From: Hirundichthys speculiger
Lineage: Eukaryota > Chordata > Actinopteri > Beloniformes > Exocoetidae
NCBI GenBank assembly: GCA_018398805.1
Contig: JAGFBZ010000854.1
Span: 744,001 to 808,000 of the forward strand
DNA: 64,000 bases
Direction of reading: 5' to 3'
A program made the position numbers and the translations under genes. The notes beneath the pieces are model-generated. The model searched no databases. It saw only the letters and a program-made list of their open reading frames with translations, and was not told where the DNA came from. This document shows, piece after piece, positions 1-64,000 of the stretch; position 1 is the first letter of the stretch; each line of letters begins with the position of its first letter.

Positions 1-1550
1 GGTAAAATATTTCACTTTAAAAATTTGATATGCTTTCTGTGTTCACTTGTGAATCAGACATGGCATTGAATAGGCCTAAAGAAAGATTGTTTTTGTTTGA
101 ATACTTCACACTTCTACATTTCTGTAGCCAGAGGGCAGATGAAGTAATGTGGATATGATGGGTTTTTTCTACAAGAAGAAAGGAAGGTTTTTCACACACA
201 CACACACACACATGTATGATAGAGAGAGAGAGATCATCTTTTGTTAAATGTCTTTACATGGTAGAATTTAAACTATTCTCGTCTCGTCTCTGCTTTCCTT
301 AGTTTAACTCAACTGATGTGCACACAGGTACCTTAAAGCAGCAAAGGCAACATTTCTAATCCTCCTCATCTCCCTGTAAAAGTATAATCTCAGAGTCAGA
401 CCAACACAGGTGACATTAAAAACTGCATTCTTTCTGATCATAATGAACTCTGGCAGTCTGCAGGTCTACTGGCCACTTTCTTATCGCTACACACATCACA
501 CTGCTTCCTCACTCAACATACATGCTCAAACACAATGCAGACATCCCACCCACTGCACACACGTGCACACACTCAGACACATTTCCTCCCCATTAGGTGT
601 TCAAGTTGACCGTATTTCCTGACAAAGCTGTTAAACCATGTGTGTAAGGCACTGAGCAGTCAGACTGTTCATCCCAGCTGCAGGGCTGGTTAAAGGATCG
701 TACATAACAGGAAGCCTGATGGTAACAGAGGTGTCAGTTTGTGTATATTTGTGTGTGCTGGTGGAAGGAAGAGGGTGTGTGTGCTTGGGTGTGTCTTTGT
801 GCTACTATTACACGTGGAATGTTGTGTGTTTCAGTGAAGTCCATTTTTGCAGATGCCACTTGTGTCCTCTGGAATCTTTGTCTTTGTGGAAAGCCATGGG
901 TATCAAGCACATTGATATGCATTGACAAGCCTATTGCCAAGGAAACAACACGATAGAGACAGAGAATCTGTACCAGTCACAAGGAGGCCGTAGGATAAAG
1001 AACAGGCGCTTGATGGGACTCATCAATGCCTGTATGCAGAGGCGGAATTAACTTCTATACAAGGGATGCCCAAGGGTGGGCAAGTCTTTGAGGGGGTCGT
1101 TATACCAATAAAGTATATACTAAAAAATAAAGAATATACTAAAAAAATTATTCTGTTTCTCACTAACTTTGTACCGAAGAAACATGCCTTCTTGACAATT
1201 TTCATACGATAGATTCTCGCTCTCTTTCTCTCACACTGTTGTGACCATTGTAGTCATCAGCAAAACGTGGGTCCCCCCTCTTTACATTTACGATATGAGT
1301 TGGAAAGTGGAAATATTTTCCTCAAGTAAAGCTCAAGCATACAAGAGAGCAATACGTGAAATACACTGGAGAGTTTATTTAACAAAAAATGTACAAATTA
1401 AATATGTGAAAGGCCTGTACAAACCAGATGATTTTACACCAAATTTTCAAGAAGCAATTTTAAATGTGCCAAAATTAGTGCACTTAATACAAAATCTGAA
1501 CGGAACACTGTACAGAGTTTCATCAAACACATAACTAGCATAGTTCTGTC
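1..1550. other. celsr1 intron, no recognised gene
   Basis: Intronic DNA upstream of the first visible exon. It holds a (CA)n run at about 194-213, a short GA run and TG-rich stretches near 740-830. A 97-codon ORF at 1241-1534 is not recognised and has no supporting context. Confidence 0.5.
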
Positions 1551-1623
1551 AAACTACACTGCCTGGCCAGAAAGAAAGTTGCCACCAAAAAAAAAAAGGT
1601 CTGAACAAAAAAGAACAAAAAAA

Positions 1624-1811
1624 AGGTTTGAACAACAAATGTTATGGCACTTTAGTTCATATGGCAGCTGAACATTTAAATAAAACTGACTTTTACACTA
1701 CTTTTGAATTCATTATTTGATTTTCCGTATACAATGCGATTAATTGCATGACTAATCAGGGAAATCATGCGATTAATCGCGATTAAAATTTTTAATCGTT
1801 GCCCAGCCCTA
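1624..1811. repeat. dispersed repeat family A, ending GCCCAGCCCTA
   Basis: Ends with stacked GATTAATCGCGATTAA motifs and GCCCAGCCCTA. Reverse-complemented it begins TAGGGCTGGGC, a common start for hAT-type MITEs in fish. Further copies are at 14880-15169 and 16811-16985, and a relative ends at 17931. Confidence 0.7.
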
Positions 1812-1874
1812 GTTTTTAATCATGTTTTGGACAGTTATTAACCTATTTTGGTAGTTTCTGCAGTCTCCTTAGAT

Positions 1875-2095
1875 CAGGGGTGTCCAAACCCGGTTCTCAA
1901 AGGCCTTCCTGCATGTCTTAGATGTTTCCCTGACACAACATACCTGATTCTAATGAATGGATCACTATCAGCTAGTCATCCAGGTCTGCACATGTCTGTA
2001 AATGACCCATTTATTTGAGTCAGGTGTGCTGAAGCAGGGAAACATCTGAGATTTGCAGAACAGTGGCCCTCAAGGACTGGAGTTAGACACCCCTG
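1875..2095. mobile_element. hAT-type MITE with perfect 8-bp target duplication
   Basis: Terminal inverted repeats CAGGGGTGTCCAAAC and (reverse complement of the right end) CAGGGGTGTCTAACTC. It is flanked by CCTTAGAT on both sides (1867-1874, 2096-2103). No coding capacity. Confidence 0.85.
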
Positions 2096-2227
2096 CCTTA
2101 GATGTTTTCTCTGCTTGATGCCAATGATTTGACCCTCCTCAAACAGACTAGCATCTTTTCCACAACCACGGGCTGTGTCTTTCAACGTGGTTGTTTAGGA
2201 AATGAGAAGCAACTCATTGCACCAGTT

Positions 2228-2330
2228 GGGGTTAAATAACTTGGTGCCAGCTGAAAGATAATCACCTATGCAGTAATTATCCAATAGAAGGCTCGTACCT
2301 ATTTACTTAGTTAAATCCAGGTGGCGACTT
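2228..2330. repeat. dispersed repeat family B, fragment
   Basis: Shares about 100 bases with 5612-5740, including AATTATCCAATAG and GCTCGTACCTATTTA. The end of the second copy (GGCCAGACAGTGTAG) is the inverse of CTACACTGCCTGGCCAG at about 1553-1570, so these look like ends of a Tc1-like element. Confidence 0.6.
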
Positions 2331-3779
2331 CAGAATTCAGAATTCAAGATAGATGTGTCCTGTGTAAACAAAACAGTCTCTGCTTAGAAGTAAGTGAATT
2401 CAGTAAATCACTGAAATATCTAATCAGCTAAAGCAAGAATACCCCTCTGTTGTCTGCATTTTAATAGAGTATACATAACAGCACCTTCTCTGGAGGTATC
2501 CGCATTTGTTCTGAGCTGAACGTTTGGTTCCTTGACCTTATTTGACCTGTGTTATGACATATCTTTCCAACCTTCTAGTTTTTTTTTTCATAAGCTTTTG
2601 TAACATAGTATTAAAGCAGCTCAAAGGAACTTTGGAATTTTTTTTTTTTTAGCTCAAGGGGGGCTAAAAAAAGGGGGAGGGGGGGTTAAGTCAAATATAT
2701 AACACTGAGATTTAGTATCTTAGTTGCCCTTGCCATGATGTGTACCGTACCTTGTCATTCTTTTAGCTGTTAACTGTTCTCAAACCCCTCATTTTCCAAC
2801 TAGTCCAAGCAGTTTCTTCACTGTAGCTTTTCTTCATCTTTTGCATCACTGCTGAGCCTTGTGTGGGTGTGCATCATTTTGCTCATGAGATTTTAAAATA
2901 AAGTGTAAGGGACAGTCCAAATTTGGTGAAATGAATATGAGAAAGAAAGGATCAGAGGTATCCTACTTCCTGTTGATCCTGTGGAAAGTGTAAAGGTGTT
3001 TTCAGTGGCATACATGGAAACGAGGCCAGTTGAAGGGAGTGGCAGGGGAAGCAACAATAAACCTCCCTCAGCGTCAGAAACGGTGCCCAGACCAGAACCC
3101 AAAAAAGAAAACAGTCATCCTCCTGTTGTTTTTTTTCTGGTTTGTCTTTTTCTGTTTTTCCTCCTTTGTTTGCTGAGTCTCGGCCCAACCAGTATTTCAT
3201 TACTCTAATGCTATTTTTCTGGCAGATAATTAAAAAAAATATTTGTCCGTCATTTTTTTTCACATGGAACCGTTTTGACACAGAGAAGACAGGGATTTAA
3301 AAATCTCACTCTTGCCGTGACTCCGTCTGTCAGCCTTCAGTAACCCACGTATCTTGTGTAAACAGTGCATGTTCCTTCAGACCTGGGCTCTGCTGCTTCA
3401 TTGTTTTGTCTTTTCATAGCCCAGAGATTCACTCCTCCCCCAGGAGGGAGAGCAGGGTGAACAAACAGCAGGAAAACTGTCATTGCATTCTACATATGTT
3501 CAGGGGAAGGTTTACAATCTTATAAATTAAATTACTTTTGTTAGCTTAAGTAATGTTATTGTTAATTGGGAATTTGTTTTCAGGTCCAAAGTCAGTACTT
3601 TGGAGGTAAATAACACTTTAACACTTTAACCGGGTTGGGAATGATTTACAACTGGCCTGGGTTTTTTTTAAGCTGACCTACATTTTCTCACATCAACATT
3701 TTTCGGTTAATTACGCTAGTTACACTAGTTTGCAGTTATTCAGCACAAGATAACACACAATGGTATTTCTTGTTGCCTT

Positions 3780-4922
3780 AAGCCAGAATTCAGGCATGAA
3801 GCCAGACGAAACAGAGCTTCTCACCAAACTCTAGGCATGTCTTAAGGACATTAAGACCTGGATGTCCACAAACCTTTTGATTTTGAACTCAGATAAAATG
3901 GAGGTGATTGTTTTTGGTCCCAAACACACGAGGAAGGGATTAACCGATTTTATGTTGGCCTCCAGTACAACTGTGAGAGAACTCAGTTATTTTCAGTCAT
4001 GATGTCAAACCAGGTTTGTCAGACAACCCTTTTTCATCTCCCTTACATCACCAAGATTAGGAGCATCCTCTCCCAGGGCGATGTTGAAAAACAAATCCAC
4101 ACATTTGTCACTTCTAGACTGGATTATTGTAATGCAGTATTAGCAGGATGTCCAAATAATTAGCTGAATAGCCTCCAGCTGATTCAAAATGTAGAAGCGC
4201 AAGTCCTGACAGGAATCAGAGATCACATTTCTCCCATGTTAGCCTCCCTCCATTTGCTTCCCGTAAATTTTCAAATCGAATCAAATAGTTGTTTTTTTTT
4301 GTGCTGTCCTGCCCCCCCCCCCTTCTTTTTCTTTCTTTATATGTTTGCATCCCAGAGTTTCCAGAGCTATGTACCGTCCTGCAGTTCCACCCTCTGACCA
4401 TCCCAGCCTTTACTCTATATAGATGTCTGGGATTTCAACTAACATCCTGACCTGCAGTCTGACCCTCCAACCACCTCAGTGTTACATATACAGTGCATGT
4501 ACTAACAATGTAGAAGTCATAATAAAAGTAAATGGAATTATTAGCTCTCCAGCTAATGGATAATTTCTATTAATACATTTTGTCCTATAAGATTTTTGCT
4601 AAGATACATGTGCCTCTCCTCTTACTCTCCTCCATCCTCTCTTTCCTATCTCCTTCCTCTTTGCTTCCTTTACCCAACTTGCCTTATGAGCCTCGTCTTT
4701 CTCAAGGTTTCTTCCTCTCAAAGGGGAGTTGTTCCTTGCCACTGTTTGGCTTAAAGGTTTTTCTCCTTCGATGGGGAATTTTTTTGTTTTTTACTTGCTA
4801 TTATTTCTTTAACTAGGACTGAATAATATTACTTTGCTTAACATGCTTTGGCTATCTGAAAAGTGCCAAGAGATTATTTGTACTGTAATAGACGCTATAC
4901 TAATAAAGTTGAATTGAATTGA
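3780..4922 (+). mobile_element. L2-type LINE remnant: reverse transcriptase C-terminus and 3' end
   Basis: Broken frames read KTWMSTNLLILNSDKMEV-like, TSRLDYCNAVLAG and SLHWLPV-like sequence (here close variants), typical of the C-terminal part of L2 ORF2. The 3' UTR (CTCAAGGTTTCTTCCTCT, CCTTGCCACTGTTTGGCTTA) and a TTGAATTGAATTGAG tail follow. Several stops and shifts: dead. Confidence 0.8.
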
Positions 4923-5158
4923 GTTGCAGACAAGCTTTTGCTTTTCTGTTCAAAGTTGCTTGATGTCAGTTTGTAAAGCACTGAAAAGAAAGAAAAAAAT
5001 AAAAACAATTAAAAATGTAATTTACCAATGTAAATGACTGTAAGGAAGATCAGTTTGATGCTTAGTCAAGAAAAAAAGGGGATCACAAATGTCAGGCCTT
5101 GTTGCAAAATATTCTTGGATTCTATGTAAAACCGTGTCATTTTTATTGTGTTTTTCAG

Positions 5159-5316
5159 CCTAACATCGGGCGTCTCGGCATCCCCCATGGGCCCTCTGCT
5201 GAAAAGATGGCCGTAGTTGCCGTGGACGATTGTGACATCTCCATGGCAATTCGCTTTGGAAAGCAGATTGGCAACTACTCCTGTGCCGCCCAGGGAACCC
5301 AGACCGGACAGAAGAA
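5159..5316 (+). CDS. celsr1: celsr1 exon: laminin-G domain 1, middle part
   Basis: First celsr1 exon in the window. It follows a pyrimidine-rich TTTTTCAG acceptor and begins in phase 0 with Pro-Asn-Ile-Gly. It contains GPSAEK, VAVDDCD and [12 protein letters not shown], all typical of CELSR laminin-G 1. It ends after AA of a split Lys codon at a GTAACA donor (phase 2). The preceding exon is not in the window. Confidence 0.93.
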
Positions 5317-8300
5317 GTAACAACTGTTTCTACCACTTTTGCACTTAAACTCTTTTCCTTCAGTCCTCCTCGCAGACTTGTCAAACCAACAGGAATATCT
5401 TGCACCTTTGGTGAAATGTCAGCTTGCACAATTTGCATTATGCCATCCTTTTCTCAGTTTAGAAGACTAAAAGCTCATCTCAGCACAGGCTTGAGAGGAT
5501 GTAATGTTTACCAACCACTAATCAGTTCTTATTTTTATAATGTGCAAGTTTAATAAGTCTCTCAGAGTTGGCATGCTGAGACACATTTAGATAGAGGGTG
5601 GAGAGAGAGAGGTTAAATAACTTGATGCCAGCTGAAAGATAATCACCCATACAGTAATTATCCAATAGGAGGCTCGTACCTATTTATCTATTTAAATCCA
5701 GGTGGTGACTTTTTTTTTTTGGCCAGACAGTGTAGTTGTGATTAAAAAAAGAAAAGAAAAAAGGACTATAGGCTCTCGAAAAACTGTATCTATATTGTTG
5801 GACCACAATCTAAACATTCAGTGGATTAGTGGGCTTTTTTTGTGTGGAATTGCACAATATTAAGTCTCTAAAAGTAATTTAGTGTTTGATGTTTTGTTGT
5901 TTTTAGCCTCTGTATGTAAGCAGCTTCTTATATAACCAAGTATGTTAAATCTGACTTAGTGATGAGGGTATAATCAGTGACGGTAGCTTTATGAAATGAT
6001 TCACACAATAACCTTATCTTAAGAAAAGTTCTTGGGGGACATCAACTGGGGACATGCAGTGCCATTTTCTTTTTTTTTTTTTTTTACCATCCCTGACACC
6101 AAATTAGGGCAATAAAATGCATTGCACTCAGTCAAAAAGTTATTCAAAAAGAAGCTAATTTTTTTTTCATGTTGTTCTAATTTATTTTTCTTACGTTTCT
6201 GCAGATCACTGGACCTGACAGGACCGCTGTTGCTGGGTGGCGTTCCCAACTTACCTGAGGACTTTCCTGTCAGGAACAGAAACTTTGTGGGCTGCATGAG
6301 AAACCTTACCATCGACAGCAAACCTATTGACATGGCCAGCTACATCGCTAACAATGGCACCACAGCAGGTAAAACATTTGGGTCAAGTTAAAGCACAGAG
6401 GTAATGGGAATCATTTCTTTAACACTTTAACACTCAGATGGGAGGGTTTGAATTTGGCATTGCATCAAAGTCTGGATCCATCCTGCATTGTATTAACGGT
6501 TCAGGATGGTGGTGTTGGTGTAAAGCAGGGGTGTCAGACTCATTTTCACTGAGGGCCACATCAGCATCATGGTTGCCCTCAAAGGGCCAAATTGACAGCA
6601 TGAATGTAACAAAATGCAATGTAAATCAAAACAAATTAAACTACACCTTATTACAAGGTTAAATAAGGGTTTCTGTATTTATTATGTATTCAAGTTTCAA
6701 ATATTTAAGTAATTATTATATTAAACTCAGAGTTTGTGGTAGTAAGAGTATCCATTACCTTGGTTTCAGAAGTGGAAGCGGTTCTTTGTTTTTCTTGCAG
6801 GCTAAATTTAGCATACTTAGCTCCGCGTTTGCTGTCAAAATGCTGACATAGATTAAACTCTTTCACGTCTGACACCGCCTCATAACACAAAAGTTCTACT
6901 GTTGTGCATCAACTTTTCTTTTCTTGGACATGTTGGGGTTAATTTGTAAAGGTTCTTAAGTCCATCATTTCTATAAAACTGTCTTGCTCATAGCTACCGT
7001 TATCATTGTGGGTAATGACGAAATGCGTGATGGGAGATGTAGTTTATTGTCAATATGCACTTTAAAGCGGTGTAAGCTTATTTTAAGTCTTAAAATATTG
7101 GTTTAAAATTTAAGCCAATAATGCCCAAGCTCTTGAGGGCCACATAAAATGATGTGACGGGCCACATTTGGCCCACGGGCCTTGTGTTTGACACATGTGG
7201 TGTAAAGGCTTGGATGATATTTTCTTGGCATACTTTAAGCCCCTGAATACCAACTGAGCGTTGTTTAAACACCACAGCCTACCTGAGTATTGTTGCTGAT
7301 CATGTCAGTCCTTTCAAGACCACAGTGTACTGATCTTCAAATGGCTACTTCCAGTAGGGTGATTGTGTTTTTGCACCCTATTAAGACACTTTATTTTACA
7401 CTGAATTAACAAATTTAAATACTTTTTTTGTGTTTGATGTTCAGGTTGTCCAGCAAAGAAAAACTTTTGCGTAAGCGATGTGTGTCTGAATGGAGGAGTG
7501 TGTGTCAGCAAGTGGAACACCTACAGCTGTGACTGCCCCACAGGTTACGGTGGCAAAAACTGTGAACAAGGTAAGAAGTTTGTGATGTATCATCTTTTTT
7601 CTGGAGGTTGGATTATGTTACTTAAAAATGTAGAAAATAAAAAGTAAAACAGATTCAAGATTCAAAGTGTTTATTGTCATATGCACATAAAAACAAGTTC
7701 TCTGTGCAATTAAACAGAGACGATAGGTATGCATTAGACGGCATTTACACATTCATGGATTGACATATGACATCATATACAGACATTTCTTGGCTAAACG
7801 TGCATGTGTCCACTTGCTCATGTATGAGCTCATGTACGAGCTTCTGTATGAACACGTTTGTTTACCGACTGCATGTCTGCATTTGGGGGATCAAATGGGA
7901 TTAAGAACACCTTCTTTGACTCAGTGTGACTCATACCGTCATAAACATGGTCTGAGATTAGGAGTTTCAGGAAAAAGAAAAAACTCTAACTCTAGCTCTG
8001 TTATAAAAACCAAGACTTCAAGGATAAAATATAAACACACTCAGATACCTAGTTGATCTGGCTGATATTTTAGTACATAAGTATGTCATGGTACATGTGG
8101 AAGTTATTAATGGCAGGATCCGCAGTAACAGGTTCAATATTTAAGGCACCTCTCTTCACCGCAAGCAAATTGTCATTATCAGCAAGTGAATTATGTTTTG
8201 AATCAGTTGGAGTAGTCTGGGGGATCCGAGGTGATTCCTGTGTTAAAGAATCTAATAATGATCTGACTGCAGCATGAAGCGGGAGTGAAGTGCAGGCTTC

Positions 8301-11300
8301 TCCCTCTGGAGTACTCTCAGATTTTGCTGGCTGTGAAGTCTGTGTCACCAGCATCTGGTTTTCAATAAGTCCTGCCTGTCGTGTAATTATCGACTCTATT
8401 TGTCCCAAAAAAACAATGACAGCCAGAACAAAACCTCTCTGCTTCACCTAGAGCCTTATCGGTTTCAATTTCCTGAAAGACACCTGCCGTGTCATTGTCC
8501 AAATTGGCTGTTTTTAAACTCTCTGCAGCTTGTTGTATAATTGATGGAAACACTTCCACACTGACTTCCCCTCCCTCTTCTACTCACGGGGGGAAAAACT
8601 GTCTTTTCTTTTCTCCGACCCAGCAGACTTTTTCACGGTTCAACTGCAGAACTTTCTTCAACCGTCTTAAAACCAGGGAACCGGGTTTACTTTCTGACCA
8701 CCTGCTACTCATTTCTTCAATTTATTACACACACAATTATAATTATACATGCAATATATCCAGCTGTAAATGAAATAATATCCCCAGAGATCCGACTAAG
8801 AAGCTTCTACACAGTATTCCTGTGCGCTTAATTGTGAGGGTAACCCAATCTCTTTTACTGGTTGTAATTCAGCAGCTTGGACATATCACCCTAAAAACAT
8901 ACCCGGTTAACTATGCCAACCCACAAATCCCCAACAGAACTTTATCCGATGATCCGTTCAGGAGCAGGAATTCCACACACACAAGGTGTGGCGTTCACTA
9001 CACCATCCCAGTTAATTCATCAAATCGGATAAGAATGTCAGGAATTCACCTGACATTCGTTCCCAGGATGACTGCAGTCCCAGACTGGGAAGTTCACACA
9101 TCTGCAGTTTTATTCCACAGTACTCCTCGATCCCCGACCGTTCTACCAAAAACTAACTAGCGATCAACCAGTCCCCGACTGCATTTTCCAAAAATCAACC
9201 ACAACCAGTACCCTGACTGGATTTTCCAAACAATCAGTCCTCGACTGATTCTTAGTGCTCTTCAGCTCCCAGAGCTGGAATTTAAATATTGTGCATGGTG
9301 TAAAAAATCCTATTAAATAAATCCAAAATTTAGTAAATGGTTTATGTTTCAAAATGTATCCATAAATTTACAAACGTGAGGAAAATCCTATCAGACAACC
9401 AATTATACTTCAATAATCAAAAATGCAGAAATCTTTCTATTCATTTTAAAGCATTTTTCTGCTTACTGTTGCTGGCCAGCATTGGTTGTCTGAAAAATTA
9501 TAATTAAAGTCTCACAATGCAGAAACTTCAGAGACAACCAGAATCACGTCAGGGTCACCATTGAAAGTTTTTTGCGTTCTTTTATCTGGTGTCATTGAAG
9601 AGACCGAAAGCAAAGACCAATTAAAGAGTTGAATACACAAAGCTTCAATATGTCATGCAGAATATTTAATCAGCCGATGGTACACTGTGTCAACACTACA
9701 AAGGTGCTGTGGACAAACGCAGAAAGAATGTTGGAGTGTCTCGGTTTTTTTATAGCTCTAGAAGGCAGGGGTCGTGCATTCTTCTCTTTGGTGTTTCTTC
9801 TTTCAAATGGCCTGCAGCTTTAAATCACAAGTCCAGACACATGCTGTTGATTGTCTCAGTTCAGGAGCTGAGATGTCACTAAAATGTGTTTATCTATGTA
9901 AGTCACAGACTTCCTTGGAAGTCTGCAGGTCAGGAAATCAGGAGGTCATAAGACAACAGGAAACTAGAATAACAGAATGTAGACACTGGACATTCCTGTC
10001 TTTAACTAGCTAATGTGCACTTAACTTTTGAGCTAATCCTAATTGCAAGCTAATGACCAAACAACATCAGATATAAATAAACCTGTTTGAGGCTGTGTGT
10101 TCTTGAATTAGAGATATTTCATAATGTACAGTTTATAAAGGTTAGCAGATGCAGCTACTTTGTATGAATACTATTCAGGATACATGTTGTTGAAAGAATA
10201 AACAAGATAATTATGGAATTAGCATAGGTATCTATAATATACCATGGTGCCATCAGTGTCTTATGATGCAGGTAATGAAACAATGTTTGATAGCCGTCAT
10301 GAGGTGAAAATTCATGTCATTGTTTGAGAGTTAATGTGTTAATGGTTGAATTTTGATGATTGTTTTAAACCACTATGTATGTGCTCAGTTTTCCTGGTTC
10401 TTGTTAGAACTCTAGCAACAGTGTTCTTTATGAGCTGAAGCTAATCAGACAAAAGAAGGTTACAGTTGTCAAGTCTGCTGGAGATGAAGGTTGGATGAGT
10501 TTCTGTAAATCTGTCTTTGGGTCAGGGTTAGGATAAGGGTTCATATTTGTTAGAGGTCATAAGAAGCTGTTTTAGTTAAAGCCTTGATGTGGCAGCTTAA
10601 AGCTCAGTTCTGAGTCGATCCCTAACCTGTTTTTTGTCTTCATACCTCTGGATTCAAGTTAGGAAGCAACTTCCATTCTTTCCATTTAATGCCAAATGTA
10701 ATTATCTCTGTATTGTCTTTATTCCTGACTGGCTTGGGAAGGCAGTGAACACCTGGGGGGTCAGTGGCATTAGGGCCTAATAAATGCTGCTTGCATCTTT
10801 AATTTCTATTATTATTGTTATTATTGATGTTGTTCTTTTCCGACATGAGGCGACTTTTTGGGGGCCTTAATATGCTTGAAAACTCATGAAATTTTTTGCC
10901 AAATATAAAAGCATTTCTACCTCCTTCCAGTGTTGCACAGTATATAATACTGGAAGGGAAAGCTTTCAATAATGTCTCAAGGTGAGAATATGCCTATTTT
11001 CCATATGGTCTATGAGGTAGCTAACCAGCTAGTGCCAGGCCCCAGTATCCACTATCTGAACAGGGTTGGGATTACAGAAGGCTGGAATGAGGTTTTGGTT
11101 GCTATGCTTTGAACTGAGGCATTACGCACTTCTGCTACAAAAGAAACACGAGATTTGTTTTGGGATGTTTTACCCTGAAAAAAAAAAAACATCCAGGCTG
11201 GACTGGTGTGAATAGACCTGCTGCAAGTCACCCATCAGGCTTTTCTGTCTTCTGGTTCTGTTAGATCAGGTTCCAGTGAATAGATCCTTCTCAAAGAAAT

Positions 11301-14300
11301 TGAACCGTTGTTGACTAAATATAACCATATGGTATGCTAGAAAACATATTTTACTGACTGTATGGCAGTGGTTTAACGGAAATTAAGTATTTCTTAAGAG
11401 TATTTCTTAAATCTGAATTGGGGCTAATTTCATTCCAGCTGGTGCAATAATTTACTATGTATTTGTAGTCAACACACCTAGTTAAGACTACAAAAAGGTA
11501 TGTCATTGTGGATACAAGTGTCAGGTTCTGCCAACCTAAAACACTTTTCAAAAGGAAGACAAGAGACTGTTGGTTATATTTTACTTGCAAGGAGAATGGA
11601 CAGAGTCTCCTACCTGCTCTGAGTTACTTCTGCCCGAACCCTCTTTTAATTCTCTTACTTATCTAAGTACACTTATCAGTACGTAACTGTACGGTGCCCT
11701 AACATTTTCTCTTGCTGTTCCAGTTCCTGGTTCCTCGTCTTCTGTTCGCATGATAATTCTCACACTCAGGGCTTGACGCTAACTTTTTTGTGCTCAGTCA
11801 TTAGCCATTAGCCATTTAGCCTTTATGATAGCCACAGTTTTGCTGTCAGTTTTTTTTTCTTCTTTACAATATTCTTGCATTTACATTTTAAATACAAACA
11901 ATTGGTACAACTATTGTGATGTGTCATATCAAAGAATAAGTTACCAGCCAAAGTTGCTTGTGAGACAGAAATTGTTACTAGCCACAGCTAAATTTTACCA
12001 GCATTTGGCCGGTTGGCCGGCGTCAGTGTCAAACCCTGCTCACACTCTTTCACAGCATATTATCCAGCAATTACACAAGCCGTTTTAAAGGTCACACATA
12101 CTTAACTTCTTACAGTAGTTCTTCACTAGGCAGTGTACAGTTTAATCGCAAATGTGTGATAACTATATACAATTATTCCAACAACAAGCATCCAGTTAGT
12201 TTTATGAAGGACTTAGGCCTGGTTGAGGCATTTCAGTCAAAGTGCGATCATTACCATTTTTCATTTTTCCTCTACTTGTATTGAATTTTTCTATTGGTTT
12301 AGGTCTAGCTTTGTGTATATTATTCCTTTGCTTGTTTTTATTTATTTTTTTTTATCCTGTAAATTGTGTTTGTTTGAACAGTGCTCTATAATAATGTGTT
12401 TGTTTGACAAATAAAGAGCAGGGACAACATCAAGTGAATCTATGCTGAATGTCACACATGCCCTTGGCCATTTTTTCTCAGTCTGTAGTAAGATAGGAAA
12501 CAACAGTTGGGAAATTTAGAAGCTGAACAAAGGAAAGAAAGATTTGCAAAAAAAAAAAAAGAAAAACAGTATTCTGTAATACTCTGTAATTACCCAGCTT
12601 AACATCAGTTACGTAGCTACATTCAAAAGTTGGGCTGTTTGCTGTAATAGCTGAAGAAATGTTAAGTTCTAGTTGTATCAAAGTAAACTTCACTGACATG
12701 CTAGCATGGTGGTAGATTTCCTTTTAAGGGCTGCACCGTGATAAAGCATTCACGTAACTTAGAGGTGGTTGTTTTTATCTTTAGATCTGTTCTCCTTTGT
12801 GGTAAAACTAAGATTTTGTAAAGAGCAGACTAAACCCAAGAACAAATATGTGCTTTGTGTAATAATTACAGCTTGTGTCAGAGTACAGTTAATGATTTGG
12901 TTGAAATATGTGCCCCAGGGGACAGAGAACATGGAGAGTTTCTGCTGTGTATAATACAAGAGGGCAGTTTTACTCTCTGACACCCACAAAAGCTTTCACT
13001 GATTGTTTTAACTGTAACTGTAGTTTCATATTGTCTCCAGGTGTTGGATGTTTGTCCACCAACTAATCTTTTACATTTATCACAAGCAGGATCACAGCAT
13101 GCTCTAAAGATATTCCTTTATTTGTCCCACAATGGGGAAATTTACAGTGGTCCCCTAACCCTTGGCCCGGTACCGGTCCGTGGGTCATTTGGTATTGGAC
13201 CGGAGAGAAAATAAAATAACCTCCATTCTTACCGTTGGATTTATTAAATGACATTTTATTTTAAAAAAGGACCAGATTCTCTCCATTACATCTGTCTATG
13301 ACTTACTCTTGATGCATGACAAGACTTCAAAACTTGGTCTTGGTCACATGATATGTTTAAACCCCCAAACTGGCAAAATGAGTAAAGAACAAATGTCTTC
13401 AGAAAGTGTCTTTGCGTGGAGAGGATCTTACTGATGTTCTGTTGTTGGCGCGATGTTAAGAGGACGCTTCTAATAAAGTTGCACGTGAATATACAGCAGA
13501 TTTACATTTATTATAATATATTAAAAATATCACTGTTTTTTACGCCGGTCGTATCATTTTATTGTTGTATTTATCTGCGACACATTTTACAGATCGGTCC
13601 ATGGAAATATTGCCTGACATTAAGCCAATCTGTGGTGCAGAAAATGTTGGGGGCCACTGCTCTAAAGCGATTCAGCATATTTTCTCTCAAGTATGAATTG
13701 GTGTCTGTTGCCTCATAGCAGTAATCTGATATATTTATAAGAAGTACAGTAACGCTTGATAAATGTTGTAGTTTTTAATTTACACCGTAAATGATCTCCA
13801 CTTACTGGGTTTCAGTGAAATGTATGTTAGTAGTTCTGGAATTTTCGTTGACTAAAACAAAACCTACTCCTGCCTCTGAGCATATGCATTTTCAGATGCC
13901 TTATATGGACTGTTATTCTTACAATATGCAAATCATTTTAAACCATAAGTTTTAAAAATGGTGAATATATTTGAAATATAACAAATTTATCTTAATCAAT
14001 GGGCATTTTACATGTTTGAGCTTAAGATTCTGGTTACTGTATTCCCATCTAGTGACTTGGGTTGTCATAGAGACACCAATGGAGCCCCATGGAGCAGTGG
14101 GAAATTCCTGACATAGATTTGTCAAATAGAGACAATGCAGCAGAGTTTTGTTTGTATAGAGAAATTATGGGTTTTATTTTTCCATTCAACATAATATCAA
14201 ACCATTTTTCCTTCACACCAGGAATGCTTCATCGAACAGACACAGAATTAGATTAGATGCTAGTCCTGGTTGCGCAAGGAACATTAGAGCCATAGCCCAG

Positions 14301-17300
14301 GTTTTTTTTTTTTTTTTTTTTTTCATTTTTTCTCCGACCTCAGGTCTCCAAGGGAATATTTCAGAAATGGAGAACTTGCTGGTGCTGTGTTCTCGGCAGA
14401 AGTAGTGAGATTATTTAAGTCCTCTTTGACAGAATCAAGGTTTTAGGATTCAAAAATAACACTCCAAAACACACTTCAGGTCGCGGGCCGATTTTATTGA
14501 ACGCACTAAAACGAAATGTTTTTGGAACATAAATATGAATAAAAACAGACAGAAATATTATTCTGTAATAAACTTAAACCCTAAATAACTTATATTTAAT
14601 ATTTTGCTCTCCATAAAAATATCTTGTTAAATGATACAAGTTAGAAATATGAGCAACTTAACATTTAAATAACATTAAAAAACTGCTTTGCTCCTTATGC
14701 GAATGTATATAAAAAATAAACTTTAGAATATCCCAAAAGATTTTGCTCTCCTTAAAAATATCTCCTGTCAAAATTATACAAGTTAGAAATATGAACTTGC
14801 TAGAAAACCTGGAAGTATACATAAAATGTGTGCTTTTCAGCAATAACAATTCAAATCATTCAGGTTTTTTTTTTTTGACTACTTTTACATTCAGGTTAGT
14901 GCCATTGTCTATCAAAACCATCTACTATGTATATGCAATTTAATCTTATAGCAGACTTTTTACTGGGAAGTGCTGATGTTAAAAATGTTTGAACAACAAA
15001 TGTTATGGAACTTTAGTTCATATGGAGCAGAACATTTAAATTAAAGTGACCTTTACACTACTTTTGAATTCATTATTTGATTTTTCGCATACAATGCGAT
15101 TAATCGTGATTAATCAGGGAAATCATGCGATTAATCGCGAATAAAAATTTTAATCGTTGCCCAGCCCTAGTATATATATCCAGGTTTTGCCAGACTGTGG
15201 CACTAACCATCAATATATATGCAGACGGTTGTTGAAAAAAAAAAAAAAAAAAAATGGGGACATTTCACTAAAATCTTTCCAGATTATGTGAGAGACACAT
15301 CGTGTGTCCTTCAAACATTGAATTTATATACAAATATTTTTTCAAAGATTTTTTGCTGTTTCTACGGTCACATAACTATGGGGTTCATTGTATTGTCTAA
15401 AGACACTTGAGATGTAGTAGGACTGGGTATTAAATACCGACTTAAATTTTAGTCATAGCACCAAAACACATGTAATGCCAAACAAAAACAAGTTTTGACA
15501 ACATACTGATCCATTTTCTTCACCTTGTCTCGATCCTATGCAGAGATGCCATCTCCTCAGTTCTTTGACGGCCAGGCGTTGGTGTCCTGGAGTGAGCCAG
15601 ACATTACTGTCACTGTTCCCTGGTACATGGGTCTCATGTTCAGAACCAGGCAGCCTGCTGGGACCTTGATGCAGATCAATGCTGGACCTTCCTCCACTAT
15701 TAACCTCATGGTGAGATACAGCTTTCATCACTTTCAACAAGTTGTTTGGTTTGGTTATATGGTGTTAGAATAAAAATGAAAGAAGGACTTAGGGATTTAT
15801 GGGTTTGGGCTGAAGTCTGATTACTTTCTTTTCATTCTCTAGGTGAGTGAGCAACAGGTCCGTATGGAAGTGTTACTCAGGCAGCAGCTGATGGCATCCC
15901 TGAACTTTCTCCAAGTTCGTGTTAATGATGGGGAGTGGCACCACTTGTTGATAGAACTGAGAAGCATTAAAGATGGCAAAGACATTAAATACATGGCTGC
16001 TGTGTCACTGGACTATGGCATGTACCAGGTACAGAGCTTACTACAACACAGTTGGTGACTGTATAGAGAAATGTTCAGATTGGCATGTAAAAAAAATGTA
16101 TTTCTATGCAGAAGTCACTGGAGATTGGTAATGACCTGCCAGGTCTGAAGCTGCAGACACTTCATGTTGGAGGTTTGCCTGGAGAAGGAAACCGTGTCAA
16201 AAAAGGATTTGTTGGCTGCATACAGGTGGGTCTATGTTGAATATGTCTCATGCCTGCCAGAATATGCCTCTCCAGTTTTTGGACTTCCCTGAGTTTGCTC
16301 TTCATTATGCTCCCCATCAGGGTGTACGTATGGGTGAGACATCTACCAATGTTGTCAACGTGAACATGGCTCAGGGCTTGAAGATCCGCGTTGAAGATGG
16401 CTGTGACCTGGCAGACCCCTGTGACTCCAACATCTGCCCCGAGAACAGCCACTGCACTGATGACTGGAGTGCACACACTTGTCACTGTGACCCAGGTAAT
16501 ACACTCACACACACATATGTGTGTGTGTGTGTGTATCTGTATACAGTGGTGTTTGACTATGAAAAAAGTTAAGGCTCCGGATTTTTTTTTTTTAATTTAA
16601 GCCCTGAATATGGCATCAAAACATCTTTTTTAATTCACTTACTTGAAGGAAATAAGTATTTGACCCCCCGCTGATTTTGACAGTTGTCATACTAAGAAAT
16701 AAATGAACAGTCTCAGACTTCTATGGCAGCTTTATTTTAACAGTTATAGAAAGAATATTGAAAAAAAAATTGAGAAAATTACATGAAATGAAAAATAAAA
16801 ATTAATTTGAGTGCTGATGTTAAAAGTATTTGTACAACAAATGTTATGGCACCTTAGTTCATATGGTAGTAGAACATTTAAATAAAAGTGACCTTTACAC
16901 TACTTTTGAATTCATTATTTGATTTTTCGCATACAATGCGATTAATCGTGATTAATCAGGGAAATCATGCAAGTAATCACGGTTTCAGTACGGATTTGGT
17001 ACAGTTTCGATATGTGTTTTGTGCATATAGTGATAATTCATTTCTCTAAAATGATTTACAGTGGTACCTCTACTTACCAAAGTAATTGGTTCTGGAAGTA
17101 GTTTCGTGACCTGAAAATTTCGTAAGTAGAAATGTGTTTTCCATGTAAATGCCGTAATCCGTTCCAAGCCACCCAAAATTTGAACATCAATTTTTTATAA
17201 ATTATAAATAATACATGAAATGACATAAAAACCTGTAAGAAATAAAAAGAAATAAATGAATGTTAAAACTAGAAAAGCACCTCGACTAAGCGCAACAATT

Positions 17301-20300
17301 TTTGAAAATTTGAAAGTGATCCAGAATCCAGGATTTCTTCCGGATCACACCCAAAATGAAATCAGTTCCAGGGTTATAATAGTTTTGGATTTTCCATTAG
17401 TTTTAGTTTTTATTTAGTTTTTAGTTTAGTTTTTCCCAATTCTGTAAGTTTTAATTCATTTTTAGAGCTGTTATGCTAGTTTTTATTCATTTTTGTTTTG
17501 AAATACTTAGTTTTTATTAGTTTCAGTGTAAGTTTTAGTTTTATTTTGGAAATTAGGGTTGTAATTTTGGTTCGAGAGAAGCAGTGCTTCACTCGAACCC
17601 GTATAGACTTCCGTGCCCATATAGACCTCCCGCAGCCACGCGACACACACCTTGACAACAAAGCGCAGTCGCCATATTGGATTGAAAACAACTAGCTAGG
17701 GCTTAAGCGATCACATAGTCTTTGTGCAGGTTATGTGGTTTGCACTCCGACGAGCCCGCGGGGACGACATGAGGAAAGAGCGGCGACCGACGAGAACAAG
17801 GCCGCAAACGCAATGAGCACCCCGCCGGAGGCGCCCGTCCCCATCCGCCCAAACTGACCAAACGACCATCCACAACGCCCGTCGGCGTTAATAAATTAAT
17901 GCGATAACACGTTAACTTGCCCAGCCCTAATATAAACCAATGTTTGTTTCACTGTATGATGCTTTATTTCTTCCTTCGCTCTCTTTCTCGCAGGTTACTT
18001 TGGAAAGGATTGTGTTGGACGCGTGTCATCTCAATCCTTGTGAGCACATTTCCACATGTATTCGCAAACCAAGCTCGTCCCATGGATACATCTGTGAATG
18101 TGGACAGAACTACTACGGCCAGTACTGTGAAAACAAGTAAGGTTTCTTCTATATGTTCCTGTGTGTGTGCTTGAAGGAGAGCCAAAAGCACTTTAACTGA
18201 CAAAAATAATGGTAAATTCTTCCATCTGATGTACTCATTCCTAATCCGATCCATCCTCGTCACTTTTTACCCCTCCTACCTCCAACTCTGCCTTTTGTCT
18301 CTTCCTCAGTGCCACAGTCTCCAATCCATTTAACATTGTGAAGCTTGTGCACCTGTCCTTTAATTCCTGCTGATACTCTTTTAAATGATAACTGGAAATG
18401 TGCTTTGGCTTCAGCAAATTTAATATTTTCTTTGACTTTGTCAGGCTTTATTGTGATGTTTCCAATCTGTTGGTGCAGTTTTATTAGTAATCTGAGCTGG
18501 ACTGCCTGAATGTGTGTAATGTGGAACAATATAGAAAGAAAAGTAATCTGTCATCTGTTGGGGAATTGGGGAGCATGTTTTGCAGCAGTTAGAAAGTTCA
18601 TATGAATTAGTTTTTCTCTCTTGAGAATCAATCAGTCATTTCACCCTGAGCTTTTAGTCCAGCAACATGTGGGATGTGGGATTCCCTTTCTATGTTTGAC
18701 TGAGCCCCTATAGCTGTTTAGTCTTTGCTGCATTCATACTGCTGCTGGTCTCCTATCAGATCACACAACAATAAGGAAGTTTGGGAAGTGCAGAGGAACT
18801 TTATTCTAGAATTACACTTTTAGAGATAAACTGAACTGATAATCAAGCTGCTTTTTCAAGAGCACACTGCACTTTTGCACTTTGGGAAGGGAGTTCACAG
18901 GTGAACAGTCATAAGTCCATAAATAGAGGAAAAACTAATTTAAGATCTTTTGGAGCTTTGTTGAATATTTTTTTCTTGGGACTGTTCCTTGAGCCACTGT
19001 CCCACATATCTCCTGCAACTGACCTTAAACCACATTCCAACTATCTCTCTCTATATATATATATTTTTTGCATTATTCATTGAGCATGATTATTTGTTTT
19101 TCTACTTAAGCACCAGCATTAAAATAGAATTACAGCAATGAAACATGTTTCCCTTCTTTTCCAGAACCTTTTTAAATTATTTTTCATTTTTGTCATCTTC
19201 TTTAATGACAGAATGGAGAAACCATGCCCTCAGGGTTGGTGGGGAACTCCCATGTGCGGGCCCTGTAACTGTGATACAAGCAAAGGATTTCACAAAGACT
19301 GCAACAAAACCACTGGCGAGTGTCGGTGCAAGGTGATTATATACATAACTTCACAATTTACTGGGTTGCTCATAATATAGATCTCTTTATGTATTCTGTT
19401 TAATTTAAAAACTTTAATTTAAAAATGATTGTACCCCAATTTTATAATCTTGCTCTGGAGTTTTTGTGCACACCGGTGTCATCTGTACCATGTGAAAGGC
19501 TGTTTTTAAAGGCCGGAGAGGTTGAGAGACCGTTATATCTGAATTAAAATGTTTTGTACGTCTTTGTCCAAGTTACACGAGCATATTCAGTACCCTCTTC
19601 CTTGTGCCACCAGCACTTCCACTGTCCGAAAGTGACAGAAAATTATTACATAACCTGCCATGTCATATGATGCCACTATTTTTGGAAAATTTACACACAC
19701 AGAATAGATTCAAAAAATATTTTATTATTCACGTGTGATAATTTATGTAGAGGAATTTTGTCAGGAGCCGCAAAAATTAAACATATCACACTTTATGTGG
19801 TGAAGATGTAGCTTCCTTTGATAATGCACTTGGCCAGTATTGGTTTCATGCGCACATGAAGCTTTGAGAAGTGAAACCTTTCTTGAACTAATTGGGTCAA
19901 GTGGTTTGATACCTCATGAGGCTTCATCTCACCGTCACTAGTTGCAGTGTCCCTCCAGGAGACTTCTTAATGTATCGAAGAGTCAGTGACGTTGGGATCC
20001 ATTTACAGCTTTAATAAGGTACAGAAAGTGAGCAAAGTTCAGACATCAGCGTAAGGTACAATGTAGGCAGGGCAAAATTATAAAGTCCATGCAAAAGGTC
20101 AGGGAACATCTCAAAGATACATAGCAAACTGGGTCGAGAAGGCAGGCGGCAAACAAACAGAGAAGGGTAAACAGTCCAGGTAGGCAACAGAGAAACCAAC
20201 GGGGAATATAGGTTAAGTAATATTAGTAAGACTTCACAAAGAGGGTAGAGAGAACACGGGTTCAATAGATCAGGTGACACCTGTGCTGGTAATCGTTCCT

Positions 20301-23300
20301 GGGCACAGGATTACGGGAAAAGGAGCCCAAGGGGACCAGTTAGTACTTGGGTGAGGGATCCCTCTGGTGGCGATTGGAGGAAGCCACAAAGGCCTGATTT
20401 GTGACACTTAAAGTAGACTTATTATGAAAAAAAAGGTTTCTGTACTTGAGAGCCTGTATTTAAAAGTGACTGAGGTGACTACCAAATCAAAAATTACATT
20501 TCAAAGTCTTGTCACAGCCTGAGTCTGAAATGTCAGTCAGTGATCTGTTGAATTTGTAGAGTTCTGTGACATCACAGACCAAGATAGACCCAGATTGAAG
20601 GAGGATGATTAATTTTCCATCCCTTTTCCTCCATCCAAAATCACATTATGCAACATTATCTGCCTTTCTCAAGTAAGTTATACAAAGCTGTTCACACTTT
20701 CAAAAGAAGTACATGTCAAGGAATAGGGGTGAAGTGGTGTCAAGTGGCTGATTCAACCCCCTGAAACTGGCTGCTACAAAGAGTGCCAGCAGACCATTTG
20801 ATGAGATCCAATTTAAAAAATATTGTTGAACCATCACTGTGATGGAAGAAGGGGCTGACTAAATGTACAACACTTATTTGTATTTGTATGGTAATTGCGG
20901 ATCCTTTACATCCCCTGACTATATGAATTCAGCATTTTTTTCACTTTACAATGACCTACTGAGCATAATGGGGACAATGTAGGGGCTCAGTGGTTTACCT
21001 GAGGACATTTTACTATTGCAAAGCAGGATGGCCATAACTGATTAAAGCATGCACATTTTTGGGTAATAGTTACAATGAGACAAGGCAAGAATGAAGAAAG
21101 AAAAACAAACTAGTTTCTCAGTTATTGAAATTTTCTCCAAGCTCATTTGTCATCATCATTTCCCTCATTCAGAACAACCACTATCGTCCAGAAGGTGAGG
21201 ATACCTGCTACCCCTGTGAGTGTTTCTCTGTGGGCTCTGAGTCTCGAAGCTGCAACCCCGTCACGGGTCAGTGCCCCTGCAAAGGAGGAGTCATTGGTCG
21301 TCAGTGTAATCAATGTGATAATCCCTTTGCTGAAGTCACACCCACTGGCTGTGAGGGTATGTAGATTGTAAATTGTTTTACATTTTGTCAAAATCTGTAA
21401 TATATACCAATATTGTTCATTAGTTAGCAGCAAGTGTCAAATTAAAGCATTGACTTGACCATTTTTAAGTAATTAATGCATAAAGGTGATCAATAAGTCA
21501 TATAAAGGTAAATTAATAAGAAGCTCTTAAATAAAAAAAAAACAACTGTCCAACGCATTATTAAAAGCTGGAAGGATAGTGGGAACCCATCGTCTTCGAG
21601 GAAGAAATGTGACCGGAAGAAAATCCTCAATGATCGTGATCGGCGATCACCTAAACGTTTAGTGAGAACTCAGGGCTGTTTAATAGTGAAAGTAAGAGCA
21701 TTTCCACACGCACAATGCTAAGGGAACTCCAGGGATTGGGACTGAACACCTATGTAGCCTTAAGAAAACCACTAATCAGTGAGGATAACTGGAAAAAAAG
21801 GCTTCAGTTTGCTAGAGAGCATAAAGATTGGACTCTGGAGCAATGGAAGAAGGTCATGTGGTCTGATGAGTCCAGATTGACCCTGTTCCCGAGTGATGGG
21901 AGCATCAGGATAAGAAGACAGGCAGATGAAGTGATGCTCCCATCATGCCTAGTACCTACTGTACCAGCCTGTGGGGGCAGTGTTCTGATCTGGGGTTGCT
22001 GCAGTTGGTCAGGTCCAGGTTCAGCAACAGTATGAGCTCAAAGAATGAGGTCAGCTGACTACCTGAATATACTGAACGACCAGGTTATTCCATAACTTAA
22101 GTTTCCCTTTCTCCTGTTCCCTTCAGGGGAACCTTGGAAATTTTAATATTTTTCAATATTGCTTGAAAAACGCAATATATTGCTATTGGTTTTAGATTAT
22201 TGTGATTTCATTTTTGATATCAATAGTGATAATGTTCACAAACCAACATTATCAGTGTTCATAATGTGTGCGTGCATTTTCTTCTTGCAGTGGTATACGA
22301 GGGCTGTCCCAAGGCATTTGATGCTGGTATTTGGTGGCCGAAGACCAAATTTGGTCGCCCTGCTGCCATGAACTGTCCCAAAGGATCCATCGGTGAGTTC
22401 CCTTTTATTCCAGCTGATAGATGTAATTTGTGGACTCCTTATTCAAAGGTGAATCTAATCAAAAGAGTCTGTGATACTCTTGAGATCAGTAGATACCAGG
22501 TTTTCATAAGTCTGGGAATTTTCAAAGTTGGAAAATTTCCATGGGAATTATTGGAAGTAAATGAGAATATATGGGGATCAAAGGGAAAAAACAAACAAAC
22601 AAACACAAAATTACATCATTTAATAAAAAACTTAAATGTAATTGATAAAACATCTTTTACCAAAATCTTTGTAATCATATTTGATGCAGATTCAGTTAGA
22701 TTTCTATCTTGTGCATTCTTCATCAAAAGCACAGATAATTTCTAGAATCCTGCACATGACACCAGGATTATTGAAGTCACATTATTTGAGCCCAAGGACA
22801 ACATTCAGTAAAGTAAATTTTGATCTTATTGCTAAGGTAAATACATTTGATCAGTGGTATTAAAGTTTACTGAAGTTTGTTGCAGTTGCTAGCTAGCCAG
22901 GTTATCAAGGATGCTAAAGTTAAAAGCTAGTGAACACCACTTCATTGACTGTTTAAGAGACTAGCATGGTGCTAAATAGCTCATTAATTCAATTTTATTT
23001 TATTTGTATAGAGTCTATTACAATGCAAGTTGTCTCTAGGTGCTTTACAGAGACCCAGAGCATGACCATTATTATTGTGGTGCTGTTTCTTTTGCCTTCT
23101 TCTTTTTTTCCTTTTAGCTATTCCCTGTAGGGGTCGCCCTACCAAACCATCTGCCTTCATCTAACCCTATCCTCTGCATCCTCTTCTCTCACACCAACTA
23201 ACTTCATGTCCTTGTTCACTGCATTCATAAATGTCCTATTTGGTCTTTCTCTAGACCTTCTGCCTCGCAGTTCCAACCTCATCATCCTTCTACCCATATA

Positions 23301-26300
23301 CAGAGCCTTGCGAAAGTATTGAGCCGCCTTGAACTTTTGAACCTTTTTGCCACATGTCAGGCTTCAAACATAAAGATATAAGATTTCAATTTTTGTCAAG
23401 AATCAACAAGTGGGACACAATCTTGAAAATTTATTGGGTATTTTAAAACTTTTTTAACAAAACTGAAAAGTGGTGCGTGCAATATTATTCGATCCCTTTA
23501 CTTTCAGTGCAGCAAACTGACTCCAGAAGTTCAGTGAAGATCTCTGAATGATCCAATGTTGTCCTGAATGACTGATGATGATCAATAGAATCCACCTGTG
23601 TGTAATCAAGTCTCCGTATAAATGCACCTGCTCTGTGATAGTCTCAGGGTTCTGTTTAAAGCTCAGAGAGCATCATGAAGACCAAGGAACACACCAGGCA
23701 GTAGTGATGAGATGAAGCCTCGTGAGGCATCGAACCACTTCAGCCAATCGGTTTGAGAAAGGGTTCATTTCTCAAAGCTTCATGTGCACACAACACCACC
23801 TACTGGCTGGGTGTATAATTACAGGCAGCTGTATCTCAACCACAGCTGGTTGTGGCGCATTTGTGTCTGTTATGGGCCTTGGGAATGACTATAAATTACA
23901 AAGAATGTATGACCAAATAAATTCTCTACATACATTATCACATATGTGTATGATAAAATATGTCATGAACGCATTGTGTGTGTGTGTAAAGTTTCCCAGT
24001 ATGTTAGTATCATGTAATATAGCAGGCTGTGCAATAATGGTTTTCTGTGCAGGCAGAAGATAGTGGAAATGCTGGTGAAACTAGGAAGAGGGGACTGAAT
24101 ATGCTTGTCTAACTTGGACAATGATGTACAAAACATATGAGATTTGATTTATTTTTATAAATAACAGTCTCTTAAAGGTTTTTGGTTTCAAGTGATTCCT
24201 TCTTTTTGCCACAACCTCTCAGGCTTTTAAAAACACCCTTTCACGTGGTACAGAAGATGATGATGTGCACAAAAACGCAAGAGCAAGAATATATAAATGG
24301 GAGTACAGTCATTTTTCCCTCTCCCAGTATTCCAAAAGGTTATTAGGAGTTATCAAATCAAAATGTTTCCACACAAGGGAAATCGTCCTCTTCCTAGCTG
24401 GCTCCATCCTCTTACCTATTATTCTCTCCTCACTCTCCTAAATCTTCAAACTATCTCTATCTAAACTCTCCAAACTATATAAACACTATCCAAACTCTAG
24501 TGTCCAAACTATCAAATCTCTATCCAAAATCTGAATCGACTGAAACTTTCTATCAACAATCCACATCTTGAATGGAGCCTAATAGGTTTATAATGCTGTT
24601 GAACCTCGCAGCGACAGACTCAACCACTTCCCGAAGCAGTCACGTGGTACAGTCGGGCAGCAAGGCTTCGGACGTCATCATTTTTGGCCCCTCCCCTAAA
24701 TGAAGCAAACCTCAATGTATATTGTATATTTATGTATACAATATCATGTATATTTAGTCCAAGCAGTGAAGCTGCTGGAACCCTATTGGTTTTGTGAGGA
24801 TTACTATCATTATCGTGCCCTAAAAGTGGTTGGGCAGCAAAAACTGTAAAACATACATGCTAAAGCGCCAAGTGGCTCACCGTTCAAGATGGCGGCCATC
24901 AGCGGCCAGTGAAATTTTGGCAGTCAATATCTTCTGCTGAAAATGAGCAATGTTCATGAAGCTTCAAAAGCTCATTCAAATGGACTCACAGAAGCTGTGT
25001 ACCAAATAGGAAATAAATCAGTCACTAGGGGGCACTGTTATGAACAATTTTACATTTTCATTTGGCAATACAACAAACTTTCATCTGTAGGGGGCAACCA
25101 GTCAGTATATGACCAGTGGATTGAGATTAAAATCTGAAATTTCCGCAAATCTGCTTTGAAGCCGAAGGTCACTGCTTGCTGCAGTATTTATTTATTTTAT
25201 TCCTCTCAGGTACTGCCATACGTCACTGTAGTGATGAAAAGGGCTGGCTAGCATCTGAGCTTTTCAACTGCACCTCCGCCACATTCTCTCATCTGAAGAA
25301 GCTGGTGACTATTACTCACAACATATAAAGAAGAAAATCTACATCTTTCCTTTTTAAAAACATAAAAATCAATAGTTATTTTATAATGCATTAAAAAGAG
25401 ACATAGTATGTTCTACAGAATGTGATTTCATTTAGCAGTATTTTACCAGTTGAATTTGAAAGTTTGAGGTTTGAACTTTTCAAACTCTCCCATAATCCCT
25501 TGTCCTGTTTACTTTCCTGCTCTTTTTGTCCTTCAACCAGAACGAGGACCTGCATCGCAACAGCTCGCAAATGGACAGTGAACACTCCAAGACTATTGTG
25601 CGTTTGCTTCATAGTGCCACATCTAACGTGCCCCATTTCTTTGGCAATGATGTGAAGATGGCCGCCCAGCTGCTGAATCATGTGCTGCAGTATGAAAGCC
25701 GGCAGACTGGGTTTGATCTCACTGCTATGAAGGATGCAGAATTCAATGAGGTAGAAAAAAAGGACATGATTTGTTTCCTTAACTTGTAAAAGATGTCTTA
25801 GACTTTATCTTAATTCGAGTACAAATTGTCATGCTCAGTGTGTTACTTAAAGCAATGGAGGCACATCGCAGTTTTACAGTTTTATTCATCACTTTACACA
25901 TGTAAAACTCCCATTAGTTTTATTACTTTGTCAATCTGTCTCTCTGTTTCTTAAAAGATGAATATATTACTTTATTGTTTTGGGATTTTTCCAGAATTTG
26001 GTGCAAGCAGGAAGTGCCTTACTTGATCCTGACACCAAGGAGCACTGGGAGCAAATCCAGAGGACGGAGGGCGGCACGGCACATGTGCTGCAGAACTTTG
26101 AGCACTATGCCAACACACTGGCAAAGAATGTCAGGAAGACCTATTTGAAACCGTTCACCATCATCACTGAGAACATGAGTGAGTAGTGGAAATGAAATCA
26201 TAGGTATATATATATATATGTACAGGGCATGAACAAATGTATGCAACACATCCTACATGCTCTCCCTTTTGTGTTCTCTTCTATTTTCTATATCTGAACA

Positions 26301-29300
26301 TTGTTTTCACAGTTTTAACTGTGGACTACTTGGATTTGTCGGACACAGAGAGGGCAACATTACCCCGGTTCCAGAATATCCAGGAGCCCTACCCCAAAGA
26401 GCTGGGGTCCTCTGTCCACTTCCCACAGTTCAACGTACGCACTCAGGTCCAGAAAGGTCAGAACCATACTGTTGTTGTTTTCTTTTGTTTTGTTTTTATG
26501 TTACTTGACATTGAGCTCCATCTTCTCTTGTCTAATTTAGCAGAGCCCACTCTTACCCCTGCAACCCAGACCAGCACCCCCCAGGTGGAGGAGTACAAAG
26601 TGCCTGACAGGAAACGGCGCCACCTGGAGCCAGTTGCCCCTCTGCCTGTTGCTGTGGTGATAGTGTACAAGTCTCTGGGACAGCTCCTTCCAGAAAGATA
26701 TGACCCTGATCGCCGAAGTATGAGGTACAGTATTTTAAACCTGTAAGACAACCTAGGTACTCTACACTATAAGGTGCAACCTAAGAGCCTTACATTTTTA
26801 AGAAAAATTGTCCATGCGCCTTATTTGTGCCGAGTTCCAAAATCTGTCAAAATATTGTGCGACTTTGATAAACGCTCTGCTTGACTGACTGTCGGACCAT
26901 TTCCCGCTGACACATGGACATAATATGTATACTACATATACTGGCAGCAATAAACCAATAAGAACAGAATGTGATACGTTGAATTACCTCCACCACGCCT
27001 TAAGTTGGCACAATTCAAACTACAGGCTATCAGTTATTTCTGTTGTTCATGGGAATAGAGCAGCTGCGAAAGAATTCAATGTCAATGAATCTATGGTACA
27101 GAAGTGGAGGAAGCAAGAAAATGAACTTAAGCGAGGAGGCCACAGTCAGATGACCTTCAACAATGGATCATTGAATAAAAAGAAATGTCTCTACATTCAC
27201 TATTCACAGATATTTTTATGTGAATGATTGCAAACCTGACATCACAAAATTAAATATTAAGTTTTCTGTACTTCACTTACAAGTGTCTGAGCTTCACATC
27301 TCATGAAGTTGTGTTTCGTCTTTGCTTTTGTTTATATTGTCATGACTAATAATTTACAATGTAAGGATTTTTTTTTAAAGATGCAAATGACTAAGTAGCA
27401 CTGTCTTCACATACCTCATGTGTGGAAATGGAATGGAAGGCTCCAGTATGTACAATTCCACAATGACTGAGATTTATGCATTAGAACTATGCATGCACAT
27501 GCCCTATAAATATGGCAAAACAAGAACGTTTAGATACATTTCTGTCTTTGTACACACAGTTTTACACATGTAACTACAGAGATGTATGTATCCAGTCATA
27601 AAGCGAAAATGAGTACAGATAAATGCATTCAGGTGAAATTTAAGAGCATTTTTAGAAATACCTGTAGTGACAATAAAACATTAAATGTACGGATGTTTGC
27701 AGGCTCCCCAACCGTCCAGTGATTAACACAGCTATCGTGAGCGCCACCGTTCATACTGAGGGCCCACCCCTTCCTCTCATTCTGGATCCCCCCATCACCT
27801 TAGAATACCCTCTACTGGAAACGGAGGAGCGCACGAAACCTGTCTGTGTGTTTTGGGACCACTCCATTGTGTGAGTTGGACTTTAACTCCAAATACAAGC
27901 AAATTAATTATCTGCACTTGTTAAGGTTTTATAGATAAAATGCATTCATAAGTTGTTTTTTTTTCTGTGCTTTAAACTCATCACATTCCCATGTTGACAT
28001 TTGCAGAATTGGGGCACAGGTGGCTGGTCGTCTAAAGGATGCGAGGTGCTCAACAGGAACAACAGTCACATTAGCTGTCAGTGTAACCACATGACCAGCT
28101 TTGCTGTACTGATGGACATTTCCAAGAGAGAGGTACTCCCAGAAAGTTGATCCTTCAGCTTAAAATGTTGTTGATTCCAGACCTGATGTCTTTTAACTCT
28201 TGTCCATAGCATGGAGACGTCCTTCCGCTGAAGATTGTTACTTACACGGCAGTGTCGGTCTCCCTGTTCCTCCTCCTCCTCACCTTCATCCTGCTGTGTC
28301 TGTTGCACCGCCTCCGTTCCAACCTCCACGCTATTCACAGGAACCTGGTGGCAACACTGTTCTTCTCTGAGCTTGTGTTCCTGCTTGGGATCAACCAGAC
28401 TGATAACATGGTCAGTGTAATGTTTATCCACCCAGTAAAGCGCACAAATCTTTTTGACCCTGTCTTATGTCCACACATACTCAGGCCAGATTTATTAACT
28501 CATTGCATTTAAAAAGAACATGTCCCCTTAAACGATGCTCATCCACAGTATAAGTCACTAATCAGGAAAATAAAAAAAACTTTTAAGACTGCTCAAGACT
28601 TGATTAGGAGTTATTTTCTAATCAGTTAAGCATACTAAGAGACTTGACATGAATGGTACTCCCTATAAAAGGCACCTTGAAGTCACATGGATAAGCTTTG
28701 GTAGTGTGATCCTGGATAAAGGTGCCTCACTTATTGGTATTTACTACTTTAGTGCCTAAGAACCTGAGAGGTATCCTGGAGATATTTATTTGGCTTTCAT
28801 GCAGCAGTCTAACATTGGTTTGACAAGAGGATGATGCCAAAAGGCCCGCCCCTGGTTTTGGTGGCCCATCAGTGGCCAGAGAAATCATGGTGTGCTGAAA
28901 TAATGAGTCTGCTAGCAGTGAGGCCCTGGCAGCTTCCTCTACACTCAGACCTCCTTTCTCAGGCAGGAGCGCAGATATTTCATCCATGCCCAGACCTGTG
29001 GTAGCTTCATGCTTACCTGTTAAGACATCCAATTTAATGGCTCGGGGCTTTCCCCTAGCTGAGGTGGCAACAATCTGGAGTGCAAACACGCCTTCCACCA
29101 GAGCCTCATATGCCTATAAATGGCGGGCTTTTGAACATTAGCGTGGGAACCGAAATGTTCCATTTCAGTGTTGTGTTGTGGATGTTTTTGTTTTTTTTTG
29201 TCTCCATTTACATTCAGGTTAGTGCCATTGTCTAGAAAACCATCTAGTATGTATATGCAATTTAATCTTATAGCAGACTTTTTTTTTTTTTTTTGTGGGA

Positions 29301-32300
29301 GTGTGAAGGGTGAATGTGTCCTTCACCAGTCCTCTCTGGCAGTAATTTCTAACATCTTTATTAATATCTTAAATCCTGATTTTGTCAGAGAGGACCAAAA
29401 AACACCAGCAGTGAAACATTTAAAGACAGGACAGTTAAAGAGACAAGACAGTGAGGGTGTGGTGTGTGCTGGGTTGTGAAGTGTGAGGGGTGTTGTGTAG
29501 TGGATTGTGTTGTGACAGCGAACAAACTCAGACGATAATATGTAAGAAGCAGAAACTACTAACAAAAAACACTGGATGAACACCTTCTACCAAGCTATAG
29601 ACCTGTATATGGAGAATTGATGTAAGCATCATTGATTGATTGTGTTGACAGTAGAGGGGGGGTGTTGGGGGAGGGGTGTAAAGAAAACATTTGTCCGCAG
29701 CCACGCAACACACACCTTGACGACAAACATGGCGGTAAGTTGTTGCGGCTGCAGTGCGCGATGCCACGTGCAAAAGGTCCGTACACTCACATGTAAGTTA
29801 CCCAAGTACCAAGGAAACTGTTTCCACTATTACCATCACCACTCTCCTTATCTTAGTCCACCTCAAGTCCTCCCGCGGGTGAGAAACCCCAGCTAACTCC
29901 CATCACCCCAGGGCCAGACTGGCCCAAGAGGGCCCCTTGCCCCCGACCCGAGAGGTCATGGGGCAAACTTCCCCGTGAGGGCCAGGCAGGGCACCCAGAA
30001 GAACCACGGTCCTCCCACCCCCCCAGCCCCCACACCTACCAGGCCCCAAACCCACAGCAGCAGCACCGCAGAAAATGCAGACCCAGTAGCCGTCACCCCA
30101 TGCAGCCCAGGGGCAGCCTAGCCCCCCATCTCCCCCCCTACGCCGCAGCCACCAGCCCGCAGCAAGCCAACACCCTCCCCACTACAACCTTCACCTTGTG
30201 GGCCGCCTCATCACTGTTGGTGATGCAGCCAATGATGTGGGTGTTATCAATAAACTTGATGGTTGCGACGGAGCTATGCTTGGAGGAACAGTCATAAGTG
30301 TTTAAGGAGAAAGGGAGGGGGCTCAGGACACAGCCCTGGGGAGCCCCAGTGTTCAGAGTCTGTGAGAAGGAAGCGACATTGCTCATTCACACAAACTGTG
30401 GGAAGTCCAGGATCCACCTGCAGACTGATGGACTGATGTGCACGGTCTGTGAGCTTCATAACAAGTGTAGATGGCAGAACTGAAGTCTACAAGCAGCATT
30501 GTAGGAGCCATATTAAATTTTTGTCTGTTGACATGGTGACAGGCAGGGTTTAGATCACATGGGCAAAGGAGGGAGCTTAAAATATCTAAAAAGGGGCACC
30601 CACTCACCTGTACTCAGGTTGGAATAGGGAGGAAAGTCACAACTTAATGTGCCTTGACATGTATATGCAATACTGTGAAGAAGCATTTCAGAAAAAGAAC
30701 ATCATACTAACAGTAAAATATCGTGACGGCAGTGTGATGGTCTGGGGCTGCTTTGCTGCTCCAGGACCTGGACAACTTGCGGTGATTGATTGGAACCACG
30801 AATTCTGGTCTCTACCAAAAGATCCTGAAAGAGAATGTCCGGCCATCAGTTCGTGACCTCAAGCTGAAGCACACTTGGGTTTCATCAGCCAACGATCCAA
30901 AATGCACCCTCGAGCAAACACACCATACTTGGGTTATCTTTGTCTAATATTTAAGACTGTTTGATGATCTGAAACATTTAAATGTGACAACCATACAAAA
31001 AATATGAAATGAGGAAGGGTGTATGCTGTAAATGATGGCCACAGCACAGTAATGTAGTGGTTGCCTTGTACAAGCACCTTTAATGGTTTCCGGACTAGAA
31101 AGACATATAAATATGTTGTTGTTGTATACTGACATCTGTCACTTTCTTTTAAAGCTATTCTTTTATTTGTCTCCATTCTATCTCCTTTCAGTTTGTGTGC
31201 ACAGTGATAGCCATCCTCCTTCATTACTTCTACATGTGTACCTTTGCCTGGATGTTTGTGGAGGGGCTTCACATCTACCGAATGCTGACGGAGCTGCGCA
31301 ACATTAATCACGGCCACATGAGGTTCTACTTCGCCACAGGCTGGGGCATCCCGGCCATCATCACTGGTGAGAAAGCCCAAATGTTTTGCTTTTTACTTTG
31401 ATTTGGCTACGTTAGGCTGGATTGACCCCTCCTCACTTATGTTTTATGTTTTATCATGAACAGTTTAAAAAACAAAATATAGCTCAAGGTAGGGTAAGGG
31501 ATTTCTGGATGATGCCATATTACACATTGATATTTGAAACCAAACATCAAGAAAAACACATCATGAACTTTCTCAAGCCTCTCTTCCTCTCCCTATCTCA
31601 TGTGACAAAAAGTGTTCTGGGTAAGAAATAGCATAGAATAGCTTACCCTGCATTTAGTGTGAAGTCTTGTGACACTGATATGAAAGGAGTTTATTTGTAA
31701 AATGTCCATGATTATATGGGCTGTTATATTTGTAGTAAGAGCAGCTATAACTGTATAGTTGGTAAATTACTGGCTCTTGATTATCAGCAGGTCTGCTTGT
31801 CTGAGGTGCTCCTGGTCAACAGCTTTGCTCATTATTGAAATTTGCTTGTTGTGCCTGTTTTTGTTGTTCAGTGCACTTTTATTACAGTCTTAGTACTGTT
31901 TATGATTTATGAGCACACCTGCTCCACAGAGACCTTCAAATGTGGCGAATATGCACCAACGATCAATATTGAAAGTGACATCTAAGCGTTTTGTAATTGT
32001 TAACGTGGGTGAGAGTCGGTGAGCAGTGAGGCAAAACTTTAAAAAGGGGAAAAAACAGGAAAATCAATACTTCTATGAAATCTTGCTTTTTTGATATAAA
32101 GATATGTTTATCTTGTATTTGTGTGTGTAGGTTTGGCAGTTGGCCTTGATCCTCAGGGTTATGGAAACCCAGATTTCTGTTGGCTTTCTGTCCATGACAC
32201 ACTTATCTGGAGTTTTGCTGGACCCATCTTTGTAGTTGTCCTGGTATGTACAAGAAATATCACTCTCTTTTTTTCCTGTTGTCTCATTTGATCTGCTCAT

Positions 32301-33447
32301 TCAAACAATTAAAGGAGCAGATCAAGACCACATTTTGCCACTTCAAAATGTATGCAAATTACTTAATCTTAATTAGATAATACTTTTTTTTTGTTGAGAG
32401 ACATAACATTTTTATACATACTGAGGAGATTGTCTGGATCCAACTAAACAAACTGAGTTGTTGATAGCTATTGTAATATTTTAGCCTAAGAAATCATTAC
32501 TTTAAGATATATCTGATGACAGCCATTATATTTATATATCCATTTATTACTACTGTTATTTTCTTAATCATATTTTCTGTTGGAGATGTCAAGGTGGCGT
32601 GTAGAGAAACTATGTATAATAGTATATTGTAATGTACTGTGTGGACCTGTTTGTGTAGGTTTAAAGTTTGAACAATAAAAAAAGTTGAATTACAAAAAAA
32701 AGAAATTATTACTTCAATAGCATGTACACAGACCAAGCTGAACATTAATTGTTCGTGATCTTGAAATGCGCATCCAATGATTCGTTCTGCAGTATTTTAA
32801 AAAGCACATCAGCTGCGCCAAGACCCACAACTGGTAACAACTGGATCTCACGCAAAAAAAACAACAAAACCTTTATTCGTACATTTAATTAAACAAAAGT
32901 TTAATCACAAAGAGTATATCGTTCATTTTTTAACAAAGAACTCTTCCTGCATTTGAGAAATGTAGGCAATTAGATCACTAAATTGAAAAACTTAACATTA
33001 TTAAATAATATTTTAATGTTTGAGAAAGCGTTGGACCCAAATGCAGGAGAGCAAGAGGATTGAAGAAAATCCTTTATTTAAACTCAACAAAAAGTTGAGC
33101 CAAAGAACAGACATGGAAGCTGTGTGTTCTGACCAAAACATAATTACTACAACAAACTGAAAATGCAGCATTTGTGATAGTATGTAGTTGTATCAGTGGT
33201 CCCTTGGTATTCATTAATTTACTCACTGACTCATTTATTCATTTATTTGGTTGGTTGGTTAAAATAATTTTTTTAACTCTCTCTCTTTAAAGGTGAACAT
33301 AGCTATCTTTGTTTTAGCAGCAAAGGCTTCCTGCGGTCGCAGGCAGAAGGCTGTGGAGAAGTCAGGGGCTATGTAAGCTCGTCCAACTATTCCACATACA
33401 ACACATCATCTGCCATTTAAGATAATTGTACATTTGTGACATGTGTA

Positions 33448-33479
<32 letters not shown>

Positions 33480-36400
33480 CAAATTCAGACCTGCACTACG
33501 TACGTATGGCCTTCGTTCTCCTCCTCCTCATCAGTGCCACTTGGCTGCTCGGTCTAATGGCGGTCAACAGCGATATCATTACTTTCCACTTCCTGTTTGC
33601 CATCTTCAGCTGCTTTCAAGTAAAATACACTGACTTTTTTCAGGATTTATTATTCAAATTAATTAATTTGTCTTAAATTGGTTTTATACTTTACTTTGTA
33701 AATACTTTGCCTTGCTTTCTTCACAGGGAGTTTTCATCTTCTTTTTCCATGTGGTATTCAACAAAGAGGTGAGGAAGAACATTAAGAACGTCCTCACTGG
33801 ACAAAAGAGCGTACAAGATGAGTCCAGCACGACCAGAGGTTCTTTGCTCACAGTATGTGTACAGTTTTATTTTTAAGAAGTATGATTGTTTTCTTAATAT
33901 TTCCATTACGGGCCTGCAAAAACTAAAGCCATTCTTTATTTTCTTTCCCTCTGTTCATCCTTCTCTTTTTCATCAGCGTTCTCTCAACTGCAACAACACA
34001 TACACTGAGGACGGCCCGCTGTACCGGTCGGCCATCTGCGAGTCTAATGTCTCCCTGGACAGTACGCTCAGGTCAGCCAAGAGCCGCAGCAGCTACCTGG
34101 CGTACACACTCAGGTAACACGCTTACTGACTGCATGGCTGCTTCTGCTGTGGCTGTGAGCTCAATGATCTTGTTTCTGTCCATGCATCCATTCAGGCTCT
34201 GAATCAAATGTCTTACAAGTTATTCTTACGCTTATTAACACACCAAAATAGTTAATTTATCTGTAGTCTATATGGTTATGCACTGACAATTTTCAGGGAC
34301 CGTGTTAATGAGCATGAGATTTTTATGGCTGCGTGCAGACAAAGAATCCAACACACAAAGGAAAAAAAACCTGTTTTTTTTGTATTCATACATTTTTCTG
34401 ATTTCTGCAAGTTTCAAACTTCAATCAAAATAATCAGCTCTTCCTGGAGCTTTATTCTTTGACTTCTGCTGTTTCAAATCTTGATGCTTTTTGAAATATT
34501 TCATCTTCCTGGACTAAAACCACAGGCCTCCCTATAATTAGCAGCTTGCTAAATTTGCAGTATTTATAATGCTCTTAACTTGGCTTCCTTATGCATTTTG
34601 CTCCCTCAGCTGTTCAGGATGCTAACCTCAGCTGTGGTTAGCATCCTCCTAATTCGTTCTTGGTTATGCTCCTTTAGCTGTGTTGACACGTTTCAGCTAT
34701 TCAGTATATTCAGCTGACACCTTCTACTAAATTCTTCTACATTTCTTCGATTGTTCCAATATATTTACTCACGTTCTTCACATTTTTGAACTTTTCAGCA
34801 GAGTTCAGGTAAATTTTCTGCTCCCACCATTCACACCTGCATTTTTAAAAGAAAATGCACTTCGCTAGTTTGCCTAAAGGCACAAGTTGAGGGTTGACTT
34901 TATTTACATCAACTATTTGATTTCCTTCTCATTTTCTGTAAATCTATAATACTAATGTCTGCCATTTTCTCCTTCTCTGTCTGTTTTCACAGGGAAGAAT
35001 CAGGTCAGAAGCCCAGCGTCTCCTCAGGAACAGCTAAAGGACACAAAGATCTGGATGGACCCCTGTTCCACAAGAACAGCACCAAAGGAGATGGTGAGTT
35101 TTGCCCATGCAGAAAAAGTCCCCTACTTGTGAACAAGCTACAAACTTTCATACAGATGAACAAAGTTGTTCCCAAGGTCACATTAGCACATAAGGATTGT
35201 GCAGTTTCATATGTCCACCATTTTGTATCAGCATTGCCCTCTCATATATGAAAAAAAAGGCTTGTCATGGATTGCCAACGTAGAAAGTTAGATAAACCCC
35301 ACAGACCACGGCATCAGAATGCAATGTGGCTGCTACTCGCATCAACAAAGCAAATGCTTAACTTAGTTTACTATTTATAACAGTTCTGTCTGATTTCCCA
35401 CCCATCCATCCATTCATTAACTTCCACCTATCAGAGTTTAGGTTGCAGGAGCAACTGCCTAAATAGAGAGCCCAAGACCTCCTTCTTCCCAGTCAGCACC
35501 TCTAAGTGCTCCAATGGCATACCAAAGCCCAGTTTAAAAAATGGACAGCTTATAATTTTATCTGGACAGCCCAATAAATGTTTAACTTGAACTTCAACAG
35601 TAGGCCATGACCATTGACTGTATGACAAGAGTATGGTGCTAATGATATATACTGTAACGGGAAGTCGAAGGGTTTTAGGACCTTGTAGCCGGTAGCTCCA
35701 GAGCAACCAGAGACATGAGTTTTAGGGCTGAGCTACTGACATACTTCATTTTCTTTGTCTGAAAAAAGCAGCTATGATCCCACTTCTGGATTGAAGCTCA
35801 TCCAGGAAGTACATTTTGTTTCACTTCCTCACTGACCACAAATTGCTGGCTCCAAAACAGAGCAAATTCCCATTGAATGCCATGTTAAAAAGGCCAACGT
35901 TGCAGCACAATTAAACATATTTGCAGTGTGGTACAAAAATCAGTTTTGGTTTATATTGTTAGTTTTGACATCCATGACAACTGAAGAGGGGGTGATTTTT
36001 TTTTTTTTTTAACCACATGAGAAAATTTTATATTAAGTAATAATGCTGATCAATCAGATTGCAGGATGTCATTAGATGCCGTCTGATGGATAGCCAGCCT
36101 TGGCTCTTGGCTATGACACCTACCCATTGCTGTTATGATTTTAGCTACTATGCATTATATTGACTACAGATCTGTGAAGAAAAACAGGTCATGGTCATAT
36201 TTTAAAAGAAGATATTTTCTTAATTGTTCTAACAGACCATCATGACTGGCTGTGGTTGGTCTGGGAGAATATGAGGACAAAGTTTAGCTTAGCTATGCTA
36301 ACGGCAGCAGTAATCACATGTCTACACTTACACAACATTGGAGATTGGGAGGTCTTGCTGTGAATGCCTGTAGCCTGGAAGATTACTGCAGGTCCCAGCA

Positions 36401-39400
36401 TTATTCCACCTGAAAGAGTCTTGAAATTACTCTCTGTGAAGGCTCAGCCTGTTGCAAAGCCTAGTACCACGCTAGCCAATCCAATGTGCAGGCTCTCAGC
36501 CAATGCTTGGTTAAAGGGGCCGCAGAATCGTTTCAGGACTGTCCAAGCAGATTTTCTGTTGGGATTTAGAGTCGATCATTATGACCTCCCCATCTATATG
36601 GAGCTCCACCATGGGGCCCTCTTGCTCCACAACTGGCCTCAGCCCCTATTGTCGCTTCTGCAGCAGCCACCTGCAAACATCTAAGAAATGACACTTGACC
36701 AGTCAAATGGTGTCTTTGGAATTAATTGTCATATATGATTGTACTATATGGGAAAATTGACAAGCCAGCAGCAGGAATTTTGTCATGTAATTTTATATGA
36801 AGATAAGAAAGTAATATAGTACATAAAGATATAAGTTTTTATACTCGCAAAATACGTTCAACAAATTCTCACCCCCACCCTTCTGTGGACAGCCTGTTAT
36901 AAATAAAGGTTTATTAATTTTTGCCGTCCAAATTCCCTCTTTGTCCCACTCAGATTCTGACTCAGACAGTGAGCTGTCGGTGGATGAACACAGCTCCTCC
37001 TATGCTTCGTCCCACTCTTCTGACAGCGAGGACAATGACATGGATGTTAAGCATAAATGGAACAATGAGAGGCCTCTTCACAGTACCCCAAAAGGTACAT
37101 ATTCTGACAGATTTTTTCCCCCATCCTAAAAGCTATACAATTATTATTTTTTTTTTATTTAACAATCCTGATTTCTCTTTGCTTTTTTTTTTCTAGGTGA
37201 CCCTAATCATTTGAATCCTTACTGGCCACCAGAGGCCACTACTGCCAGTGACAGCGAGGATCCAGGTGGGCCAGACAGGCTAAGGGTGGAGACCAAGGTG
37301 AATGTGGAACTGCACCCAGAAAATAAACTGGACCACATAAGTGAAAGAGGGAGGGAAGCTGTTCTGGAGAAAAACAAGCAGTCATCCACTAATGATAAAG
37401 ACATGGCACCTGTCATTCAACCCAACAGCAACTACCAACCAGAGCAGAGAAAAGGTGAAGAAAGAGAGTGTTTGTGAACTGAACAGAATGTTTGAATTAA
37501 TATTATCTGAAGTGGCCTAACACAAATCACTCTTCCTGCCAAGGTATCTTAAAGAATAAGATCAGCTATCCTCCTCCACTGACTGATAAGAACATGAAGA
37601 ACCGTCTGAGGGAGAAGCTGAGTGACTACAACTCCCCCGCCATCACTTCTCCACCCAACAACAATAACACTTCCCCTCCGTCTCTATCTTCTGTCAACAT
37701 CATGACCCCTTCTTCTCAGGCACCTTCACAGACCTCAAACGACGGCAACCGCGACAGCAGCACCCTCATTAAGCCGCCCATCACTCCAAGACCTCAGATC
37801 CCTCTTGGGCCACCACCAGCAGGCTTCTACCAGGAAGCCAACGGGGGAGTGGCCATGCACTTGAGGTCAGGGACCGTCAACGGTGGCAACGAGTCTGACT
37901 CAGAGTAAGTAATGTTGACATTAGAGCCATAAAAAAAAAAAAAAGAAAAAATCAATACCAAGTGTTAATTAAAATGATGTCAGATTAGAGGCTTATTTTT
38001 CATCAAATTCGACTGAAAGTCAACTTCACTCAGCAACGCTGCATTCTTTTATCATTCTTTGCACTAGTAAAAATTCAGCAGTAGTAATTGCTTAACATGT
38101 GTCTTCAGAATGCATTTATTCAGTATTATATTTATGTAATACAACAGATAAAATAGACTGAATTGGTTGTATTAAACAGTGGTTCATTCATTAAATGAAT
38201 GAATGATGATTCAACAGTGAGTACTTGCTATATCAGTCAATGCAAAAAGATAAACTTGAGATAGACTGCTGTAAATTCACAATCATCCAGGTCATGGTAA
38301 TTCTCAAAGGCTTGATTCAAGGCAACAGGACTTTCTTCTCTTGGCTCCTGAAGACGTTTCACCTCCTATCCAGAAGGCTTTGTCAATTCAAGCCACTTAA
38401 CAAAGCTTTTCAGATGGAAGGTGAAATGTCTTCAAGAGCAAAGAAGAGAAACCTTTTTCCTTTGACTAAAGCCTGAAAAAAATCATTGGACTTCAAAAAA
38501 TGTCCAATTTTTTTCACTTCAGGAGTGTTCTCGCAACAACTGAATCATAGGCAACCTGGACTTAGATTTGTCTAGAAGACGTTTCGCCTCTTATCCAAGC
38601 AGCTTCATCAGTTCTCAGCGCATCAGTCTGACTAGTCCGCACTAGTCCGACAAACAGTGGAGTATGACTCTGGTTTTTAACCTCTGTGGAGGTGTACCCC
38701 CCACCACTTTCCAAAGACAATACTTCGTTAGTGGAGTTTCGCTGGACCCTTTGTTTGGGTCAGGAGAGCCACACCAGTGAAAGGACAGTCGTTAGGAGTG
38801 ACTCTAGGTGTGGCTCTAAACTGTAGTGGCTCAGAGCAAAGACAAAAACATCACAATCCTTCCAGCTGATAAAGGATGATTCACAGTTACCCTAAATACA
38901 ACTGACTACAATGCTAAAGTCTCCACACTACTCAATGATGCTAACACCTAGGAAATCCTGAAGCGAGACCCATCCAGCGGGTACAAAAAGAAGGTGATAC
39001 AATGCCTAGAGCCGTTACAAAAAGATGGAGCGGTTGACTGCCCTCAGTACCTCAAACTCTACCCACAAGACACCATTCCATGTCTATATGGACTCCCCAA
39101 GATCCATAAAGAAGGGGTCCCACTCAGACTCATCGTCAGTAGCATAAACTCAGTGACATACAATATTGCAAAGCAGGTAGCTAACATTTTAGCTCCTCTG
39201 GTGGGTAACACACCACACCACATACAAAACTCGCATGAATTTGCAAACAAAATCCGGGGTTTAAGGCTGGAACTGGATGAAAGCATGGTATCATATGATG
39301 TAACATCCCTATTCACTTGCATCCCAATCAGGGAAGCAGTGGAAACGGTGAGGCCTCATCTTACACAGGACAGTACATTACCGGACAGAACTAATCTCAA

Positions 39401-40833
39401 TACAGAATAAATTTGCCAGTTACTGGAGTTGTGCCTTAACACCACATACTTCCAGTTAAACGGCAGTTTTTACAGACAAAAACATGGCTGTGCTATGGGG
39501 TCACCAGTATCCCCCATTGTGGCAAACCTATATATGGAAAGACTAGAACAAAAGGCACTGAGCTCGTACAAGGGTACATCGCCAAGCCACTGGTTCAGAT
39601 ATGTGGATGACACGTGGGTGAAAATCAAATCCCAGGAACTAGAGGCTTTTACTGAACACAAGTTACTCATGTTCACTAGAGAAGATGTTAATGACAACCA
39701 CCTTCCTTTCTTAGACTGTGATGAACACAAACATGTGAGGAGGGCGTTGGAAACTTGCGGCTATCCTAGCTGGACATTCAACAGAACAAAACAATCCAAC
39801 AAGAACAATAACTCAGAGAGGGCTGAGGAAGGTAACAAGTGCAGGAACATTGTCAAACCTTACGTGTTTGGGGTGTCGGAAAACTCAGGAGAATTTTCAG
39901 TCAACACCAAATTCCTGTGTGTTTCAAACCAGGTAACACACTCAGGCAAAAACTAGTACACCCCAAAGACAGGGTACCCCACATGCAAAAAAACAATTTG
40001 GTATATGCTGTCCAATGCAGTGAGGAATGCAAAGACTCATACATTGAGGAAACCAAACAACCACTAAACAAACGCATGGCTCAACACAGAAGGGCGAACT
40101 CCTCAGGTCCAGTTTCTGCTGTTTATGTTCATTTAAAGTAAAAGAATCCATCTACGTTAAAATAGAGAAGCCGTCTCTAGACAGGGGAGGTGGCTTAAGA
40201 TTCCATCTATGTCCCATTTACAACGCAGCCCTCGCTACTGTTCCTAAGAGACTGAACAACAAGGACTGCCCAAAACTAAACTCAAGTTGCTCAAAGAAAC
40301 ATAACGACAGTCGTTCACTGGTAACCACACCTCATGCCTAAAGACTGTTGTCCACCAGTGGCCCCACTCACTCCTAACGACTGTCCTTTCACTGGTGTGG
40401 CTCTCTGGACCCAAACAAAGGGTCCAGCGAAACTCCACTAACGAAGTATTGTCTTTGGAAAGTGGTGGGGGTACACCTCCACAGAGGTTAAAAACCTGAG
40501 TCATACTCCACTGTTTGTTGGACTAGTGCGGATTAGAAGCTGCTTGGATAAGAGGCGAAACGTCTTCTAGACAAATCTAAGTCCAGTTGCCTATGATTCA
40601 ATTGTTGCGAGAATGGAACTTACCTGGATAAATGAGAATATCCACAGACTTCAGGAGTGAAATAATTTACCCAACCTACTTAAATTCTGCATGAAGACTC
40701 CCTGTATTCTTTTTCACCTTGCATGTTTTTGTTTTCCCTTCTCCGTCCCTGCTCACATCTTCCCTGCATCCCCTCGTCTCATACTACCACCCTTTCCTCC
40801 TTTAACAGTGGTAGTAATGAGACTTCCATCTAA
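5159..40833 (+). CDS. celsr1: celsr1-type adhesion GPCR, 3' half of gene (30 exons, introns included)
   Basis: Seven-pass cadherin (Flamingo/CELSR family), a plasma-membrane receptor that mediates homophilic contact and planar cell polarity. Seen here in order: end of laminin-G 1, EGF, laminin-G 2, two EGF repeats, laminin-type EGF, hormone-receptor motif, GAIN domain with GPS, seven helices, and a Ser/Asp-rich tail. The cadherin repeats and start codon are upstream of the window. The tail (DSDSDSELS and YPPPL-type segments) resembles CELSR1 more than CELSR2 or CELSR3, and tbc1d22a follows, as on human 22q13, so I call it celsr1; the a or b fish copy cannot be decided. Intron phases agree at all joints except where three exons carry frame-breaking indels (near 18017, 28011-28014 and 33497-33508). 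With so many intact exons and splice sites I favour a functional gene with assembly errors, or a very recent lesion, over an old pseudogene. Confidence 0.93.
5612..5740. repeat. dispersed repeat family B, end with TIR-like terminus
   Basis: Second copy of the family at 2228-2330, ending GGCCAGACAGTGTAG after a T run. Located in the celsr1 intron directly after the first visible exon. Confidence 0.6.
6205..6368 (+). CDS. celsr1: celsr1 exon: end of laminin-G domain 1
   Basis: Completes the split Lys, then reads [20 protein letters not shown] and a conserved [18 protein letters not shown], the C-terminal strands of laminin-G 1. The acceptor is TTTCTGCAG and the donor is GGTAAAAC; the exon ends in phase 1. 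The following intron holds a complete hAT-type MITE. Confidence 0.94.
6526..7199. mobile_element. hAT-type MITE with perfect 8-bp target duplication
   Basis: Starts CAGGGGTGTCAGAC and ends TTTGACACATGTG. Flanked by GTGTAAAG at 6518-6525 and 7200-7207. The 674-bp body has no intact transposase. Confidence 0.83.
7445..7570 (+). CDS. celsr1: celsr1 exon: EGF-like repeat between the laminin-G domains
   Basis: Encodes one EGF-like module with cysteine pattern [15 protein letters not shown] followed by [14 protein letters not shown]. The six cysteines and the terminal Gly-Gly-x-x-Cys are in place. Starts and ends in phase 1; donor GTAAGA. An intron of about 8 kb, full of repeats, follows. Confidence 0.94.
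8070..10066 (-). mobile_element. possible decayed LTR retroelement
   Basis: Weak call. On the minus strand a 20-base segment (9541-9560) reads TGGTGACCCTGACGTGATTC, a primer-binding-site-like sequence just after a TTTCAA end. Beyond it lies a possible LTR with a TATAAAAAAACC box (about 9743-9757). Downstream on the same strand are ORFs at 8362-8559 and 8070-8447 that overlap in different frames and look like one broken reading frame. No motif identifies the family, and no second LTR was found. Confidence 0.3.
11767..12038. mobile_element. hAT-type MITE with perfect 8-bp target duplication
   Basis: Starts CAGGGCTTGACGCTAAC and ends CAGTGTCAAACCCTG. Flanked by CTCACACT at 11759-11766 and 12039-12046. 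Confidence 0.85.
13145..13659. mobile_element. hAT-type MITE, left flank interrupted
   Basis: Ends are CAGTGGTCCCCTAACC and (inverted) CAGTGGCCCCCAACATT. CTCTAAAG lies directly right of it (13660-13667) and again at 13102-13109, 35 bp left of the element; see findings. Confidence 0.75.
14880..15169. repeat. dispersed repeat family A, longer copy
   Basis: Starts TTTTACATTCAGGTTAGTG and ends GCCCAGCCCTAG. The first 80 bases recur at 29205-29282, the rest at 1624-1811 and 16811-16985. Confidence 0.75.
15544..15710 (+). CDS. celsr1: celsr1 exon: laminin-G domain 2, first part
   Basis: Phase-1 start completes Glu, then [15 protein letters not shown] and [12 protein letters not shown], matching the start of CELSR laminin-G 2. 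It ends after TINLM in phase 0 at a GTGAGA donor. Confidence 0.94.
15843..16028 (+). CDS. celsr1: celsr1 exon: laminin-G domain 2, central part
   Basis: A 62-codon phase 0-0 exon. It contains [14 protein letters not shown] and [15 protein letters not shown], the strongly conserved core of laminin-G 2. The acceptor is CTCTAG and the donor is GTACAG. Confidence 0.95.
16112..16225 (+). CDS. celsr1: celsr1 exon: laminin-G domain 2, third part
   Basis: A 38-codon phase 0-0 exon reading [17 protein letters not shown] and then GFVGCIQ, the C-terminal part of laminin-G 2. Donor GTGGGT. Only 83 bases separate it from the exon before. Confidence 0.95.
16321..16495 (+). CDS. celsr1: celsr1 exon: end of laminin-G 2 and start of next EGF
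   Basis: Reads [10 protein letters not shown] and [17 protein letters not shown], then the first half of an EGF repeat. It ends in phase 1 at CCA-G with donor GTAATA. A CA/TG dinucleotide run starts immediately after the donor. Confidence 0.94.
16549..16810. mobile_element. Tc1 terminal fragment with shared flank
   Basis: From about 16637 it matches the left terminal repeat of the Tc1 element at 55298 (GGAAATAAGTATTTGA, then about 150 bases). The 90 bases before also match the DNA just outside that element (55206-55297). The transposase and right end are missing. Confidence 0.8.
16811..16985. repeat. dispersed repeat family A, truncated copy
   Basis: Matches 14970-15140, then diverges at AAATCATGCAAGTAATCACGG. 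It directly abuts the Tc1 fragment on its left. Confidence 0.75.
17059..17370. mobile_element. mariner-type MITE half plus inserted repeat family C
   Basis: Starts at a TA with CAGTGGTACCTCTACTTAC. At about 17271 it switches to ACTAGAAAAGCAC, the start of repeat family C (copies at 47791-47980 and 63109-63342). The same junction exists inverted at 63342. Confidence 0.75.
17390..17931. repeat. T-rich TTTAGTTTT repeats and GC-rich segment
   Basis: About 17395-17550 is a degenerate TTTAGTTTT tandem array. From 17560 to 17880 the DNA is GC-rich with many CpGs. It ends GTTAACTTGCCCAGCCCTA, a relative of the family A end, so it is probably one non-autonomous element lying just before the acceptor of the EGF exon. 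Confidence 0.5.
17994..18136 (+). CDS. celsr1: celsr1 exon: EGF repeats, with a +1 frame break
   Basis: Enters in phase 1 as GYFGKDCV, the end of one EGF repeat, then should continue [10 protein letters not shown] through GQYCENK, the next EGF. The two stretches lie in different frames. The break falls at GTTGGAC (18014-18020), where one G too many sits at 18017/18018. As written the frame runs into TGA at 18041. Exon length (143) is one more than the entry and exit phases of the neighbouring exons allow. Acceptor CTCGCAG and donor GTAAGG are normal. Confidence 0.88.
19212..19332 (+). CDS. celsr1: celsr1 exon: laminin-type EGF, first part
   Basis: Reads [20 protein letters not shown] and [11 protein letters not shown]. 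The GWWG and CGPCNC pattern is the family-specific entry to the laminin-type EGF module. Phase 2 in, phase 0 out; donor GTGATT. Confidence 0.94.
19790..19960 (-). repeat. dispersed repeat family D, hAT-like end
   Basis: On the minus strand it reads GGTGAGATGAAGCCTCATGA and CAAAGCTTCATGTGCGCATG, matching the start of the element at 23703. The surrounding intron (19333-21172) shows no gene. Confidence 0.6.
19990..20410. repeat. probable dispersed repeat, unclassified
   Basis: A purine-rich stretch with AACAGTCCAGGTAGGCAACA and related phrases, similar in style to 54192-54530. Seen in many fish genomes as a non-coding repeat; I cannot name the family. The ORF at 20011-20280 (-) has no recognisable motif. 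Confidence 0.35.
21173..21356 (+). CDS. celsr1: celsr1 exon: laminin-type EGF, second part
   Basis: Continues with [37 protein letters not shown] and [11 protein letters not shown], the rest of the laminin EGF-like module. Phase 0 in, phase 1 out; donor GTATGT. Confidence 0.95.
21541..22098 (+). pseudogene. Tc1-like transposase fragment
   Basis: Broken frames read the HTH part ([20 protein letters not shown]) and the catalytic part ([41 protein letters not shown]). The first catalytic Asp (WSDES) is present. Ends of the element were not found; frameshifts and truncation make it dead. It lies in a celsr1 intron. Confidence 0.85.
22291..22392 (+). CDS. celsr1: celsr1 exon: hormone-receptor motif, first part
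   Basis: Reads [20 protein letters not shown] and then CPKGSI, the WWP-containing first half of the hormone-receptor domain preceding GAIN in adhesion GPCRs. Phase 1 in and out; donor GTGAGT. Confidence 0.94.
22984..23075 (-). mobile_element. L2-type LINE 3' end
   Basis: On the minus strand it reads CTCTGTAAAGCACCTAGAGA and ends in an AATAAAATAAAATTGAATT tail, the usual L2 3' terminus. Same family as 48300-48560. Confidence 0.75.
23090..23290 (-). mobile_element. RTE/Rex3-type LINE fragment
   Basis: On the minus strand it encodes the Arg/Lys-rich end of an RTE-type ORF ([24 protein letters not shown], with AEDRVR nearby). The plus strand shows the widely repeated CATCCTCTTCTCTCACACCA. 5'-truncated. 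Confidence 0.65.
23301..23702 (+). mobile_element. Tc1-like element, left end only
   Basis: Starts after TA with CAGAGCCTTGCGAAAGTATT, a Tc1 terminal repeat. It runs to ATGAAGACCAAGGAACACAC, the first codons of a transposase (MKTKEHTRQ), where it stops abruptly at the next element. Confidence 0.8.
23703..24690. mobile_element. hAT-like element (family D)
   Basis: Starts TAGTGATGAGATGAAGCCTC. The far end, read inverted, begins GATGACGTCCGAAGCCTTGC and includes a CACGTGACTGCTTCGGGAAG stretch resembling the start imperfectly. It interrupts the Tc1 end at 23702. No transposase seen. Confidence 0.5.
25210..25304 (+). CDS. celsr1: celsr1 exon: hormone-receptor motif, second part
   Basis: Reads [20 protein letters not shown] and continues into the linker to GAIN. 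The paired cysteines and GW match the family. Phase 1 in, phase 0 out; donor GTGACT. Confidence 0.93.
25541..25750 (+). CDS. celsr1: celsr1 exon: GAIN subdomain A, first part
   Basis: A 70-codon phase 0-0 exon reading [18 protein letters not shown] and ESRQTGFDL, the helical GAIN subdomain A. The acceptor is CAACCAG and the donor is GTAGAA. Confidence 0.94.
25995..26178 (+). CDS. celsr1: celsr1 exon: GAIN subdomain A, second part
   Basis: Reads [27 protein letters not shown] and [14 protein letters not shown]. Phase 0 in, phase 1 out (ATG-A), donor GTGAGT. The following intron has a short (TA)n run. Confidence 0.95.
26313..26456 (+). CDS. celsr1: celsr1 exon: GAIN subdomain B, first part
   Basis: Completes Ile and reads [29 protein letters not shown] and HFPQFN, the beta-sandwich entry of GAIN. 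Phase 1 in and out. Confidence 0.92.
26541..26724 (+). CDS. celsr1: celsr1 exon: GAIN, tandem acceptor
   Basis: The acceptor is TAGCAG (26538-26543), so splicing after either AG keeps the frame and adds or drops one Ala. The body reads a Thr/Pro-rich linker, a basic DRKRRHLE patch, then [20 protein letters not shown]. Ends in phase 2 with donor GTACAG. Confidence 0.92.
26930..27180 (+). pseudogene. pogo/psq-type DNA-binding domain remnant
   Basis: An ORF contains [20 protein letters not shown] and [16 protein letters not shown], a helix-turn-helix of the type at the N-terminus of pogo/Tigger-derived transposases. The rest of the transposase is absent. Confidence 0.7.
27703..27870 (+). CDS. 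celsr1: celsr1 exon: GAIN subdomain B before the GPS
   Basis: Reads [17 protein letters not shown], then [23 protein letters not shown] sequence (here EERTK is EERTK with Arg-Thr-Lys: codons CGC ACG AAA). The donor at 27871 is a perfect GTGAGT; an alternative GT lies two bases upstream. Choice of donor matters for the frame of the next exon, see findings. Confidence 0.9.
28007..28132 (+). CDS. celsr1: celsr1 exon: GPS autoproteolysis site, with a -1 frame break
   Basis: Encodes [19 protein letters not shown] and [16 protein letters not shown], the GPS motif with its Cys pair and His-Met-Thr cleavage tripeptide. With the consensus donor of the exon before, the frame fits only if one G is added to the GGGG run at 28011-28014; as written the consensus splice reads to a TGA at about 28094. 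Using the weaker donor at 27869 instead restores the frame at the cost of one residue. Donor GTACTC. Confidence 0.88.
28210..28410 (+). CDS. celsr1: celsr1 exon: transmembrane helices 1-2
   Basis: A 67-codon phase 0-0 exon. It reads [20 protein letters not shown], a leucine-rich helix 1, [19 protein letters not shown], then [13 protein letters not shown], matching the start of the CELSR seven-helix domain. Donor GTCAGT. A repeat-rich intron of 2.8 kb follows. Confidence 0.95.
28700..29110 (-). other. unrecognised 123-codon ORF in celsr1 intron
   Basis: ORF at 28727-29098 on the minus strand, moderately GC-rich compared with its surroundings. No domain recognised. It may be a retroelement gag-type fragment or chance. 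A repeat fragment follows at 29205. Confidence 0.25.
29205..29282. repeat. dispersed repeat family A, 5' fragment
   Basis: Matches 14882-14960 (CATTCAGGTTAGTGCCATTG and TATATGCAATTTAATCTTAT) and then runs into a T tract. Confidence 0.7.
29860..30140. repeat. C-rich low-complexity repeat
   Basis: Very C-rich on the plus strand, with GGGCCAGACTGGCCCAAGAG and many CCCC runs; a phrase seen in fish repeats. It adjoins a LINE fragment. No coding function proposed. Confidence 0.5.
30138..30607 (-). mobile_element. non-LTR retrotransposon reverse-transcriptase fragment
   Basis: On the minus strand reads MLLVDFSSA (motif A region), then [13 protein letters not shown] and [11 protein letters not shown]. 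The catalytic Asp pair of the FADD box is altered to Ile-Asp-Asn. Frameshifted and truncated. Confidence 0.75.
30655..31015 (+). pseudogene. Tc1-like transposase fragment and 3' end
   Basis: Reads [20 protein letters not shown] and then frameshifted pieces of the following segment. The end (about 30925-31010) shares GTCTAATATTTAAG and AACATTTAA-GTGACAA phrases with 60945-61015, a Tc1 right end. Located just upstream of the helix 3-4 exon. Confidence 0.75.
31192..31366 (+). CDS. celsr1: celsr1 exon: transmembrane helices 3-4
   Basis: Reads [37 protein letters not shown] and [10 protein letters not shown]. It holds the conserved helix-3 Cys for the extracellular disulphide. Phase 0 in, phase 1 out; donor GTGAGA. 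Confidence 0.96.
32131..32243 (+). CDS. celsr1: celsr1 exon: second extracellular loop and helix 5
   Basis: Reads [19 protein letters not shown] followed by [12 protein letters not shown]. The [11 protein letters not shown] loop with its disulphide Cys is nearly invariant in CELSR proteins. Phase 1 in, phase 0 out; donor GTATGT. Confidence 0.96.
33025..33110. repeat. short dispersed repeat
   Basis: TTGGACCCAAATGCAGGAGA followed by a TTTATTTAAACTC stretch, resembling the start of the repeat at 54192. Family not known to me. The rest of the intron 32244-33292 is AT-rich with no gene. Confidence 0.4.
33293..33372 (+). CDS. celsr1: celsr1 exon: end of helix 5 and third intracellular loop
   Basis: Reads [20 protein letters not shown] and VEKSGA, ending with AT of a split codon at donor GTAAGC (phase 2). 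The basic loop and position match the family. Confidence 0.9.
33489..33619 (+). CDS. celsr1: celsr1 exon: helices 6-7, frame break near 33500
   Basis: In the entry phase it reads IPALRT, but the conserved helix 6 ([17 protein letters not shown]) and [12 protein letters not shown] lie in another frame. The switch falls within TACG-TACG-TATG (33497-33508); removing one four-base unit gives a smooth PALRMAF join. Exon length 131 is four more than a frame-preserving 127. The acceptor follows a (TA)n-(T)n tract, itself slippage-prone. Donor GTAAAA. Confidence 0.86.
33727..33852 (+). CDS. celsr1: celsr1 exon: end of helix 7 and start of cytoplasmic tail
   Basis: A 42-codon phase 0-0 exon reading [19 protein letters not shown] and a Ser/Thr-rich stretch up to SLLT. 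It covers the end of helix 7 and the amphipathic segment after it. Donor GTATGT. Confidence 0.94.
33977..34113 (+). CDS. celsr1: celsr1 exon: cytoplasmic tail, RSLNCNN segment
   Basis: Reads [17 protein letters not shown] and [20 protein letters not shown], matching the conserved proximal tail. Phase 0 in, phase 2 out; donor GTAACA. Confidence 0.94.
34993..35093 (+). CDS. celsr1: celsr1 exon: cytoplasmic tail
   Basis: Reads [20 protein letters not shown] and NSTKGD, a poorly conserved tail linker. Phase 2 in, phase 1 out; donor GTGAGT. Confidence 0.9.
35094..36953. other. celsr1 tail intron without recognised features
   Basis: No exon, transposon or RNA gene recognised. The ORF at 36364-36684 (+) has no family resemblance and is probably chance. 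Confidence 0.4.
36954..37094 (+). CDS. celsr1: celsr1 exon: acidic serine cluster of the tail
   Basis: Reads [20 protein letters not shown] and SDSEDND, the hallmark Ser/Asp cluster of CELSR tails (casein-kinase-2-like sites), then HSTPKG across the joint. Phase 1 in and out. Confidence 0.95.
37197..37454 (+). CDS. celsr1: celsr1 exon: cytoplasmic tail
   Basis: Reads [33 protein letters not shown] and EQRKG across the joint. VETKVxVELH is a CELSR1 tail signature. Phase 1 in and out; acceptor after a long T tract ending TTCTAG. Confidence 0.93.
37544..37904 (+). CDS. celsr1: celsr1 exon: distal cytoplasmic tail
   Basis: Reads [32 protein letters not shown], a Ser/Pro/Asn-rich linker, then [15 protein letters not shown] and ESDS. 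The donor GTAAGT at 37905 splits the final codon (GA); without splicing the frame reads Glu then TAA at once, giving a shorter natural end. Confidence 0.93.
38335..38450. repeat. inverted repeat with degenerate hammerhead-like arms
   Basis: Left arm contains CCTGAAGACGTTTCACCTCC, right arm GGAAGGTGAAATGTCTTCAA, in opposite orientation about 60 bases apart. Both resemble the GAAACGTC region of the ribozyme in the Penelope element next door, but the CTGATGA box is not intact. Confidence 0.55.
38574..38618 (-). ncRNA. hammerhead ribozyme core in left terminal repeat
   Basis: Read on the minus strand: AGAA, CTGATGA (38605-38611), a stem II with a GGAT loop and one mismatch, GAAAC (38581-38585) and GTC (38578-38580) followed by TTCT. 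Stem I pairs AGAA with TTCT. Stem III is only A-U and C-G with no loop, the minimal form known from Penelope elements that is thought to need pairing of two copies. All core bases are present. Activity is untested. Confidence 0.75.
38830..40140 (+). pseudogene. Penelope-like reverse transcriptase and GIY-YIG nuclease, broken
   Basis: Reads [59 protein letters not shown] and RYVDDTW; the catalytic Asp pair in YVDD is kept. After PFLDCD the frame jumps to [17 protein letters not shown], so the thumb region is deleted. The nuclease part reads [20 protein letters not shown]; the Gly of the YIG box is replaced by Glu, and the C-terminal half is missing. Interrupted by several stops. Confidence 0.87.
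40809..40833 (+). CDS. celsr1: celsr1 terminal coding micro-exon with PDZ-ligand-like end
   Basis: After a strong polypyrimidine tract and TTTAACAG, joining GA of the exon before gives Asp, then Gly-Ser-Asn-Glu-Thr-Ser-Ile and TAA. The end fits a class I PDZ ligand (Thr at -2, Ile at 0). The frame, acceptor and short clean reading support it, but there is no transcript evidence. Confidence 0.75.
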
Positions 40834-42650
40834 CCTGTCAGGAAAACCCAGACCAGTCTGCCCTTGTGAGAGGAGGAGCCTGCTGTGGGAGCAAAGGAAG
40901 GAAAGAAGAGCAGAGAAAAAAAATGAAACAGAGACAGACAGATGGATGGTGAACAGCATCACATGTCCTTTCTCTGGAAAGCAGTATTAATGGCAGATTT
41001 CTGGACTGCTTGGGACCACAAAGAAAGCATGGACAAAGAACAGATGTGAGAGATTATAAAGGGAAATCTCTGTGGGACTGTACCAAGAGATGACTTGGTG
41101 GAGTTGTCGTGTGCCAAAACCACGAAAGGAAATGAGGACAAAGGCTCAGATGATGAAGAACCAAGAATGCTCTGCAGAACTTACAGTGATGCTCCTTAAT
41201 GAGTCATAAGGAGCTTGGAGGGGTTCATTACGTTGTATTTAGATGGGTACAGTTGTGAAAGCATTAGCAGCACTCTGGACACGATCTCTTGTGGAAAAAG
41301 CTAATGTTTTATCATATGCTGGTACAGCTGCACAAGTTGTCTGAAAGGATTTCAAGGACTACAGTTCTTTAAGTGTTCGACACGACTTGTTCTCAGTGAC
41401 TGTCGAATACTTTTGACTCCGATACCGCGACTATGCTATCAAACACAAAGTGCTTCTTTTTTGTTCTTTCAGCTCAAAGGGTTCTGCAGTCTTTCGGTGC
41501 AGTGTATGTAGGGTGTAATTACTTTGTAGATATTTTTTTTTAAGGTGAAGAACAATGTTTTGTATTTCAGTTGAAACAACGACATGTTGTAAACTGGGAA
41601 CAGTGATGAAACAGTTCCTGAACAGCTTTCTATATATACTTTTAATACAGATCGAAAGTTTCATCCTGGGCCTTCATCCTAGACTGAGGCCTTAAAAACT
41701 CACATAGAGCCTTTAGTAGGCTTTAATACTACAGTAGTGCCTAAATCAATATTAATTATATGCAAAGAAGAGGAATTCCTTTGTTGTAAAAGCAAGTATC
41801 TCTTGGACCACTATAAGCCTTAGGGTTTCATTTCTAGTGTTTTTCCAGACTGTCAATCTATTGCAACACACTCCTAGTAACCAAAGCCATTAAATATCAT
41901 AAATAAGCAAATATATGTTGGAGTCATGTCAGTTTATGCCCATTTTACTGCATAAGTAGTTGAAAAAAGGCATTTGTTCCCTCTTTTTTAATCATTAACG
42001 TGAATTACAATTGAATGTTTTAGCATTTAATACTTGACACATTGTTTTTTCATTTTCATCAAGTTACAAGTCCAAATGTATTTTGCAGCTAAAATATTTT
42101 ACGATGTACTGTTGGCTACATTTATCTCTTTGTACCACATACATTGCACGTCTGCTGTGTTTTTCCCTTATGTAATCAATGACGTTAAATTTCCTTGTTT
42201 TGTATGATCTGAGACACTGGAAATGTTTTGTAACATAATGTATATTTATTTTTTATGATTTTAAGACACTGGAAAGAGAAAAATGATTGTGATTGTAAAA
42301 TTTTACAAAATGATATGGAATTTTTAGTCATTTTGTACCTTTGTATGTTCTGTGGAGACAGAAAATGTGGCTTGTTAAAAGATCAACATGTATCAAGAAA
42401 GGACAGCAAATATGCTAGTCATTCATTTTGTGGTTTTATGCACTGGTAGGTAATAACTTATTTAACTAAAAGTTTGATTTACTGAACTTTTGCAGGGAGA
42501 TTGCTTGCCATTTTGTGAGAAAGAAAAATGAGTTTAAATGGTGATTGTTGGTTTTTTCCAACATTTCAGTTAATTTGGAAAAAAGCATTTTCTTTGGTAG
42601 GGATGTTTTTGTCATTTTAAGACAATTCGGATACATCCTCCTCTACATTT
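40834..42650 (+). other. celsr1: probable celsr1 3' UTR and downstream AT-rich DNA
   Basis: AT-rich single-copy-looking sequence with no long ORF and none of the repeat families seen elsewhere, as expected of a 3' UTR. I see no AATAAA; an ATTAAA occurs at 41889-41894. The true cleavage site cannot be fixed by eye. Confidence 0.5.
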
Positions 42651-42696
42651 TCACAGGCAGAATAGAAAGCATGGCATAAATATTTAACAAATGCCA

Positions 42697-42965
42697 GTTT
42701 ATGGCGTTATATCTCTGCCAAAATACGTGGGGAGGCATATTCATTTGATGAGTGTATCAATCAATTACAACAGTGCAGTTAAGCGATCCCATAGCTGTGA
42801 TCGCGTGTGCGTTTCCTTACCGCGGGCCCGTAAAACATGCGCCCTCTACCAAGCTGTATGCTCTCACCTGAAAATTTTGCTTTCTCTGATTTTAGTGGGT
42901 GTTTTTGTTAGATGGGCCAGTAATTCTTTGGATTGATATGATTGACCAAATTTTCAGCTCAAATC
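42697..42965 (+). repeat. repeat family E, left copy
   Basis: Starts GGCGTTATATCTCTGCCAAA and contains CATAGCTGTGATCGCG, CCAAGCTGTATGCTCTC and GTGTTTTTGTTAGATGGG. Direct copy at 45607-45900, inverted partial copy at 46290-46460. Confidence 0.75.
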
Positions 42966-43062
42966 CGATCGATGACAGCGTGGGAGAGAGAAGAAGAAAA
43001 AATAGGAAGCAGTGTAGCATAGGGCTTTAAGCCTCTGCACCTTGGAGTCACGACAATGTGAC

Positions 43063-43170
43063 GTAGTTGCCAAAAAGCATGAGATATATAAGTGTAACAA
43101 AAACGGCGGTGAGACAGAATAAAGACACAGTGAGCACACAGTCGTTGTTGGTGAATTATTGGATATAACA
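43063..43170 (+). repeat. left LTR of small Ty3/Gypsy element
   Basis: 108 bp, starting GTAGTTGCCAAAAAGCATG and ending TGGATATAACA. The right copy at 45444-45550 has few differences. It contains a TATATAAG box and AATAAA, as promoter and poly-A signal of an LTR. Confidence 0.85.
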
Positions 43171-43244
43171 TTGGCAACGAAGATGGAGAATCTTTTCTCT
43201 CCCCTACCTCCATTCCTTCCTCTTTCCAGCGAACTGTCGATCCC

Positions 43245-43610
43245 ATGGCCCCGCTGGTACGACTCACGCTGATAGCCTCAACAAACGTTGAGGCTATCAG
43301 GCTTGCCGGGGCTAGCGACGCACGTCGAAAGGCAATGCTGATCCACTGCCTGGGCAGCGAAGGTCAACGCATCTTCAGGACACTTGGACCCACCGACAAA
43401 TACGATGACTGTGTCGCCCTACTGACCGGACATTTCGTTGCTCCGCAGAGCATTATGGTACGGCGGATTGATTTCCAACAGCGGCCCGGTGAGTTGGTCC
43501 ACCATTACGTTGCCGACCTCCGGGGTTTAGCCAGCCTCTGCAAGTTCTGTGTTTTGGAGCAGGAGATGATTCGGGACCAGTTGGCGGCACACAAACCGAC
43601 CCCAAGCTAG
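43245..43610 (+). pseudogene. gag-like fragment of the Ty3/Gypsy element
   Basis: A 121-codon ORF with ARRKAMLIHCLGSEGQRIF and a PGELVHHYVADLRGLA stretch, the capsid-like region of Gypsy gag. No zinc knuckle is seen before the stop at 43608-43610. Confidence 0.7.
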
Positions 43611-43689
43611 CTGCTAGCTCTGCTGCGGTCCGCCAGTTGAAAACGCAGCTCACCTCCCCTCCTGTGCTCCCCCCCACTTTGACCTGCTG

Positions 43690-45463
43690 AGCCCCACATT
43701 TTTGACCTGCGACGCGCTTCCAACTCAGCCATTGGCGCTGTCCTGTCACAGCTCCAGGGAGGGACTGAACGCCCCGTGGCGTTTGCTTCAAGGTCGCTCT
43801 CCCCGACCGAGCAGAAGTACTCTGTAGGTGAGAGGGAAGCCCTGGCCTGCGTCTGGGTGTGTGAGCGGTGGCACATGTAACTATACGGGCTGCACTTCAC
43901 ACTCCGGACCGACCACCAGGTGCTTACAGCCCTGCTGGCTACGACCGGGTCAGGACACAAGCCACTGTGCCTATACCGGTGGTCAGAGAGGTTGCAGGCA
44001 TATAATTTAACCCCCAGGTTTACACCTGGCAAAGACAATGTTGTGGCTGACCTGCTCTCTAGAGCCACTCCCACCCCTGTGCCGCATACCACCCAAGACT
44101 GCTCAGCACCAGAGCTGGTTCTCATGTTACACGGACCCCTCTGAGCTGCCGTGTCCCTACAGGAGCTCCAGGCAGCCTCAGCGCAGGACCCTGTGTTCGC
44201 TCAGCTCCGCTCCTTCATCCAGGGGGGTTGGCCTGCCAAAGTACCGGAGGAGCTAGCACCATTCCACCGTGTCAAGGATGACCTCTCCTGCTGGAATGAG
44301 GACTGTGTGGCGAGGGGGCTGTGCGCAGTGATCCCCGGCGCCTTGAGAGCCAGTATCCTGGCCATGGTCCATGAAGGTCACATAGGCATCGTGAGGGTGA
44401 AGCAGCGCTGCAGGGGCCTGGTTTGGTGGCCAGGCATGGACAGGGACATTGAGACAATGGTGAAGGACTGTGCAGCCTGCCTCACCAGCGGAAAGATGGG
44501 CCTGCCCTCAACCCCCCCTTGCAACCCCTACCTTGGCCAAGAGCACCGTGGGGCCACATCCAGCTGGATATCTGTGGGGAACTCTACGGCATTCCTCACC
44601 ACCAGCGCTTCCTTCTGGTGGTCTATGACCTCCACTCCAAGTGGCCTGAGGTCCTCCCTGTTGGATCTGTCACCACCAACATGGTCACTGACTTCCTCTG
44701 CTCCCTGTTTGCCCGCTGGGGCGTGCCTGATACTATCACCACAGATAACAGCCCCCAGTTTGTTGCTGCTGACTTTGCTTCCTTCACGGGGGAGAGGGGA
44801 ATAAAACATATTTGAACTGCCCTGTACCACCCACAAGCTAACGGCAGTGTGGAGAGGTTTGATCAGATACTCAAAAATGGACTGAGAGCACATTTGGCAG
44901 ATGGTTTCCCATTTGCGTCAGCGCTGCAGAACACCTTGCTGCATTACAGGGCAACACCACACGCCGCAACAGGCTGCTCCCCACCCCTCCTGATGTTGGG
45001 ACGTGAACTCCAGCTTCCCTTAGATCGTCTACGGCCTCTTCAAAAAGACGTTCCGACAGCGGAGCCTTCTATCGGCAACAGGGTAGCTGGGCAGCAACGC
45101 CGCAGGAAGCAGCAGTTTGACAGAGCGCGTCGGGTGAGACGTCCCACACTCGCAGCGTTTGACTGGGTCCGTGTGCGCCGGCCCAATCGGTCTCACAAGC
45201 TGCTCTCTTTCTGGTCTGCCCCACAACAAATAACAGCACAATTAGGACCAGCTACCTTTCTCCTTGCCGATGGCTCACGTTGGCATGCCAGCCGCCTCAG
45301 ACGGGTCACTCCACCACCTGCCTCTGACCAGGCGATGACCACTAAGGATCTACGTCACACAGACGGGAACTGGGACATTCCCCTGGCACAATCAGGAGCC
45401 CCGGTGGCACATCGATCAGAGCCTGAGGCACCAGCCGGGGGGGGTAGTTGCCGAAAAGCATGA
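43690..45463 (+). pseudogene. RNase H and integrase of the Ty3/Gypsy element, broken
   Basis: Reads AIGAVLSQLQGGTERPVAFA and GEREALACVW (RNase H), TDHQVLTALL and GKDNVVADLLSRA, then the integrase zinc region (VHEGHIGIVRVKQRCRGLVW and a CAAC pair), LDICGELYG, TTDNSPQF and YHPQANGSVERFDQ. Integrase Asp, Asp and Glu are in place. Stops near 43878, 44144 and 44815 and a shift near 43712 break the frame. Confidence 0.85.
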
Positions 45464-45550
45464 AATATAAAAGTGTAATGAAAATGCCGGTGAGACAGAA
45501 TAAAGACACAGTGAGCACACAGTCATTGTTGTGAATTATTGGATATAACA
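45444..45550 (+). repeat. right LTR of small Ty3/Gypsy element
   Basis: 107 bp, matching 43063-43170 with a handful of substitutions and one missing base; ends TGGATATAACA. Confidence 0.85.
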
Positions 45551-45606
45551 AGCAGCACAACAAGAAGAGTGGGGATGTGACGACGACGGAGAAGGTAGCG
45601 GAGCAT

Positions 45607-45900
45607 TTGTTATGGCGTTACATTGCTGCCATAATTCCTTGGGTCGTGTATTCACACAGTGAGGAGCGCAATTTGTTTGTCGAGAGAGCACATAGCTGTT
45701 ATCGCGGGCAAATTTCACAATCGAGACTGTAAAACAGCGCGCCTCAACCAAGCTGTACGCTCTCGCCTAAAAATTCTGCGCGCTCGCTGAGTTTACTAGA
45801 TGTTTTTGTCAGTTGGGGTGAGTTTAGTGAGTGTTTTTGTCAGTTGGGGCGGTAACGCTTCACACTGATGTGATTGGCCCAACCTTGAGCTCAAATCTGG
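45607..45900 (+). repeat. repeat family E, right copy
   Basis: Begins with a GGCGTTACATTGCTGCCAT relative of the left copy and shares CCAAGCTGTACGCTCTCGCC and GATGTTTTTGTCAGTTGGGG. It follows the Gypsy element by about 55 bases. Confidence 0.7.
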
Positions 45901-46289
45901 TGACGCTCTCTCGATTTAATGCACATGCAGTCTTCTGGCTAATAAAATAGTGTACATCTGCCCAAAATATTGAGAAATTGTCTCAATTTTATGGTCACAG
46001 AAAGTACATAATCTATGTGAAGGTTAAATCATTCCAATGTCTTCTTGAGAGTACTTCTTGTACACATGTAACATGTAACTCATGTAACATTTTTAAATTA
46101 AGTTCCTTAATTTTATTGTTTAAACAGAACCTCTATCCATTTAACCAGATCGGGTTCCAGTTAAAATCTCCAAGTAAAGAGGACCAAAAGGATCTACCAG
46201 AAGGCAGAATAAACTGTAAAAATATTCTGATCAGTTTACTTGAGCATTAGCATACAGCTGGGTTCAGGGCAGGTATTTTAATGTCCTGC

Positions 46290-46460
46290 GTTCAGGAAAC
46301 GTGCCCACGATCAGAGCTTCGCCCTTTCTTGATTAAGAAATGTCCCCGCAATTACAGCTATGTGCTCTCTCAACAAACAAATGCCCGGTTTTAATTGATT
46401 GATATGCTTCTCACTGTATGATTATGCTAACAACGGTATTTTGGCAGAGATATAATGCGA
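46290..46460 (-). repeat. repeat family E, inverted copy
   Basis: On the minus strand it reads GCATTATATCTCTGCCAAAA and GAGAGCACATAGCTGTAAT, matching the start of the other two copies. Confidence 0.7.
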
Positions 46461-47128
46461 AAGCAGTTGGTCAGTTCAGCCCTGCATAAAAACAGTTAGA
46501 AAACACTTAGCCTGCCAAACTGAAAACTGAGAACTTAGTTTCTTTCAGAAAATGTTGTCTCAAAAAAACTGTGCCATTTATTATTTTACATTTGCTAAGC
46601 TAACAACCTGCTTGTTCCTTGCTTGCAACAGCTTTACTTAACAAAATAATTTGATTATTTTGTCAATGATCAAACGGTGTTGCTTAAGTAAAAACTAAAA
46701 ACAAGTCAGTAACATGCTTAAACTATTTATTACTTACTGATGTTTTTCAGCATTGAATTGAAATAATTTCAAAATTATGAAACAAATCTAACAAAAACTG
46801 CTGCCTTGTGGTTCTGAATAAATTATTTTGACAGTAAAGCACTCATTATATGTCTTTTTTTTAAAAAACATTTCAATCAACCCAAAGCTCTGCTGCTACT
46901 CTATAAGGTGACCATACGCAACCATTACACAAGCCTGAAAATCATTAGAGGGAAGGTGTGGAATCCCTTTCTTTATTTTGGCCCAGGAGGTGAGAGAGAC
47001 GGCTCCGGAGAAATCCCAGGGGCCGGTTCCAAAAGGGAGTAATGACACAACAGATTTAACCAACTCCTCGCAACCACTGAACTCACAAATGGGGGAGAAT
47101 GGAGAATGGCAGGTTCAGCGGGTTAATA
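46461..47128. other. intergenic DNA, nothing recognised
   Basis: AT-rich sequence without ORF, RNA gene or known repeat that I can identify. Confidence 0.4.
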
Positions 47129-47275
47129 CAGTGATCCCTTAATTTCTGCTGTAAATGGGGACCGGTGCCCCCCAGCAAAAATCAAAATCCGCGAACTAGA
47201 GCCGGAGCCCCCCCAAGCCTAAATAATGTGTTTAAAATATGTTTAAAAACCGCAAAAAAAAGTAGCGAGGCACTG
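47129..47275. mobile_element. mariner-type MITE
   Basis: Starts after TA with CAGTGATCCCTTAATTTC; the right end inverted reads CAGTGCCTCGCTACTTTT. 147 bp and no coding capacity. The TA on the right is not kept. Confidence 0.6.
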
Positions 47276-47790
47276 CAGTGAAACAAGACAAAGGCTCAAC
47301 TGTGGTCTTTCTGTTACCTTCACAGCCTCTGGTCTCTGAACCGTAGTAAAGAAACCGCTAGTATTGTGCTATCTTTGGCTCGTAATTAGCGGCTAACACG
47401 CTAACAACAACAAAAGAAACAGTCAGGTTTTCTCTGCCTGGAACGAGCACTTTATTCTGGCACTGCAGGAACTTATAACATCACACAGGTTGTATTGTTG
47501 GGCTCCTGTCGGTTAACAGAGAATGTAAATCTATACACGCTGGGCTGCTGTTTATGCTCACTACACTTTTCATCTAACCCTGTTTTCATTCAGCCATCCC
47601 ACGACACACACACTCCATTATCCATAAGGCCACACCATTACCCATAAGGCCACCTTCTTAAAGGGGCCAGGCTGGCTCACAACATTTCTTCACTGTCATT
47701 TCTCACTTCAGACTTTCCACCAAAGTCTGAAGTGAGAGCGCGGAAAATCAACAAGCTTCGGGCCCAGTGCGACAGTGTTACATGGTAAAC
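47276..47790. other. intergenic DNA with a short palindrome
   Basis: No gene seen. A perfect inverted repeat CACTTCAGACTTT/AAAGTCTGAAGTG with a short loop lies at about 47705-47735. Confidence 0.45.
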
Positions 47791-47980
47791 TAGAAAAGCA
47801 CTGGGAGAGCGCCGACCTCCACCAAGGGCAACAATTATTGAAAATTTGAAAGTGATCCAGAATCCAGGATTTCTTCCGGATCACACCCAAATGATTTCTT
47901 TTCACATTTCTGAAAACTCCTGAAATTTTAATCAAAATCTATCCACAACTTTTTGAGTTATCTTGAACATAGGCAGACAA
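47791..47980. repeat. dispersed repeat family C
   Basis: Contains GAAAGTGATCCAGAATCCAG and TCTTCCGGATCACACCCAAA. Other copies are at 17271-17370 and inverted at 63109-63342. It ends just before the tRNA. Confidence 0.75.
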
Positions 47981-47988
47981 ATAAATAG

Positions 47989-48060
47989 GCGTTGGTGGTA
48001 TAGTGGTTAGCATAGCTGCCTTCCAAGCAGTTGACCCGGGTTCAATTCCCGGCCAACGCA
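47989..48060 (+). tRNA. tRNA-Gly (anticodon TCC)
   Basis: A complete 72-nt cloverleaf. The acceptor stem GCGTTGG pairs with CCAACGC at 48053-48059 with a discriminator A. The anticodon TCC is at 48022-48024 in loop CTTCCAA; the B box GGTTCAATTCC is at 48039-48049. It closely matches vertebrate tRNA-Gly-TCC. No intron. No TTTT terminator follows within about 100 bases, and L2 3' sequence lies downstream, so it may be a retro-copied or chimeric tRNA rather than an active gene. Confidence 0.93.
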
Positions 48061-48560
48061 GAAACTTTGCGGACCTGAGTTTCATGCTGATCATCCTGGG
48101 GTTCTCCTCCATTTGTGGTTGGGGTGCTGGCTGGTGATGTTATCAGCTACCTGGTCCTCTGTCCATCTCGTCCCAGTGCTCCATCTGTTTATATGGTCTT
48201 TATATTTAGTCATTTGTGTGCCCTCCTCTCTCTGTCCTGTCTCTCCTCTCTCTGTCCTGTCTCTCCCCTCTGTTCTTTCTTTACCTGGCTGGTCTTCATC
48301 AGGAAGGTCCCCCCATATGATCCAGGTCCTGCTCAAGGTTTCTTCCTCTTAAAGTGGACCTTTTCCTTGCCACTGTTTGGCTTAAAGGTTGCCTCTGTGG
48401 GAGTTTTTTTACTTGCCATTATTATTGATTGGATTCAATATTATAATTTTAGTTAATGATATTTGCTCAGGGGTCATGCTCTGGGTCTCTGTAAAGCACC
48501 TTGAGACAGTTGACATTGTAACAGAGGCTATACAAATAAAACTGAATTGAATTGAATTAA
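48061..48560 (+). mobile_element. L2-type LINE 3' end
   Basis: Contains CTCAAGGTTTCTTCCTCT, CCTTGCCACTGTTTGGCTTA, CTCTGTAAAGCACCTTGAGA and a TGAATTGAATTGAATT tail, as at 3780-4922. No ORF2 remains; it starts at the 3' end of the tRNA. Confidence 0.75.
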
Positions 48561-49424
48561 ATAAGTTCATAAAAAGTTGGCCTTCAATACCTCTTCAGCT
48601 GTTTTAATTTGACACCATTGTTGGGTTAATTGTTTTCCGGAAGGGAAAGATGAAAATATGAAGAGAAAAGGCACTTCTAAAAACTTGATTTGCATCATTT
48701 CAGGAAGAGGCACTTTTGATTTTATTATGAAGAAATGTTTTTTATTAGTTGTAATGCAGGCCTCAAGTTCACTGTTAGCTGCACGTGTCTCAATGTGAAC
48801 ACAAAAAATAAATGTTGAAATGATATGGAAATATAGGATGTGCTTTTGATTAACATGGACACCCTATATATGCCATGGTATGTGATGCAAGAGATGTGTG
48901 GTCTGGACCGTGTGACAGAAGAAATTTTAGTGACTGGACCCATTAGAATTTTAATTGATTAACCCTGCTCTAAAACATCCATCTTTGGCACCAATGAACC
49001 AGGTGAGGAAAGCAATACTCCTACCCACAAACACAGAGGTCGGTGCCACAGGAACCGTCTGGACCCAGGCTGACAAGAACGCACACTGCAAACATCAGCC
49101 ACAGTGTAGGGCCCCGCCCACCCAGAACACAGACAATCCCCATGGCAACGACCCCAGAAACCAAGCAGATGTGGAGGACCCCCATGAGGAGAACACTGGA
49201 GTTAAAGAAGATAAAATTTCAAACAGACTTAAAATCAATAAAAACAGCTAAGAAATACTAAGAAGCTAAGAAATACATAAATGAATGACTATACAATTAA
49301 ATGAACATTGAATAGACATTTATGCTTTACATCCCTCCCCCAACAACCCCCCCCTTCTATCAACACAATCAATCTCTCTTGGAACAGGTGCCTTTTTACA
49401 AAAAAAAAAAAAAAAAAGAAATGC
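48561..49424. other. intergenic DNA, partly LINE-related
   Basis: No gene recognised. From about 48955 the C/A-rich text and a C-rich run at 49335-49355 probably belong to the LINE that follows; a similar C/T-rich phrase occurs inverted near 29640-29690. Confidence 0.4.
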
Positions 49425-50150
49425 TGCAGGAATGCTGCAGGTCCTGACAACATACCTGGGGGTGTGCTCAGAGACTGTGCTAACTTGCTTACAGATGATC
49501 TCACAGATATCTTCAATACTCGTCTGAGCCACGCCATCATACCAGTATGCTATAAAGCCACCACCATCATCCCGCTACCGAAGAAATCCCCAGCCACAAC
49601 AATGAACAGCTACAGGCTCATAGCACTCACTCCCATCAGGATTAGGTGCGTTGAATGGTTGGTCAAGGCCCATATAACATCCAGTCCCCCCGATCCACTT
49701 GACTCATTCCAGTTTACATACTGTCCGAAGTGCTCCACTGATGATGCCATGGCAACAGCACTTCACCTATGCCTGGCTCATCTGGAAAACAAAAACAGTC
49801 ACGCACGGATGCTGTTCATCGAGTTAAGCTGCTTCAACACAGCAATCAGCAACGATAGCAACTCAGCTTCAGGAGGTACATCAACTCATCAACTGCTGTG
49901 CAACATTAATAACCTACAGCTCAATGTTAACAAAACGAAAGAAATAACTGTAGACTTCAGGAAGAAGCACATGTCACACACCCCACTCATCATCAACGGC
50001 ATCAATGTGAAGTCTGTGAAAAGCATCAAGTTCCTGGGGCTGTAGATTACAGATAACCTGACATGGACAACCAACGCCACCTCCCTAGACAAGAAGGTAC
50101 AGCGACGCCTCCACATCCTCTGCAGGATGAGGAGAGCTGACACACCACAG
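49425..50150 (+). pseudogene. non-LTR retrotransposon reverse transcriptase, internally deleted
   Basis: Reads AAGPDNIPGGVLRDCANLL, PLPKKSPATTMNSYRLIALT, CSTDDAMATALHLCLAHL and MLFIELSCFNTAIS, then jumps to LQLNVNKTKEITVDFRKKH and IKFLGL. The segment with the catalytic FADD box is missing. Jockey/CR1/Rex1-like by style. The first in-frame ATG lies in repeat DNA and is not meaningful. Confidence 0.8.
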
Positions 50151-51299
50151 CCATCACTGTTTGTCTTTTATTTGTCCCGTCCTTTTGTGCTCCACTGTCG
50201 GTAATTTTAGTCCTCTCTAACAAACCAGGGTTCTGGGAGTTAATAAAGAACGTTAGATTAGACTGTCAGTGGGGGCTGAACTATCACCTTATGCGCAAGA
50301 AAACTAAAATCTGCTGCAAGATTAAATTGCACAAATATCCAGTTTAAAAAAAAAAAGGTTTTGCCAGATTTTGGCAGTAACCATTAATATATATTCAGAC
50401 AGTTGAAAAAAAGTCAGCTTAATGTTCAGTTTTCAAAAATGATAATATACCTTTGAGAGTTAAACATATGTTTAGTAAAGCTTTTTTTTTATATTGAGTA
50501 TTCACAATTAATTAATTGAACACATTCTATACAGGTTACTAGAAATGAGATTCAGTGAAACTATAAAACTGATATGAATGTTATTACACAAGACAAATGC
50601 GATGTAAGGATTTTATTAAACTACAAAAAATAGTATACGGGAAGTTTTGCTTCCCTAAGAGAAAATGTAACATTTGTAGTCAAGGCAAATCAGGACAGTC
50701 TCCTGTCTCCTGATTTTTATGTTGTATCCTTCTACCCAAGCGAACAAACACACCACTAGCCGAGACATTTGAATTTCCCAAATTTTTTCTTTTTCTCAAC
50801 AGATGGATGCCACAAAAAAAAGTTTTTTTTGCAATGCAATAGTCATAATCAGGCAAACACCAAAAAGGAAATGGCAAAAAATAAAAAAAATAAAAAAAAG
50901 ATTATTCCTGGTAATTTCAGGCAAATATTGTAAAAATTTGATCATGTCCCTTGCCATATACAGAATTTGGCTGTTTCTCTCACACTCAAAAACTGAGAAT
51001 AGGCAAGTGTTGAAAAGCTTGGTCTGCTGTTAATAAGGTTCATACTGCAGCTGTATTTCCATTTCATAGAAAGCTCAAAATAAGCATTTGACATGCAAAG
51101 CACATGGCAAAAACTCATGGGGAAAAAAATTTAGGACCTTGTAGTATGTTTGTATTTTTCTTTATAATTTCAAGTGGTGTGTATGTATCATGTTTCCTTT
51201 AATACTAACTAGCTTCTTAGCAACTGAAGCCTGACTAACAAAAAAAAAAAAAGAAAAATATATTTTTAAGCCGTAAACTGAACGAGAAGCATTTTTTTC
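50151..51299. other. intergenic DNA before tbc1d22a
   Basis: AT-rich, no gene seen. A stretch at about 50355-50410 (GGTTTTGCCAGATTTTGGCA) resembles 15181-15235, so a repeat fragment is shared. Confidence 0.45.
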
Positions 51300-51625
51300 T
51301 CAGCTGTGGTCCTGATGCTGGTGGTCTCTACTGATTGAAACCCCGCCTGTAGTGTCTGTCAACAAAGCAAATACCGTGATGTTTGACGTCAGAGACGCCT
51401 CAGACCGCCGACAAGCCGATCTTACTTGTGATTGGTTCAAAATAAGGAAGTCTCTCTCTGGCCAATCACAGACGACTTTACTCGGCTATTAGGCAGTATC
51501 AACATGGCAGTGTTCTGAGTTTTAGAAGGGGGGAACTGGTGTAAATAAAGATAAGTTAATCGTTTTGGAGACCGCGACAGTGTTGGTACCTTTGAGTTTG
51601 GGATCTGTTGGATTGTGGGTGGAAA
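51300..51625 (+). promoter_or_regulatory. tbc1d22a: probable tbc1d22a promoter and 5' UTR
   Basis: GC-richer than its surroundings. It has a palindromic CRE (TGACGTCA, 51384-51391), an inverted CCAAT box (ATTGG, 51431-51435) and a direct one (CCAAT, 51462-51466) about three helical turns apart, an NF-Y-type arrangement. No TATA box at a fitting place. A five-codon upstream ORF (ATG 51504, TGA 51516-51518) lies before the main start; whether it is transcribed depends on the unknown start site. Confidence 0.6.
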
Positions 51626-62702
<11,077 letters not shown>

Positions 62703-62802
62703 GTAAGAGACGCTAACTCAACTGTCGCCACTCATTAGTTAGAGCAGCCTTTCTCAACCTGGGGTGTCGTCAAAAAAATGACCTATTCTGACATTTCATA
62801 TA

Positions 62803-63533
62803 CAGTGGTACCTTTACTTACGAATATTTCTACATATGAAATTTTCAGGTTACGAAACTGGAAAATATTGCCTCTCATTACGAAAGAAATTTCAGGATAC
62901 GAAAAGCAGAAATACAGTACGCGCTGCTACTTGCAGCTCCCAGACTTTACTGAACATAAACATAGCTGTCGGCTCTGTATCTCGGTTTGAAAGTGGTGCG
63001 TCCGAGCTGCTCTGCCATTGGCTATCGCTATCTTCCTGGCATCCCATTGGCTAGGAGGGCCCCTTGTCTATATAAGCGTAACCCAGCAACCCAGGTAAAT
63101 GAACAATTTTTACCTCCGCCAAGGAGGTTATGTTTTTGCTGGCATTTATCTGTCTGTCTGTCTGTGTACAAGATAACTCAAAAAGTTATGGATGAATTTT
63201 GATGAAATTTTCAGGAGTTGTCAGAAATGTGAAAAGGAAGAACTGATCTCATTTTGGGTGTGATCCGGAAGAAATCCTGGATTCTGGATCACTTTCAAAT
63301 TTTCGATAATTGTTGCGTTTAGTGGAGTGCTTTTCTAGTTCTAACATGTATTTCTTACAGGTTTTTATGTCATTTCATGTATTATTTATAATTAATTAAA
63401 AAAAATGTTCGAATTTTGGGGGGCTTGGAACGGATTAGGGCATTTACGTGAAAAAAGCGTCTCTACTTAAGAAATTTTCAGGTTACGAAACTACTTTCAA
63501 AACCAATTAATTTTGTAAGTAGAGATAGCACTG
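62803..63533. mobile_element. mariner-type MITE nested in hAT element
   Basis: Bounded by TA on both sides (62801-62802, 63534-63535). Ends CAGTGGTACCTTTACTTACG and (inverted) CAGTGCTATCTCTACTTAC. Contains repeat family C at 63109-63342. Confidence 0.8.
63109..63342. repeat. dispersed repeat family C, full-length-looking copy
   Basis: Starts TACCTCCGCCAAGGAGGTTA, contains AAGATAACTCAAAAAGTTAT and ATCCGGAAGAAATCCTGGAT, and ends AGTGCTTTTCTAGTT. Inverted relative to the copies at 17271 and 47791. Confidence 0.75.
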
Positions 63534-63721
63534 TATAAATATATGAATGCATACATAAATACATACGTTTTGCCTATGAATGAATGAATGAATGAATGAA
63601 TTAATAAATAAATAATAAATAAGATGCAGTGTGGCTTTGGATTATATTTTACTCTGGGGTGTCGTGAGATTTTATTCACTTTTGAAAGGTGTCGTGACTG
63701 AAAAAAGGTTGAGAAAGGCTG

Positions 63722-64000
63722 TGCTAGAGTTTGTGTAACAGGGTTTGGTCTTACCAAGTTTCCTTGTAGCAGTGTTGCTATGACTAGCTGTTCATTTCTC
63801 AGTGTGGGTCTTCCTCTTACTTTTGCTCTCAAAGCTCTATTACATCTTTATTTCCTTGCTCCCTTTGCTACTCATCTGTCTGCCAGCTGTGCTATACTGC
63901 TAATGATGCTTAGATGGGGAAAAAGTCATCCAACCATCTGGACATGGAGATTACATGTAGAAAAACACCCACCAGCAACAACAAAAGCAAATGACAGGCC
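63722..64000 (+). other. tbc1d22a intron, no recognised features
   Basis: After a GAATGAATGAAT run at about 63576-63600 inside the element before it, this last stretch shows no exon. The next tbc1d22a exon must lie beyond the window. Confidence 0.5.

What the first reader, a model, noticed from the sequence alone, without database searches (positions are those of the whole stretch)
38527..40612. Penelope-like element with inverted arms and an intact antisense hammerhead core
The left arm, read on the minus strand, has the CTGATGA and GAAAC-GTC boxes, a stem I of AGAA/TTCT and a seven-pair stem II with one mismatch. Stem III is loop-less, the minimal type that is expected to act as a dimer. 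The right arm keeps GAAACGTC (40557-40564) but has lost CTGATGA, reading GGATTAGAAG. So the ribozyme lies on opposite strands in the two arms and only one is potentially active.
Basis: partly seen in the sequence, partly recalled or inferred. Interest (0 to 1): 0.75.

Follow-up and report, generated by a model that had tools for sequence, protein, structure and literature searches.

The report
Dead Penelope element with minimal hammerheads
This is a broken copy of a common Penelope-like jumping gene, probably in a fish genome, whose two inverted ends each carried a tiny self-cutting RNA motif; the motif is real but ordinary for this element class, and its presence on both strands probably reflects how the element inserts.

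Summary
The strict descriptor fits once in the window and never in 300 shuffles. Rfam does not recognise it. The element runs 38528-40647 inside a 12-bp flanking repeat, with a Penelope 'tail' at the right end only, and is dead.

The genome holds 398 exact core matches (reversed-pattern control 0). A second copy of this insertion (L009) keeps both ribozymes, so the right-arm loss is a private 26-nt deletion. Of the 100 core matches listed, 11 of 11 close pairs are head-to-head; one fetched locus (L017) has direct pLTRs, so tandem copies exist but are not the rule. In 11 of 11 classifiable TSD-bounded inverted insertions, one end has the tail and the other lacks it. The likeliest reading: each cut target strand primes one cDNA at one of two adjacent start sites, making the antisense ribozyme a by-product. 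New member of a known kind. Cleavage is untested.

The parts
38516..38527 (.). Left target-site duplication ACTTCAGGAGTG
   Evidence: identical 12-mer on both flanks; the first ACTT may be shared with the tail
38528..38801 (-). Left arm: inverted pseudo-LTR (pLTR) without tail
   Evidence: inverted repeat of the right arm; outer end matches the no-tail end class of the genome family
38574..38615 (-). Minimal type I hammerhead motif: boxes intact, extra A at 38604, loop-less stem III; predicted cleavage between 38578 and 38577
38802..40367 (+). Degenerate RT / GIY-YIG gene remnant with in-frame stops, frameshifts and two internal deletions (about 168 and 65 bp relative to other copies); the first part of the gene is also missing relative to L012 and L017
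   Evidence: ORFs, RVT_1 above cut-off at 39411-39956, breaks against relatives, GIY-YIG weakly in relative L014
40368..40613 (+). Right arm: pLTR in sense orientation
40536..40568 (+). Broken hammerhead: stem II, GAAACGTC (40557-40564) and stem I 3' strand kept; 26-nt deletion ending at 40535/40536 removed the 5' stem I strand and most of CTGATGA
   Evidence: alignment with the other family arms (40 rows)
40614..40647 (+). 34-nt tail; with the last A of the pLTR it opens ATG (40613-40615) MELTWINENIHR
   Evidence: 3' ends of family copies cluster here; frame read by eye; in L012 and L017 the same sequence runs on into the gene; tail at the start of the ORF agrees with PMC11167929
40648..40659 (.). 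Right target-site duplication ACTTCAGGAGTG
38264..38480 (.). Older, decayed Penelope-type fragment just upstream, itself head-to-head (boundaries approximate, by eye)
   Evidence: minus-strand part aligns to pLTR+tail with score 75 against a shuffled maximum of 32; plus-strand part aligns to it only at the shuffle level (33 against 33) but matches the minus-strand part with score 84

Best explanation
A dead, internally deleted Penelope-like retrotransposon of a large family in its host genome. Shown: each arm is the 3' end of the element facing outward, and each 3' end carries a minimal type I hammerhead (the right one here destroyed by a private deletion). Shown: the classifiable inverted insertions with target-site duplications combine one tail end with one no-tail end. 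Inferred: the element's endonuclease cut both target strands; each 3'-OH primed a cDNA on element RNA, one at the tail site and one about 34 nt upstream; the two cDNAs met head to head. The hammerhead is thereby copied in both orientations. The sense copy would belong to the RNA of the element; the antisense copy in the left arm is a by-product. The template RNA of these copies was not cleaved at the ribozyme, since their cDNAs run across the cut site.
For: Architecture: TSD, inverted pLTRs, tail; RT domain and weak GIY-YIG in a relative. Family: 165 matches in the genome, a lower bound with 40 of 910 candidates scored; 398 exact core matches against 0 for the reversed pattern. Ends: of 44 rows, two (L012 at 2269, L017 at 4819) are pLTR-gene junctions inside an element; the other 42 fall in two tight classes, 23 at the tail (22 at q308, one at q303) and 19 at q274-278. 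TSD-anchored insertions with two 3' ends: W/L009, L011, L012, L016, L019, L022, L027, L040, L048, L049, L050, that is 11 independent insertions, 11 of 11 with one tail and one no-tail end (the script flagged nine, L019 and L040 were called by eye from diverged ends); P = 0.003 under random pairing. Close core pairs: 11 of 11 head-to-head. Published: a purified Penelope protein cuts and extends both strands, starts RT at two adjacent sites that bound the tail, and mainly uses uncleaved RNA (PMC11167929); inverted pLTR with a tail on one of them and TSD is described for rotifer elements and called typical (PMC3846280).
Against: Within-element arms are not always the closest pair: closer than every other element for W (0 of 79 comparisons as close), L011 (0 of 84) and L048 (0 of 84); L027 1 of 83; but L049 13 of 87, L050 25 of 84, L009 25 of 80, L019 42 of 84. 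So one shared template RNA is not established. The anole protein showed no difference in start site between the two strands (PMC11167929), which does not predict strict one-of-each. The GIY-YIG match is below Pfam's cut-off. L048-L050 were picked because they were inverted core pairs, though not for their tails. Two inverted loci could not be classified: L028 (left arm stops at q180) and L017 (cut by the edge of the fetch). At least four one-sided insertions with TSD-like matches of 11-14 nt (L035, L037, L043, L044) lack a second 3' end. L017 has a direct pLTR pair.
Confidence: 0.72

Rival explanations
1. The inverted arm arises by self-priming or template switching on a single antisense or sense template (fold-back cDNA), not by priming from both target strands.
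For: Proposed for rotifer Penelope elements, which show palindromes at the inverted junction and mostly head-to-head order (PMC3846280, passages). In W, L011 and L048 the two arms of one element are closer to each other than to any other element compared.
Against: Does not by itself predict one tail and one no-tail end with a TSD in 11 of 11, nor an inverted piece as short as 38 nt that is little more than the tail (L022).
Confidence: 0.22
2. The left-arm motif is a functional antisense ribozyme that cleaves minus-strand transcripts, possibly as a trans-dimer with other copies (the palindromic ACGU of stem III allows a 4-bp intermolecular stem).
For: All core boxes intact; dimer-type activity of Penelope hammerheads is reported (cited in PMC7761336; the original papers were not held). 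An extra A at the same core position occurs in the active plus hammerhead of a viroid (PMC3705267, passage). Bidirectional promoter motifs are proposed for rotifer pLTRs (PMC3846280).
Against: The minimum-energy fold of the isolated left-arm motif is not the hammerhead (-10.2 against -5.5 kcal/mol, without tertiary or stem III terms). The motif is antisense to the RT gene and to the probable host gene. No transcript data were available here. The anole Penelope ribozyme did not cleave without protein (PMC11167929).
Confidence: 0.15
3. The boxes are a chance match with no ribozyme history.
For: No Rfam match; no compensatory pair changes among 30 copies.
Against: Full descriptor in 0 of 300 shuffles; the motif recurs in 19 of 40 loci examined (22 full matches) and 398 times as an exact core in the genome; reviews place Penelope hammerheads in the pLTRs too.
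Confidence: 0.03

Closest known systems
Penelope/Poseidon elements such as PAc of Anolis carolinensis (PMC11167929)
   Same: RT + GIY-YIG gene, pLTR, hammerhead upstream of the RT start sites, tail inside the start of the ORF, two end positions. The cut-to-start distance there (cut 26 nt, main start 111-118 nt into the ORF, so about 85-92 nt) is close to the 83 nt from cut to tail end here.
   Different: PAc is described as tandem or partial tandem; here the arms are head-to-head and the copy is dead. The apparent ORF start here lies downstream of the hammerhead, not at stem II.
Rotifer Penelope elements Pen2a_Av and a Pen2 derivative (PMC3846280)
   Same: Inverted pLTRs, 31-bp tail on one of them, 9-10 bp TSD, internal deletion and stop in a derivative.
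   Different: Pen2a has two direct pLTRs plus an inverted one (as locus L017 seems to have here); the window copy has one sense and one inverted arm. That paper holds the words hammerhead and ribozyme 0 times.
Minimal type I hammerheads of Penelope-like elements (Cervera and De la Pena 2014; Lunse et al. 2017; neither held, known here only as cited in PMC6155905, PMC7229834, PMC7761336)
   Same: Type I core without a real helix III, in pLTRs, proposed to act as dimers.
   Different: Extra A after the core in this family; close pairs among the listed places are head-to-head, not tandem. Whether those papers already show the extra A could not be checked.
Plus-strand hammerhead of chrysanthemum chlorotic mottle viroid (PMC3705267)
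   Same: An additional A between A9 and G10.1, which moderately lowers the trans-cleaving rate.
   Different: Viroid ribozyme; no relation by descent is claimed.

Membership tests
Penelope-like element (endonuclease-bearing) | Reverse transcriptase domain | tested here: met
   RVT_1 31.4 bits, cut-off 29.6, window 39411-39956; relatives 42.5 and 37.1 bits. Placement in the Penelope clade itself was not tested by a tree.
Penelope-like element (endonuclease-bearing) | GIY-YIG endonuclease domain | tested here: inconclusive
   Not found in the window ORFs given; in relatives L014 E 0.0015, 19.2 bits and L013 E 0.095, 13.5 bits, both below the cut-off of 22.6
Penelope-like element (endonuclease-bearing) | pLTRs, with an optional 30-40 nt tail on one | tested here: met
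   definition from PMC3846280 and PMC11167929
Penelope-like element (endonuclease-bearing) | Target-site duplication | tested here: met
   12-bp direct repeat, 38516-38527 and 40648-40659, of which 8-12 bp are duplication
Hammerhead ribozyme, type I (minimal Penelope form) | CUGANGA ... GAAA ... UH core with stems I and II (recalled definition) | tested here: met
   Left arm, minus strand; one extra A, one G.A mismatch in stem II
Hammerhead ribozyme, type I (minimal Penelope form) | Recognised by the Rfam covariance model | tested here: not met
   the model was not shown to be sensitive to forms without stem III (no control rang)
Hammerhead ribozyme, type I (minimal Penelope form) | Covariation supporting stems I and II | tested here: inconclusive
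   30 copies, 23 distinct: 97.7% of cells paired, 0 pairs with changes on both sides; copies too alike
Hammerhead ribozyme, type I (minimal Penelope form) | Self-cleavage at GUC | not testable with these tools
   needs an in vitro assay

The most novel reading that the evidence does not exclude
Inverted pLTRs of Penelope elements, and with them the ribozyme on both strands, are the direct product of a two-site, two-strand primed reverse transcription: one target strand primes at the tail site and the other at the site about 34 nt upstream, so every two-ended insertion has exactly one tail. This turns the old 'optional tail' into a strand-specific signature of the mechanism.
Probability: 0.4. 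Interest if true: 0.6.

Novelty: new member of a known kind. Interest (0 to 1): 0.35.

Why it matters
The ribozyme itself adds one more Penelope family with a minimal hammerhead. The useful part is the census: hundreds of cores in one genome, close pairs head-to-head in all 11 listed cases, and one tail per classifiable two-ended insertion. It argues that the templates were uncleaved RNA, that in those close pairs a tandem dimer is not on offer, and that inverted arms report on how Penelope elements insert, which is still poorly known.

Tried and rejected
Rfam on the whole window and on the element: one tRNA elsewhere at the gathering score; weak microRNA-precursor matches at 38326-38455 come from the palindromic older Penelope fragment and lie far below their cut-offs. 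Whole-genome search with RF00163: nothing, but no control rang either. Relatives in viral contigs by DNA pattern and by RT protein: none. Protein search: 610 matches of 637 candidates, the best 120 listed, mostly unnamed; the few named come from fish, echinoderms and an acorn worm; used only as a sign that the RT is widespread in animals. Search for solved structures with a relative's RT piece: none. L009 was first taken for an independent insertion; rejected because both flanks and the TSD match. Whether it is an allele or a segmental duplicate stayed open because the flank search did not complete. Covariation: uninformative. Ribozyme cut site as a cDNA end: in the loci fetched, arm alignments begin inside the arm at q23, 50, 67, 69, 109, 167, 183, 191, 237, 255 and 271 (some may be deletions, not cDNA ends), none at q225 where a cleaved template would end; too few to exclude rare use. 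I first counted all 44 end rows as 3' ends; two proved to be internal junctions and were dropped. I first wrote that no tandem copies exist; L017 contradicts that. Papers: section 3 (Main text) of PMC11167929 read; PMC3846280, PMC7229834, PMC6155905, PMC7761336, PMC12531169, PMC3705267 and PMC7599744 passages only; others search listings only. Searches bearing on two-strand priming, inverted pLTRs and teleost hammerheads in Penelope (one search listed 15 of 26 papers) showed no title or abstract start that states the one-tail rule; most subscription papers are not held, so this does not show that it is unpublished.

Full report
What is there. The stretch 38528-40647 is a single retrotransposon insertion. 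It is bounded by a 12-bp direct repeat ACTTCAGGAGTG (38516-38527 and 40648-40659); the first ACTT may belong to the element, so the duplication is 8-12 bp. Its left arm (38528-38801) and right arm (40368-40613) are inverted repeats of high identity. Between them lies a decayed gene on the plus strand with an RVT_1 match above the Pfam cut-off (39411-39956), interrupted by stops and frameshifts. Against other copies it has two internal deletions of about 168 and 65 bp and lacks the first part of the gene. After the right arm come 34 nt, 40614-40647, that the left arm lacks; read from ATG at 40613 they give MELTWINENIHR, and in L012 and L017 the same sequence runs on into the gene. In the anole Penelope element the tail likewise lies in the start of the ORF, between two reverse-transcription start sites (PMC11167929, Main text section).

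The ribozyme. On the minus strand of the left arm the type I hammerhead boxes are complete: AGAA / CTGATGA / stem II / GAAAC-GTC / TTCT, 38574-38615. Stem II has six pairs of seven, one of them G-U, with a G.A mismatch. Stem III is two pairs without a loop. An extra A stands between the core and stem II; the plus hammerhead of a chrysanthemum viroid has an A at the same place, which lowers trans-cleavage moderately (PMC3705267, passage). The strict descriptor occurs once in the window and in none of 300 shuffles. Rfam finds no hammerhead, and the whole-genome test with RF00163 is uninformative because no control genome rang. Reviews say that Penelope hammerheads usually lack helix III (PMC6155905; PMC7761336; passages), so failing that model is weak evidence against.

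The right arm lacks CTGATGA through a 26-nt deletion. The second copy of the same insertion, L009 on a 32-kb contig, shares both flanks and the TSD but has the motif in both arms. The loss is therefore private to the window copy. Divergence between the two copies is 1.7-1.9% in the flanks, 2.9-3.7% in the arms and the middle, and 4 of 34 in the tail.

The family. In the host genome (about 1.04 Gb, unnamed; fish is an inference, not shown) a search with the element counted 165 matches, a lower bound (40 of 910 candidates scored). I fetched 39 loci and later three more. In 40 loci (39 plus the window) the strict ribozyme descriptor is met 22 times in 19 loci; 21 loci have none, through mutation, truncation, deletion or lack of the arm. 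The core pattern occurs 398 times exactly, and 0 times as the reversed control. Thirty copies aligned over the motif pair at 97.7% of cells with no compensatory change; they are too alike to test the stems. The majority sequence and the L009 right arm have stems I and II in their minimum-energy fold, but with part of the core paired (GAUG with CGUC); the window's left arm folds otherwise.

Orientation. Of the 100 places listed (of 398), the pairs closer than 10 kb number 11, and all 11 are minus then plus, that is head-to-head; none are tandem or tail-to-tail (one plus/plus pair lies 43 kb apart). Elements with one damaged motif, like the window's, are missed by this count. Tandem copies do exist: in L017 a pLTR at 4819-5124 and one at 2012-2305 lie in direct order with the gene between, and an inverted piece follows, as in the rotifer element Pen2a (PMC3846280); both of these direct motifs are damaged. 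So a cis-dimer is not available in the window copy or in the listed close pairs, but cannot be excluded for full-length relatives.

The ends. One search lists 44 rows that reach the 3' end of the pLTR. Two of them (L012 at 2269, L017 at 4819) are pLTR-gene junctions inside an element. The other 42 fall in two tight classes, 23 with the tail and 19 without; W and L009 are one insertion counted twice. With L048-L050 there are 48 ends, 26 tail and 22 no-tail. Anchoring by target-site duplications gave 11 independent insertions with two 3' ends, all 11 with one tail and one no-tail end (L019 and L040 by eye; L012 holds further arm pieces inside). Two more inverted loci could not be classified: L028, whose left arm stops at q180, and L017, cut by the fetch. 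Under random pairing of 11 and 11 ends the chance is 0.003. At least four one-sided insertions with TSD-like matches of 11-14 nt (L035, L037, L043, L044) also exist. The two arms of one element are closer to each other than to every other element for W, L011 and L048 and nearly so for L027, but not for L009, L019, L049 and L050; L012, L022 and L040 were too short to compare and L016 was not compared.

How it most likely works. The purified anole protein cuts and extends both target strands, starts inside the RNA at two adjacent sites, and mainly uses uncleaved RNA; it showed no difference in start site between the strands (PMC11167929). Put together with the ends found here, the simplest account is that each strand of the cut target primes one cDNA, one at the tail site and one about 34 nt upstream, and that the two cDNAs join head to head. 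Both arms are then 3' ends facing outward, each with a hammerhead cut site 50 nt (no-tail) or 83 nt (tail) from its end. The steps shown are the architecture, the TSDs, the end classes and the one-tail rule in 11 insertions; two-strand priming in this family, and which strand uses which site, are inferred. The antisense motif of the left arm is most likely a by-product. Inverted pLTRs with a tail on one of them are already described (PMC3846280, passages), where self-priming was preferred as the cause.

Setting. Plus-strand open frames at 16.1 and 22.3 kb match cadherin EGF LAG seven-pass receptor 1 and the second also the hormone receptor domain, so the element probably sits in an intron of, or just beyond, that gene, in the same orientation as its RT gene (placement inferred). 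The intact motif is antisense to both.

Verdict. It is an ordinary dead copy of a Penelope-like family with a minimal hammerhead. The end census is the part worth following.

Noticed in passing
window 38264-38480: An older Penelope-type fragment, apparently also head-to-head with a tail-like left end, lies directly upstream of the insertion; it also causes sub-threshold microRNA matches in Rfam.
   Followed up: partly
window 16135-16572, 22233-22745: Open frames of a CELSR-type adhesion receptor on the plus strand; a long open frame at 37501-37908 might be a late exon but matched no Pfam family.
   Followed up: partly
L019 2189-2575 and 4542-5017: One divergent copy carries an array of 36-bp-spaced repeats at the junction of gene and pLTR in both inverted halves.
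   Followed up: no
L017 2012-6001: Direct pLTR - gene - pLTR with an inverted piece next to it, like rotifer Pen2a.
   Followed up: partly
window 47989-48060: tRNA gene, plus strand, 63.5 bits.
   Followed up: no
window 55509-56545 (minus), 43155-45463 (plus), 49305-50045 (plus): Open frames that look like Tc1/mariner transposase, a Gypsy-type polyprotein and a LINE reverse transcriptase (by eye and from recall, not tested).
   Followed up: no
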